Shown piece by piece: positions 1 through 64,000 of a stretch of DNA of 64,000 nucleotides. Numbering within the stretch: the first letter of the stretch is position 1; each line of letters starts with the position of its first letter. The translations under genes were made by a program, and so were the position numbers. This DNA is from Bombyx mori. Taxonomy: Eukaryota > Arthropoda > Insecta > Lepidoptera > Bombycidae. The stretch covers positions 7,750,753-7,814,752 of the forward strand of contig NC_085135.1 of NCBI RefSeq assembly GCF_030269925.1. Direction: 5' to 3'. The notes under the pieces are model-generated. The model was not told the origin of the DNA. It saw only the letters and a list, made by a program, of their open reading frames with translations, and ran no database searches.

Positions 1-663
1 AGTTGCAAATAGGTGAGATAAGATCGACCGTGCATTTCTATGATCAAGTTATTGAAAATCGATGCATATCGACTGGTTATCTCAAAAACGTGTGTATTAG
101 AAAAGTTCGGTGGCATCAGAAAGTGAGATCGAATTTAAGTGAGTCAGACTAGGAAACAGTTTTCCACAGCCAAAAACGAAACAACGTCGAAGCCGATAAT
201 AAACAAAATTGCGCATTAGAAAAAATGTGAAACTGTCTAAATTCTGATGATGGATAAAATTCCAAACATCAGTAAGCCTCGTAAATTCATGTTATTCATG
301 ATTGATGAATTAACGATAAGCGTACTTTCTTAGTTGTTCAGTCTTCAATCAAAAATATGAGAGACACATTTATGACTTGTAGACGTAGTCTAGAAGAATA
401 TTGGTTTGAAGTTCCCTAAATTGCACATCAAATTAGCAAACGCAACATTAAAGCTATTGCAAGAATTTGACTACACTGAATGACTTTATGAATTGACAAA
501 AAGAGGTAACAATGAAAGAAAATCAGCACAAAACGAAAATACGTTTTTTTTAATGCTTATTGTAAGAATGACAACGTATGTAAGTATCTACTACCCTGCA
601 CGCAGTAAAATAGTTTAATAACATGTTTATCAATTGATTTCCTTGTCTCTATGACCGCGAACT

Positions 664-669
664 AATAAA
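664..669 (+). promoter_or_regulatory. Poly(A) signal AATAAA inside satellite unit 1
   Basis: AATAAA in the context actaataaagtt, followed within about 40 nt by T/G-rich sequence. It recurs at the same place in every unit, so a plus-strand transcript could be cleaved once per repeat. Functional use is inferred. Confidence 0.4.
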
Positions 670-762
670 GTTTAGCAACAATACATCTTTGTATCAGCAT
701 AATTTGGTTTATACAATCGATCTAGTGATTTCGTGCGATCCGAGAATTATAAACGAAGTAGA

Positions 763-1524
763 AGTTGCAAATAGGTGAGATAAGATCGACCGTGTATTTC
801 TATGATCAAGTTATTGAAAATCGATGCATATCGACTGGTTATCTCAAAAACGTGTGTATTAGAAAAGTTCGGTGGCATCAGAAAGTGAGATCGAATTTAA
901 GTGAGTCAGACTAGGAAACAGTTTTCCACAGCCAAAAACGAAACAACGTCGAAGCCGATAATAAACAAAATTGCGCATTAGAAAAAATGTGAAACTGTCT
1001 AAATTCTGATGATGGATAAAATTCCAAACATCAGTAAGCCTCGTAAATTCATGTTATTCATGATTGATGAATTAACGATAAGCGTACTTTCTTAGTTGTT
1101 CAGTCTTCAATCAAAAATATGAGAGACACATTTATGACTTGTAGACGTAGTCTAGAAGAATATTGGTTTGAAGTTCCCTAAATTGCACATCAAATTAGCA
1201 AACGCAACATTAAAGCTATTGCAAGAATTTGACTACACTGAATGACTTTATGAATTGACAAAAAGAGGTAACAATGAAAGAAAATCAGCACAAAACGAAA
1301 ATACGTTTTTTTTAATGCTTATTGTAAGAATGACAACGTATGTAAGTATCTACTACCCTGCACGCAGTAAAATAGTTTAATAACATGTTTATCAATTGAT
1401 TTCCTTGTCTCTATGACCGCGAACTAATAAAGTTTAGCAACAATACATCTTTGTATCAGCATAATTTGGTTTATACAATCGATCTAGTGATTTCGTGCGA
1501 TCCGAGAATTATAAACGAAGTAGA
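763..1524. ncRNA. Candidate W-linked piRNA-precursor unit (Feminizer-like); one representative repeat
   Basis: In B. mori femaleness is set by Feminizer, a W-linked piRNA made from a tandemly repeated, non-coding precursor; the piRNA directs silencing of Masculinizer mRNA (established knowledge). What is seen here: a near-identical non-coding unit of about 0.76 kb, tandemly repeated, with an internal AATAAA followed by a T/G-rich stretch (around 1426-1470) that would suit a short polyadenylated transcript, in a window otherwise made of nested retrotransposons. I cannot compare it with the Fem sequence from memory, nor say which strand is transcribed. It could also be an unrelated satellite. 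The identity is an inference. Confidence 0.42.
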
Positions 1525-3048
1525 AGTTGCAAATAGGTGAGATAAGATCGACCGTGTATTTCTATGATCAAGTTATTGAAAATCGATGCATATCGACTGG
1601 TTATCTCAAAAACGTGTGTATTAGAAAAGTTCGGTGGCATCAGAAAGTGAGATCGAATTTAAGTGAGTCAGACTAGGAAACAGTTTTCCACAGCCAAAAA
1701 CGAAACAACGTCGAAGCCGATAATAAACAAAATTTCGCATTAGAAAAAATGTGAAACTGTCTAAATTCTGATGATGGATAAAATTCCAAACATCAGTAAG
1801 CCTCGTAAATTCATGTTATTCATGATTGATGAATTAACGATAAGCGTACTTTCTTAGTTGTTCAGTCTTCAATCAAAAATATGAGAGACACATTTATGAC
1901 TTGTAGACGTAGTCTAGAAGAATATTGGTTTGAAGTTCCCTAAATTGCACATCAAATTAGCAAACGCAACATTAAAGCTATTGCAAGAATTTGACTACAC
2001 TGAATGACTTTATGAATTGACAAAAAGAGGTAACAATGAAAGAAAATCAGCACAAAACGAAAATACGTTTTTTTTAATGCTTATTGTAAGAATGACAACG
2101 TATGTAAGTATCTACTACCCTGCACGCAGTAAAATAGTTTAATAACATGTTTATCAATTGATTTCCTTGTCTCTATGACCGCGAACTAATAAAGTTTAGC
2201 AACAATACATCTTTGTATCAGCATAATTTGGTTTATACAATCGATCTAGTGATTTCGTGCGATCCGAGAATTATAAACGAAGTAGAAGTTGCAAATAGGT
2301 GAGATAAGATCGACCGTGCATTTCTATGATCAAGTTATTGAAAATCGATGCATATCGACTGGTTATCTCAAAAACGTGTGTATTAGAAAAGTTCGGTGGC
2401 ATCAGAAAGTGAGATCGAATTTAAGTGAGTCAGACTAGGAAACAGTTTTCCACAGCCAAAAACGAAACAACGTCGAAGCCGATAATAAACAAAATTGCGC
2501 ATTAGAAAAAATGTGAAACTGTCTAAATTCTGATGATGGATAAAATTCCAAACATCAGTAAGCCTCGTAAATTCATGTTACCCATGATTGATGAATTAAC
2601 GATAAGCGTACTTTCTTAGTTGTTCAGTCTTCAATCAAAAATATGAGAGACACATTTATGACTTGTAGACGTAGTCTAGAAGAATATTGGTTTGAAGTTC
2701 CCTAAATTGCACATCAAATTAGGAAACGCAACATTAAAGCTATTGCAAGAATTTGACTACACTGAATGACTTTATGAATTGACAAAAAGAGGTAACAATG
2801 AAAGAAAATCAGCACAAAACGAAAATACGTTTTTTTTAATGCTTATTGTAAGAATGACAACGTATGTAAGTATCTACTACCCTGCACGCAGTAAAATAGT
2901 TTAATAACATGTTTATCAATTGATTTCCTTGTCTCTATGACCGCGAACTAATAAAGTTTAGCAACAATACATCTTTGTATCAGCATAATTTGGTTTATAC
3001 AATCGATCTAGTGATTTCGTGCGATCCGAGAATTATAAACGAAGTAGA

Positions 3049-3823
3049 AGTTGCAAATAGGTGAGATAAGATCGACCGTGCATTTCTATGATCAAGTTAT
3101 TGAAAATCGATGCATATCGACTGGTTATCTCAAAAACGTATGTATCAGGAAAGTTCTGTGGCATTTATCGCTTGGATCAGAAAGTGAGATCGAATTTAAG
3201 TGAGTCAGACTAGGAAACAGTTTTCCACAGCCAAAAACGAAACAACGTCGAAGCCGATAATAAACAAAATTGCGCATTAGAAAAAATGTGAAACTGTCTA
3301 AATTCTGATGATGGATAAAATTCCAAACATCAGTAAGCCTCGTAAATTCATGTTATTCGTGATTGATGAATTAACGATAAGCGTACTTTCTTAGTTGTTC
3401 AGTCTTCAATCAAAAATATGAGAGACACATTTATGACTTGTAGACGTAGTCTAGAAGAATATTGGTTTGAAGTTCCCTAAATTGCACATCAAATTAGCAA
3501 ACGCAACATTAAAGCTATTGCAAGAATTTGACTACACTGAATGACTTTATGAATTGACAAAAAGAGGTAACAATGAAAGAAAATCAGCACAAAACGAAAA
3601 TACGTTTTTTTTAATGCTTATTGTAAGAATGACAACGTATGTAAGTATCTACTACCCTGCACGCAGTAAAATAGTTTAATAACATGTTTACCAATTGATT
3701 TCCTTGTCTCTATGACCGCGAACTAATAAAGTTTAGCAACAATACATCTTTGTATCAGCATAATTTGGTTTATACAATCGATCTAGTGATTTCGTGCGAT
3801 CCGAGAATTATAAACGAAGTAGA
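3049..3823. repeat. Satellite unit 5, 13-bp-longer variant
   Basis: This unit is 775 bp. Around 3139-3180 it reads gtatgtatcaggaaagttc and then carries about 13 extra bases (catttatcgcttgg region) compared with the 762-bp units. The same allele recurs in unit 8, so it spread by unequal exchange or conversion. Confidence 0.9.
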
Positions 3824-5347
3824 AGTTGCAAATAGGTGAGATAAGATCGACCGTGCATTTCTATGATCAAGTTATTGAAAATCGATGCATATCGACTGGT
3901 TATCTCAAAAACGTGTGTATTAGAAAAGTTCGGTGGCATCAGAAAGTGAGATCGAATTTAAGTGAGTCAGACTAGGAAACAGTTTTCCACAGCCAAAAAC
4001 GAAACAACGTCGAAGCCGATAATAAACAAAAATGCGCATTACAAAAAATGTGAAACTGTCTAAATTCTAATGATGGATAAAATTCCAAACATCAGTAAGC
4101 CTCGTAAATTCATGTTACTCATGATTGATGAATTAACGATAAGCGTACTTTCTTAGTTGTTCAGTCTTCAATCAAAAATATGAGAGACACATTTATGACT
4201 TGTAGACGTAGTCTAGAAGAATATTGGTTTGAAGTTCCCTAAATTGCACATCAAATTAGGAAACGCAACATTAAAGCTATTGCAAGAATTTGACTACACT
4301 GAATGACTTTATGAATTGACAAAAAGAGGTAACAATGAAAGAAAATCAGCACAAAACGAAAATACGTTTTTTTTAATGCTTATTGTAAGAATGACAACGT
4401 ATGTAAGTATCTACTACCCTGCACGCAGTAAAATAGTTTAATAACATGTTTATCAATTGATTTCCTTGTCTCTATGACCGCGAACTAATAAAGTTTAGCA
4501 ACAATACATCTTTGTATCAGCATAATTTGGTTTATACAATCGATCTAGTGATTTCGTGCGATCCGAGAATTATAAACGAAGTAGAAGTTGCAAATAGGTG
4601 AGATAAGATCGACCGTGCATTTCTATGATCAAGTTATTGAAAATCGATGCATATCGACTGGTTATCTCAAAAACGTGTGTATTAGAAAAGTTCGGTGGCA
4701 TCAGAAAGTGAGATCGAATTTAAGTGAGTCAGACTAGGAAACAGTTTTCCACAGCCAAAAACGAAACAACGTCGAAGCCGATAATAAACAAAATTGCGTA
4801 TTAGAAAAAATGTGAAACTGTCTAAATTCTGATGATGGATAAAATTCCAAACATCAGTAAGCCTCGTAAATTCATGTTATTCGTGATTGATGAATTAACG
4901 ATAAGCGTACTTTCTTAGTTGTTCAGTCTTCAATCAAAAATATGAGAGACACATTTATGACTTGTAGACGTAGTCTAGAAGAATATTGGTTTGAAGTTCC
5001 CTAAATTGCACATCAAATTAGCAAACGCAACATTAAAGCTATTGCAAGAATTTGACTACACTGAATGACTTTATGAATTGACAAAAAGAGGTAACAATGA
5101 AAGAAAATCAGCACAAAACGAAAATACGTTTTTTTTAATGCTTATTGTAAGAATGACAACGTATGTAAGTATCTACTACCCTGCACGCAGTAAAATAGTT
5201 TAATAACATGTTTATCAATTGATTTCCTTGTCTCTATGACCGCGAACTAATAAAGTTTAGCAACAATACATCTTTGTATCAGCATAATTTGGTTTATACA
5301 ATCGATCTAGTGATTTCGTGCGATCCGAGAATTATAAACGAAGTAGA

Positions 5348-6122
5348 AGTTGCAAATAGGTGAGATAAGATCGACCGTGCATTTCTATGATCAAGTTATT
5401 GAAAATCGATGCATATCGACTGGTTATCTCAAAAACGTATGTATCAGGAAAGTTCTGTGGCATTTATCGCTTGGATCAGAAAGTGAGATCGAATTTAAGT
5501 GAGTCAGACTAGGAAACAGTTTTCCACAGCCAAAAACGAAACAACGTCGAAGCCGATAATAAACAAAATTGCGCATTAGAAAAAATGTGAAACTGTCTAA
5601 ATTCTGATGATGGATAAAATTCCAAACATCAGTAAGCCTCGTAAATTCATGTTATTCGTGATTGATGAATTAACGATAAGCGTACTTTCTTAGTTGTTCA
5701 GTCTTCAATCAAAAATATGAGAGACACATTTATGACTTGTAGACGTAGTCTAGAAGAATATTGGTTTGAAGTTCCCTAAATTGCACATCAAATTAGCAAA
5801 CGCAACATTAAAGCTATTGCAAGAATTTGACTACACTGAATGACTTTATGAATTGACAAAAAGAGGTAACAATGAAAGAAAATCAGCACAAAACGAAAAT
5901 ACGTTTTTTTTAATGCTTATTGTAAGAATGACAACGTATGTAAGTATCTACTACCCTGCACGCAGTAAAATAGTTTAATAACATGTTTATCAATTGATTT
6001 CCTTGTCTCTATGACCGCGAACTAATAAAGTTTAGCAACAATACATCTTTGTATCAGCATAATTTGGTTTATACAATCGATCTAGTGATTTCGTGCGATC
6101 CGAGAATTATAAACGAAGTAGA
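5348..6122. repeat. Satellite unit 8, 13-bp-longer variant
   Basis: Same 13-bp insertion and neighbouring substitutions (around 5439-5478) as unit 5, three units away. The two long units also share ttattcgtg where most units have ttattcatg. Confidence 0.9.
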
Positions 6123-6542
6123 AGTTGCAAATAGGTGAGATAAGATCGACCGTGCATTTCTATGATCAAGTTATTGAAAATCGATGCATATCGACTGGTT
6201 ATCTCAAAAACGTGTGTATTAGAAAAGTTCGGTGGCATCAGAAAGTGAGATCGAATTTAAGTGAGTCAGACTAGGAAACAGTTTTCCACAGCCAAAAACG
6301 AAACAACGTCGAAGCCGATAATAAACAAAATTGCGCATTAGAAAAAATGTGAAACTGTCTAAATTCTGATGATGGATAAAATTCCAAACTCAGTAAGCCT
6401 CGTAAATTCATGTTATTCATGATTGATGAATTAACGATAAGCGTACTTTCTTAGTTGTTCAGTCTTCAATCCAAAATATGAGAGACACATTCATGACTTG
6501 TAGACGTAGTCTAGAAGAATATTGGTTTGAAGTTCCCTAAAT

Positions 6543-6547
6543 TGCAC
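6543..6547. repeat. Target-site duplication tgcac of the BEL element (left copy)
   Basis: The partner is 13525-13529. Five bases is the usual BEL/Pao duplication length. Confidence 0.9.
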
Positions 6548-7099
6548 TGGGGTAGCAAGGGGGCCTGTAAATAGCCCTCCTGCGGCGGGAGCATATAAAG
6601 CGGGGTTGTAGAAAGGCGTGTAAATAGCCGTCCTAAGCGGTATGTGACAAATGTTTGTCACTTATAATTAGCGGAGCGGTAAAACTATATAGCGGTAAAC
6701 AAAAGCTAGTTATCAAACTAAAGATATAAATTAAATACACATAAGCGAGCGGGCGGGCGAATGATTACACGGAAGCAGCAATAAAATGGCAATACATTAA
6801 AAGAACTTGCACTCACCTGTAGACCTTGCCAGTGACTGTGGTGCGGGCTTCGGCGATGGAAGCACGCGGGCGGCGGGAGGGGGGCGAAGCTCACGTAGCT
6901 TTTCGTAAGCACAAGCACTACATGCACTACGGTACATGTGCCGCCATCTAGGCAGCTAGCGGTGAAGCGTTATCGATCGGGAGCTAACACCACGCTTTGG
7001 ATTAAATTACGCTCGCGGTAATTAGTAACTGACAAACTCCAAAGGTGGCGCCATCCCAATAATTCATTAGCATCCCATTACTAAATCCGCGCGTGACCA
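6548..7099 (-). repeat. BEL 3' LTR (552 bp)
   Basis: Matches 12973-13524 over its full length with about five substitutions. On the minus strand it begins TGGTCACGC and ends ACCCCA. It contains a 69-codon ORF (6718-6927, minus), also present in the other LTR, which I regard as chance. Confidence 0.95.
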
Positions 7100-7115
7100 T
7101 CCTGCCCGCCTTGAA
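7100..7115 (-). promoter_or_regulatory. Polypurine tract of the BEL element
   Basis: On the minus strand the bases just before the 3' LTR read aaggcgggcagga, directly abutting the LTR start TGGTCACG. This is the expected plus-strand priming site. Confidence 0.75.
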
Positions 7116-7278
7116 AGTTCGCAGGACTTTCAACAAATATATAAAGATACTAAGATAGGAAGCGTAAAGCTTAAATAGCGGGAAGTTATTTGAAAAGAAA
7201 CAAATTTTAATTAATAATAAGCCATCATGAATGTTTACGAGTAGAGTTGAAGCGGTTGATGACATGCGGTACTCTAAT

Positions 7279-10200
7279 TTATTCTAGCGGTAGCGGATAT
7301 AATTTTACAACTGGACGTTTAAGAAATCCAGATTTCGTTTTTACCAAAGCAACGCGTATAATGTTATCGACACCTGGATACACCTCTTGTATAACGCCAA
7401 GTGGCCAGCGGAGCGGTGGAATGTCATCTTGATGAATAAGAACTACTGTCCCAACCTTCACGTAGTTATCTGATGTACACCACTTCTGTCTGACTTGCAA
7501 CGTATGCAGGTACTCTAATCTCCATTTCCTCCAATAGGAATTAACCAAACCATCTAACAACGCTTTGCGATTAGTTAGACTCATCTGATTTGCGGACAAT
7601 TCAGACGCGGGTAAATACTGCAAAGGAGTGGACAACAAAAAATGTGCGGGTGTGAGAATTTCGGGGTTGGGATCTGCGGATAAAAGACATAAAGGTCTGG
7701 AATTCATAAGACATTCTATTTGATTCAACACAGTTAACATCTCTTCGTAAGTGAGAATTTGTGCGCCTATTACTCTATTTAAATGGGTTTTAACGGATTT
7801 AATGTTTGATTCCCATAAACCTCCAAAATGTGGAGCCCGAGGCGGGATCATCTTCCAAATGATTCGGTATTTAGTTAATTCATCATTCCATGCGGATATA
7901 AAATTATTTGAAACTAGAAGTTTGTACATTTCATCTAACTGAGCCTTTGCGCCAACAAAATTAGTGCCATTATCTGAATACATGAAAGAAACTGGACCTC
8001 GACGAGATATAAAACGTTTGAAAGCGGCAAGAAATGAGTCCGTTGACAAATCCGAGGCTAACTCAATATGTATAGCCTTTGTCGTTAAGCATACGAACAG
8101 GCAAATGTAAGCCTTTTGTGAATGATGACCACGTTTGCGTACAAGCGTTATCTTAAATGGGCCCGCGTAATCTACTCCCGTGTGACAGAAAGCTTTGGCC
8201 TCCATTACACGGCTTGACGGAAGGTCAGCCATCATGGGAGTTGGGTGTGAAGGTGATACTCGAAAACATGATTTACACATATGCACTCTTTTTCTTATAA
8301 CGTTTCTAGCGGACAATATCCAAAAGCGTTGACGAATAATGGACATCAAAAGGTCCGGACCAGTGTGCAAGTTTGTATTATGAAAATAATCAACAATAAT
8401 ATTTATTATGTGATCGTGTTTTGGCAATAAAGCGGGGTGTTGCGTTTCAAACGGTAAATCAGAGTTCGAAAGTCTACCCTGAATACGCAAAATTCCATCT
8501 TCGTCAATAAATGGACTAAGTTTACGAATATTTTTCGAAGGTAAATCTAATTTTCTAATGCTGGCAATATCATGACCAAAATATTTAGCTTGAAGAGCTC
8601 GAATAATAGCTTTCTCAGCAGTATTTAAATCGGATGCGGTTACAAACTTGTTTCGCGGTAATTTTCTTATAAATCGAAGTACATAAACAACACAGCGAAG
8701 AAGTTTTGACCATAACGAAATTCTCAACCCATGTTGATATATTGGGGAATCTTCGACAACAGTTAAAGCGGTAAGTGTTACAGATTTTTTCATTTCAGGT
8801 ATGTCACTTCCAGATTTACAAGGTACAAAAGGTTCAATAGGCCATTGTGAAATAGGATAGCAGGCCCAAGAAGGACCCTGCCACCAAAGCGAGTTATTAA
8901 TAATTTGTGACGGTAAAAGACCTCGTGACACACAATCGCTAGGATTTTCCTTACCATTAATATGAAAAAAGCGGTCAGGTGATAAATTCTCCTGAATTTG
9001 AGCGATGCGGTTTCCTACAAACATTGACCATCTATGCGGGGAAGATTTAATCCAAGAAAGAGCAATTGTAGAATCTGAGAAAGCGTATATAGCGGTGATA
9101 GGATGTAAAGAATTATAAGCGTTATAAATAAGTTTAACTAATTTTGACAAAACAAGAGCGGCACAAAGCTCAAGGCGAGCTAATGTAGTTATCTTAACCG
9201 GAGAAACCTTTGATTTTGAGCACAATAATCTTAAAGTAATATCTCCTGTGGGATCTGTAATGTGTAAATAAACAACGCAACCGTAAGCGTTCAAGCTTGC
9301 ATCACAAAATGCAACAATATTTACTTCACAGTCTTTGGAAACTCCAATATGGCGCGGTATTGCTATAGTTGAAAGTAATGGAAGCTCTTTCACAAGTGAA
9401 GAGTAGCGGTAAATAATTGTATCTGGAGGTGTATCATCCCAGTCTATTTTAGAATTCCAGAGTTCCTTAATAAGCAATTTAGCGAACAGTATAACTGGAG
9501 CAACAAAACCAAGCACGTCGAACAAGCGTGCGACTAAAGATAATATTGTTCTTTTAGTGCACTTTTCGTTAGTGTTTGAGCTCGTCATAAAAAATGAGTC
9601 ATTAGCGGGAAGCCATGCAAGGCCTAAAACTTTCATGGTATTATTAGCATCATCAGAGAAGCTTACAGAAGAGCGGTGCGTTTCTGGAAGGCTATTAAGA
9701 AAGGCAGTGGAGTTACTTGCCCATTTTGTTAAATTAAAACCTCCTGATTTAAAGAGTGAAATTAGTTGTTTCGATAGTTTGATAGCTGAAATATCTTCGT
9801 GTAGGGATGTGACGAGATCATCCATATATAATTGAGACTCAGCTACACTAGCGGCTTCTGGATAACGATAACATTCTTCTGATGCTAATTGACGTATAGT
9901 ACGCATTGCTAAATAAGGTGATGATTTTAAACCAAAGGGCAGACAGTTAAAAGCGAAAATGCGAAGTTTATCATTTTTAAAGTGGTACAATATTTTTAAA
10001 TATTTATGGTGGTCTGTGGTCACCCTAATGCGTAAGTACATTTGTTCCACATCAGCGCACAATGCCACAGGGAACAAACGAAAGCGGAGTAAAAGCAAAA
10101 ATAAGTCTGCCTGTAAATTTGGACCAGTATGCAAGACGTCATTAAGTGACAGTCCACTAGATGTTTTAGCACTAGCATCAAGAACTACACGTAGTTTAGT

Positions 10201-10680
10201 GGTAGTCTTGCTTGGGCGGATAACTGCATGGTGCGGTATATAATAACCGTTATCGGTTTCCTTAGCGGTGTCGTTAATTTCAGTTAAATAACCTTTACTA
10301 ATGTAATCCTGTATAACGATATCGTAATCTTCGCGGAGTGAGGGTAATTGAACAAACTTACGTTCGAGCGAAAGAAAACGGCGGTGAGCAACAGTATAAG
10401 ACTTGCCAAGGTCAGCGGGATTTCTACTAAATGGTAACTCAACCGTATATCGGCCATCATTATCGCGGGTAATTGTAGAAATATATTTGTTTTCACACTC
10501 GGCTTCCTCAGGGCTAAGATGACGCTCATGAAGAATCTCCTCTAATTCCCAAAATTTATGTAAAAATGACTCAAGGTCTTTATGCGTTATAGATGAGAAA
10601 GTTTTATTTAAAGTGAATGTAGAATGAATTTTAGTATTTTCGAAAGCGGGTGGATTATCACTATAAACTGTACTAGATAG
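7279..10680 (-). CDS. pol: BEL/Pao pol: reverse transcriptase, RNase H, integrase
   Basis: Open for 1133 codons directly after the TGA at 10681-10683 and in the same frame as gag-pro; there is no ATG near its beginning, so it would be made as part of a gag-pol product. In order: Pao-type RT (KLRVVLDAS, ADVEQMYLRI, catalytic box YMDDLV), RNase H-like region (FCDASLNAYG, FSDSTIALSW), integrase zinc region (H, H, then CKSCFRV), DDE core (GVDYAGPF, YSDNGTNF, GGLWESNIKS) and the C-terminal domain seen in BEL integrases (DUF5641-like). It makes element cDNA in particles and inserts it into the genome. No stop or frameshift was seen, so this part looks intact; only the gag TAG and the junction TGA would limit expression. 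Confidence 0.92.
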   Translation of the reverse strand, partial: LSSTVYSDNPPAFENTKIHSTFTLNKTFSSITHKDLESFLHKFWELEEILHERHLSPEEAECENKYISTITRDNDGRYTVELPFSRNPADLGKSYTVAHRRFLSLERKFVQLPSLREDYDIVIQDYISKGYLTEINDTAKETDNGYYIPHHAVIRPSKTTTKLRVVLDASAKTSSGLSLNDVLHTGPNLQADLFLLLLRFRLFPVALCADVEQMYLRIRVTTDHHKYLKILYHFKNDKLRIFAFNCLPFGLKSSPYLAMRTIRQLASEECYRYPEAASVAESQLYMDDLVTSLHEDISAIKLSKQLISLFKSGGFNLTKWASNSTAFLNSLPETHRSSVSFSDDANNTMKVLGLAWLPANDSFFMTSSNTNEKCTKRTILSLVARLFDVLGFVAPVILFAKLLIKELWNSKIDWDDTPPDTIIYRYSSLVKELPLLSTIAIPRHIGVSKDCEVNIVAFCDASLNAYGCVVYLHITDPTGDITLRLLCSKSKVSPVKITTLARLELCAALVLSKLVKLIYNAYNSLHPITAIYAFSDSTIALSWIKSSPHRWSMFVGNRIAQIQENLSPDRFFHINGKENPSDCVSRGLLPSQIINNSLWWQGPSWACYPISQWPIEPFVPCKSGSDIPEMKKSVTLTALTVVEDSPIYQHGLRISLWSKLLRCVVYVLRFIRKLPRNKFVTASDLNTAEKAIIRALQAKYFGHDIASIRKLDLPSKNIRKLSPFIDEDGILRIQGRLSNSDLPFETQHPALLPKHDHIINIIVDYFHNTNLHTGPDLLMSIIRQRFWILSARNVIRKRVHMCKSCFRVSPSHPTPMMADLPSSRVMEAKAFCHTGVDYAGPFKITLVRKRGHHSQKAYICLFVCLTTKAIHIELASDLSTDSFLAAFKRFISRRGPVSFMYSDNGTNFVGAKAQLDEMYKLLVSNNFISAWNDELTKYRIIWKMIPPRAPHFGGLWESNIKSVKTHLNRVIGAQILTYEEMLTVLNQIECLMNSRPLCLLSADPNPEILTPAHFLLSTPLQYLPASELSANQMSLTNRKALLDGLVNSYWRKWRLEYLHTLQVRQKWCTSDNYVKVGTVVLIHQDDIPPLRWPLGVIQEVYPGVDNIIRVALVKTKSGFLKRPVVKLYPLPLE

Positions 10681-12744
10681 TCACAAAGAGGTATTATTAT
10701 CATTTATAACAGAAAAATTATCATGTTGCGGTTTCATAATGCCGGTGTAACTCACTTCAGGTACGTCACCCATAAGAACATAACCGAAGGTTGTTTCTAC
10801 GGCAGGTGGCGCTAGTGAGCCAGTATCTATACGATTACCTAAGTATATATATGGAAATAACTGAGCACCTAACACCATATCAATCACACCTGGAACGTTC
10901 CAATTTGAATCGGCAAGCGGTAAATTACGTATATGATTCATATTTGAGGAATTTATAAAATAAGCGGGTAATTTATCTGTAATAGAGTCTACTACTAATG
11001 CGTGAATATAATATTTAATAGGAGAAAATCTAGATTCAATATTTAAATAAACATATCCGTGAATCGGGCGAGCGGTTAATCCAATACCTCTAATATAAGA
11101 ATTATTTAAAGGTATAATCGGTAATTTAAGTAATTTACAACAATTGACAGTTATTAAATTATTTTGGGAACCATTATCTATTAAAGATCTAACTATTTTA
11201 CGTTCCCCTTTATTCGAGTGAGCGTATATTTGAGCGGTTGATAATAAAATATTACTATTCGATTTTATTTCCGAACTGTGAGTCAACGTGGTAGCGGTCG
11301 TATTATTTTGTTGTTGTATCGTTTTCTTAGAGTGTAAACAAGTATTCGAAGCGGCATCATGATGATCGTAACTCTGAACAACAGGTTGAGATTGAACCTG
11401 GGACCGACCGTAATCGGACCGCGCGGCATCACTCGGAATTCCATGTACCTGCGACCGACTGACCTGCCTGTCCATGTCAGCGTAGTCATTCGATGGACTG
11501 GGTACGCTTTTCCTATTTCGATTCGCCCGTTTATTACCAAAACACAATAAAGTATGATGATATTTCTTACAATTATTGCATGTTAACTTTGATTGACATG
11601 CTTTTAATGTATGCGATAAGCTTAAACAATTTATGCAACCCTTGTTCGATTTAATAAAATCATAACGTGCTTGCGGTGAAATCATATTTTTAAATTCATT
11701 ACAACGATATAACTGCGTGTGGTGCGAGCTCGAGCAAAGATCGCACGTAGATAAGGATCTACCTGTGCACGAAACCGGTTTGTTAACCCTTTCAGTGCGG
11801 ACTGGGTCATTATAACTATTAGAAATAAAAGATTTATGATTTTTAGATTTCTCTATGTTACATTTCGGTGCAGAGCGTTCTAATATTTTAATCTGATCCT
11901 GTATGAATTTAATAAACATTTCAGTTGTGGGTATTTTAATACCACGAACCGATGCTTCAAAAGAATGTAACGTTTGAGGATCCAACCTTCTCAGTGAGCA
12001 TTGTAATAAAATAAAATCAGTTAAATCGAGTAAATTTAATTGTTTTAAAGCGGCAATCGAAGATGAAATTTTTTCAATATACTACATATTTAAACTATTT
12101 GCGGTAGGTGAACAATTTTTTAAATCTAATATATTATTCAGATAATGACATCCTAAAGCTCGTTTATCCTGATATTTACTAATTAGATTCGACCAAATAA
12201 TATTATATGTTTCACCTGTGGGTATTATACCAGCGGTTAACTTTAATGCACTATGTGTTAATTTGTCCATTAAATACTGCACACGTTGCGCATCACACAG
12301 TTGCGGGTTATCGTGAATGTTAGCTTTAAAAGCCTGGTAAAATGTTTCCCATCCTTCAAGAGAGCGTCCGTCAAAGGAAGGAAGTGAAATTGTTGGCAAT
12401 GTTACATTTATGGCGGCGGTAGTTCTCATTACATTTGACGAATTACCAATTTTAATTTTGTTACGAGCGCGTCTTACGTAATTATATAACGTGTCAAAAG
12501 ACGATAAAGCTGCGTATTCAGGCTCAACTTCGGGGTTTTGCTTTAAATTTAAATCATTGATATCATCCAAATTGCTTTCAAATCTAACACGCATGTCATC
12601 AATCGATTCTGATTCGGCAAGAAAAGTTTCAATTAATTCCGAATCAAACTCCGAAATATTTTTTGATTTATTATATAAATCATTAATTTGTGCAAATGCT
12701 AAATTATTCTTCGCGATAAGTTTCTTTAGTTGTCTATTTTCCAT
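10681..12744 (-). pseudogene. gag-pro: BEL gag-protease, one internal TAG, ends in TGA
   Basis: Structural and protease part of the BEL polyprotein. The start is taken as the ATG at 12744 (MENRQLKKL). The N-terminal half carries the BEL gag domain (DUF1759-like; LPSFDGRSLEGW). An in-frame TAG at 12082-12084 interrupts it, and the same frame continues as YIEKISSSIAALKQL, so the stop is probably a nonsense mutation. Further on are Cys/His knuckles (CDLCSSSHHTQLYRC; CINCLSLSH; CNNCKKYHH) and a retropepsin-like motif, LIDNGSQNN, typical of the Pao-type protease (DUF1758). The frame ends at TGA 10681-10683 and pol follows in the same frame. The start could also be a few codons upstream. Confidence 0.85.
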
Positions 12745-12949
12745 AATGAAGTTTTGAAATAACTGACTAAAAAATAACACTAAATGAACTAAGTTAATAA
12801 ATATAATTCAATATGCGGTTACGAGTTATTATTACTAATAGCGATGAATGTAATTAACTTTCACATACAATACAATGCTGTAACAAAATGGCGAATGGGG
12901 GTAATCATAAATTAATTCTAATTTTAATTAAAATTTAAGCTGGATCTAA

Positions 12950-12967
12950 TCCAGGCTCGCAGGACCA
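12950..12967 (-). promoter_or_regulatory. tRNA primer-binding site of the BEL element
   Basis: A few bases inside the 5' LTR the minus strand reads TGGTCCTGCGAGCCTGG, starting with the TGG that pairs with a tRNA CCA end. The tRNA is not identified with confidence; tRNA-Tyr looked closest from memory, with mismatches. Confidence 0.65.
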
Positions 12968-12972
12968 AACTT

Positions 12973-13524
12973 TGGGGTAGCAAGGGGGCGTGTAAATAGC
13001 CCTCCTGCGGCGGGAGCATATAAAGCGGGGTTGTAGAAAGGCGTGTGAATAGCCGTCCTAAGCGGTATGTGACAAATGTTTGTCACTTATAATTAGCGGA
13101 GCGGTAAAACTATATAGCGGTAAACAAAAGCTAGTAATCAAACTAAAGATATAAATTAAATACACATAAGCGAGCGGGCGGGCGAATGATTACACGGAAG
13201 CAGCAATAAAATGGCAATACATTAAAAGAACTTGCACTCACCTGTAGACCTTGCCAGTGACTGTGGTGCGGGCTTCGGCGATGGAAGCACGCGGGCGGCG
13301 GGAGGGGGGCGAAGCTCACGTAGCTTTTCGTAAGCACAAGCACTACATGCACTACGGTACATGTGCCGCCATCTAGGCAGCTAGCGGTGAAGCGTTATCG
13401 ATCGGGAACTAACACCACGCTTTGGATTAAATTACGCTCGCCGTAATTAGTAACTGACAAACTCCAAAGGTGGCGCCATCCCAATAATTCATTAGCATCC
13501 CATTACTAAATCCGCGCGTGACCA
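12973..13524 (-). repeat. BEL 5' LTR (552 bp)
   Basis: Direct copy of 6548-7099. It lies upstream of gag on the minus strand, so it is the promoter-bearing 5' LTR. It is followed, on its low-coordinate side, by the primer-binding site. Confidence 0.95.
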
Positions 13525-14454
13525 TGCACATCAAATTAGCAAACGCAACATTAAAGCTATTGCAAGAATTTGACTACACTGAATGACTTTATGAATTGAC
13601 AAAAAGAGGTAACAATGAAAGAAAATCAGCACAAAACGAAAACACGTTTTTTTTAATGCTTATTGTAAGAATGAAAACGTATGTAAGTATCTACTACCCT
13701 GCACGCAGTAAAATAATTTAATAACATGTTTATCAATTGATTTCCTTGTCTCTATGACCGCGAACTAATAAAGTTTAGCAACAGTGCATATTTGTATCAG
13801 CATCATTTGGTTTATACAATCGACCTAGTGATTTCGTGCGATCCGAGAATTATAAACGAAGTAGAAGTTGCAAATAGGTGAGATAAGATCGACCGTGCAT
13901 TTCTATGATCAAGTTATTGAAAATCGATGCATATCGACTGGTTATCTCAAAAACGTGTGTATTAGAAAAGTTCGGTGGCATCAGAAAGTGAGATCGAATT
14001 TAAGTGAGTCAGACTAGGAAACAGTTTTCCACAGCCAAAAACGAAACAACGTCGAAGCCGATAATAAACAAAATTGCGCATTAGAAAAAATGTGAAACTG
14101 TCTAAATTCTGATGATGGATAAAATTCCAAACATCAGTAAGCCTCGTAAATTCATGTTACTCATGATTGATGAATTAACGATAAGCGTACTTTCTTAGTT
14201 GTTCAGTCTTCAATCAAAAATATGAGAGACACATTTATGACTTGTAGACGTAGTCTAGAAGAATATTGGTTTGAAGTTCCCTAAATTGCACATCAAATAA
14301 GCAAACGCAACATTCAAGTTATCGCAAGAATTCGACTACACTGAATTACTTTATGAATTGACAAAAAGAGGTAACAATGAAAGAAAATCAGCACAAAACG
14401 AAAATACGTTTTTTTTAATGCTTATTGTAAGAATGACAACGTATGTAAGTATCT
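13525..14454. repeat. 762-bp satellite, middle block (rest of unit 9, part of unit 10)
   Basis: After the target duplication the array resumes with gcacatcaaattagcaaac and runs through a unit start at 13866, then stops at gtaagtatct (14454). Unit 9 (6123-6547 plus 13530-13865) totals 761 bp, one base short because of a deletion near 6390. Several substitutions near 13640-13800 and 14300-14345 mark these as slightly older copies. Confidence 0.93.
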
Positions 14455-14508
14455 TATTATATTATATATCATATCATATATTATATATATATCATATTAT
14501 ATATTTTA
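14455..14508. repeat. TA-rich low-complexity stretch
   Basis: About 54 bases of tatatatcatat-type sequence joining the satellite to the Jockey-like fragment. No gene. Confidence 0.85.
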
Positions 14509-14524
14509 ACGGGACCTGTCCCTC

Positions 14525-15575
14525 TTGTGGCTGCGCGTAGACCATGGGGGTTGTACCCGAGTCTACGCGTGCCTGTACAGGTCCCAGAGCAGTGATGCAG
14601 GTTCAGCTCTGATAGAGCATGTGCAAGAGGGAACTAACCGCGTGCTTGAGCAGTACTCATCTGCGGAGGTGGTGGTTCTTGGAGACTTTAACGCTCACCA
14701 CCAATTGTGGCTGGGGTCCAGAACCACTGACCTCCCGGGTCGGGCTGCCTACGATTTCGCCTTGGCCTACGGCCTCTCCCAGCTGGTGACACAGCCCACC
14801 CGTGTCCCAGATATTGAGGGGCACGAGCCTTCTCTGTTGGACCTTCTGCTGACTACCGATCCAGCCGGATACAGTGTGGTGGTCGACGCTCCGCTTGGAT
14901 CGTCTGATCACTGCCTTATCCGTGCTGCCACACCACTTTCTCGTCCTAGTCGTGGAACGACGACCAGGTATCGAAGAGTTTGGCAGTATTTGTCAGCAGA
15001 TTGGGATGGATTGCGTGAATTTTACGCATCCTACCCATGGGAGCGGTTCTGCTTTTCCTCTGCTGATCCTGACGTCTGTGCGGACCGTCTTAAAGACGTG
15101 GTGCTCCAGGGGATGGAATTGTTTATTCCCTCCTCTGAAGTGCCCGTTGGGGGTCGCAGCAGACCCTGGTATAACAATGCCAGCAGGGATGCTGCACACC
15201 TCAAGCGGTCCGCATACGTGGCATGGGATAATGCCAGGAGACGTCAGGACCCTAACATCTCAGAGGAAAGGCGGAAATATAACGCCGCTTCCAGGTCCTA
15301 CAAGAAGGTTATTGCCAAGGCGAAGTCGGAGCACGTTGCTAGAGTTGGCGAGCGACTAAAGAGCTATCCCTCTGGGAGCCGTGCTTTTTGGTCGCTCGCC
15401 AAAGCCGCAGAAGGAAACTTTTGCAGGTCTAGTCTCCCACCACTGCGAAAGTCCGATGACAGTCTGGCCCATAGTGCGAAAGAGAAGGCTGACCTTCTGG
15501 TCAAACTCTTCGCCTCGAACTCGACCGTGGACGACGGGGGTGCCACACCACCGAACATCTCCCGGTGTGATAGTT

Positions 15576-15579
<4 letters not shown>
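14525..15579 (+). pseudogene. Jockey-like ORF2, endonuclease part (fragment)
   Basis: Reads as the C-terminal part of an AP-like endonuclease, which nicks target DNA for target-primed reverse transcription: VVVLGDFNAHH near residue 50 (catalytic Asn/Asp region), LDLLLTTD, then GSSDHCLIRA with the final His. Next comes the linker before the RT (PWYNNASRDAAHLKRS, YKKVIAKAKSEH). The N-terminal endonuclease and all of ORF1 are missing. At 15579 the frame is cut by the R1-A insertion, and it resumes at 22604. The poly-F end of the naive ORF is just the R1 poly(T) tract. Confidence 0.85.
15564..15579. repeat. Target-site duplication of R1-A (left copy)
   Basis: ggtgtgatagttccct, repeated at 22588-22603. 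It interrupts the Jockey-like frame. Sixteen bases as counted, possibly shorter by one or two because of ambiguity at the poly(T) side. Confidence 0.9.
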
Positions 15580-15621
<42 letters not shown>

Positions 15622-16135
15622 CGGGTAGAGGGCCGAACCTCCTACGAGGTCCCCGCGCAAAAGGGGCGCGCGGGGTATGTGAGACTCAACGATCTGCATG
15701 GTGTTGTGAGCAGACCGCGGGCCCAAGGATTTTAGAGCCCACCCACTAAACGACTCCCCTGCACTCTTACACCCGACGTCCGATCCCCTCCGAGGTCAGA
15801 ACCCGGATGAGGTAGGGGGGCTACCGCGGTCAACACTACAACCAGACAGCGCGGCTCACCCCAAGGACGCCCAGCCGACGGAGCCTTCGAGGCGAATCGA
15901 AGGCTCTGAAACGTCGGCCGTCTCGGTACGGCAGCCCGTCGGGCCGCCCAGACGGTGCCGCTGGTGTCCCGGAATACCCCGCTGGACCAGAACCAGCCTG
16001 CCGGGTCGGGACGCGATACACCGTCGACCGGTCGCTCTATTCACTCCACGGCAGCGCGCTAGAGTGCTGGTAGCGCGCCGCGCGGCCTCACCCCCTCAGG
16101 TCGCCCCTTGACCTTCACCGGGGGGAGGCCGCCAC
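15579..16135 (-). other. R1-A 3' UTR and poly(A) tail
   Basis: About 510 bp between the ORF2 stop and the A tail, then about 43 As (Ts on the plus strand). Highly similar copies of this 3' UTR lie at 36332-36845, 53091-53604 and 53910-54423. A second, diverged version is at 39433-39850 and 44518-45092. The 3' UTR is what the reverse transcriptase normally recognises in R1/R2-type elements. Confidence 0.9.
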
Positions 16136-19100
16136 CTACAGGGGCCGGGACGTACGGGCGTATTCCCGCCTCCGGCCCCCGGCTCGACGGCGACGGATCG
16201 GTGCGGAAAGGGAAGAGCTCTCCCTCTCTCGCTCCGCCGCCTCCTTCTGCGAGATGGTGGACTCGCAGAAGTCGAGCATCGCCTTCCAGGACGCGTCGCT
16301 GCCGAGCATCGTAGCCACGACGCGCGGCAGCGAGAGGTCCTCTCCTATGACCGCGACGAGGGCGGCGCGTTGCTCGTCGAATCCAGAGCAACGCGCCAGC
16401 GTGTGTTCCGCTGTGTCTTCCTCGTCGCGGTCCGCGCAGTGGTGGCACTGCGCCGTCGGTTCCCTTCCGGCTATCTTGTGCAAGTACCGGCCGAAACAAC
16501 CATGGCCGGTAAGCATCTGCGTTAGCCGGAAGGTGAGGCATCCGCGGTCGCGGCCCACCCAGTCCGCGAGAACCGGGCGGACCGCCTCGACGGTTCGGAG
16601 GCCGGCCGACGGGTCCGCCAAGCGGCGAGACCACGCCTCCAGCACGGACCGCCGAGAGTGGAGCCTCCGCGCTCGAACTACACCTTCGCCGGGGCGCCCT
16701 TCCCCCCTAGAGCGGAGGTCGCTACGCCACCTGTAATCGGCAGCGAGCGCCTCCGCCTCCAGGTCCCAGGGTGGCGCCCCGGCGAGCAAGCACGCCGCCT
16801 CGAAGGAGACGGTGCGGTATCCTCGGATCGCCCTGACCGCGATCGCACGCTGCGGACGTCGCAGAGCCGCGACGTTCTTGCGGGTCAGGGCGCGGCACCA
16901 TACGGGAGCCCCGTATAGTGCCATCGACCGCACCACCCCCATGTAGAGGCGGCGCGCCACCTGATCGGGACCCCCGACGTTTGGAAGCAGCCGGCTCAGA
17001 GAGCCGGCCGTCGCCATCAGTCGAGGGCCCAACTTCTCAAAGTGAGCGCGGAAGTTCCACCGACTATCCAGTTCGAGGCCGAGGTACCGAAGACCGGTCA
17101 CCCCAACCCCGACGCGGACGCCTCCGATCACGAGGTGGGCACCCACAGGCGGCGCTCGTCCCGGCCCGTGAAAAAGCAGGGCCTGGGTTTTATCGAGCGC
17201 CACCTCGAGCCCCAACCGTCGGATCCTAGTGACGACGTGTGCCACGCCTGCGCACGCCAGACGGGCAGACTCCCGGTAGTCCCTCCCCGGAGCCACGACC
17301 AACGTGTCGTCGGCGTAACATATTACGCTCAGCCCGGGGAGGGGACCCCGAATGACGCCCCGCAGGACCCAGTCGTAGCCGATGTTCCACAGCAGGGGGC
17401 CCAGGACAGACCCCTGCGGAACACCGCGCTCGACGGGGAAGCGGTACATCGTCCCACCGTGTCCGATGCACTGGATCGACCTGCCCTCGAGGTAGGAGCC
17501 GATCAGTCGGCGGAGGTATGCGGGGACGCCGTGATACTCCAGCGCCCCCGCGATCACCGACCAGGGCAGGGTGTTGAAGGCGTTCCTTACATCTAAGGAT
17601 AGCGCCATCGCCACCCCGCCCCGGGATACGGCTTCGTCGGAGAGGGCCCGCACGCGCAGAATTGCGTCGATAGTCGAGCGGCCCTCTCTGAAGCCGTATT
17701 GCTCCGCCGAAAGATCGGGACCCGTCTCGGTCAGGTGCCGGACGATGCGGGCGGCGACGATTCTCTCGAGCATCTTGCCCGCTTCGTCCAGCAACACGAT
17801 GGGGCGATAGCCCGCGGGTGAGTCCGCGGGGCGCCCGTCCTTCCGCAGAAGGACCAGTCTGCCCGTCTTCCATTTCGACGGGAACCGTCCCGACTCGAGG
17901 CACGCTTCGAAAAGCCCCCCGAGCCGGTCCCCTAGGGCCTCGAAGGCCAAGCTCCAGACCCGGCCGTGAACGCCGTCAGGGCCGGGGGCCGTGTCCTTCG
18001 CTCTCATTTTGGACACGGCCGCATGGATCTCCGCCCCCGTGATAGGGGGAGGGGGCTCCTCGGCAGCGGGAACGCTGGGGCGACGTGGAGGTGTGCCCCA
18101 CGTGGCGTCCATCTGGGGGGGCTCAAAGTCCCCCCCCGCTGCCGGCGGGAAAAGCGCGGAAACTATCTCCCGCAGCTGCCGAGGCTGGAGCCGCTCGGTC
18201 ACCGGGAGCGCCCACGGCTGCAGTTTCCTGCGAACCATCTTGTATGGGCGCCCCCAGGGATCTTCGTCGAGCGACTCCAGGAGAGTCTTCATGCTCTGCT
18301 TCTTGGCCTCGCCGATGGCCAGCTGCAGCGCCGTCTGCTTTTGACGACAGTCAGCGTGCAGCTGGGCCGCCGTCTCCGCGAACGCAGCGTCGCGACGACG
18401 GCGGCGGCGGTGGCGTGCGCTCCGGCGGCGCGCCCTCACGCACTCCTCACGGAGTCTCGCGATCTCGGGCGACCACCAGAACGCACCCCCACGTGGTGCT
18501 CGGGGGCCGACCCGGGGCATGGCGGCATCACAAATGTTTGCCATGGTGCCCCGGAACCAGTCGACCTCCGCATCCACGTCCGCGAGCCGCGCGGGTTTTG
18601 GCGCCCACGCAGCAACAGCGGCCGCCTCCATCAGCAACTCCTTGTTCATCCGTTTCAAGGCCCACCTGGGGAACGAACGGGGCGCACCTTGCGGGAGCTC
18701 CTCCTCGCCGCGGGCGCCCGCGGCTGACGACGACGACAAGGAGGAGGCGGAGAGCTCGAATCGGACGTATCTGTGGTCCGAGAGCGTCTCCGCCCCCTCG
18801 AGTACGCGCCAGCCGCGGGTTCGGCATGCGACGGACGGGGACGCGAACGTCACGTCCACATGAGACTGCCCGTTCCACCGCACGCAAGTCGCAACCGAAC
18901 CTCTGTTTATGAGAAAGAGGCTGGTCGCGATCGCCCACTCCGAAAGGGCCTCGCCTCGCGCATCCGTGCGGGGGGAACCCCAAGCCGTGCACTTGGCATT
19001 GAAGTCCCCCGCGACGATGACAGGGCGGGACCCGAGGCGGTGTAAAAGCGCCTCGAGCCCGCCCAGAAACCGTTCGAATTCGGCGAGGCTCCTGTTCGGA

Positions 19101-19384
19101 GAAAAGTACGCCCCGATCACGACGGTCCCGTCGATCCTAGCCGCAACGTACCCGGGTCCCCTGGCCACCATATCCAAGGGGGGTAACGCCGCGGACTGTC
19201 GTAATATAATGGCCACGGAGCCGTCGACGTCCCCGATCCAGCAGTCCTGGTCAGTGGGGACGAAATACGGCTCCGCGGCGACAGCAACATCGATTGACCA
19301 CTCCGCCATGGTGTGGACGAGGAGATCCTGTGCCCTGGCGGAGTGGTTCAAATTACATTGGAGGAAGCGATGGACGCAACCCAT
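16136..19384 (-). CDS. R1-A ORF2: endonuclease-reverse transcriptase, 1082 aa
   Basis: Intact. N-terminal AP-like endonuclease (about residues 1-225): FLQCNLNHSA, AAEPYFVP, VAGDFNAKCTAWGS and LSDHRYVRFE with the terminal catalytic His. A basic linker rich in Arg follows (RRRSARHRRRRRR). The reverse transcriptase is at about 430-720: KDTAPGPDGVHG, YRPIVLLDEAGK, YGFREGRSTIDAI, LDVRNAFNTLPW, GVPQGSVLGPLLW and CYADDTLVV. Near residue 985 is a CCHC-like zinc finger, CHHC...HTLARC, as in other R1-clade ORF2 proteins. It nicks DNA and copies the element RNA at the nick. The ATG at 19384 overlaps the ORF1 stop. The GC-rich frames on the opposite strand are shadows. Confidence 0.95.
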   Translation of the reverse strand: MGCVHRFLQCNLNHSARAQDLLVHTMAEWSIDVAVAAEPYFVPTDQDCWIGDVDGSVAIILRQSAALPPLDMVARGPGYVAARIDGTVVIGAYFSPNRSLAEFERFLGGLEALLHRLGSRPVIVAGDFNAKCTAWGSPRTDARGEALSEWAIATSLFLINRGSVATCVRWNGQSHVDVTFASPSVACRTRGWRVLEGAETLSDHRYVRFELSASSLSSSSAAGARGEEELPQGAPRSFPRWALKRMNKELLMEAAAVAAWAPKPARLADVDAEVDWFRGTMANICDAAMPRVGPRAPRGGAFWWSPEIARLREECVRARRRSARHRRRRRRDAAFAETAAQLHADCRQKQTALQLAIGEAKKQSMKTLLESLDEDPWGRPYKMVRRKLQPWALPVTERLQPRQLREIVSALFPPAAGGDFEPPQMDATWGTPPRRPSVPAAEEPPPPITGAEIHAAVSKMRAKDTAPGPDGVHGRVWSLAFEALGDRLGGLFEACLESGRFPSKWKTGRLVLLRKDGRPADSPAGYRPIVLLDEAGKMLERIVAARIVRHLTETGPDLSAEQYGFREGRSTIDAILRVRALSDEAVSRGGVAMALSLDVRNAFNTLPWSVIAGALEYHGVPAYLRRLIGSYLEGRSIQCIGHGGTMYRFPVERGVPQGSVLGPLLWNIGYDWVLRGVIRGPLPGLSVICYADDTLVVAPGRDYRESARLACAGVAHVVTRIRRLGLEVALDKTQALLFHGPGRAPPVGAHLVIGGVRVGVGVTGLRYLGLELDSRWNFRAHFEKLGPRLMATAGSLSRLLPNVGGPDQVARRLYMGVVRSMALYGAPVWCRALTRKNVAALRRPQRAIAVRAIRGYRTVSFEAACLLAGAPPWDLEAEALAADYRWRSDLRSRGEGRPGEGVVRARRLHSRRSVLEAWSRRLADPSAGLRTVEAVRPVLADWVGRDRGCLTFRLTQMLTGHGCFGRYLHKIAGREPTAQCHHCADRDEEDTAEHTLARCSGFDEQRAALVAVIGEDLSLPRVVATMLGSDASWKAMLDFCESTISQKEAAERERESSSLSAPIRRRRAGGRRREYARTSRPL

Positions 19385-21744
19385 TACGGGGCTACGTCCA
19401 TCGCTCCCTCGTCTGTCCCGCCCTGCGGCTCTTCTGGTGCCGCGGCGGGAACTGACTCACCGGCTGCCCTTTTTGCAGCCGGCTTCTTTTTCTTTCCGCC
19501 CCTCCTCGTTTTTGTAGAGGAGGGGGCGGACTTGCACGCCGGGCCCCCGGCCCGGTGGTCGGCCTTCCTTTTAGCCGCGTCGCACAAGACACAGTGCGGC
19601 GCGGCTGCGGTGCAGGAGGCTGCCTTGTGCCCCGGTTGGCCGCAGCGGAAGCACAGGTCACTGCGGTCCACTGTCGAGGGGCACTTGGCGAGGCCGTGGC
19701 CGGTGCCGAAGCACCGAAGACAACGCCACGGCCTGCTCTCCTGCAGTTGCACGTGGGCCACTACCCAGCCCACGCGCAGCCATCCTGGGCTGTCCGAAGG
19801 CCGACCCTGTGGAGGGGTGGCCAGGAGGTTCGCCGTTGCTACCGGGCAACGCGCCCACGTCGTCCGGGTTCCGGAGTACGTCGCCCGGAGCTCCCCGACT
19901 TTGACGTCGGCGAGGGCGCAGTTGCCCTGCGACGCGATGGCCGCGGCGACCTCCTCTTTCGTGGCGCACTCGTCGAGGCCCGTAATCTTCACCTCCGCCA
20001 TCTTTACGGGCCGCGCGATGCGCACCACCTCGGGGTCCGGCAAGATTTCCCGCAGACGGACCGCCAGTTTTTCTGCCGCGGCGCTGGAATTCGCGCCGGG
20101 GCATTCTACCAGGCGGGCCCCGTTGGCCGTCTGCCGAACCTTAAGGCCACCCTCCACGCCGAGGGCGTCCACATTTACGCCGCCGCGCGCCTGAGTCATC
20201 ACGTCGTGGTACGTGATGCCCCGTTCTTTGGCGGCCGGCAGCAGCTCCACGACTACTGCAGCCGACCGCGGGGCGCGCGGCCTCCTTCGTCCAGTTCGGC
20301 CCCTAGGCTCCGCTCGACCCTCTTGACGGGGAGCGGCGGCCGTAGGGGCGGGCTTGGGGCGCGGCACGACAGGCGCCGCAACCTTTTTGGGCCCGCGCCG
20401 CACCACCGTCGTCCAGGCCTCGTCCATGTTGGCCGGGGCTGGGGGCAGTGGGCGGGGCTGGGGGGTCGGTGCCGGTTTGGCGGCGTTGGTCCGCCCCTTC
20501 TTTTTGTTTCGGCTCCTGCCAGGCCCCGCCTTCGCAGGCTTGGACGGGGCAGGAGCGGACACCGGTTTTGATGCAGGGGCCGTGGGTGCCGGCGCCCCTA
20601 CAGCCGCGGGTTTAGGTGCAGCCGCAGCGGGAGCTCGCGCGGGTGTAGCCTTCTTCTTCCCGCTGTATGCTTTTACAGCGGGCTGCACACTCCTGCGGGG
20701 TGCCGGCACAGGCGTACTTCCGTTAGCCTCGTGAGCGAGGGGCGGTCTCGCGCGCTCCACTTTGGAGCTGCGCGCCTCCTGTATGAGGAGCTGCCGCCTC
20801 AACTCGTCCACCTCACTGAGGCCTTCCGCTTCGGGCGGAGGAGGGGCAGGGGCCGAGCTGCGTTGCCGCTCGATGAGGTCGGCAACCATGGTCCTCAACT
20901 CGGCCATGTCCACTCGCAGCTGCCCATTCTCCGCCCGAAGTTTGCCATTCTCGTTCGAGAGTTGCTCGAGGCGGGCGTGCTGCAGGGCCACTTCCTGCCG
21001 CAAGCCCGCCGTCTCCGTCGTTGTGGTGCGGTCTACCACTTCCCTCAGACGTTCTTCTAGGGTGGCCGCTCCGGATTTTAAGGCCCGCACGCAGTCACCC
21101 TTGAGTCCACCGCCGGATGTTGCCACGACTGCGGAAACTAATTTTCCGACCACCTCGAAAGCTCGGAGGGGGTCAGAGGGACCCACCTCCGCTAGGGAGC
21201 GCTCTAGGCGCTGAACCACTCCAATCTCAAATTTTTCCCGGGCCTCACGGCAGGCGGCCCTGGACTGCGCCGAGGAGGCAGCGTCCAGTCCGCAAGAGGA
21301 ACTTTTTTCGAAGCCGGTGGCGGGCGACGCCGCAGCAGTCGCCGGCCCTTCCGCCAACGCCATATATTTGGCGCTGGCAGGCTCACCCTCGGACGAGTCA
21401 GACGGAGCAGAGGATGCCGGCTGTCGGGCCGACTTCCGCTTCCGCCGAGTCCGCTGTCGCGTGTCGGTGAACAGCGCCGGTGTCTCCCGCCCACTGGACG
21501 CGTCGCCCCTCGCGGAGCTCCGCGCCGAGTAGAGCGAGATAAGGCTCTCGCAGCGCTCGAGGCGCACGGTGGGGACCCTGTCCCTTACGCGACCCGTGCT
21601 GTCGCCCCCTTCTGCGTGACAGTGTGTGCCCCCCCCAGAAACGGTGGGGCAGCGTGCGGCCGATCGCTCGACCGCACGGAGGGATTCTCCCCCCGCGGAG
21701 CGGGAGGTACCCTCCTGGGGTATTACTTTTCTCACAGATGTCAT
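19384..21744 (-). CDS. R1-A ORF1: gag-like RNA-binding protein, 786 aa
   Basis: Intact from ATG 21744 to the TAA shared with the ORF2 start. The N-terminal 150 residues are Ser/Arg/Ala-rich with a basic patch (RTRRKRKSARQ). A coiled coil is predicted by eye at about 235-310 (heptads around LEQLSNENGKLRAENGQLR). A long Ala/Pro/Lys-rich low-complexity linker follows, then a conserved region and three CCHC-type knuckles at about 675-740: CLRCFGTGHGLAKC, CFRCGQPGHKAASC and CVLCDAAKRKADH...C. This is the layout of R1/TRAS/SART ORF1, which packages the element RNA. Compared with R1-E ORF1, the ends are nearly identical but the middle (roughly residues 150-430) is strongly diverged. Confidence 0.93.
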   Translation of the reverse strand: MTSVRKVIPQEGTSRSAGGESLRAVERSAARCPTVSGGGTHCHAEGGDSTGRVRDRVPTVRLERCESLISLYSARSSARGDASSGRETPALFTDTRQRTRRKRKSARQPASSAPSDSSEGEPASAKYMALAEGPATAAASPATGFEKSSSCGLDAASSAQSRAACREAREKFEIGVVQRLERSLAEVGPSDPLRAFEVVGKLVSAVVATSGGGLKGDCVRALKSGAATLEERLREVVDRTTTTETAGLRQEVALQHARLEQLSNENGKLRAENGQLRVDMAELRTMVADLIERQRSSAPAPPPPEAEGLSEVDELRRQLLIQEARSSKVERARPPLAHEANGSTPVPAPRRSVQPAVKAYSGKKKATPARAPAAAAPKPAAVGAPAPTAPASKPVSAPAPSKPAKAGPGRSRNKKKGRTNAAKPAPTPQPRPLPPAPANMDEAWTTVVRRGPKKVAAPVVPRPKPAPTAAAPRQEGRAEPRGRTGRRRPRAPRSAAVVVELLPAAKERGITYHDVMTQARGGVNVDALGVEGGLKVRQTANGARLVECPGANSSAAAEKLAVRLREILPDPEVVRIARPVKMAEVKITGLDECATKEEVAAAIASQGNCALADVKVGELRATYSGTRTTWARCPVATANLLATPPQGRPSDSPGWLRVGWVVAHVQLQESRPWRCLRCFGTGHGLAKCPSTVDRSDLCFRCGQPGHKAASCTAAAPHCVLCDAAKRKADHRAGGPACKSAPSSTKTRRGGKKKKPAAKRAAGESVPAAAPEEPQGGTDEGAMDVAP

Positions 21745-22587
21745 TGTTTCATTTTTCCTTTTTTATTAACCAGGGGTCGGTCCCCTGGGGTCTGGTTGGT
21801 ACCCTTGGGACTGGACTCCCTCCAGCCATTCATCCCATCGCCGGGCACCAGAGCTTAGGATTGGGGCATTTTTTAAAGAGGTTTACGTCCTCGCGGCCCC
21901 GTGCCTCGCGGCAGCGGCCCCCGTCCCCCACGCGGTGAGGATTACGGGTTGGCCGGCGGCCCGCCGAGTGCAACGAGCAACACGACAGACCACCGCCCGA
22001 CGCTCAAAAGAGCAACAACGACGAAGCCACGCCGGTATACCGGTACCCCCCTCTGGAGGGCGTGCCCCTGTAGCCGAAGCCGGGGACATGGCGACCAGCG
22101 GCCGGAAGATGCGTAAGCAACGCCGGCTCACTTCTCCATCGAAAGGCAGGCCAAAAGTGGCCCACCATCACCCATGGGTTACGTCCGAAACGGGTCGGAC
22201 GTAACCCGAAGAAAAACAAAAAAAAAAGGGAAGAAGGGGGAAAAGAGAGGGAGCCCGAGCGTCTCCAGGAGGAACACCCTTCAGCGAGTGAAGGGCGTGG
22301 AGAGCCCGCAACTCCCCCTGCTGGTTTTGGTCCGCGTCATCCGATCTCTTTCGTTGCAAAGCCTAACTAGGCTACCCTACACCTACACCTAACCTACCTC
22401 CCTAACACCTAAGAATCCTTGCAACGAAAAAGATCGGACGATACCCCTGGGAGTGGGACTGTTCCCAGAGGATCCCGTTATCCGCCACCTACGGACGCGC
22501 CCGGTGGAAGTCCAGCAAAACTCCCCCACAGACGGAGCCCCCGGCCACGCAGAGTGCGCGCCGGGGGGCCCGCCCAGGTCCCTCGGG
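21745..22587 (-). promoter_or_regulatory. R1-A 5' UTR (putative internal promoter)
   Basis: About 840 bp upstream of ORF1, GC-rich except for a short stretch with degenerate TTAGG-like words (around 22370-22410). The outermost ~197 bp (22390-22587) corresponds to the monomer found twice in R1-E. Non-LTR elements carry internal promoters here; promoter activity is inferred. Confidence 0.6.
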
Positions 22588-23433
22588 GGTGTGATAGTTC
22601 CCTGCCGGAGATCTGCTTTACACAGTGTGCAGTCAGGCGGGAACTCCAACTCCTGGACGTCCATAAGTCGAGTGGGCCAGACGGCATCCCCGCAGTGGTT
22701 CTGAAAACGTGCGCCCCTGAGCTGACGCCTGCGCTAACGCGTCTGTATCGCCTCTCTTATTGCGCTAACAGGGTTCCGTCTTCATGGAAGACCGCCCACG
22801 TCCACCCTATCCCCAAGAAGGGTGACCGGTCGGACCCATCGAGCTATAGGCCTATCGCGATAACTTCCTTGCTTTCCAAGGTGATGGAGCGAATAATAAA
22901 TATACAACTCCTGAAGTATCTTGAAGATCGCCAGCTGATCAGTGACCGACAGTACGGTTTCCGTCATGGTCGCTCAGCTGGCGATCTTCTCGTATACCTT
23001 ACTCACAGGTGGGCTGAAGCCTTGGAGAGCAAGGGCGAGGCTCTTGCTGTGAGCCTTGATATCGCGAAGGCCTTCGACAGGATCTGGCATAGGGCACTTC
23101 TGTCGAAGCTACCATCTTACGGAATCCCCAAGGGTCTCTGCAAGTGGATCGCTAGCTTTTTGGATGGACGGAGCATCACGGTCGTTGTAGACGGCGATTG
23201 CTCTGATACCATGACCATTAACGCTGGCGTTCCACAAGGTTCGGTGCTCTCCCCCACGCTTTTCATCCTGTATATCAATGACATGCTGTCTATTGATGGC
23301 ATGCATTGCTATGCGGATGACAGCACGGGGGATGCGCGATATATCGGCCATCAGAGTCTCTCTCGGAGCGTGGTGCAGAAGAGACGATCAAAACTTGTGT
23401 CTGAAGTGGAGAACTCTCTGGGGCGAGTCTCCA
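22588..23433 (+). pseudogene. Jockey-like ORF2, reverse transcriptase part (fragment)
   Basis: Continues the frame from 15579: HKSSGPDGIPAVVLK, YRPIAITSLLSKVMER, YGFRHGRSAGDLL, LDIAKAFDRIWH (palm aspartate), GVPQGSVLSPTLF and CYADDSTGD (the catalytic Asp pair). It stops abruptly at GRVS, where satellite sequence begins, so the thumb and C-terminal regions are absent. No stop codon was seen within the retained part, suggesting the Jockey copy was young when R1-A entered it. Confidence 0.87.
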
Positions 23434-23852
23434 AAAACGAAAATACGTTTTTTTTTAATGCTTATTGTAAGAATGACAATGTATGTAAGTATCTACTACC
23501 CTGCACGCAGTAAAATAGTTTAATAACATGTTTATCAATTGATTTCCTTGTCTGTATGACCGCGAACTAATAAAGTTTAGCAACAATGCATCTTTGTATC
23601 AGCATCATTTAGTCTATACAATCGATCTAGTGATTTCGTGCGATCCGAGAATTATAAACGAAGTAGAAGTTGCAAATAGGTGAGATAAGATCGACCGTGC
23701 ATTTCTATGATCAAGTTATTGAAAATCGATGCATATCGACTGGTTATCTCAAAAACGTGTGTATTAGAAAAGTTCGGTGGCATGAGAAAGTGAGATCGAA
23801 TTTAAGTGAGTCAGACTAGAAAACAGTTTTCCACAGCCAAAAACGAAACAAC
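23434..23852. repeat. 762-bp satellite, right block (ends the array)
   Basis: Resumes with aaaacgaaaatacg at unit position 530 and passes a unit start at 23668. It ends at acgaaacaac (23852), about position 186 of the unit, where unrelated sequence begins. The first 61 bases duplicate those at 14395-14454. Confidence 0.93.
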
Positions 23853-24224
23853 ACATTCAAGTCTTTAAATTGTGCCCGATGTAATTTATCGGTAAGTGTT
23901 TGATTATACATAATATGTTTGTTCTGTAATGTGTCATGAACTTCTTTTGTATAATTCATGCTTTATAGGGTTCTAATAGTCCCGTAATTCGTGACTTTAT
24001 ATGTTGGAATACGCTCCGTGGTACGTAACGTCCCGGAATTGTCTCAAGATCTGAGTACTATACTGACTGACGCGAGGGAACTGGTATAACATCAATCCAG
24101 GATCCTATCTTCCGAATCTCCGTATTCTACACAAAAAGTGACGTATAAATTTGTAATATATTGTTTCATCGCAGAACTTGTAATTACCCTCCATTAATTT
24201 TATAACCCTTAAGGGGGGGGGGGG
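23853..24224. other. Unassigned sequence between satellite and RTE-A
   Basis: About 370 bp with no ORF of note and no element recognised, ending in a run of 12 Gs (24213-24224). It is the only stretch bordering the satellite that is neither satellite nor a recognised element, so it may be unique and usable as a marker. Confidence 0.6.
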
Positions 24225-26552
24225 TAGCAGTAGAGAGGTCTAGCCTGATGTAAGCTACACTTTGTCCGATACCTGCACACAGGCGGTCTCGGGGGTGTGA
24301 GTACACACCGTGGTCGTTCTTGCGCTGCGAGTTTGGGGCGACAGCGTGGGTTCGGCAGCACCCGAGATGACAAAGCAGCCCTGTTTAGGGAGGCACTGCT
24401 TTCCCCCGCTCAGCCGGGGAGGGGGCTAGAAAAGGTGCCCTAAAAATTGCTCGTCCCATTTGATAAGTGGTAGTAACCGCGGCTGCCACTGCATCAGTCA
24501 AATCGTGGTCGACGTTGCAAAAGAAATATTATAAAAACATCTATCATGACATTTGGGGCGTGGAACGTGAGAACGCTTCTTCATCGAGATGGCAACGCCT
24601 GCCCTGAACGCAAGACCGCCATAGTAGCTCGGGAACTTCATCGCTACCACGTAGATGTGGCTGCTCTCAGCGAAACACATCTTGCCGATGAAGGAGAGCT
24701 GGTGGAAGTAGGTGCTGGTTATATTTTCTTCTGGAAAGGTACCGCTGCCTCTGAAACGCGACATTCAGGTGTAGGATTTGCCATCAAGAATCACTTAGTA
24801 AAGCGATTAGAGGAGTACCCTGTACATATCTCGGACCGCATTACCACACTGCGAGTTCACCTGGATAAAGACAATTACCTTAATGTCATCAGTGTATATC
24901 CTCCAACGCTTGACAAGTCTGATGACATTAAGGACAAATTCTATGGGGAAGTGACTCTTTGCCTTGACAGCATAAACGCCAGAGAGCAGGTACTATTGCT
25001 GGGCGACTTCAATGCCAGGGTCGGTCGGGACTATGAGGCTTGGCCTGGAGTTCTGGGTAGACACGGAGTCGGCAACATTAACAGCAATGGTCAGTTGCTG
25101 CTCAGTCTTTGTGCTCAATACGGTCTAGCAATTACGAACACTATGTTTAGACTTGCCGCTAAGTACAAGACAACATGGATGCAACCAAGATCCAAGCACT
25201 GGCATTTGATCGACTATGCTATCGTAAGGCAAAGAGATTTCAGCCAAGTGCAGATCACCCGTGTTATGCGTGGTGCACACTGCTGGTCTGACCACCGACT
25301 TATTGTCACTAAGCTACGACTCCGCCTCCGCCGCCCGCGTAGATCTCCTATGAAAAAGCTTGCGTCTTTGGACATAGACAAGCTAAGAGATCCTGAGGTG
25401 AGGAAGAACTATGCTGAAGTTTTGTCTAAGAAGCTGTTGCCAGTTAATGAGACAGGTGATGTTGATGCTGACTGGGGAGCTTTATCATCTCATATCATGG
25501 ATACCGCTTCAATTGCACTGGGTAGGAAATGCCGTCGTAATGAAGACTGGTTTGATGGAAATGATGAAGTTTTGCGGGCGGCACTCGACAAACACCGTGA
25601 TCTCTTGCGACAGCACAGAAGGCGTAAAGGAAGCGTTGCGGCGGTCAAAGCTAGTGACCTCGAATTGCGCAAGCTATCTCGATAAATAAAAGACAAGTGG
25701 TTGCAGGACAAAGCTATTCATATGCAATGGCTCACTGACACAAACCAGCTCGGTGAGTTTTATAGCGAGGTGCGCAAGCTGATGGGTACATGCATGCAAA
25801 GGTTCCTTTAAGGGCTCTAGATAGTAGGCACCTCTTAACATGCAAGGAGGATGTACTAAGGCGCTGGGCAGAGCACTTCAATGCCCTGCTGAATGTGGAT
25901 CGATCAGCAGATCTGCAAAGCATCGCTTTAATGCCTCAACTCCCTCTTGCCCTTGAGCTGGACGAGCCCCTATTGCGTGACGAGGTTGTTACTGCCATCA
26001 GACAGAAAAAAATAAAAGGGCAGCTGGCGCTGACCTTTTGCCAGGAGAGGTGATCAAGTACGGTGGAGAGGATTTGCACACGTTGGTTTGGGAACTGTTT
26101 GTTCGTATGTGGGAGGAAGAGCGCGTTCCGGATAGCTTTAAAGTATCGCGCATAACTGCTCTCTATAAGAACAGGGGCGACCGATCTGACTGCGACTCCT
26201 ACCGCGGTATTTCGCTCCTATCGGCCCCGGGAAAGGTCTTTGCTAGGGTACTCTTAAACCGCCTAAAGGACTTATCTGAAAAGATCCTGCCCGAAACTCA
26301 GTTTGACTTCCGATCGGATCGAGGCACATGCGAAGCGATCTTCTCTGTGCGTCAACTACAAGAAAAGAGCAGAGAACAGGGTCGTCAGCTGTACCTCTGT
26401 TTTGTTGACCTGGAGAAGGCTTTTGACAGCGTGCCTCGCGAAGCCTTGTGGCTGGTGTTACGGAAACTCGGATGCACGGAAAATTTTGTGGCGCTTCTTA
26501 GACTCCTGCATGACGACATGCAATGCTGCGTCACTGTAGATGGTGAACAGTA
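24225..26552 (+). mobile_element. RTE-A: RTE-like non-LTR element, 3'-truncated
   Basis: A G/C-rich leader of about 320 bp (24225-24545) precedes an endonuclease-RT reading frame that ends abruptly at 26552 in the middle of the RT. The domain style (WNVRTLL start, one long ORF with EN then RT) matches RTE-like elements, often annotated in insects as craniofacial development protein 2-like. Exact clade uncertain. Confidence 0.75.
24546..26552 (+). pseudogene. RTE-A endonuclease-reverse transcriptase, broken
   Basis: The endonuclease (24546-25400) is complete by eye: FGAWNVRTLLH, ALSETHLADEG, LLLGDFNARVGRD, WHLIDYAIV and CWSDHRLIVTK. A TAA at 25683-25685 and frame changes near 25795 and 26015 break the linker. 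The RT then reads CDSYRGISLLSAPGKVFAR, LPETQFDFRSDRGTCEAIF and CFVDLEKAFDSV, and ends at CVTVDGEQ before the catalytic Y-D-D box. Without that box it cannot be functional. Confidence 0.82.
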
Positions 26553-26736
26553 AATATACTACAATTTAATATACGTATGTATAAAATAATAAAATACATA
26601 CATACACATAATTACACACACTATAATATACATGTAAAGCAATAATATATAAATACACATGAAAATACACAATTTAGTATTATAATTAAGAATGGCTAAA
26701 AAAATAATAATAATAATAATTGAAAAATAAAATAAA
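26553..26736. other. AT-rich gap with (AC/AT) and (AAT) simple repeats
   Basis: About 185 bp of low-complexity sequence, including ataataataataat near 26703. It is probably the 3' UTR and tail of the minus-strand CR1-like element to its right. No gene. Confidence 0.6.
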
Positions 26737-27335
26737 TTAGTTTGGAGATGATTCTTCCAGTTTTTTGTGGATGTATTCGCGAACTTTGAGTTTAAAAGTA
26801 AAGCGATTGCTGGTCATCCTGATTTTTTTGGGAAGCGAATTCCATAATATTATGGACTGTACAATAAAAGAAGAATGTAAAAAATCTGAGCGATGGATAG
26901 GACATTGTAAGAGACGATTATGTGAGGAACGTAGACTTCTCTCATGGCTTGCGTTCAAGTTTCTAAAATGCGATTTTAAGTAAGAGGGTGAGGAGGCAGA
27001 GTCCTAAAGAGAAAATTAGGCAGTCAGCGCTCTTTCCTCTCTACGCTGACGGATCGGTAACCATTTCCGACGAGTTCGATGCGCGGACACATGATCATAT
27101 TTTCTAATATTAAAAACGAATCGAATGCAATTATTGAGAAGGCGGTCTAGTTTGTTGAGAAGATCTGCATTCAGGTCATAGTAGCACCCATCACCGTAGT
27201 CGACCATAGGGAAAATTAAAGTCTGCACGAGCATGGCCTTTACATTCGATGGTAGCATATTTTTTTGCCGATAGAGAGATCGCAAGGACCTGATGACTTT
27301 TTGACTAATGGATGTTATTTGCCATATATAAACTC
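26737..27335 (-). pseudogene. CR1-like element, C-terminal piece of ORF2
   Basis: Reads VIRSLRSLYRQKNMLPSN, LVQTLIFPMVDYGDGCYYD, LLNKLDRLLNNCIRFVFN and KWLPIRQRREERA, then after a frame change SFIVQSIILWNSLPKKIR and FKLKVREYIHKKL before a stop at 26737. This is the typical C-terminal tail of CR1/Jockey-type ORF2. Confidence 0.78.
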
Positions 27336-30300
27336 CGCCATTGCCGGTCCCAAGCCCGGATGCAAAAGGAGGAGGGTTAGTCCAGAGAGTATTGACCGTA
27401 AAACCAATGTGAGCTAACACGCGCAGTAAGGCTACCAGGAGCCGTGAACCATTTGTTCAGAAAGTCTGGCTCTATGGGCACGGACACAATGATGGCAGCC
27501 CCATCACCGTGATCGGGACTCTGTGGGCTAAACACCTGCAAGTTCTTAAATTTAAATAGTTTATGAAACCCAAAGCAAGTAATAACCGGAACCCTTTAAC
27601 AACGACTTTTGGCGCGAAATTACGGACACGAATTGGGTGTTGGAATGTAAGGACCATGACTCGACTTGAACGGCTACCCCAAGTGGCTAAAGTCATGAAA
27701 GAATACAACATTCACATTCTTGGATTGAGTGAGACGAGATGGAACGGTTTTGGAGAAACGCAATGTGATTTTGGATACTCGTTATTGTACAGTGGTAAGG
27801 AAGAGGATGCGACCCGAGAGTATTGCGTGGGTTTGCTGCTAAGCCGCAGCGCTAAAAGTAGCTTACTCTCTTGGAAGCCAGTCTCGGAACGAATAATATG
27901 CGCCAGATTTTCGACACGAGTACGGAAGGTGACGGTGATACAATGCTACGCTCCCACTAACTCTGCTTCGACCGATGTAAAGTCACAATTCTACGAACAG
28001 CTGGGGCATACACTCAAAGGCATCAAGAAACAAGATATCGTGATTCTCATGGGCGACATAAATGCGAAGATGGGAAATGACAATGTAGACCGCGAATATT
28101 ACATGGGACAATATGGGGCAACCGGAACTATTAACGAAAACGGAGAACTTTTCGGTGATCATGGTCTAGTTATTGGAGGTACCCTATTTAAGCATAAGGA
28201 ATGTCATAAAGTTACTTGGATATCACCGGACGGAAAGACAAAGAACCAAATCGATCACGTAGCTATCAGTAAGACATGGCGCTCTTCTCTTCTTGATGTG
28301 CGAAATAAGCGTGGCGCAGACATTGACAGTGATCACCATCTGGTGGTAGCGGAAGTTCGTCTTAAAATAGCAGTTCCCCACAGAAAGCCAGATAAAGCAG
28401 CTAGAAAATTTAATATCCGAAAACTGGAAGATAGCAATTGCCGAGAGAAGTTCAGCTTATCTCTCAAAAATAGTTTCGAGCTGCTTAAGGAAATAGAGGA
28501 TGAGCAGATGGACGAGACGTGGGACCGCATACGTGGTGCTTATAATAAAGCTGCTAAGGAAGTATTGGGGTATACCAATACAAAGCAAGAACCTTGGATG
28601 TCAGCAGAGCTTTGGGCAGCCATTGAGAAGAGGCAACTTTTGAACACTCAGATTTTAGGCTCCCCTTCAGATGCTATGTTGCGTCGGGAATACTCATCCA
28701 TGCGATTAGTAATTAGAAAGCTGGCTAGGAGAGATCAGCGAAATGCAATCGATGAGCTAGCAGACCGAGCAAAATTGGCAGCCAAGAGGTAAGATATGAA
28801 AGAGCTTTACGATGTCACCAAGCGGATAATAAACAAAAAACATCATCCACGGAAAAAACCACTGAAAGACTACTCGGGTCAGCTACTATGTACCATGGAA
28901 GAGCACCTCGTGCGATGGACGGAACACTTTACTAAGTTGCTGTCCAAATGTCAGTCCCAACCCACAGACGGAATATCAGTACCCGACTTGCCTTTGGATA
29001 TACCTATTGCACCGCCCACCTTTAATGAAATAGTAAAGGCAATTAAATAGCTGAAACCAGGTAAGGCCCCCGGTATTGACAATATCAATGCCGAAATGCT
29101 GAAGGCTGATGCACCGAGATCTGCAAGCTTGCTATATCTGCTCATCGTAAGGATTTGGGAGACTGAGCAAATACCGTCTCAATGGAAGCAGGGACTACTC
29201 GTGAAAGTTCCGAAGAAGGGCGATTTGTCTTCTTGTGACAACTGGAGTGGCATTACACTTCTTCCTTGCGCAGCAAAGGTCTTGGCTAGATTACTTCTAA
29301 ACCGGATGTCCAAAAAGATCACTGGAACTCTTCGGGAGGAGCAAGCAGGTTTCTTACCGGGCCGATCATGCACAGACCATACAAACACTCTTCGCATCCT
29401 CATAGAACAAAGTGTTGAATGGCAGACTGAAATGATTCTTACGTTTGTAGACTTTGAGAAAGCGTTTGACACTGTACAGCGAAGCAAAATGTGGGCCTGC
29501 TTAAAACAAAGAGGTATACCAAATAAAATCATTGGTATAATCCAGGCCTTATACAGAGGTAGTACATGTAGAGTCGTGCATGACCAAGTCCTGGGAGCCC
29601 CTATTGAGATGACAGCGGGTGTTAAGCAGGGCTGTCTCCTGTCTCCGTTACTATTCATTATGTTACTGGATGACATAATGCGGGAAGTGGTGACGACACC
29701 TCGGGGCATTGAATGGAGCGAAAATATCTTGGAAGACCTTGACTATGCAGATGACATAGTGTTGATGACGCCGACTTTGGATCAAATGCAAGCAAAACTT
29801 GAAGACCTCCGTATATCTGCGGAGAAAAGAGGCTTGCGTATCAATACCAACAAAACTGTCGACATGCGAGTAATGTCAAAAAACACTACTCCCCTAAAGC
29901 TCCAAGACTGTGTGTTGAAGTCAGCACAGAAGTTTACATATCTGGGGAGTTCCATATCAAATCAGGGTGGTTCGGACGAAGATATAGAGATACGAATTAG
30001 GAAAGCCAGGGGTGCTTTCGCGCAGTTGAAACCAGTCTGGGAGTCAAGTGTCATGACTCGTCGGATCAAGCTGACCCTGTTCGACTCCATTGTCAAGAGT
30101 GTTCTCCTGTTCGGATGTGAGACCTGGAGAGTGACCAAGACACTCACGAACCGACTGCAGGTATTTGTAAATAAGTGCTTGAGGTCGATACTCTGCATAT
30201 TCTGGCCAGTCACTATCTCTAATAAAGACCTTTGGACTAAATGCGACCAAAATCCCATCACGCAAGACATTGCTCATCGGAAATGGCGTTGGATAGGACA

Positions 30301-30525
30301 CACTCTACGGTGCAGCGGAGTCAACGCAGCATCAATCGCGTTTGAGTGGCAACCGCTTGGCAGGAGAAGACCTGGTCGCCCTGTACACACTTGGCGACGC
30401 ACCGTAGAGAGTGAGATGAGGACTGTCAACGTGACCTGGAGTGATGTCAAAGAGCAAGCGCAAGACAGAGTAAAGGGGAGACAACTTGTGAGGGCCCTAT
30501 GTACCAGCGGGGTACCCTAGGACTA
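27336..30525 (+). mobile_element. RTE-B: nearly full-length RTE-like element inside the CR1-like element
   Basis: Starts near gccggtcccaagcccgg (27345), a 5' sequence I associate with lepidopteran RTE elements, and ends just after its ORF near 30525, with no long poly(A). Its one long reading frame carries two in-frame stops. The CR1-like protein reads across the outer flanks, which fixes the boundaries to within about 10 bp. Confidence 0.78.
27563..30520 (+). pseudogene. RTE-B endonuclease-reverse transcriptase with two in-frame stops
   Basis: One frame throughout (27563, 28796 and 29096 are in phase), interrupted by TAA at 28790-28792 and TAG at 29048-29050. Endonuclease: CWNVRTMTRL, LGLSETRWNG, ILMGDINAKMGN, KNQIDHVAIS and DSDHHLVVAEV. 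RT: PGKAPGIDNINAEML, LPCAAKVLARLLL, FLPGRSCTDH, TFVDFEKAFDTV, GVKQGCLLSPLLF and LDYADDIVLM. C-terminus: LFGCETWRVTK and RKWRWIGHTLR, followed by a basic tail. Apart from the two stops it looks complete, about 985 codons. RTE-like assignment is by domain order and motif style. Confidence 0.85.
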
Positions 30526-31213
30526 CAATACATACAAGTGTAGTGTCAATGTGTAGTTCAAGATTTTTGACGTCTTGGCTAAAGGGGATGATTATATCAT
30601 TGAAAACAACAATTACTGATTTTACTCATATTTCGATGGCTATCAACAATTATCGCTTAGCATTTGGTAGGATTCACCGCCAGACCAAACCTATCGGACC
30701 AATTTTTGATTGATTTTAAATCATGGTTTAATTTGGTAATAATGTCCGATACGTGATCAACATCGGTTTGTGCATTCAGTTGTAGATCATCGGCGTAAAG
30801 ATGAAATGCACACCGTAGCTCAGGGGTGAGAAAATTTATAAAAATTGAAAACAAGAGAGCAGAGAGGACACCGCCTTGTGGGACCCCAGATTCAAGATTA
30901 CACCAGTTTGATGAGAATTAGTCATTACGAACAGATTGCTGACGCCCCTTAACCCATCCAGGAAGAGAACCAATCCAACGCCCCTTTTGAGACGTTGAGA
31001 TGGGAGAGGATGGAAAGAAGGATATCGGACAAACGGTGTTAAACGCGTTTGAGAAATCAACCAAAACTAGTATAGTGATTTTGGATTTTTCCAAACCCAC
31101 CCTGATATCACTTGTCACTTTCAGAAGCGCGGAAATGATACTGTGGCCTGGTCTAAGCCCAGATTGAAAAGGGCTAGTGAGGGAATTATTAAATATATAT
31201 CGAGAAAGCTGCT
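30526..31213 (-). pseudogene. CR1-like reverse transcriptase, N-terminal piece
   Basis: On the minus strand: FQSGLRPGHSIISALLKVT, LVLVDFSNAFNTV, then degenerate finger/palm sequence, then LRCAFHLYADDLQLN with the catalytic Asp pair and WSDRFGLAVNPTKC. It continues with IIIPFSQDVKNLE up to the RTE-B junction near 30526. Several frame changes and stops make it non-functional. It lacks the endonuclease and ORF1. Confidence 0.78.
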
Positions 31214-31447
31214 TGTAGGCTCACACACACATGCTTAATAACGTACGTGGCGTGTTACCTGGCTACGTAATGCAAGGTGTCATCTTAACCATTCCATGCT
31301 TGTGGGAAAAATATATTGGGACGACAGTCCAGTTGTAACGGTCATACAGCGAACACAGTTCCACTTAGATAGCTATAATAAAACTGTATGTACCTATTGT
31401 ATTTTCCGTAAATATATAAGTTGTGAGTTAGTAACCTCATCCTAAGC
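31214..31447 (+). repeat. Probable gypsy-B 5' LTR
   Basis: Begins tgtaggctcac directly after the CR1-like piece and runs to the primer-binding-like TGGTGACCCTGAC. About 234 bp, with no second copy in the window to confirm the ends. The 3' end aagc is not the usual CA, so the boundary is approximate. Confidence 0.5.
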
Positions 31448-31461
31448 TGGTGACCCTGACT
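31448..31461 (+). promoter_or_regulatory. Gypsy-B primer-binding site
   Basis: TGGTGACCCTGACT, very like the gypsy-A site TGGTGACCCTCGAC at 33658. Which tRNA pairs with it was not determined. Confidence 0.6.
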
Positions 31462-31506
31462 GAAGACTCAAGAATTCGTGAGTGTCAACTTCGTGCATAA
31501 GTTAGA

Positions 31507-32480
31507 ATGACTACACCGACTTCCCACGCTCCACCGATGCCGCCATCAGAAGTCATGGCGATGTCCCTATCATCCCGCATCCCTGAATTTTGGACAGACC
31601 AACCTCGCGCTTGGTTCATCAGGGTAGAAGCCATACTAGCACCTCAGAAGATGGGGGATGAAAGCAAGTTCGACTTAGTCGTCTCAAAACTACCAAAAGA
31701 AGTAATCATACAGATCACAGACTTCATAAGCAAGCCACCGGATGCCAACAAATTTCAAGCGCTGAAAGGTAAACCTCCTAACACTATACGAGGACTCCAA
31801 AGCGAGGCAAATAGAAAAACTGATAGGAGAGATGGAGTTGGGAGACCAAAAACCCTCTCAGCTACTACACTGCATGCGAGACCTGGCCCGAGACAAGATT
31901 CCGGACGACACGTTAAGTGTTATGGCAAGGACACCTTCCATCGACTGTTCGAGCCGTGCTGACAGTAACAGAGACCAAAGACTTCGACAACCTGGCGATG
32001 ATTGCAGACAATGTTGCGGATGTCACACGCGCCAGCCACGTTTCAACAATAGTTCAGAAATCACCATCACGAGCGGAGAGAACGCAGGCACCCAGCAAGA
32101 CCAGTATAGCAAGCATAACGGCCGAACTAGCGAAAATCAATGCTAGACTGAGCAACATTGAGCGTTCCCGATCAAGGATACCTACCTTACCTTCCTTACC
32201 TAAGGATGCAAACCATTTTCGGCAGCTCTCCCGCTCCAAGTCTGGAGTACGGGCTCTTGGCCCGTACTCCAGACTTGGAGCCAGTCGCCAGACTCCGCAC
32301 GTAGATGCGTTTCACCCTGCGCGTGGAAACAAAGAGAAGACAAGATGGACAACCGGAAGCAGAGCGACGGCCAGATGAGCAACACTAACTACTCGAAGTC
32401 GGAAAACTAGACAGCGGGATGCAGCCTTCGGCGGAGGCCGGCACCGTCATCCCATGCAGCCGCTTATCAGTAATGGACTT
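31507..32480 (+). pseudogene. Gypsy-B gag, frameshifted
   Basis: Starts at ATG 31507. The N-terminus reads SRIPEFWTDQPRAWFIRVE and then VSKLPKEVIIQITDF, the usual gypsy gag matrix-like region. The frame changes near 31770, so MELGDQKPSQLLHCMRDLA appears in a second frame from 31832 and LPSTVRAVLTVTETKDFDN in a third from 31917. The C-terminal part contains a perfect inverted repeat at 32234-32280 that does not look like coding sequence. No intact product is possible. Confidence 0.8.
32234..32280. repeat. Perfect 21-bp inverted repeat, 5-base loop
   Basis: Left arm 32234-32254 (starts ctccaagtctggag), loop tcttg, right arm 32260-32280 (ends cagacttggag). The arms are fully complementary. It lies in the 3' half of the gypsy-B gag remnant. 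Confidence 0.95.
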
Positions 32481-32508
32481 CAATTCCGGACTTCGATTTT
32501 TGGTGAAT

Positions 32509-33306
32509 ACAGGTGCGAACGTATATATAAGATATATATATACGTTCGTATATATAAGATATATAAGACCTTAATAAGACCTACCGTCTTGTATGGATCA
32601 GCTTGTTGGACCACTAAAGTGGCGGATGAAAGGCGATTGCATGCAGCAGAGATGCGAATGTTGCGATGGATGTGTGGAGTAACGAGAATTGATAGAATAC
32701 GGAATGAATATGTTAGAAGAAGTCTGAAAGTGGCACCTGTGACAGAGAAGCTGAGGAGTGCGCGTTTAGGATGGTATGGACATGTGATGAGACGAAATGA
32801 AAATGAGGTTGGTAAGAGAGTGTTAACTATGAATGTGGAAGGATATAGAGGAAGAGGTAGACCTAAGAAGAAATGGATCGATTGTGTGAAAGACGATATG
32901 GGTAAGAGGGGAGTGAGCGAAGAAATGGCATATGATAGAAGAGTATGGAAGGAGAAAACATGTTACGCCGACCCCAGGTGACTGGGAGAAGGGCAGGATA
33001 ATGATGACAGGTGCGAACGTATCAGTTTTACGGGTAACACACAAGCTATTTAGAAATTTAAAACCCTCAGACTATAAGTTATATGCAGCTAATGGTACTG
33101 AAATTTCAACTTATGGTGTAACTGTACTTACTTTAGTACTTTACTTTAGTACTGAACTTTAAACTTCGTAGACCGTACCGTTAGGATTTTATTGTAGCAG
33201 ACATCAAACAACCGATTTCGGGTGCCGATTTTTTGACGCATCATAAAATATTAGTCGACATGCATAGACGTAAGCTTATAGATCAAGTTACCGGGTTGAA
33301 CATATT
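32509..33306 (+). pseudogene. Gypsy-B protease remnant, split by RTE-C
   Basis: Once RTE-C is removed the frame reads FLVNTGANVSVL: the retropepsin D-T/S-G motif with Asn at the catalytic Asp position. It goes on through KLFRNLKPSDYKLYAANG, and later IVADIKQP and DFLTHHKILVDMHRRKLID, typical of gypsy protease. A short ttactttagtact duplication near 33130-33155 and a frame change break it. It ends at the gypsy-A target site, 33307-33311. Confidence 0.8.
32525..33006 (+). mobile_element. RTE-C: 3' end of an RTE-like element
   Basis: A 5'-truncated copy encoding the C-terminal stretch TLIRPTVLYGSACWTTK, RMLRWMCGVTRIDRIRNE, RLGWYGHVMRRNENE and GRGRPKKKWIDCVKDD (32560-32981), typical of RTE-type ORF ends. 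It finishes with a short (ATG)-type tail, gataatgatg. The target duplication acaggtgcgaacgtat is at 32509-32524 and 33007-33022. The first 50 bases are AT-rich tatatataagatat repeats. Confidence 0.88.
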
Positions 33307-33311
33307 AGCAC

Positions 33312-33656
33312 TGTGGCGACTCACGTACCCGCCACTACTTGGGCAACCGCCTTACAATATGACAAAATCGCTGTCACCTATGAATTCAGGCAATCATCTA
33401 TTATTGTTGTTCAACACTTCGGAATCTTAAGAAACTGCGGGCAGTACTTATCGATATTTGTTGTGCTACCCATCGTTCGTGTCAGTGCCTTTACTACTCC
33501 TATATGTTATTTCTTTATCGTACCACTCCTATCATAGTTTGTTTGTGAATATTACTATCTTCAATAAACTATTCAAATACTCACTGTGTAAACCATCCTT
33601 CGTGTCAGCGCCTACCTAATACAGTTAGAAGCAGAACTACTACAACTGCATCTACA
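33312..33656 (+). repeat. Gypsy-A 5' LTR (345 bp)
   Basis: Begins tgtggcgactcacg and ends catctaca. It contains cttcaataaactattc (AATAAA) near 33560, a likely poly(A) signal. Equal in length and about 99% identical to 38709-39053. Confidence 0.95.
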
Positions 33657-33657
33657 G

Positions 33658-33675
33658 TGGTGACCCTCGACAGCA
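33658..33675 (+). promoter_or_regulatory. Gypsy-A primer-binding site
   Basis: TGGTGACCCTCGACAGCA, one base after the LTR end. The same start TGGTGACCC is used by gypsy-B and, in decayed form, by the small LTR element at 58049. Confidence 0.75.
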
Positions 33676-33814
33676 AGAAGAACCGAAGATAAGTGGATCA
33701 TATGTAAAATTAATTATCGTATACATTATCGTTTTCGGCTATAACATGTTTGTTCAACAAGGTAGAAGCAAAATATTTTTAACCGGTGGTCCAAGTCATA
33801 CGTAGTGAGCGTGT

Positions 33815-34663
33815 TTGAATATTTATCCGGTATGGCCCAAAAAGAAGATCCAAAGATGTCTCAAGAAATCTACAGAGTTGGTGCGCATTCCGCCATTCTG
33901 CTCAGAGGACCCAGAAATGTGGTTTAGCCAGATAGAGATGCAATTTAAGCTCTCAGGGATATCAGTGGACGATACTAAGTTTGCGTATATGTCAGCGAAC
34001 CTGGAACCACAATATGCCAAGGAGGTGAGAGACATCATAACTAAACCGCCAGCTTCAAATAAATACGAGAAACTCAAAACAGAGCTGATCAAGCGACTAT
34101 CAATATCACAGGAGAAGCGTGTAAGACAACTTCTCATGCACGAAGAACTCGGAGATCAGAAACCGTCTCAGTTTCTACGTCACTTGATAAGTCTAGCTGG
34201 TTCAGACGTTCCATCTGATTTTATAATAACCATCTGGACCAGTCGTCTGCCTGTGAACGTGCAAACAGCAGTCGGTACGATTAAAGGATCGTCAATGGAG
34301 AAGCTGAGTGACTTGGCAGATGTCGTATATGAGATGGCCCCAACAGTACCACAGGTGGCAAGCGCGTCTTCCCAAGCCCAAGGCAAAGAGCAAGGCAATC
34401 CGACGATGAGTGAGATGGCCCAGCAAATCAATTCACTGACACAACAAATCAGCATGCTCTCTAAACAGGTGACTGGAAGAAGCCGTTCAAGAAATAGATC
34501 TAGGCGCCGCTGGAACGGTCGTTCTCAAAGTCGCTCCAAGCCTAGACAGCCACCCGCAGATCACCCTTACTGTTTCTACCACTTTACTTATGGGACAAAA
34601 GCTTATAAGTGCAAACAGCCATGCAGTTTCGGGTCGGAAAACTCCTGGGGCGGTCGGAAGTAG
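33815..34663 (+). pseudogene. gag: Gypsy-A gag
   Basis: About 280 codons: VRIPPFCSEDPEMWFSQIE, ANLEPQYAKEVRDIITKP, MHEELGDQKPSQFLRHL and LADVVYEMAP, a heptad-like MAQQINSLTQQISMLSKQ, an Arg/Ser-rich basic stretch, and a C-terminal PYCFYHFTYGTKAYKC in place of a classical CCHC knuckle. This is normal for many insect gypsy gags. The natural ATG is probably 33832, one frame off the main ORF, so a small frameshift near 33870 has damaged the start. Pol overlaps the end in the -1 frame (34609-34663), as is usual when gag-pol is made by -1 frameshifting. Confidence 0.82.
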
Positions 34664-35894
34664 CGGCCAACGACTGCCCACATTCTTCAGGCCGTCTTTT
34701 TATCACCGACCGTACTTCAAAAATGCAGTTCCTAGTGGACACTGGTTCCGATCTGTGTGTTTTTCCACGGTCGGATGTGAAGGCGCCCTGTACCAAGTCG
34801 AAATATGATCTCGTAGCCGCGAATAATTCTATTATACACACTTATGGCCCTGTAACTCTTCATTTAGACTTTGGACTAAGAAGAGCCTTCGCGTGGAAAT
34901 TCACTGTTGCAGACGTTTCTAAGCCCATAATCGGAGTGGATTTCTTGTCTTACTACAACTTACTCGTCGATTGTTGAAAACAGCGTATTATTGATGGCAT
35001 CACTTCTCTGTCTGCAGTCGCGACATCTATCGGGATGACTAAAGACCTTCCTTCTGTCAAAGCCGTCACTGGTGAAACTGACTTCCACGATATTCTGCGA
35101 GAGTTCCCAGAAATCACAAGGCCAGCAGGTATGCTCTCTACCACATTTAAGCATAACACCGTCCATCATATCAGAACTACACCGGGACCTCCAGTTGCTT
35201 GCAAGCCTTTGGATTCAGCACGCATGCAAGCCGCGAAGAAAGAGTTCGAGGATATGTTGGTAAGCGGCGTAGCCCGGCGTTCGGAGAGTGCGTGGTCTTC
35301 TGCTCTGCACTTGGTGAAGAAGAAAGATGACGGATGGCGTCCTTGTGGCGATTACCGATCACTGAATGCGAGGACGATACCTGATAGGTATCCAATACGC
35401 CACATCCATGACTTCTCACAACTTTCTGGATGTTCCGTCTTTTCTAAAATTGATTTGGTGAAGGCTTATCATCAGATAGCCGTGAATCCTGAGGATATAC
35501 CTAAAACAGCCATCACTACTCCTTTTGGACTTTAAGAATTTCCATTTATGACCTTTGGTTTGAGGAATGCCGCTCATACATTCTAAAGGTTCATAGATGA
35601 GGTGCTACTAGGCCTCGACTTCACCTACGGATATATTGATGATATATTATTGTTTTCTTCATCGCTAGAGGAACATAAGTGTCATCTACGTCAACTCTTT
35701 GATCGTCTCCGGCAGTATGGCATTCTGGTGAACACAACAAAATGTACTTTTGGTCAATCGGTCGTGGAATTCCTGAGATATGAAGTATCTGCTACAGGTA
35801 CTAAACCATTGGACACTAAAGTCCAAGCTATCCAGGAATTTGCTGCTCCTAAAACTGTGAAAGAGCTCCGAAGATTCCTAGGCATGCTTAATTT

Positions 35895-36868
35895 TTCTCG
35901 CGGACTGGGTGGGCCGCGACCGCGGATGCCTCACCTTCCGGCTGACGCAAATGTTGACCGGCCATGGTTGTTTTGGCCGGTACCTTTTCAAAATAGCCGG
36001 AAGGGAACCGACGCCGCAGTGCCACCACTGCGCTGACCGCGACGAGGATGACACAGCGGAACATACATTGGCGCGTTGCTCTGGATTTGACGAGCAACGC
36101 GCCGCCCTCGTCGCGGTCATAGGAGAGGACCTCTCGCTGCCGCGCGTCGTGGCTACGATGCTCGGCAGCGACGCGTCCTGGAAGGCGATGCTCGACTTCT
36201 GCGAGTCCACCATCTCGCAGAAGGAGGCGGCGGAGCGAGAGAGGGAGAGCTCTTCCCTTTCCGCACCGATCCGTCGCCGTCGAGCCGGGGGCCGGAGGCG
36301 GGAATACGCCCGTACGTCCCGGCCCCTGTAGGTAGCGGCCTCCCCCCGGTGAAGGTCAAGGGGCGACCTGAGGGGGTGAGGCCGCGCGGCGCGCTACCAG
36401 CACTCTAGCGCGCTGCCGTGGAGTGATTAGAGCGACCGGTCGACGGTGTATCGCGTCCCGACCCGGCAGGCTGGTTCTGGTCCAGCGGGGTATTCCGGGA
36501 CACCAGCGGCACCGTCTGGGCGGCCCGACGGGCTGCCGTACCGAGACGGCCGACGTTTCAGAGCCTTCGATTCGCCTCGAAGGCTCCGTCGGCTGGGCGT
36601 CCTTGCGGTGAGCCGCGCCGTCTGGTTGTAGTGTTGACCGCGGTAGCCCCCCTACCTCATCCGGGTTCTGATCTCGGAGGGGATCGGACGTCGGGTGTAA
36701 GAGTGCAGAGGAGTCGTTTAGTGGGTGGGCTCTAAAATCCGTGAGCCCGCGGTCTGCTCACAACACCATGCAGATCGTTGAGTCTCACATACCCCGCGCG
36801 CCCCTTTTGCGCGGGGACCTCGTAGGAGGTTCGGCCCTCTACCCGAAAAAAAAAAAAAAAAAAAAAAA
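35895..36868 (+). mobile_element. R1-B: 5'-truncated R1 copy inside gypsy-A pol
   Basis: Matches the last part of R1-A/R1-E: the C-terminal 140 residues of ORF2 (35909-36331, with CHHCADRDEDDTAEHTLARC), the full 3' UTR and 23 As (36846-36868). The target duplication ggcatgcttaattt is at 35881-35894 and 36869-36882. The 5' junction shares ttct with the target, suggesting microhomology. It is closer to R1-A than to R1-E at the junction (ttctcgcgg). Confidence 0.93.
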
Positions 36869-38693
36869 GGCATGCTTAATTTCTACCGCCGTTTCATACC
36901 TAATGCCGCCCAGTTACAAGCTCCGTTGAACAACGCTCTGGCAGAAGTTAAAATGAAAGGTTCACATCCTGTGGATATGGATGCAGTCATGTTAAAAGCC
37001 TTTGAGGACTGTAAAACTTCTTTATCTCAGGCAACGCTTTTGTCTCATCCGGATCCAACAGCCGATCTTGCGATTGTCACTGACGCGTCTCTCACAGCGA
37101 TCGGAGCTGTTCTACAACAAAGGAGAGGTGAACATTGGGAACCACTCGGTTTCTACTCCCACAAGCTTAGTTCCACCCAATCGAAGTACAGTCCATATGA
37201 TCGAGAATTACTGTCAGTTTATGAGGCAATAAAGCACTTTCGACACATGATCGAAGCGAGAAATTTCACTGTCTTCACTGATCATAAACCGCTGACTTTT
37301 GCCTTCTCAGTAAACAGGGAGAAATGTTCACCAAGGCAATTCAGATATCTCGACTACATATCACAGTTTACTACGGATATTAAATATATACCTGGAAAGG
37401 ATAACGTAGTCGCCGACGCACTTTCTCGGGTGGATGAAGTCGCTCCATGTATCGACTATGAGCGTCTTGCACGGTCTCAGGAACAGTTTACAGAGCTGCA
37501 AGATCTTCTGCGTAATGGAAGTTCCCTGAAATTAGAAAAGTTATCTTCCGAGTATACTAGCTTACCCGTTTATTGCGACACCAGTCTGCATCCTCCACGA
37601 CCATTCATCACAAAAGATATGCGAAGACAAGTCTTCAACACACTGCATGGACTTCACCACCCAGGATCGTCAGCTACAGTCCGACTGGTTGCGCAAAGAT
37701 TTGTATGGCCAGGGATTCGGAAAGACTGTAGAGAGTGGTCAAGACAATGCTTAAACTGTCAGAGAAGTAAAGTCACTCGCCATACAATTTCTCCTCTTTC
37801 CTCTTTCCTTACTCCTTCGTCAAGATTCACTCATATCCATCTTGACATCGTAGGGCCTCTAAATCTGTCTGCTGGTTTCAGGTACTGCCTCACTGTCATT
37901 GACCGCTTCACCCGATGGCCTGAGGTGATACCACTCAGCGCAATTACAGCTGAAGCTTGTGCTGCCGCCCTCGTTACGGGCTGGATTGCCAGATTTGGAT
38001 GTCCACTGCGGGTAACTACCGACCGCGGTCGTCAATTTGAGAGCCACTTATTCAAAGCCATAGCTGCATTAATAGGTGCTCACCACTTCCGGACTACCGC
38101 ATATCAACCCGCCGCCAACGGAATAGTCGAACGAATGCATCGCCAGTTGGAGGCAGCCATCATGTGCCATACATCTTCGCAATGGACTGAAGCACTTCCT
38201 CTCGTACTGATGGGCATGCGCAGTTCCTGGAAAGATGACATTAACGCATCCCCTGCAGAGCTGATGTACGGTGAGCCCCTCTGTCTGCCAGGTCAATTCA
38301 TTTCACCAAATGAAGACTACAAAGTGTCTGACGTCACCCAGTATGCAACTCGTCTACGTGCATGCATGGCGAATTTGACACCGAGACCGACATCCTGGCA
38401 TAGCAATTCACCATTTTATATACCTCGCGATTTACATACAACCTCCCATGTTTTCATCCGACAAGATCATGTGCGTGGTTCTCTGGTACCACCATATGCT
38501 GGTCCCTTCAAGGTTGTCAAAAGGCAGCCAAAATTCTTCACTGTCGAAGTTCGAGGGAAGCTTGTAAATGTCTCCATAGATCGACACATGACGAAGTTCC
38601 AGAAGATGTATCTCCAACCAAGCCTGTTGAAAAGACCACAAGAAGCGGCAGAAAGATTAAACTGCCTGATTACTATCGACCGTAGCCACGGTC

Positions 38694-38708
38694 TCGCCGG
38701 GGGAGTGA
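38694..38708 (+). promoter_or_regulatory. Gypsy-A polypurine tract
   Basis: gccgggggagtga immediately before the 3' LTR; the small LTR element at 58049 has the similar ggaggggagtga. Confidence 0.75.
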
Positions 38709-39053
38709 TGTGGCGACTCACGTACCCGCCACTACTTGGGCAACCGCCTTACAATATGACAAAATCGCTGTCGCCTATGAATTCAGGCAATCATCTATTA
38801 TTGTTGTTCAACACTTCGGAATCTTAAGAAACTGCGGGCAGTACTTATCGATATTTGTTGTGCTACCCATCGTTCGTGTCAGTGCCTTTACTACTTCTAT
38901 ATGTTATTTCTTTATCGTACCACTCCTATCATAGTTTGTTTGTGAATATTACTATCTTCAATAAACTATTCAAATACTCACTGTGTAAACCATCCTTCGT
39001 GTCAGCGCCTACCTAATACAGTTAGAAGCAGAACTACTACAACTGCATCTACA
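38709..39053 (+). repeat. Gypsy-A 3' LTR (345 bp)
   Basis: Same ends as the 5' LTR; preceded by a purine tract and followed by the agcac duplication. The pol frame runs on into it to a stop at 38825. Confidence 0.95.
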
Positions 39054-39419
39054 AGCACCAATTGTAAATATTAAGCAGTCTTCAGTGAGTTCCATTATTG
39101 AGAACCACCCTTATTATGATATATTGTGTATGTATCCTAATATCACGAAACCACCGTCCTTCAGGGAAACTCCGTCGCATAATGTTTTTCATTATATAGA
39201 AACAACTGGCCCACCCGTCTGCGCTCGTGCCAGACCCTTACCACCTGATGGGTATATAAAAGTTAAAGAGGGATTTAGGATTATGCAGGAGTTAAGGATC
39301 TGCAGGCTTTCTAAGAGCGCATGGGCTAGCCCCTTGCACGTGGTCACGAAGAAAAACTGCGAGTTGCGTCCATGTGGCGATTATCGGCAGATAAACACAG
39401 TAACTAAACCAGACCGATA
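39054..39419 (+). pseudogene. Gypsy-B reverse transcriptase, N-terminal piece
   Basis: Continues gypsy-B after gypsy-A: IENHPYYDILCMYPNITKP, a degenerate linker to RARPLPPDGYIKVKEGF, SAWASPLHVVTKK and LRPCGDYRQINTVTKPDRY. The next residues should be the conserved YP...HI region, but R1-C begins at 39420/39421 and nothing of gypsy-B follows it at 42101. So the rest was lost by deletion or rearrangement. Confidence 0.82.
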
Positions 39420-39420
39420 T

Positions 39421-42100
39421 TTTTTTTTTTTTCGGGCCCGGGGCCGAACCTCCTAAGAGGTCCCCGCGCCTAGGGGGCGCGCGGGGTACGTGAGACTCAA
39501 CGATCTGCAGGTGTTGAGAGCAGATCGCGGGCCCAAGAATTTTAGAGCTCACCCACTAAACGACTCCCCTGCATTCTTACACCCGACGTTCGATCTCCGT
39601 CCGGGGTCAGAACCCGTTCAGAGTAGGGGGGTTCCCGCGGTCAACACTACAACCAGACACGCGGCGCCACCCCGAGGACGCCCGACCGACGGGTCGTCGA
39701 GGCGATAGTCGACGACCAACGACGTCGGTCTCCGCGGTACGGCGGCGCTACCAGGCCGCCCGGGCGGTGCCGCTGGTGTTCCGGGATACCCCGTTGGGCC
39801 AGAACCAGCCTGCCGGGTCGGAACGCGATACACCGCCGACCGGGTTGCTCTTCAACAGTATGTTCGGCGACGACAGCGACGACGAAAATGCGGACCGCAT
39901 CGCAGTCCGCAGCCGCCGACGCGCCGTCCCGTCCTCCTCCGACCCCCGGCCCGACGGCGGCGGCACGGCGCCGAGAGGGAAGAAGAGCTCTCCCTCTCCC
40001 GTTCCGCCGCCTTCTTCTGCGAGATGGTGGACTCGCAGAAGTCGAGCATCGCCTGCCAGGACTCGTCGCTGCCGAGCATCGTAGCTACGACGGTCGGAAG
40101 CGACAAGTCCGGTCCTATTTTTGCAACGAGGACGCGGCGCTGCTCCGCGAAAGCGGGGCAGTACGCGAGCGTGTGCTCCGCCGTGTCCTCGTTTCAGCCA
40201 CTGCAGTGGTGGCACTTCGGCGTCGGCTCCCTCCGGGCGACGAGGTGCAGGTAGCGACCGAAACAGCCGTGTCCCGTGAGCACTTGCGTCGCTCGGAAGG
40301 TGAGACGTCCTCGGTCGCGATTCACCCAGTCCGAGAGGACCGGGCGGATCGCCTCGACGGTCCGTCGCCCGTAGGCGGGATCCGCCAGGCGGCGAGACCA
40401 CGCCTCGAGCACGGCACGCCGAAATTGAAGCTTCTGCGCTCGAACTTCCGCCGCGCCAGGACGCGGCTCCCCCCTGGAGCGGAGATCGCATCGCCACGCG
40501 TAATCCGCAGCGAGCGCTTCCGCTTCCAGGTCCCAGGGAGGCGTCCCAGCTAGCACGCACGCCGCCTCGAACGAGACGGTGCGATATCCACGAACCGCCC
40601 TGACCGCAATCGCGCGCTGCGGACGTCGCAACGCCGCAACGTTGTCGCGGGTCAGGGCGTGGCACCACACGGGAGCCCCGTACAGTGCCATCGACCGCAC
40701 CACCCCCGTGTAGAGGCGGCGTACCACCACGTCAAGCCCCCCAACCTTCGGCAACAGCCGACTCAGCGAGCCGGCGGCCGCCATCAATCGGGGACCTAAT
40801 CTCTCAAAGTGAGCGCGGAAGCTCCAACGACCGTCCAGTACGAGACCGAGGTACCGTAACCCGGTCGCCTCGATCTCGACGCGAACGCCTCCGATCACAA
40901 GGTGGGCCCCCTGAGGCGGCGCTCTCCGGGCCCCGTGAAACAACAGGGCCTGGGATTTATCGAGCGCCACCTCCAGACCCAGCCTTCGGATCCTGCCGAT
41001 GACGAAGGCCACCCCCGCGCAAGAAAGACGAGCAGACTCGCGCAAATCCTCCCCCCGGGCCACGACTAAAGTGTCGTCCGCGTAGCAAACTATACTCAGA
41101 CCCGGGAGAGGAGCGCTAAGGGCGCCCCGCAGAACCCAGTCATAGCCGATGTTCCACAAGACAGGGCCAAGGACCGACCCCTGTGGAACACCGCGCTCGA
41201 CGGGGAAGCGGAGCACCGTCCCACCGTGCCCGGTGCACACGACCGATCTATCCTCGAGGTAGGACCCGATCAGCCGACGGAGATACGCAGGGACGCCGTG
41301 ATACTCCAGCGCCCTTGCGATTACCGACCAGGGCAAGGTGTTGAACGCGTTGGCGATGTCAAGGGACACCGCCAGTGCAACCCCGCCCCGGCCGACAGCT
41401 TCATCAGAGAGGGCACGCACGCGCATCACCGCGTCGATGGTCGAGCGGCCCTCCCTGAATCCGAACTGCTCCGCTGACAGATCGGGACCCACCCCCGTCA
41501 GATGTTGGACGATGCGGGCGGCCACCACCCGCTCGAGCAGTTTTCCCGCCTCGTCCAGCAACACGATGGGACGGTACCCCGCAGGTGAGTCCGCAGGGCG
41601 TCCCTCCTTCCTCAGCAGAACAAGTCTGCCCGTCTTCCACTGCTTCGGAAACCGTCCCGACTCGAGGCAGGCTTCAAAGAGCCGCACGAGCCGGTCCCCA
41701 AGGGCACCGAAGGCCAAATCCCAGACCCGGCCGTGAACACCGTCAGGGCCGGGGGCCGCGTCCTTCCTCCGCATCCTCCACACGGCCACACGAATCTCTT
41801 CCTCCGAGATGCTCGGAGGTACTACCTCAGCAGGGGCATCACCGCTCACGCTACCGCGTGGTGGCGCGCCCGTGGAAGGGGGCTCAAAGCCCCTCTCCAT
41901 CCGCGGAAATAGCCCGGAGACAATCTCCCGCAGCTGCTGAGGCTGGAGATGCTCCGTCACCGGGAGCGCCCACGGCCGCAATTTCTTGCGGACTGTTTGG
42001 TACGGGCGCCCCCAAGGATCTTGGTCAAGCGTCTCCAGAAGCGTCTTCATGCTCTGAGACTTGGCCTCGCCGATGGCCCGCCGCAGTGCCTCCTGCTTCT
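39421..42100 (-). mobile_element. R1-C: 5'-truncated R1 copy, second subfamily
   Basis: Minus strand, A tail seen as Ts at 39421-39432, 3' UTR similar in layout to but clearly diverged from R1-A, and about two thirds of ORF2. The 5' truncation is in the endonuclease-RT linker near 42100. No convincing target duplication was found: the left flank is gypsy-B and the right flank is unrelated AT-rich DNA. The insertion may therefore have come with a deletion. Confidence 0.88.
39855..42100 (-). pseudogene. R1-C ORF2 fragment, one premature stop
   Basis: Open from the truncation at 42100 to a TGA at 40194-40196, which falls inside the C-terminal zinc finger (CHHCSG, then stop). The same frame continues as NEDTAEHTLAYC to about 39855. 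The RT is complete: KDAAPGPDGVHG, YRPIVLLDEAGK, FGFREGRSTIDAVM, LDIANAFNTLPW, GVPQGSVLGPVLW and CYADDTLVVA. The protein is clearly diverged from R1-A/E, for example in the linker before the RT. The endonuclease is missing. Confidence 0.88.
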
Positions 42101-42946
42101 GGAATGCATATGGAAATAAGGTGACTGAAGTTAGCCTCTAAAAAAAATTTTTTTTCCATTTTCTACTTATTTTCTATTAATTCCTTTGTTCGTCATTTGT
42201 TCTTGATTGTTCGCTGTTAATAATTGTTTGTTCTGCATTTATTTATTTAAAAAAATTTATTAAATATATACCTACAAGTTAGCCCCCCGATTGCAATTTT
42301 TAATATTTTTTCGTCCTTAATAACTCGTAAATATTCATTTTCGATTGTTCTTATACAAAATACGTTTGTTCTCTTTCGAAATTACTCATTTTTTGTTTAA
42401 TTAACTATTTGTATTAGTTGAATAAATGTATACAAAATATGTGTACTGCGCATGCGTCAACTTTAATGCCTAAACTTTCTACGCGGTTTTAATCGTGAAA
42501 AAAAAAATTATACACCCTGAAGGATCAATTAATTGCTATACAGTTTAATTAAAAAAATGAAAAATAAATAAATGAAATAATGTGCATTCGTTTAAAGTTA
42601 GACCAAATACATTTTTTCCATCTTCCTACCTATCGTTATGAAGGTATAAAAAAGATAGGTTAAGAGTTCACATAGGTAATATAAACAAATAAGTAAATAT
42701 TTTCATTATTTCTCTTTCCTGAGATAATGTAGATGTACATTATTATAACTTTTTTACACAGTCGAAATTATATTCCTAACATTACAGTCGGACTGGGTAA
42801 CTTTATTTTTCATTAGAACAATGGCACTCAATTTCATAATTGAATTATATTTTTTTTAAAGTTTCTAAACGTATTCAATCCAACTAAGTCGGGTAAGATA
42901 TTTTGTTTTTCAATAAGTTTCTGAACGCAATCTCAGTTGTCATTAA
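42101..42946. other. AT-rich DNA, nothing recognised
   Basis: About 850 bp with many A and T runs, no ORF of note and no element identified. A (TCAAA) simple repeat begins at its right end. It may be old, unrecognised transposon or intergenic sequence. Confidence 0.6.
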
Positions 42947-44196
42947 TCAAATCAAATCAAATCAAAAAAGTTTTATTCAACATAAATGAAAGTACATACT
43001 TGTTGAACGTCAAAAGAATTACCGCCAATTCACAAGAATTAGCCTCCGTCCTGAGAAGAATTGGCAAGAAACTCAGCGGGCATGTTTTTTTTTTTTTTTT
43101 TTAAATATTAGATTTTTATTTTAAATATTTTTTTTTTTAAATATTCATATTACAATAAGTAATTATAACATAACAATTTTACAATATTGAAATTCCCGGA
43201 GCGAGCAACTCATTCCCACTTTGTGCAATCTTCTAGATAATCATTGACTTTATAGTAAGCTTTATTGCACAGATGTTCTTTAATAGTTTTCTTAAACCTA
43301 TGTATATGTAGGTTCTGAACATCTTGTGGGATTTTGTTGTACAGGCGCACAGACAAACACCCGAATGAATTTCGTATCTTATGTAACCTACTCATCGGCA
43401 CAACAAGCTTGTGTTTGTTCCTAGTATTTCTATTATGTATGTCCGACATCTTAGGAAACTCCTCAATATGTTTACGAACATACATCAAATTTTCAAAGAT
43501 GTACTGGGATGGCATAGTGAGAACTTTAATTTCTTTAAATTTTTCCCTCAGGGATTCCCTTGAGTGCATGTTATAAATAGCACGTATAGCTCTTTTCTGC
43601 AGAATAAATATCATTTCTACATCGGCCGCATTGCCCCATAGCAAAATGCCATAGGACATGACACTGTGGAAGTAACTAAAGTAAACTAAACGAGCCGTGT
43701 CCGCATTTGTTAACATTCTAATTTTTTTTACTGCGTATGCTGCAGAGCTAAGCTTACTCGCCAATTTATGAATATGAGGTCCCCACTGCAGTTTGGAGTC
43801 CACTGTTATACCAAGAAATACGGTTGACTCAACAAGCTCCAATGATTCCTCAGAAACAATTACATTACTATCTACTTGTCTCACATTTAAAGATGATTTA
43901 ATACATTTTAAAGTAAATTTAATACATTTCGTTTTCTTACTATTCAATAATAGGTTATTGATACGGAACCAATGAACCACACACGAAATCGCATCATTCA
44001 CTTCGTCATAGACTTGTAATTGTCGTTTAATTTTAAATAATAAAGATGTATCATCTGCGAATAATACGACCTCGTGTCGGGACTCAATAAAACTAGGCAA
44101 ATCGTTTATATATATTAGAAATAAAAAAGGACCCAAAATGGAACCCTGAGGTACACCCATTTTCAACGTGGTGCCTGAAGATCTATTTCCTTTCAC
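42947..44196 (-). mobile_element. CR1/Jockey-like non-LTR fragment with a TTTGA-repeat tail
   Basis: 5'-truncated within the RT. The 3' UTR ends, on the minus strand, in four copies of TTGAT/TTTGA (plus-strand tcaaatcaaatcaaatcaaa, 42944-42966) instead of poly(A). Short-repeat tails are known for CR1-like and some other non-LTR clades. Two T runs (43086-43104 and 43127-43138) lie in the 3' UTR. Confidence 0.75.
43210..44196 (-). CDS. CR1/Jockey-like RT, C-terminal 328 codons (5'-truncated)
   Basis: Begins at the RT motif GVPQGSILGPFLFLIYINDLP, then VVLFADDTSLLF (catalytic Asp pair), LLLNSKKTKCIKF, FLGITVDSKLQWGPHI, YFHSVMSYGILLWG and IFILQKRAIRAIYN, with a CR1/Jockey-like tail RLYNKIPQDVQNL. 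It is open to a natural-looking stop at 43210. With no endonuclease or fingers domain it cannot act alone. No internal stop was seen, so it is probably a fairly young dead-on-arrival copy. Confidence 0.85.
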   Translation of the reverse strand: MKGNRSSGTTLKMGVPQGSILGPFLFLIYINDLPSFIESRHEVVLFADDTSLLFKIKRQLQVYDEVNDAISCVVHWFRINNLLLNSKKTKCIKFTLKCIKSSLNVRQVDSNVIVSEESLELVESTVFLGITVDSKLQWGPHIHKLASKLSSAAYAVKKIRMLTNADTARLVYFSYFHSVMSYGILLWGNAADVEMIFILQKRAIRAIYNMHSRESLREKFKEIKVLTMPSQYIFENLMYVRKHIEEFPKMSDIHNRNTRNKHKLVVPMSRLHKIRNSFGCLSVRLYNKIPQDVQNLHIHRFKKTIKEHLCNKAYYKVNDYLEDCTKWE

Positions 44197-44501
44197 ATCT
44201 ACTGTTTGTATCCTTCCTCATCCATTCTCAGCTTAAGCTGTATATATTTTTATTGGCGCCTGGACTTTTTAGTAAAACAAGTGTATGTGAAAGCGTTGTT
44301 TTAAAGTTATCTGTTTTATATGAGAAACCGCATTTTGGAATGTAAGTTTGCATTTAATTGACATTTAGTGAATACTCTGCTGTGTGAAACAAAAAACAGA
44401 ACTTTTCACCCAATATTAAACTCAAAAATCGTTTTATTAAAATCATGTAAGTTTTCGCGGGAAGTCAGGGTAACTTCGACTACAAGCTAAAGTTACCCTA
44501 T
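44197..44501. other. Non-coding flank with a short inverted repeat
   Basis: About 300 bp, AT-rich, no ORF. At 44467-44499 agggtaactt and aagttaccct form a 10-bp inverted repeat around a 13-base loop. It may be the 5' leader of the AT-hook coding remnant that follows R1-D, since a plausible 3' splice site (tttctttttag) precedes the ATG at 45183. Confidence 0.45.
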
Positions 44502-44517
44502 GGTTAAATTTAGTGTT

Positions 44518-45110
44518 ATGGTCAGGGGGCGACCTAAGGGGGTTGAGGCTGCGCCGCACGCTACCGTCACTCTAGCGCGCTGGCACCAGGAGGACGGGGC
44601 GGCGCGTCGGCGGCTGCGGACTGCGATGCGGTCAGCATTTTCGTCGTCGCTGTCGTCGCCGAACATACTGTTGGAGAGCAACCCGGTCGGCGGTGTATCG
44701 CGTTCCGACCCGGCAGGCTGGTTCTGGCCCAGCGGGGTATCCCGGAACACCAGCGGCACCGCCCGGGCGGCCTGATAGGGCCGCCGTACCGCGGAGACCG
44801 ACGTCGTTGGTCTTCGACTATCGCCTCGACGATCCGTCGGTCGGGCGTCCTCGGGGTGGCGCCGCGTGTCTGGTTGTAGTGTTGACCGCGGGAACCCCCC
44901 TACTCTGACCGGGTTCTGACCCCGGACGGAGATCGGATGTCGGGTGTAAGAGTGCAGGGGAGTCGTTTGGTGGGTGGGTCCAAAATCCTGGGGCCCGCGA
45001 TCTGCTCTCAACATCTGCAGATCGTTGAGTCTCACATACCCCGCGCGCCCCCTAGGCGCGGGGACCTCGTAGGAGGTTCGGCCCCCGGCCCGAAAAAAAA
45101 AAAAAAAAAA
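44518..45110 (+). mobile_element. R1-D: 3' UTR-only R1 copy, second subfamily
   Basis: Contains only 3' UTR sequence of the R1-C type and an 18-A tail (45093-45110). The target duplication ggttaaatttagtgtt is at 44502-44517 and 45111-45126. Confidence 0.92.
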
Positions 45111-45182
45111 GGTTAAATTTAGTGTTGCTAAGAAATATTTCATTCATGTTTTAATTGTAAAATTTCTTTTTAGGTGGATAGC

Positions 45183-45919
45183 ATGGCTAGAAGGAAGGTT
45201 TGTTCTCCTCCAGGTACCCGTAAGTATGGCACGAAGTCTCGGTAAGCCAAAGAAGGTTGAGAAAAAGCTTTGAATGATATAAAAAAAATCATTTGCCTGT
45301 TGTTGCTGGCAAGATTGTTTCTGTGGAAGCTGTGGAGAAATATTATCAAGAAAGGAAAATGATTGCCAAATCTAAGGCCAATAAGCGAACATCGAATTCT
45401 ATTACGGATAGTATTCCTGGGCCTGTTAAGAAGAGAGGGCGACCAGCTGGAGCAAAAAATAAAGCAGTTAAGAAAGTAGTTACATCTATCGTGGATCACC
45501 CAACATCACTTTCTTCCACTATACCTGGCTCTTCTTCCCCTATACCTACAGCTGGTCCTTCAGGGATGTGTATGGCGACGTCAAAAGATGTGAATCATGA
45601 CGACAGTATACTTGAATTTCTTGATCTATCCTCCGATAGTGTTTTGATGGATCCCATACCAATATCATCATCGTTGTGGAATGCTGGCGTCGTTCAATAT
45701 CAACAGATAAATTCTCCATCGCCAATTGAAGTCGTTGAAATATATAGTTGCAATATAGAAGATATTGAAGGAAATTATCAAAACCATTACGGAGTCTTAG
45801 AAAGGGTGGACTTAAACGAGAAAAAAGATGCAAATATAGGATCTGTGTCTACTGACGCTAGTAAAGTTAGTTGGGGAAAAGAAAACAGAAAACAGCATTA
45901 TTGTGTCGTTTTATTTAAA
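45183..45919 (+). pseudogene. Unidentified protein remnant with an AT-hook, N-terminal part
   Basis: ATG at 45183 (MARRKVCSPPGTRKYGTKSR), then a stop or possible splice donor (ggtaag, 45241-45246), then a frame change at an A run near 45280, then a clean frame from 45293. This contains HLPVVAGKIVSVEAVEKYY and a classical AT-hook region, KKRGRPAGAKNKAVKK, which binds the minor groove of AT-rich DNA, followed by an acidic, Ser-rich stretch (FLDLSSDSVLMDPIP). It is cut at about 45920 by Bm1-A. The start resembles the N-terminus of pogo/CENP-B-like transposase genes, but I do not recognise the family firmly. Confidence 0.5.
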
Positions 45920-45920
45920 A

Positions 45921-46364
45921 GTCGTCGTGGCCTAAAGGATAAAACGTCCGGTGCATTCGTATGTAGCGATGCACCGGTGTTCGAATCCCGCAGGCGGGTA
46001 CCAATTTTTCTAATGAAATACGTACTCAACAAATGTTCACGATTGACTTCCACGGTGAAGGAATAACATCGTGTAATAAAAATGAAACCCGCAAAATTAT
46101 AATTTGCGTAATTACTGGTGGTAGGACCTCGTGAGTCCGCACGGGTAGGTACCACCGCCCCGCTTATTTCTGCCGTGAAGCAGTAATGCGTTTCGGTTTG
46201 AAGGGTGGGGCAGCCGTTGTGACTATACTGAGACCTTAGAACTTATATCTCAAGGTGTGTGGCGCATTCACGTTGTAGATGTTTATGGGCTCCAGTAACC
46301 ACTTAACACCAGGTGGGCTGTGAGCTCGTCCACACATCTAAGCAATAAAAAAAAAAAAAAAAAA
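45921..46364 (+). mobile_element. Bm1: Bm1 SINE (copy A)
   Basis: About 445 bp, recognised as the Bombyx SINE Bm1: a tRNA-derived head with A box (tggcctaaagg, 45928-45938) and B box (gttcgaatcc, 45979-45988), then the Bm1 body and a 19-A tail (46346-46364). It is transcribed by RNA polymerase III and moved by a LINE partner. R1-E is inserted a few bases downstream. A possible 5-bp duplication (catta) is weak. Confidence 0.92.
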
Positions 46365-46373
46365 TCATTAGCA

Positions 46374-46387
46374 GGGAAGGAGATACT
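46374..46387. repeat. R1 target-site duplication, first of three copies
   Basis: gggaaggagatact, repeated at 53626-53639 (between R1-E and R1-F) and 54443-54456 (after R1-F). Three copies mean that two R1 insertions used the same site. Confidence 0.95.
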
Positions 46388-46584
46388 CCCGAGGGACCTG
46401 GGCGGGCCCCCCGGCGCGCACTCTGCGTGGCCGGGGGCTCCGTCTGTGGGGGAGTTTTGCTGGACTTCCACCGGGCGCGTCCGTAGGTGGCGGATAACGG
46501 GATCCTCTGGGAACAGTCCCACTCCCAGGGGTATCGTCCGGTCTTTTTCGTTGCAAGGATTTCTAGGTGTTAGGTAGGTAGGCT
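46388..46584 (+). repeat. R1-E 5' monomer 1 (about 197 bp)
   Basis: Begins cccgagggacctggg and ends in a tract of degenerate TTAGG-like words (taggtgttaggtaggtagg). A second copy follows directly at 46585-46781; R1-A has only one (22390-22587). Confidence 0.88.
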
Positions 46585-46781
46585 ACCCGAGGGACCTGGG
46601 TGGGCCCCCCGGCGCGCACTCTGCGTGGCCGGGGGCTCCGTCTGTGGGGGAGTTTTGCTGGACTTCCACCGGGCGCGTCCGTAGGTGACGGATAACGGGA
46701 TCCTCTGGGAACAGTCCCACTCCCAGGGGTATCGTCCGATCTTTTTCGTTGCAAGGATTCTTAGGTGTTAGGGAGGTAGGT
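46585..46781 (+). repeat. R1-E 5' monomer 2 (about 197 bp)
   Basis: Same start (cccgagggacctggg) and a few substitutions relative to monomer 1. Tandem 5' monomers act as promoter units in some LINEs; that function is inferred here. Confidence 0.88.
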
Positions 46782-47426
46782 TAGGTGTAGGAGTAGGGTA
46801 GCCTAGTTAGGCCTTGCAACGAAAGAGATCGGATGACGCGGACCAAAACCAGCAGGGGGAGTTGCGGGCTCTCCACGCCCTTCACTCGCTGAAGGGTGTT
46901 CCTCCTGGAGACGCTCGGGCTCCCTCTCTTTTCCCCTTTCTTCCCCCTTTTTGTTTTTCTTCGGGTCACGTCCGACCCGTTTCGGACGTAACCCATGGGA
47001 GATGGTGGGCCACTTTTGGCCTGCCTTTCGATGGAGAAGTGAGCCGGCGTTGCTTACGCATCTTCCGGCCGCTGGTCGCCATGTCCCCGGCTTCGGCTAC
47101 AGGGGCACGCCCTCCAGAGGGGGGTACCGGTATACCGGCGTGGCTTCGTGGTTGTTGCTCTTTTGAGCGTCGGGCGGTGGTCTGTCGTGTTGCTCGTTGC
47201 ACTCGGCAGGCCGCCGGCCAACCCGTAATCCTCACCGCGTGGGGGACGGGGGCCGCTGCCGCGAGGCACGGGGCCGCGAGGACGTAAACCTCTTTAAAAA
47301 ATGCCCCAATCCTAAGCTCTGGTGCCCGGCGATGGGATGAATGGCTGGAGGGAGTCCAGTCCCAAGGGTACCAACCAGACCCCAGGGGACCGACCCCTGG
47401 TTAATCAAAAAGGAAACATGGATACA

Positions 47427-49842
47427 ATGGCAACTGTTAAAAATGTACTACCCCAGGAGGGTACCTCCCGCTCCGCGGGGGGAGAATCCCTCCGTGCGGT
47501 CGAGCGATCGGCCGCACGCTGCCCCACCGTTTCTGGGGGGGGGCAAACACTGCCACGAGGAAGGGGGCGACAGCACGGGTCGCGTAAGGGACAGAGTCCC
47601 CACCGTGCGCCTTGAGCGCTGCGAGAGCCTGATCTCGCTGTACTCGGCGCGGAGCTCCGCAAGGGGCGATGCGTCTAGTGGGCGGGAGACGCCAGCGCTG
47701 TTTGCCGATTGCGTTCGGCAGCGGACTCGGCGGAAGCGGAAGTCGGCTCGTCGGCCGGCGTCCTCCGCTCCGTCCGACTCCTCGGAGGGTGAGCCCGCCA
47801 GCGCCAAATATATGGCGATGGCGGAAGGGCCGGCGGCTGCTGCGGCGCCGCCTGCCACCAATTGTGACATTTCTTCCCGCGGACTGGACGCTGCCTCCTC
47901 GGCGCAGTCTAGGGCCGCCTGCCGCAAGGCAAAGAACGGGACAGAGGTAGGAGAGGTCGAGCGTCTGGAGCGCTCCCTGACGGAGGTGGGTCCCTATGAC
48001 CCCCTCCGTAGATTGAACATTATCCAGAAACTTGTGTCTGCGGTGGCGACGAAGTCGAGCGCGGGCTTAAAGGGTGATTACCTACGGGCCCTCAAATCCT
48101 CAGCCGCCTCGATGGAGGAGATATTGGTGGAGGTGGTGGAGCGCACGACTGATAAGGAGAACGCGGACCTGCGGCGAGAGCTGGACCTGATGCACGCCCG
48201 CTTTGCGCAGGTTAGCGAAGAGAACGGCCACCTGCGAGCTGAAAACGGCCAAATCAAGGTCGATATGGCAGAGCTGCGCACGGTGGTCAACGACCTGGTA
48301 GAGAAGCAGCGCAGCTCGGCCCCCGTTCCCCCTCCGCCCGAAGTGGAAGATGAAAGCGAGGCCGAAGAGCTGAGGCGGCGACTCTTAATCTCGGAGGCAC
48401 GCAGCTCCAAGGTGGAGCGTGCGAGACCGCCCCTCGCTCATGAGGCGAAAGGCGCTGCCCCCACACCGGCACCCCGAAAGAAAATGGCCGCAAAAACATA
48501 TGGCGGTCCCAAAAAGGATGCGACACCAGCGGCACGTTCGGCCGCTTCAGCTGCTGCTCCGGCCAAACCCGGATCATCGGCAAAGGATACGGGGGCACCA
48601 AAACCCGCCCCCTCAAGGGCACCTATCACCGGCCAGCCCAAGACCCAGAAGGCCGCTCCTGCCCCGTCCCAGCCTGCGAAGGTGGGGCCCGGCAGGAGCC
48701 GGAATAAAAAGAAGGGGGGCGTCAACGCCGCCAAACCGGCACCGACTCCCCAGCCCCGCCCTCTGCCCCCGGCCCCAGCAAATATGGATGAGGCCTGGAC
48801 AACGGTAGTGCGGCGTGGGCCTAAGAAAGTAGCGGCGCCTCCTGCGCCGCGTCCCAAGCCCGCCCCTGCGGCCACCGCTCCCCGCCAAGAGGGTCGAGCG
48901 GAGCCGAGGGGCCGAAATGGACGAAGGAGGCCGCGCGCCCCGCGGTCGGCTGCAGTGGTAGTGGAGCTGCTGCCGGCCGGCAAAGAAAAGGGCATCACCT
49001 ACCACGAGGTGATGACCCAGGCGCGTGGCGGCGAAAATGTGGACGCCCTCGGCGTGGAGGGGGGCATCAAGGTCCGGCAGACGGCCAACGGGGCCCGTCT
49101 CATAGAGTGCCCCGGCCCAAACACTAACGCCGCGGCCGAAAAACTGGCGGCCCGGCTGAGGGAGATCCTGCCGGACCCCGAGGTGGTGCGCATTGCGCGG
49201 CCCGTGAAGATGGGAGAAGTGAAAATCACGGGCCTCGACGAGTGCGCCACAAAGGAGGAGGTCGCCGCGGCCATCGCGTCACAGGGCAACTGCGCCCTCG
49301 CCGACGTCAAAGTCGGGGAGCTCCGGGTGACGTACTCCGGAACCCGGACGGCGTGGGCGCGTTGCCCCATCGCAACGGCGAACCTCCTGGCCACCCCTCC
49401 ACAGGGTCGGCCTTCGGACAGCCCAGGATGGCTGCGCGTGGGCTGGGTAGTGGCCCACGTGCAACTGCAGGAGAGCAGGCCGTGGCGTTGTCTTCGGTGC
49501 TTCGGCACCGGCCACGGCCTCGCCAAGTGTCCCTCGACCGTGGACCGCAGCGACCTGTGTTTCCGCTGCGGCCAACTGGGACACAAGGCAGCCTCCTGCA
49601 CCACAGCCGCGCCGCACTGCGTCTTGTGCGACGCGGCTAAAAGGAAGGCCGACCACCGGGCCGGGGGCCCGGCGTGTAAATCCGCCCCCTCCTCTACCAA
49701 AACGAGGAGGGGCGGAAAGAAAAATAAAAAGAATAAGGAGAGGCCGGCTGCAACAAGGGCAGCCGGCGAGTCAGTTCCCGCCGCGGCTTTTGTCGAGCCG
49801 CAGGGCGGGACAGACGAGGGAGCGATGGACGTAGCCCCGTAA
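47427..49842 (+). pseudogene. R1-E ORF1: gag-like protein with +1 base in a G run
   Basis: The natural start, by alignment to R1-A, is ATG 47427 (MATVKNVLPQEGTSRS). After TVSGGG a run of nine Gs (47535-47543), against eight in R1-A, shifts the frame. The rest lies in the frame that opens at 47341 and ends at TAA 49840-49842. C-terminal CCHC knuckles: CLRCFGTGHGLAKC, CFRCGQLGHKAASC and CVLCDAAKRKADH. A coiled-coil region surrounds VSEENGHLRAENGQIK. The middle third differs strongly from R1-A while both ends are almost identical. The extra G could be real, a polymerase slip or a sequencing error. The 833-codon ORF starting at 47341 has an unnatural N-terminus. Confidence 0.85.
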
Positions 49843-52800
49843 TGGGTTGCGTCCACCGCTTCCTCCAGTGCAATTTGAACCACTCCGCCAGGGCACAGGA
49901 TCTCCTCGTCCACACCATGGCGGAGTGGTCAATCGACGTCGCTGTCGCCGCGGAGCCGTACTTCGTCCCCACCGACCAGGACTGCTGGATGGGGGACGTC
50001 GACGGCTCCGTGGCCATCGTACTAAGACAGTCCGCGGCGTTACCCCCCTTGGATATGGTGGCCAGGGGACCCGGGTACGTCGCGGCTAGGATCGACGGGA
50101 CCGTCGTGATCGGGGCGTACTTTTCTCCGAACAGGAGCCTCGCTGAATTCGAACGGTTTCTGGGCGGGCTCGAGGCGCTTTTACACTGCCTCGGGTCCCG
50201 CCCAGTCATCGTCGCGGGGGACCTCAATGCCAAGTGTACGGCTTGGGGCTCCCCCCGCACGGATTCGCGAGGCGAGGCCCTTTCGGAGTGGGCGATCGCA
50301 ACCGGCCTCTGTCTCCTAAACAGAGGCACGGTCGCGACTTGCGTGCGGTGGAACGGGCAATCTCACGTGGACGTGACGTTCGCGTCCCCGTCCGCCGTGC
50401 GCCGCACCCGCGGCTGGCGCGTACTCGAGGGGGCGGAGACGCTCTCGGACCACAGATACGTCCGATTCGAGCTCTCTGCCTCCTCCTTGTCGTCGTCGTC
50501 AGCCGCGGGCGCCCGCGGTGAGGAGGAGCTCCCGCAAGGTGCGCCCCGTTCGTTCCCCAGGTGGGCCTTGAAACGAATGAACAAGGAGTTGCTGATGGAG
50601 GCGGCCGCTGTTGCTGCGTGGGCGCCAAAACCCGCGCGGCTTGCGGACGTGGATGCGGAGGTCGACTGGTTCCGGGGCACCATGGCAAACATTTGTGATG
50701 CCGCCATGCCCCGGGTCGGCCCCCGAGCACCACGTGGGGGTGCGTTCTGGTGGTCGCCCGAGATCGCAAGACTCCGCGAGGAGTGCGTGAGGGCGCGCCG
50801 CCGGAGCGCACGCCACCGCCGCCGCCGTCGTCGCGACGCTACGTTCGCGGAGACGGCGGCCCGGCTGCACGCTGACTGTCGTCAAAAGCAGACGGCGCTG
50901 CAGCTGGCCATCGGCGAGGCCAAGAAGCAGAGCATGAAGACTCTCCTGGAGTCGCTCGACGAAGATCCCTGGGGGCGCCCATACAAGATGGTTCGCAGGA
51001 AACTGCAGCCGTGGGCGCTCCCGGTGACCGAGCGGCTCCAGCCTCGGCAGCTGCGGGAAATAGTTTCCGCGCTTTTCCCGCCGGCAGCGGGGGGGGACTT
51101 TGAGCCCCCCCAGATGGACGCCACGTGGGGCACGCCTCCGCGTCGCCCCAGCGTTCCCGCTGCCGAGGAGCCCCCTCCCCCTATCACGGGGGCGGAGATC
51201 CATGCGGCCGTGTCCAGAATGAGGGCGAAGGACGCGGCCCCCGGCCCTGACGGCGTTCACGGCCGGGTCTGGAGCTTGGCCTTCGAGGCCCTAGGGGACC
51301 GGCTCGGGGGGCTTTTCGAAGCGTGCCTCGAGTCGGGACGGTTCCCGTCGAAATGGAAGACGGGCAGACTGGTCCTTCTGCGGAAGGACGGGCGCCCCGC
51401 GGACTCACCCGCGGGCTATCGCCCCATCGTGTTGCTGGACGAAGCGGGCAAGATGCTCGAGAGGATCGTCGCGGCCCGCATCGTCCGGCACCTGACCGAG
51501 ACGGGTCCCGATCTTTCGGCGGAGCAATACGGCTTCAGAGAGGGCCGCTCGACTATCGACGCAATTCTGCGCGTGCGGGCCCTCTCCGACGAAGCCGTAT
51601 CCCGGGGTGGGGTGGCGATGGCGTTATCCTTAGATGTAAGGAACGCCTTCAACACCCTGCCCTGGTCGGTGATCGCGGGGGCGCTGGAGTATCACGGCGT
51701 CCCCGCATACCTCCGCCGACTGATCGGCTCCTATCTCGAGGGCAGGTCGATCCAATGCATCGGACACGGTGGGGCGATGTACCGCTTCCCCGTCGAGCGC
51801 GGTGTTCCGCAGGGGTCTGTCCTGGGCCCCCTGCTGTGGAACATCGGCTACGACTGGGTCCTGCGGGGCGTCATACGGGGTCCCCTCCCCGGGCTCAGCG
51901 TAATTTGTTACGCTGACGACACGTTGGTCGTAGCTCCGGGGAGGGACTACCGGGAGTCTGCCCGTCTGGCGTGCGCAGGCGTGGCACACGTCGTCACCAG
52001 GATCCGACGGTTGGGGCTCGAGGTGGCGCTCGAAAAAACCCAGGCCCTGTTATTTCACGGGCCGGGACGAGCGCCGCCTCTGGGTGCCCACCTCGTGATC
52101 GGAGGCGTCCGCGTCGGGGTCGGGGTGACCGGTCTTCGGTACCTCGGCCTCGAACTGGACGGTCGGTGGAACTTCCGCGCTCACTTTGAGAAGTTGGGCC
52201 CTCGACTGATGGCGACGGCCGGCTCTTTGAGCCGGCTGCTTCCAAACGTCGGGGGTCCCGATCAGGTGGCGCGCCGCCTCTACATGGGGGTGGTGCGGTC
52301 GATGGCACTATACGGCGCGCCCGTATGGTGCCACGCCCTGACCCGCCAGAACGTCGCCGCGCTGCGACGTCCGCAGCGCGCGATCGCGGTCAGGGCGATC
52401 CGAGGATACCGCACCGTCTCCTTCGAGGCGGCGTGCTTGCTCGCCGGGGCGCCACCCTGGGACCTGGAGGCGGAGGCGCTCGCTGCCGATTACCGGTGGC
52501 GTAGCGACCTCCGCTCTAGGGGGGAAGGGCGCCCCGGCGAAGGAGTAGTTCGAGCGCGGAGGCTCCAATCTCGGCGGTCCGTGCTGGAGGCGTGGTCTCG
52601 CCGCTTGGCGGACCCGTCGGCCGGCCTCCGTACCGACGAGGCGGTCCGTCCGGTCCTCGCCGACTGGGTGGGCCGCGACCGCGGATGCCTCACCTTCCGG
52701 CTGACGCAAATGCTTACCGGCCACGGATGTTTCGGCCGGTACTTGCATAAGATAGCCGGAAGGGAACCGACGGCGCAGTGCCACCACTGCGCGGACCGCG

Positions 52801-53090
52801 ACGAGGAAGACACAGCGGAACACACGCTGGCGCGTTGCTCTGGATTTGACGAGCAACGCGCCGCCCTCGTCGCGGTCATAGGAGAGGACCTCTCGCTGCC
52901 GCGCGTCGTGGCTACGATGCTCGGCAGCGACGCGTCCTGGAAGGCGATGCTCGACTTCTGCGAGTCCACCATCTCGCAGAAGGAGGCGGCGGAGCGAGAG
53001 AGGGAGAGCTCTTCCCTTTCCGCACCGATCCGTCGCCGTCGAGCCGGGGGCCGGAGGCGGGAATACGCCCGTACGTCCCGGCCCCTGTAG
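49842..53090 (+). CDS. R1-E ORF2: endonuclease-reverse transcriptase, 1082 aa
   Basis: Intact, the same length as in R1-A and differing at only a few dozen residues or fewer by eye. Endonuclease motifs AAEPYFVP, VAGDLNAKCTAWGS (Leu where R1-A has Phe) and LSDHRYVRFE. RT motifs KDAAPGPDGVHG, YRPIVLLDEAGK, YGFREGRSTIDAI, GVPQGSVLGPLLW and CYADDTLVV. C-terminal zinc finger CHHC...HTLARC. The ATG at 49842 overlaps the ORF1 stop as TAATG. The phenylalanine-to-leucine change in the usual GDFN motif is worth noting because that motif is well conserved in AP-like endonucleases. Confidence 0.94.
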   Translation: MGCVHRFLQCNLNHSARAQDLLVHTMAEWSIDVAVAAEPYFVPTDQDCWMGDVDGSVAIVLRQSAALPPLDMVARGPGYVAARIDGTVVIGAYFSPNRSLAEFERFLGGLEALLHCLGSRPVIVAGDLNAKCTAWGSPRTDSRGEALSEWAIATGLCLLNRGTVATCVRWNGQSHVDVTFASPSAVRRTRGWRVLEGAETLSDHRYVRFELSASSLSSSSAAGARGEEELPQGAPRSFPRWALKRMNKELLMEAAAVAAWAPKPARLADVDAEVDWFRGTMANICDAAMPRVGPRAPRGGAFWWSPEIARLREECVRARRRSARHRRRRRRDATFAETAARLHADCRQKQTALQLAIGEAKKQSMKTLLESLDEDPWGRPYKMVRRKLQPWALPVTERLQPRQLREIVSALFPPAAGGDFEPPQMDATWGTPPRRPSVPAAEEPPPPITGAEIHAAVSRMRAKDAAPGPDGVHGRVWSLAFEALGDRLGGLFEACLESGRFPSKWKTGRLVLLRKDGRPADSPAGYRPIVLLDEAGKMLERIVAARIVRHLTETGPDLSAEQYGFREGRSTIDAILRVRALSDEAVSRGGVAMALSLDVRNAFNTLPWSVIAGALEYHGVPAYLRRLIGSYLEGRSIQCIGHGGAMYRFPVERGVPQGSVLGPLLWNIGYDWVLRGVIRGPLPGLSVICYADDTLVVAPGRDYRESARLACAGVAHVVTRIRRLGLEVALEKTQALLFHGPGRAPPLGAHLVIGGVRVGVGVTGLRYLGLELDGRWNFRAHFEKLGPRLMATAGSLSRLLPNVGGPDQVARRLYMGVVRSMALYGAPVWCHALTRQNVAALRRPQRAIAVRAIRGYRTVSFEAACLLAGAPPWDLEAEALAADYRWRSDLRSRGEGRPGEGVVRARRLQSRRSVLEAWSRRLADPSAGLRTDEAVRPVLADWVGRDRGCLTFRLTQMLTGHGCFGRYLHKIAGREPTAQCHHCADRDEEDTAEHTLARCSGFDEQRAALVAVIGEDLSLPRVVATMLGSDASWKAMLDFCESTISQKEAAERERESSSLSAPIRRRRAGGRRREYARTSRPL

Positions 53091-53625
53091 GTGGCGGCCT
53101 CCCCCCGGTGAAGGTCAAGGGGCGACCTGAGGGGGTGAGGCCGCGCGGCGCGCTACCAGCACTCTAGCGCGCTGCCGTGGAGTGAATAGAGTGACCGGTC
53201 GACGGTGTATCGCGTCCCGACCCGGCAGGCTGGTTCTGGTCCAGCGGGGTATTCCGGGACACCAGCGGCACCGTCTGGGCGGCCCGACGGGCTGCCGTAC
53301 CGAGACGGCCGACGTTTCAGAGCCTTCGATTCGCCTCGAAGGCTCCGTCGGCTGGGCGTCCTTGGGGTGAGCCGCGCCGTCTGGTTGTAGTGTTGACCGC
53401 GGTAGCCCCCCTACCTCATCCGGGTTCTGACCTCGGAGGGGATCGGACGTCGGGTGTAAGAGTGCAGAGGAGTCGTTTAGTGGGTGGGCTCTAAAATCCT
53501 TGGGCCCGCGGTCTGCTCACAACACCATGCAGATCGTTGAGTCTCACATACCCCGCGCGCCCCTTTTGCGCGGGGACTTCGTAGGAGGTTCGGCCCTCTA
53601 CCCGAAAAAAAAAAAAAAAAAAAAA
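53091..53625 (+). other. R1-E 3' UTR and poly(A) tail
   Basis: About 514 bp then 21 As (53605-53625). Same architecture as in R1-A, R1-B and R1-F. Confidence 0.92.
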
Positions 53626-53639
53626 GGGAAGGAGATACT

Positions 53640-54442
53640 ATACATTGGCGCGTTGCTCTGGATTCGACGAGCAACGCGCCGCCCTCGTCGCGGTCATAGG
53701 GAGAGGACCTCTCGCTGCCGCGCGTCGTGGCTACGATGCTCGGCAGCGACGCGTCCTGGAAGGCGATGCTCGACTTCTGCGAGTCCACCATTTCGCAGAA
53801 GGAGGCGGCGGAGCGAGAGAGGGAGAGCTCTTCCCTTTCCGCACCGATCCGTCGCCGTCGAGCCAGGGGCCGGAGGCGGGAATACGCCCGTACGTCCCGG
53901 CCGCTGTAGGTAGCGGCCTCCCCCCGGTGAAGGTCAAGGGGCGACCTGAGGGGGTGAGGCCGCGCGGCGCGCTACCAGCACTCTAGCGCGCTGCCGTGGA
54001 GTGAATAGAGCGACCGGTCGACGGTGTATCGCGTCCCGACCCGGCAGGCTGGTTCTGGTCCAGCGGGGTATTCCGGGACACCAGCGGCACCGTCTGGGCG
54101 GCCCGACAGGCTGCCGTACCGAGACGGCTGACGTTTCAGAGCCTTCGATTCGCCTCGAAGGCTCCGTCGGCTGGGCGTCCTTGGGGTGAGCCGCGCCGTC
54201 TGGTTGTAGTGTTGACCGGGGTAGCCCCCCTACCTCATCCGGGTTCTAACCTCGGAGGGGATCGGACGTCGGGTGTAAGAGTGCAGGGGAGTCTTTCAGT
54301 GGGTGGGCCCTAAAAGCCTTGGGCCCGCGGTCTGCTCACAACACCATGCAGATCGTTGAGTCTCACATACCCCGCGCGCCCCTTTTGCGCGGGGACCTCG
54401 TAGGAGGTTCGGCCCTCTACCCGAAAAAAAAAAAAAAAAAAA
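53640..54442 (+). mobile_element. R1-F: 5'-truncated R1 copy in tandem with R1-E
   Basis: Starts atacattggcgcgttgc within the last part of ORF2, with a one-base insertion near 53700 that breaks the frame. It carries the 3' UTR and 19 As (54424-54442). It is flanked by the same gggaaggagatact duplication as R1-E, so both used one target site, one after the other. Confidence 0.94.
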
Positions 54443-54631
54443 GGGAAGGAGATACTGCAAAAATATCGATCATGCAAAGTCACAAGATGGATGGAAGTGG
54501 CCGCTAAAGCGGGACCTCATCGCTTGCCAACAGAAGAACATAGTCAGCTTCCTAGATGACCAGAAAATTATCAAACTAAAGGACTATTGCTTGGTAGATG
54601 ATCCGTTACTCTTCATGGAATGGGGCGACTA
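54443..54631 (+). pseudogene. Unidentified protein remnant, C-terminal part
   Basis: Directly after the last target duplication one frame reads RYCKNIDHAKSQDGWKWP, then KRDLIACQQKNIVSFLDD, and ends YCLVDDPLLFMEWGD with stop at 54631. It is probably the C-terminus of the AT-hook protein at 45183-45919, separated by Bm1-A, R1-E and R1-F. The W-P...IV..L pattern recalls the C-terminal tail of some DDE transposases; this is weak. Confidence 0.45.
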
Positions 54632-54987
54632 AACTCATGTATTTTTAGCATTATGTTTTTAAAGATCTCATTATTATTTTTTGCTATCAATAGTTTATTA
54701 TTATGTTTAATGTTTCTAATTAATAATACCTAATATAAGTGAACAACAACCAAAAAAAATTTAGTAAAGTCGTAACATGGATTTTTTTATCAACTTACCT
54801 GGCAACTCAAAAATAAAGATGATTGAGCGCTCGTTTCTTGGCGGGCTTTTCAATTGTGTAGGCGCAAAAAGTTTTTCTTTTGAAAAAAACTTTCATATTT
54901 TATGATTAACTTTGTATGTAAATATTTGTTGTAAATAAAAACGTGTATGAAGTGTACATAATATAAGTGTAGTGTAAAACCACCAAA
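54632..54987. other. AT-rich spacer, no gene
   Basis: Likely 3' flank of the AT-hook remnant followed by the 5' UTR of the I/Jockey-like element that starts with ATG 54988. No ORF or repeat was recognised. Confidence 0.55.
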
Positions 54988-56416
54988 ATGTCTGAGGGGG
55001 AAGGAGACCCCCGGACGAAGACTCTGGTGGTTCTAGTTCTGTGGAGAGAAGGAAAAACCCCAGGAAGAAGGCGAAAGACAATAGTGACTTATCTGGCGAT
55101 TTGGAACTCTATAAGCCTTACGCGAAACCAGACTATAAGAGAGTGTTTTCTGAACTTTCTTCTGTAGGTGAGTATGTGGTATTCATAGAGAGTACAAAAG
55201 ATGATAAGTTGGGTAACCGAAACCCAATCGCCATGACAAACTTGTTCAAGACTGAGGTCAAAGGTGTGGCAAATATTAAGAGAATCAACGAAAATAAAGT
55301 TGGCATTACCTTTTCTCAAGCTATTAACGCTACTAACAATTTCCTAAAAATGAACAATGGCTCTCGAAGCATGATATGAAAGCTTTTATTCCAGCAAGTT
55401 CTGTGGAGACTATTGGTGTAATAAAATTTGTTCCAACAAGTATTTCCAACGAGGAGTTGTTTAGGAAACTGTCATCCAGATATGAAATTGTGAAGGTGAG
55501 ATTTATGAAAAAAGAAAACGGTCAGCTGAAGCCCCTTGGGTCTGTAAGCGTTACCTTTCTTTCAAAAGCCATTCCCGAGCATATATTTTTGAACATTTAT
55601 AGATTCAAAGTTACTGAATATGTGTCACCCCTACTACAATGCTACAAATGTTTTAAATTTAACCATCAGGCTAAAATATGCAGGGGCACCCAAAAATACT
55701 CCATATGCAGTTTGACACATCACTTTTTTTTTTTATTGCTTAGATGGGTGGACGAGCTCACAGCCCACCTGATATTAAGTGGTTACTGGAGCCCATAGAC
55801 ATCTACAACGTAAATGCGCCACCCACCTTGAGATATAAGTTCTAAGGTCTCAGTATAGTTACAACGGCTGCCCCACCCTTCAAACCGAAACGCATTACTG
55901 CTTCACGGCAGAAATAGGCGGGGCGGTGGTACCTACCCGTGCGGACTCACAAGAGGTCCTACCACCAGTAATTACGCAAATTATAATTTTGCGGGTTTGA
56001 TTTTTATTACACGATGTTATTCCTTCACCGTGGAAATCAATCGTGAACAATTGTTGAGTACGTATTTCATTAGAAAAATTGGAACCCGCCTGCGGGATTC
56101 GAACATCGGTGCATCGCTAGGTCCGAATGCACCGGACGTCTTATCCTTTAGGCCACAACGACTTCACTTTTCTGAATGTCCTAAAGACACCCCACCGAAG
56201 TGTGCAAATTGCGAGGGACCACATCTTGCAATTTCTAAAGATTGTCCAGCTAAAAAATTAAAACTTCAACAAAGACAAGACCGGATAAACAGAGTAAACA
56301 AAAACAAATCCTGTGCTTCTACAGTCAATACTAAGCCAAAAGACTTTCCAAATTTACCAACCAACCACACAGATTTACAAACCGCGTCAGCAAACCATAG
56401 TAAACAAGACTCATGA
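54988..56416 (+). pseudogene. I/Jockey-like ORF1 (gag-like), frameshifted and split by Bm1-B
   Basis: Starts MSEGEGDP at 54988. The frame changes near 55012 and again near 55360. Readable parts: NPRKKAKDNSDLSGDLELY, YVVFIESTKDDKLGN, then SSVETIGVIKFVPTSISNE, and zinc knuckles CYKCFKFNHQAKIC, then after the SINE HFSECPKDTPPKCANC with CEGPHLAISKDC. The arrangement of about three CCHC knuckles is typical of I and Jockey ORF1, which binds element RNA. The tail is Lys/Asn-rich. Confidence 0.82.
55728..56163 (-). mobile_element. Bm1: Bm1 SINE (copy B)
   Basis: Full-length Bm1 on the minus strand: T-rich tail at 55728, tRNA-like head ending near 56163 (ggccacaacgactt). The target duplication tcactttt is at 55720-55727 and 56164-56171, inside ORF1 of the host element. 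Confidence 0.93.
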
Positions 56417-56644
56417 GAAACCAATGTCCCCACCCAAACCTCAGACTCCTCCTGTTATTCCACTGAAAGAAAACAATATTATTACAAATGAAAAACTAAT
56501 TGAAAACATTATTAATAGTGATTACGTCCTAAAGGGTTTGGTTGGAGCATTAGTAACTCTAGGTAATTCAAATATTCCAATTAATAACGAGGCCATCAAA
56601 AATATTTTAATTAATAGTTTCAAACAGGACAAGTTTCTTTATTA

Positions 56645-58048
56645 GAATCTAACAATTTAATGTTGAAGGATTGTTAAACAAAAAACCCCTTTCAATAGAT
56701 TTTTTAGTTAATAATAATATAGATATCTGTTTATTAAATGAAAGGTGGTTAAAAGAGACATACACCATATTATGATTTTCTTCAAACAGTTTGCATAATT
56801 TTAAAAACTGATTTGGGTAATATTTCTATTTTATGTGCTTATGCCCCTCCAAATAATGAGTGTAGACACTTTAGAGGGAGAAGACTTAGAGAAATCATTA
56901 ATGACACTCCAAGACCTATGATATTTGCTGGCGATTTAAATGCTCATAATATTGCTTTTGGTTGTTTTTCTAATACTACTCGAGGCAAAGACATTCTAGA
57001 AATTTTAGATCCACAGGATTTATGTATTATGAACACAGGTTCCCCAACCACTGTAGGCAGACCTAATTGTAATAAATCTGCCATTGACATTACTTGCGTT
57101 AGTCCAGTATTAGCTCCATTATGTATATGGAAAGTTCACGATGACCCTATGGGTAGCTACCACTATCCCACAGTGACTGATATTTACACTTCTGTCGAGA
57201 AGTATGCTATAGGTGAACCTTTAACCAAATATTTATATAAAAAGACAGACTGGAAAAAATATTATACAGAGTCTGAACAAATTTTTGAAAACTTTTCCTT
57301 AATAGATTAGAATAGACCCATTAACTAAGTATAATAAATTTTGCGATAATTTAAAATTTTTGAAAGATATGTGCATACCTGTAGTTAATAGAACAATTTC
57401 TCAAATTATTCCAAAACCTGTTCCCTGGTGGGATGAACAATGTAAAGAAGCTGTTTATAATAGCAAGCTAGCTCTAAATTTGTATAGGCAAGATTCAACA
57501 CTACATAATTATATTGAGTACAAAAAAGCTGATTCATTTCATTATATGATTTCATTATATGAAAAAAAGAATGGATGGAGAAATCTTTGTCACTCCTTCA
57601 ATAGATACACGCCAGTTGGTATTATATGGAATTTTATCTGTAGATTTAAACGTATTACATCTCAAAGTCGTTCTAAAAATGATGAATGGATTCCTTCTTT
57701 CTTAGATAAGTTTGCACCACTAATGCCTCCTGAAAAAGAAATAGATTTGAATCAACTAAATTATTATTTTAATCAAACTGGAACAGATAATGCTCAATTT
57801 CTATGCAATCCTTTTACATGGCAGGAGCTTCAATTAGCTCTCAAATCTAGAAAAGACTCTACATCTGGACTTGACGATTTTCCTTATGTGGTTATTCGCA
57901 ATCTGCATCCTTCAGCTAAACAAATTCTTTTGAATATTTATAACTTATTATGGGATAGACAAATTATACCTGATTCATGGAAGACCCAATGTGTCATTCC
58001 TATACTTAAGCCTGATAAACCAAGCACTGACTGTAATTCTTATAGACC
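56645..58048 (+). pseudogene. I/Jockey-like ORF2, endonuclease and first part of RT
   Basis: From about 56650: NVEGLLNKKPLSIDFLV and ICLLNERWLKETY. The text then jumps to LKTDLGNISILCAYAPPNN, so about 60-80 residues of the endonuclease are deleted near 56765. After that come FAGDLNAHNIAFG and AIDITCVSP; the terminal SDH motif is damaged. A stop at 57308 is followed by the linker PKPVPWWDEQCKEAVYN, then RKDSTSGLDDFPYVV, IIPDSWKTQCVIPILKP and NSYRP, where the LTR element is inserted. Confidence 0.82.
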
Positions 58049-58226
58049 TGTGGCAGGTAGCCATCATACAACGCAAGATAATTGACAGATGCCTGAATCT
58101 CGCTTACGACATTTTCAAGATAAAGCGCATATATACAAGTTCCGAACAACAACATTCGGACCGTCGGTCTACCGAGCAATGTCACCGCTCGGTGGAAGAT
58201 CTTCCTTTCGTCGTAAACTCCCCAAA
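58049..58226 (+). repeat. Left LTR of the small element
   Basis: About 178 bp; roughly 93-95% identical to 58785-58964 by eye, with most differences near the 3' end. The LTR end is uncertain by a few bases. Confidence 0.85.
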
Positions 58227-58540
58227 CTGATGACCTGCGACGAGATATGAACACGCAACCTTCTGATTCATCATCAGCGCATCAAGAACTTCGGCTACCA
58301 CAATCCCCGCATTCTCGCAAATAAAACGTCATTGACAGTCGTCCCACAGCAAGCCAGCACCGCAGCCTCAACAGGACCATCGCAGCCGACTCACCGCGCT
58401 TCCTGGTCCTACGGCACGCAACTTCACTGCCTCATCACGCCGCTACAGTTCATCGCAGCCCACGACCGGATCATCAACGCTTGGGGTCACACATCTCCGG
58501 CGTGGCAGCTCTGCATCACATGGACTACGCACGACACGCA

Positions 58541-58712
58541 CGCAACATTCAAGCTCAGTCTCGACTCACCGCAGACTTCGAGCAGCACTGGCGACAATCA
58601 CGCAGCATTCAGCTCAGTTTCGACTCACTGCAAACTTCGAGCAGCACTGGCGACACGCACGCAGCATTCAAGCTCAGCCTCGACTCACCGCAGGCTTCGA
58701 GCAGCACTGGCC
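58541..58712 (+). repeat. Three tandem repeats of about 60 bp inside the small LTR element
   Basis: Copies start at 58541, 58601 and 58660 (cgca.cattca.gctcag), each containing cttcgagcagcactgg. They are diverged by several bases. Confidence 0.85.
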
Positions 58713-58784
58713 CTTGCAAGCTAATCTCAGCACGGACAACGCTAACTAAAAAATGACACGACCTCCAGTCTCGGAGGGGAGTGA

Positions 58785-58964
58785 TGTGGCAGGTAGCCAT
58801 CATACAACGCAAGATAATTGACAGATGCCTGAATCTCGCTTACGACATTTTCAAGATAAAGCGCATATATACAAGTTCCGAACAACAACATTCGGACCGT
58901 CGGGCTACCGAGCAAATATCACCCGCTCGGTGGAAGATCTTCCCTTTGTCGTATGTATTCCCAA
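58785..58964 (+). repeat. Right LTR of the small element
   Basis: About 180 bp, preceded by the purine tract and followed by the agacc duplication. Confidence 0.85.
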
Positions 58965-59713
58965 AGACCCATATCTCTATCATCTTGCATTGGAAAATTG
59001 TTTGAATTTATGTTAAAAACGAGATTAAACTATTATGTAGAACACAATGATTTTTTACCTCAACAACAGTTTGGTTTCCGAAAAGGATGTAGTGCAGTAG
59101 AGAGTTTTACTAGCTTCATTGCAGACATCAGGAATTCCTTTTTCAGTCATTCAGCTACAGTTGGTGCTTTCCTTGATGTTCAAGGAGCATTTGACAATGT
59201 AACTCCATCAATTTTAATCCAAGTACTTAGTGAAATCAAAATTCCAGGTAAAATCTGTAAATGGGTATTTAATTTTCTATATGAAAGATCAATGTATGTA
59301 AGATATAATAACAACCTATTTGGTCCCAGGTATGTTTTTAAGGGCACAATGCAAGGTGCTACCATCTCACCTTTGTTGTATAATATTTATACCAGTCAAA
59401 TTTCTAAATATTTATCTATGTCAAATATAAAGTTTCTTCAATTTGCTGATGATCTTTTAATATATACAATCAATAAGGATGTTAATATTGCTGTTCATAA
59501 CTTGAATATAGCTTTGTCAAATTTATATAACCTTTATAAATTGAAACTCAATCTGGATATCATCTCCAGTAAAAGTGGTGCTATGGTATTTACAAAAAAA
59601 GATTTTAAATGTACTTAATAGCTCAGTTATGTACAATAATTGCCCTCTCCCTTGGGTTGATAAACATAAATTTTTAGGTGTGTGGCTTGATCCAAGACTA
59701 AAACCAACAGCCG
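58965..59713 (+). pseudogene. I/Jockey-like ORF2, rest of RT
   Basis: Continues ISLSSCIGKLFEFMLK, QQQFGFRKGCSAVESF, VGAFLDVQGAFDNVTPSIL, GTMQGATISPLLYNIY and FLQFADDLLIYT (catalytic Asp pair intact), then a stop at 59616, one frame change, and FLGVWLDPRLKP before Bm1-C. GTMQGATISP differs from the usual G-VPQGS-LSP turn. The 3' end of the element is missing. Confidence 0.82.
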
Positions 59714-60200
59714 GGACTTACTTTATTATATATTTATTTATTGCTTATGTGGGTGGGCGAGCTCACGGTCTACCCGGTGTTAGGTGGTTACCGGGGCCCA
59801 TAGACACCTACGACGTAAATACCGCCCCTACCTCGAGCCTTAAGTTCTAAGGTCTCAGTTTTTACAGTATACTTATGACCACCTAGTAATATAAGAATAG
59901 GTGTTATATGTGGATGTAGGAATAATTGCGAAATAGAAAGCGCTCAGGGCAACATTGTATACTACTACTATTACTAACACGATTACTGCGTTAGAACAAA
60001 AAATTACCGCTTCAAGCTTTTTTTTGTCCGGGCCGTATCATATATGCGTTTGCCAGTTGTTTATCAGGTTGAGTTGAAATTGTGTGTTTGTAGACTCCAA
60101 GTAAAACGATTGTGATATTAGCGTGATATACCGATGCCGTTGCATCGCTAGATACGAATTCAACCTACGTCTTATCCTTTAGGCCACGACGACTTCAACT
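59714..60200 (-). mobile_element. Bm1: Decayed Bm1 SINE (copy C), interrupted
   Basis: Bm1 3' part at about 59727-59870 (attgcttatgtgggtgggcg) and Bm1 tRNA-like head at about 60138-60198 (cttatcctttaggccacgac), both minus strand. Between them are about 270 bp that do not match the Bm1 body as I know it: an insertion, a deletion plus insertion, or heavy decay. Confidence 0.75.
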
Positions 60201-60531
60201 ACTAGCAGTTCACAGCATAGACATGCGGATGTCTCCAATAGCTCGAGCTACAGTTGGATCAAATAAAAAACATGCTTAAGCGCAAAGGAAAATCGTTTTT
60301 TTCGCGGGTAGGTGTGGAAAAGAATACAAGCGTTCTCAAGTCGAAAAGTGAATTTTATTCAATTTAATAATATTTTTGACATTTTTTTTTAACAATTCTT
60401 TAAAACTAAACATAAGAAGACCACACAAATGTTTGTGACAGTTTTTATGGAAGCTAAGTTTTAATAATTAGCTACCTGCCAGTTTCTGCACACTCATAAG
60501 TTGTGAGGTTGGAATTGAAGGATTAAGCAAC
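60201..60531 (+). other. Probable 5' UTR of the CR1-like element
   Basis: About 330 bp without an ORF, leading into ORF1 at 60532. No repeat was recognised; the exact 5' end of the element is unknown. Confidence 0.5.
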
Positions 60532-61278
60532 ATGTCACAGCTGGCTACAATAGAAGCAGCACAAGCTACTCTCGAAGAATGTTTCTCAAGAAGAATGGCT
60601 GACCTTGAAGCACAACTCAACAATACTGCCCCTGCAAAGGAAACTATTTCAAAAATTTCTGAAGAATTTAGGACATTCAGAGAGCTAGTTTTCTCAATGC
60701 TTCATCTTCTCCGGCAACAAATCAATGAATGTTCCCAAATGGTAGATATTATTGAGACCAGACACAGAAGAAAAGCTATCATCTTTATGGGCATTCCAGA
60801 AGTCGAAAAAGAAGACTGTAATAAAATTGTTCTAGATATTACACATAAGCAGTTGGAACTGAAAGGTATTTCTGCTTCAGATATAAATGTATGTCATAGG
60901 ATCGGCTCACAAAATAAAGATCATCATCGTCCAATCCTGGTAAGGTTTTCCAGTTTAGATACCAAGATAGGTGTGTGGAGGGCTAAATCTAAATTAAAAG
61001 GTTCACCCATCTCAGTCAAGGAGTTTTTGACCAAAACCAGGCAGATGGTTTTTAGCAAAGGTCGGCAGCATTTTGGAATGCATGCTTGCTGGACTCAAGA
61101 TGCTAAAATCATAATCAAGTTACCCGATGGAAGTAGGCAGAAACTTACTACGATGGACGACTTGAATCACCTAGTTTCCAGATACCCCAAAATTATAAAA
61201 GAACCTTCGGCAGCTAAAAGCATTGAGAGCGATACAGTGAAAACAAAGAGCACAACCACAAGGCTTCGAAAGCATTAG
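60532..61278 (+). CDS. CR1-like ORF1, 248 aa, coiled coil and RNA-binding-like region
   Basis: ATG 60532 (MSQLATIEAAQATLEE). Heptad-like sequence in residues 1-80 suggests a coiled coil for trimer formation. The central part, KAIIFMGIPEVEKED, DINVCHRIG and RPILVRFSSL, resembles the RRM-like fold region of L1-type and CR1-type ORF1 proteins found in many insects. A C-terminal domain-like region contains WTQDAKIIIKLPDGS. The end is basic (VKTKSTTTRLRKH). There are no zinc knuckles. It likely chaperones element RNA. Open from start to stop. Confidence 0.8.
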   Translation: MSQLATIEAAQATLEECFSRRMADLEAQLNNTAPAKETISKISEEFRTFRELVFSMLHLLRQQINECSQMVDIIETRHRRKAIIFMGIPEVEKEDCNKIVLDITHKQLELKGISASDINVCHRIGSQNKDHHRPILVRFSSLDTKIGVWRAKSKLKGSPISVKEFLTKTRQMVFSKGRQHFGMHACWTQDAKIIIKLPDGSRQKLTTMDDLNHLVSRYPKIIKEPSAAKSIESDTVKTKSTTTRLRKH

Positions 61279-62124
61279 TGTATTTGTTATAGTATGTGTG
61301 AAAGTGTCTATCCCACTGTACCTACATACATTGTTATTTTTTTTTAATGTGTTGGTCAGTTATTGTAATGCCATTATTTCGTAACGATCGAAATTTAAAT
61401 TGCATTTTTCAATTTTATTTTAATTTGTAATTATTATTTTTATTGCTTCTTCCTTCAATTTTTGCCTTACCCACCATACAGTTTGTTTTTAGTTTTCAAT
61501 CATATGCAAATTAATAATTAATGTAATCACTGATTTGCGGTGCATTGGTTGTGTACTTAGTGTTTTAATTTATAATCATCATTATTGTTATTGTTATTAA
61601 TATTATATATAAACTACTATTTTTAATAACAACATCATTTTTGTAATAATGCATAGCTAAGCACTGACGTCTGATCATGTCGTCAGATTGGCGTCTGACA
61701 CCTAGTCTGTCAAATTGACATTGATGCAGCTTAGTGAATCACAGAGTAAATATTAATGTAACTTAATTTGCATTCCATTTTACTCAAAGTTCTAAGTTTT
61801 CTTTTGTTTTTTTTTATTCTAATATTTTCTTGCTTTATTTTGTACATATCATTGTTGTTATAGTTTGTTATAATTTTTTTTTTTTTGTTTTGATTTTGTG
61901 TGCTGAAAATAATCTGTATTGTTATTTTTATTGTTATTTTTATTATGTATACGGTGTGTATTGGCTGGCGGGTGGTGCAGAGATATCAGCTTTTTGTTTT
62001 TTGTTTTTGAACTCATTGCATTTGCTTTAAGTTATCAATAACTTTTATAAAATTTGTTTTCTATATAGGATAATAGTATATATATTTAAATTGTGCATTG
62101 TATTTGTATTGCATTGATTAATTT
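61279..62124 (+). other. AT-rich interval between ORF1 and ORF2
   Basis: 846 bp, strongly T-rich, without a coding frame. Long inter-ORF spacers are uncommon; ORF2 may be reached by internal initiation or by a separate transcript. Confidence 0.6.
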
Positions 62125-64000
62125 ATGAGTAATTCATGTGACGACCTTTATCTTTCTGCCAATGAATCTCTTTCTCCTGTTTCTTCGTTAAATGAGGATA
62201 GTTTTTGTTCAGTAACTGGTACTCTTGGTGACTGTGTACGACGATGTTTTAGCAAAAATTCGGGCCTACTAAATTTATGTCACATTAATGCGCAAAGTGT
62301 GCCCAGTCATTATAGTGAAATTCTAGAAAGTTTTGATAATACTGACGTTCATGCTGTGCTGATATCCGAGAGCTGGCTAAAGCCTCATCTTCTTTCCACT
62401 AGTTATCCTCTTCCTGGTTTCGATTTGATTCGGAATGATCGTGTTGATAGGAGAGGCGGCGGCGTTGCTATCTACCTTCGCAGTGTTTTTTCTTATAAAA
62501 TCCTCGACTGTTCTCCACCAAACTGTTCAACCTCTGCTGAGTTTCTTTTTTTGGAAGTTTCCGTTAAGGGAGTTAAATTAGTGCTGGGTGTTGTTTATTG
62601 TCCTCCCACTGTAGATTACTTCTCCAGTCTCGAACCAATTCTGGAATCCTTAGGCTCAAAATATTCACATCACGTCATTATGGGTGATTTCAACACCGAC
62701 CTTGCAGTTCATTCACCTCGATCCTGTAAACTCTTGGCTATCGTCGAATCTGCTAATCTTCAAGTCCTGCCTCTACAAGCCACTCATTGGAACAGTGATG
62801 GGAATGACACCTGGCTTGATCTAATTCTTACTTCCTCTCCCACCCTTGTATCATCTCATGGTCAATATCCCGCACCTGGCTTCTCTCATCATGACCTCAT
62901 TTTCCTCTCTTACTCCTTAAGTCCTCCGAAGTCCCAACCTAGGCTTATGAGCATACGTAGTTTCAAACGCTTAAATTTAGATCAGTTGCAAAAGGATGCG
63001 TCAGAATTAAAATGGGATGATTTCATGGCTACACCTTCTGTAGATGATAAAGTGCGTATTTTTAATGAAACTATCCTTAACTTGTATGATATCCATGCGC
63101 CTGTTAGGAAGGTGAAGATGAAGCGTCCTCCAGCTCCATGGATAACGAGAGGTGTGCGTATGTGTATGCGGCGTAGAGATAGAGCTTTTCGTAAATTCCG
63201 GAGGGACCGATGCGATGACAATTGGGCTTCTTATAAAATTGCGAGAAACCGGTGTAACCAGGTGATACGAAATGCTAAACGCCGCTACTTTCTACATAAT
63301 ATATCGTCTTCTTCAGTTGCTAATATCTGGAAGTTCCTCGGAACTCTAGGTATTGGCAAACAACGTCAATACAGCTTTCAGTCGGCAATTGGACTGGATG
63401 ATATCAATGTGCACTTTACTACAAGTATCCCGTTGGATCACCAGTCTACGCGCCGTACTGTGGAGTTTCTGGAAGGACTATCCCCTCCAAATATCGACCC
63501 CTTTAAATTTTCCACGGTATCTATGGGTGAGATCAAAAAGATAATCCTCTCTATAAGATCCAATGCTGTAGGTCACGACGGAGTGAGCCGCCAGATGATA
63601 GTGCTGATTCTCGATTGTCTTCTTCCATCGTTACAACATTTAATCAATTCATCTTTGTCCTCTGGTACTTTTCCTGTACAGTGGCGCAAAGCATTTGTGA
63701 TTCCCTTACCCAAAGTCTCTAATCCGACTCTTCCTACTCATTTCCGTCCCATATCGATTCTCCCTTTTCTGTCCAAGGTGTTGGAGGCCTGTGTACATAG
63801 CCAACTGTCCCAGTTTGTTCATAAGAATGGTTTAATAAACTCTCTACAGTCTGGCTTCAGACCAGGCCACAGCACCATCTCCGCTCTCCTCAAAGTGACA
63901 GGCGATGTTAGGGCTGGAATGGAGGATACTAAAGTCACATTGTTGGCTTTGGTCGACTTCTCTAATGCCTTTAATACCGTCAGTCACGAAATCCTTTTAT
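62125..64000 (+). CDS. CR1-like ORF2: endonuclease-RT, 5' 625 codons (continues past edge)
   Basis: From ATG 62125 the frame is open to the last base, with no stop codon. Endonuclease: LCHINAQSVPSHYSEI, LISESWLKPHLL, RRGGGVAIYLR, VIMGDFNTDLA, WLDLILTSS and PGFSHHDLIFL. Linker: PAPWITRGVRMCMRRRDRA, a typical CR1/Jockey stretch. RT start: NAVGHDGVSRQMI, VQWRKAFVIPLPK, FRPISILPFLSKVLE, LQSGFRPGHSTISALLKV and LVDFSNAFNTVSHEILL. The catalytic YADD box must lie beyond 64000. All visible parts look functional. Confidence 0.92.
   Translation, partial: MSNSCDDLYLSANESLSPVSSLNEDSFCSVTGTLGDCVRRCFSKNSGLLNLCHINAQSVPSHYSEILESFDNTDVHAVLISESWLKPHLLSTSYPLPGFDLIRNDRVDRRGGGVAIYLRSVFSYKILDCSPPNCSTSAEFLFLEVSVKGVKLVLGVVYCPPTVDYFSSLEPILESLGSKYSHHVIMGDFNTDLAVHSPRSCKLLAIVESANLQVLPLQATHWNSDGNDTWLDLILTSSPTLVSSHGQYPAPGFSHHDLIFLSYSLSPPKSQPRLMSIRSFKRLNLDQLQKDASELKWDDFMATPSVDDKVRIFNETILNLYDIHAPVRKVKMKRPPAPWITRGVRMCMRRRDRAFRKFRRDRCDDNWASYKIARNRCNQVIRNAKRRYFLHNISSSSVANIWKFLGTLGIGKQRQYSFQSAIGLDDINVHFTTSIPLDHQSTRRTVEFLEGLSPPNIDPFKFSTVSMGEIKKIILSIRSNAVGHDGVSRQMIVLILDCLLPSLQHLINSSLSSGTFPVQWRKAFVIPLPKVSNPTLPTHFRPISILPFLSKVLEACVHSQLSQFVHKNGLINSLQSGFRPGHSTISALLKVTGDVRAGMEDTKVTLLALVDFSNAFNTVSHEILL

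What the first reader, a model, noticed from the sequence alone, without database searches (positions are those of the whole stretch)
1..6547. Non-coding 762-bp tandem array may be the Feminizer piRNA locus of the W chromosome
Seen: nine near-identical, ORF-free units with an internal AATAAA, embedded in nested retrotransposons of a Bombyx genome. Known: the B. mori female determiner Feminizer is a single piRNA from a W-linked, tandemly repeated non-coding precursor of the same size class as I recall (Kiuchi and colleagues, Nature 2014). Inferred: this array is that locus or a relative of it. If so, the window shows the genomic organisation of a primary sex determiner.
Basis: partly seen in the sequence, partly recalled or inferred. 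Interest (0 to 1): 0.9.

Follow-up and report, generated by a model that had tools for sequence, protein, structure and literature searches.

The report
Silkworm female-determining Fem repeat array
This repeat array is very likely the silkworm's known female-determining gene Fem: its complete non-coding units carry a stretch that reads as the reverse complement of part of the male gene Masc, from which a predicted small RNA would switch Masc off, and the Masc-like stretch is longer than that predicted small RNA alone.

Summary
The window lies on an 11.2-Mb contig (C29, likely the W) of a 462-Mb genome whose contig C1 carries B. mori Masc. Outside C29 the 762/775-bp unit matches one place found: 55 bp (46 identical) in Masc exon 9, at the published Fem piRNA-binding site. 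A published Masc primer and exact published lengths (187 and 164 nt) pin that exon. The unit's + strand is Masc-sense, so Fem must be read from the MINUS strand; the AATAAA noted is on the other strand. Inferred Fem piRNA: unit 479-507, minus strand, 26 Watson-Crick pairs, 2 G:U, 1 mismatch, 1U/10A geometry. Ten sites lie in the window, 149 in the genome at up to 3 mismatches (one probably Masc itself). The array continues to 23,852, split by retrotransposon insertions, and starts before the window. Fem is already known. Possibly new: sites in both orientations (21 against 128), block duplication of clusters, and Masc likeness that spans both ping-pong footprints, ungapped and in Masc's reading frame. 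That hints at capture of a Masc fragment, or selection on both piRNAs. No RNA or read-depth data were available.

The parts
1..6547 (-). Fem array: eight complete units (762/775 bp) and 424 bp of a ninth; inferred transcript on the minus strand
   Evidence: Masc-sense on + strand
13526..14454 (-). rest of the ninth unit and 588 bp of a tenth, after the BEL/Pao insertion
23434..23852 (-). unit fragment: 235 bp of one unit's end and 184 bp of the next, after the EN/RT fragment
479..533 (+). 55-bp Masc exon-9-like segment of the first unit (Masc-sense, 46/55)
480..508 (-). inferred 29-nt Fem piRNA, unit 1
1242..1270 (-). inferred Fem piRNA, unit 2
2004..2032 (-). inferred Fem piRNA, unit 3
2766..2794 (-). 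inferred Fem piRNA, unit 4
3541..3569 (-). inferred Fem piRNA, unit 5
4303..4331 (-). inferred Fem piRNA, unit 6
5065..5093 (-). inferred Fem piRNA, unit 7
5840..5868 (-). inferred Fem piRNA, unit 8
13583..13611 (-). inferred Fem piRNA, unit 9 (split by the BEL/Pao element)
14345..14373 (-). inferred Fem piRNA, unit 10, one mismatch
6548..13525 (-). BEL/Pao retrotransposon inside the ninth unit; LTRs 6548-7100 and 12973-13525 (99.1% identical), target duplication GCAC
14455..23433 (+). 1,955-bp non-LTR EN/RT fragment between units, itself split by a GC-rich LINE at about 15580-22587; the unsplit state is seen in three other clusters

Best explanation
The array is very likely the silkworm Feminizer (Fem) locus: its complete units carry, on the minus strand, a 29-base stretch complementary to the published Fem target site in exon 9 of Masculinizer (Masc), and would be transcribed from that strand into the precursor of the Fem piRNA, which is predicted to guide cutting of Masc mRNA and so likely makes embryos female. 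Shown by sequence: the units, their copies, the Masc exon, the complementarity and the ping-pong geometry. Inferred: the exact piRNA ends (from a published 7-nt distance and the 1U/10A rule), minus-strand transcription, and that C29 is the W. Taken from published work, not tested here: Siwi/BmAgo3 ping-pong amplification and the feminizing effect. In the ping-pong step a Masc-derived piRNA starting at the cleavage site would pair back to the Fem precursor; the unit is Masc-like there too (24 Watson-Crick pairs and 1 G:U of 29).
For: The only match found outside C29 is Masc exon 9, E 3.3e-7. Masc identity: primer found once in the genome; 187-nt and 164-nt lengths exact; B. mori Masc-S protein maps there exon by exon. 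Published binding sequence present. Pairing: 26 Watson-Crick, 2 G:U, 1 mismatch, first 14 paired, U at position 1. 149 sites at up to 3 mismatches, control 0; the 100 listed are all on C29. Unit length near the 767-nt Fem transcript (review PMC13087858).
Against: Sites occur in both orientations, 21 against 128, whereas the review says all 129 published copies share one orientation. The piRNA stretch is not significantly more conserved than the rest of the unit (2 variable sites against 5.5 expected, 12% of windows as low). The review's transposon make-up of Fem (BovB, satellite, gypsy LTR) was not seen within the unit. About 18 of the 149 sites were not located. No expression or sex-linkage data.
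Confidence: 0.95

Rival explanations
1. The window's cluster is Fem by descent but silent; other clusters (for example the one near 3.6 Mb with 62 sites) make the piRNA.
For: This cluster is broken by retrotransposons and holds 17 of the 130 located sites.
Against: Its sites are intact: 9 of 10 in the window are exact, and adjacent complete units are nearly identical.
Confidence: 0.25
2. An ordinary W satellite that resembles Masc by chance and makes no functional piRNA.
For: It is a high-copy tandem repeat in retrotransposon-rich DNA.
Against: The match falls on the published Fem target site with the right strand and ping-pong geometry; best chance matches reached 33/55 and 22/30, observed 46/55 and 27/30.
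Confidence: 0.02
3. On origin: Fem is a chance junction of transposon pieces (proposal of Lee et al. 2024 as told by PMC13087858), with Masc likeness later sharpened by selection on both ping-pong partners.
For: Review section 8. A 27/30 match on an 11-Mb W is within reach of chance by my rough extrapolation. The likeness is nearly coextensive with the two piRNA footprints. A non-LTR EN/RT fragment lies inside the cluster.
Confidence: 0.5
4. On origin: Fem's active segment is a captured fragment of Masc exon 9, inserted antisense and amplified.
For: 46/55 ungapped and in Masc's frame; 19 of 25 beyond the inferred piRNA, where 2 of 69,752 25-mers of the Masc locus reach 19 (one is the site itself) and 0 of 80,050 of the window's TE part exceed 17. 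The Trilocha Masc protein has a related stretch there, so it belongs to Masc.
Against: No other Masc piece on C29 at E up to 10 (that query ends at the piRNA site). Likeness ends sharply at the footprints. Fem follows the B. mori sequence, not the Trilocha one, in the core, which fits co-evolution as well as recent capture.
Confidence: 0.35

Closest known systems
Bombyx mori Feminizer (Fem; Kiuchi et al. 2014, W organisation Lee et al. 2024; both known here only through the review PMC13087858)
   Same: Target site in Masc exon 9, tandem multi-copy clusters, unit close to the 767-nt transcript, antisense to Masc
   Different: Both orientations here (21 against 128); 149 sites at up to 3 mismatches against 129 reported copies; deposited sequence not compared
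Pxyfem of Plutella xylostella (PMC9674220, passages)
   Same: W-linked tandem copies in transposon-rich DNA, antisense to Masc, predicted piRNA source
   Different: Pxyfem is partial Masc cDNA; here only 55 bp are Masc-like
Fet-W of Lymantria dispar (through PMC13087858)
   Same: About 100 tandem copies on the W with a stretch complementary to Masc
   Different: No sequence homology to Fem according to the review; its match is 21 nt and perfect
Mom of pyralid moths (named in PMC13411575, passage)
   Same: W-derived piRNA against Masc
   Different: Sequence not seen; convergent according to the cited title

Membership tests
B. mori Feminizer (Fem) | 29-nt sequence complementary to Masc at the known exon-9 site | tested here: met
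B. mori Feminizer (Fem) | Ping-pong geometry: U at position 1, A at position 10 of the Masc partner, 10-nt identity | tested here: met
   on the inferred ends; ends not read from small RNAs
B. mori Feminizer (Fem) | Many tandem copies in several clusters on one chromosome | tested here: met
   the 100 listed of 149 and the 130 located are on C29
B. mori Feminizer (Fem) | W linkage, absent from males | tested here: inconclusive
   C29 (11,221,128 bp) is separate from Masc's contig C1; no male DNA or read depth
B. mori Feminizer (Fem) | About 767-nt female-specific transcript | not testable with these tools
   unit length 762/775 fits; no RNA data
B. mori Feminizer (Fem) | Sequence identity to the deposited Fem precursor | not tested
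   deposited sequence not available; papers not held
B. mori Feminizer (Fem) | All copies in one orientation (Lee 2024 through the review; a property of that assembly, not of the gene's definition) | tested here: not met
   21 against 128
B. mori Feminizer (Fem) | Transposon make-up: BovB-type LINE, satellite, gypsy LTR | tested here: inconclusive
   EN/RT LINE fragment between units (clade not determined); no transposon match inside the unit, with skipped common words
Masc retrocopy feminizer (Pxyfem type) | Recognisable Masc cDNA over a larger part or several exons | tested here: not met
   only 55 bp inside exon 9; no other Masc-S protein match on C29 at E up to 10

The most novel reading that the evidence does not exclude
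Silkworm Fem did not arise from a lucky 29-nt junction of transposons: its active segment is a captured scrap of Masc exon 9, 55 bp in Masc's reading frame, spanning the two piRNAs of one ping-pong pair, then amplified with its retrotransposon neighbours by segmental duplication and inversion. Feminizers of Bombyx and Plutella would then share one route: antisense copies of the male gene on the W.
Probability: 0.35. Interest if true: 0.7.

Novelty: already known. Interest (0 to 1): 0.45.

Why it matters
Fem is a piRNA that decides sex, and how such a switch is born is open. Here its units, its target gene and the insertion history around it are held in one assembly, so the origin question can be tested on sequence. 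If the Masc-like stretch is a captured Masc fragment, feminizers in distant moths would have arisen by a repeatable route rather than by unrelated accidents.

Tried and rejected
Text search for unit pieces that I half remembered as the Fem piRNA or picked from the unit (0 papers); a second search with the inferred piRNA and target found one paper, with the published Masc target. Papers not held: PMC6021594, PMC11186504, Lee 2024 by DOI, PMC12487030. Selection test on 109 full units: suggestive, not significant (47 partial pieces left out). Pfam on four translated pieces of the unit: nothing above a curated cut-off; one sub-threshold match, TraL, E 0.087. PDB search of the GC-rich LINE frame: 12 sequences, among them LINE-1, TRAS1, R2 and R1. 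Rejected: plus-strand transcription ending at AATAAA, because the plus strand is Masc-sense. My Masc gene model lacks some exons (1,483 of 1,767 nt).

On whether a Masc-fragment origin is in print: searches (listings with starts of abstracts) and passages of nine papers: PMC13087858 (passages and section 8), PMC6723575, PMC7926724, PMC5007099, PMC8302750, PMC9674220, PMC7660909, PMC13411575, and PMC11594454 (two reference-list passages only). I saw no such claim there; Kiuchi 2014 and Lee 2024 were not seen, so it may exist.
Full report
What is there. Window 1-6547 is a head-to-tail array: eight complete units (six of 762 bp, two of 775 bp) and the first 424 bp of a ninth. It does not end at 6547. 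A BEL/Pao element (6548-13525; LTRs 553 bp, 99.1% identical; target duplication GCAC) sits inside the ninth unit, whose remainder follows at 13526-13866, then 588 bp of a tenth to 14454; a further fragment lies at 23434-23852. Seven more sites lie within 5 kb upstream of the window.

Where it lies. The window is C29:7750753-7814752 of a 461,668,930-bp assembly in 30 contigs. C29 has 11,221,128 bases. Searched genome-wide, the unit gave 78 matches: 77 on C29 and one at C1:13809535-13809589, 55 bp ungapped, 46 identical, E 3.3e-7. The 775-bp unit gave the same picture with the limit at E = 1. In both, 23 of 27 first-look candidates were scored, and very common words are skipped (even most of this array was not listed for that reason), so a high-copy transposon relative is not excluded.

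That other place is Masc. A published Masc 3' primer (PMC5007099, passages) occurs once in the genome, at C1:13817598-13817617. Published Masc-S lacks CDS 1417-1603, 187 nt (PMC6723575, passages); from GTAACA in this exon to its donor is 187 nt. The last exon from an AG acceptor to the stop is exactly 164 nt, as CDS 1767 requires. The database's B. mori Masc-S protein maps to C1 in eight matches. [quoted passage not shown] the unit differs at its last base.

Strand and piRNA. The unit's + strand is Masc-sense, so an RNA that pairs with Masc must come from the minus strand. A published legend puts the cleavage site 7 nt from the Masc-S boundary. This places the piRNA 5' end at unit position 507 and gives 5'-UACCUCUUUUUGUCAAUUCAUAAAGUCAU: U at position 1, A at position 10 of the Masc partner, 26 Watson-Crick pairs, 2 G:U, 1 mismatch (position 15), first 14 all paired. 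The ends are inferred, not read from small RNAs. AATAAA is on the + strand only.

Copies. The 29-mer occurs at 149 places at up to 3 mismatches, control 0; the 100 listed are exact and on C29. The Masc site differs at 3 bases and so is probably one of the 149. A 27-mer next to it also gives 149, control 0, the 100 listed on C29. In the C29 stretches I fetched (20 stretches, 10 blocks; the window's cluster extended with window sequence) there are 130 sites, 126 exact, two with 1 and two with 2 mismatches: 24 near 2.0 Mb, 62 near 3.6, 8 near 7.5, 17 in the window's cluster, 5 and 4 near 9.1, 6 near 9.5, 2 near 10.09, 2 near 10.65, none near 10.05 Mb. About 18 were not located. In the window 9 of 10 sites are exact. 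Orientation is mixed, 21 against 128, unlike the single orientation reported for the published W (review PMC13087858 section 8); I cannot exclude assembly inversions.

History. Clusters near 2.0, 7.5 and 9.5 Mb hold the same 1,955-bp EN/RT fragment at the same unit junctions, 99.0-99.9% identical to the window's and without the 7-kb GC-rich LINE that splits it here. This is the empty site: the simplest reading is that clusters were copied as blocks, retrotransposons included, before that LINE landed in the window's copy. The 9.5-Mb cluster also has a copy of the BEL LTR (98.9%) where its unit sequence resumes.

Origin. The Masc likeness exceeds the inferred piRNA. Beyond its 5' end 19 of 25 bases match; of 69,752 25-mers of the Masc locus 2 reach 19 (one is the site itself), and of 80,050 of the window's TE part none exceeds 17. 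Best chance matches in about 1.46e8 position pairs were 33/55 and 22/30, against 46/55 and 27/30 (six predicted Masc exons, not the complete CDS, against about 49 kb of the window without units). By my hand extrapolation to the whole C29, a 27/30 match is expected at order 0.1-1 and 46/55 at order 1e-4 to 1e-3; this is rough. The likeness is ungapped and in Masc's frame. Against simple descent: it begins 1 nt beyond the piRNA's 3' end and stops 6 nt past the footprint of a 29-nt Masc piRNA, so selection on both ping-pong partners explains its extent as well; and the Masc-S protein finds no other piece on C29. I leave capture (0.35) below chimera plus selection (0.5).

Conservation. In 109 full units 144 of 762 positions vary; 2 of the 29 piRNA positions do (5.5 expected; 12% of equal windows are as low by count, 6% by diversity), and 5 of the 55 (10.4 expected; 7% and 4%). 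This is suggestive, not significant; related copies are not independent, and 47 partial pieces were left out.

Verdict. The locus is very likely Fem, already known.

Noticed in passing
15580-22587 and 46586-53625: Two GC-rich non-LTR retrotransposons on opposite strands, about 92% alike over 7 kb, with EN and RT domains in the first; the first has a roughly 15-bp target duplication.
   Followed up: partly
33312-39053: LTR element with 345-bp LTRs 99.4% identical, RNase H and integrase domains and a DUF7041 frame; a GC-rich LINE piece lies inside it at about 35895-36868.
   Followed up: partly
46388-46783: Two 198-bp tandem copies (96% alike) at the 5' side of the + strand GC-rich LINE; they may be promoter repeats.
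   Followed up: no
52828-54456: Tandem duplication of about 810 bp (97.7% identical) at the 3' side of the same LINE.
   Followed up: no
58532-58711: Three copies of a 59-bp tandem repeat, flanked by a 169-bp direct repeat at 58049-58215 and 58785-58953.
   Followed up: no
14395-14454 and 23434-23494: About 60 bp of the unit stands on both sides of the EN/RT fragment, longer than a usual LINE target duplication; the same junctions recur in three other clusters.
   Followed up: partly
Trilocha varians Masc protein (P0002): The core of the Fem target, QKEVT in B. mori Masc, is not conserved in Trilocha Masc, in line with the published lack of a Fem site there.
   Followed up: partly
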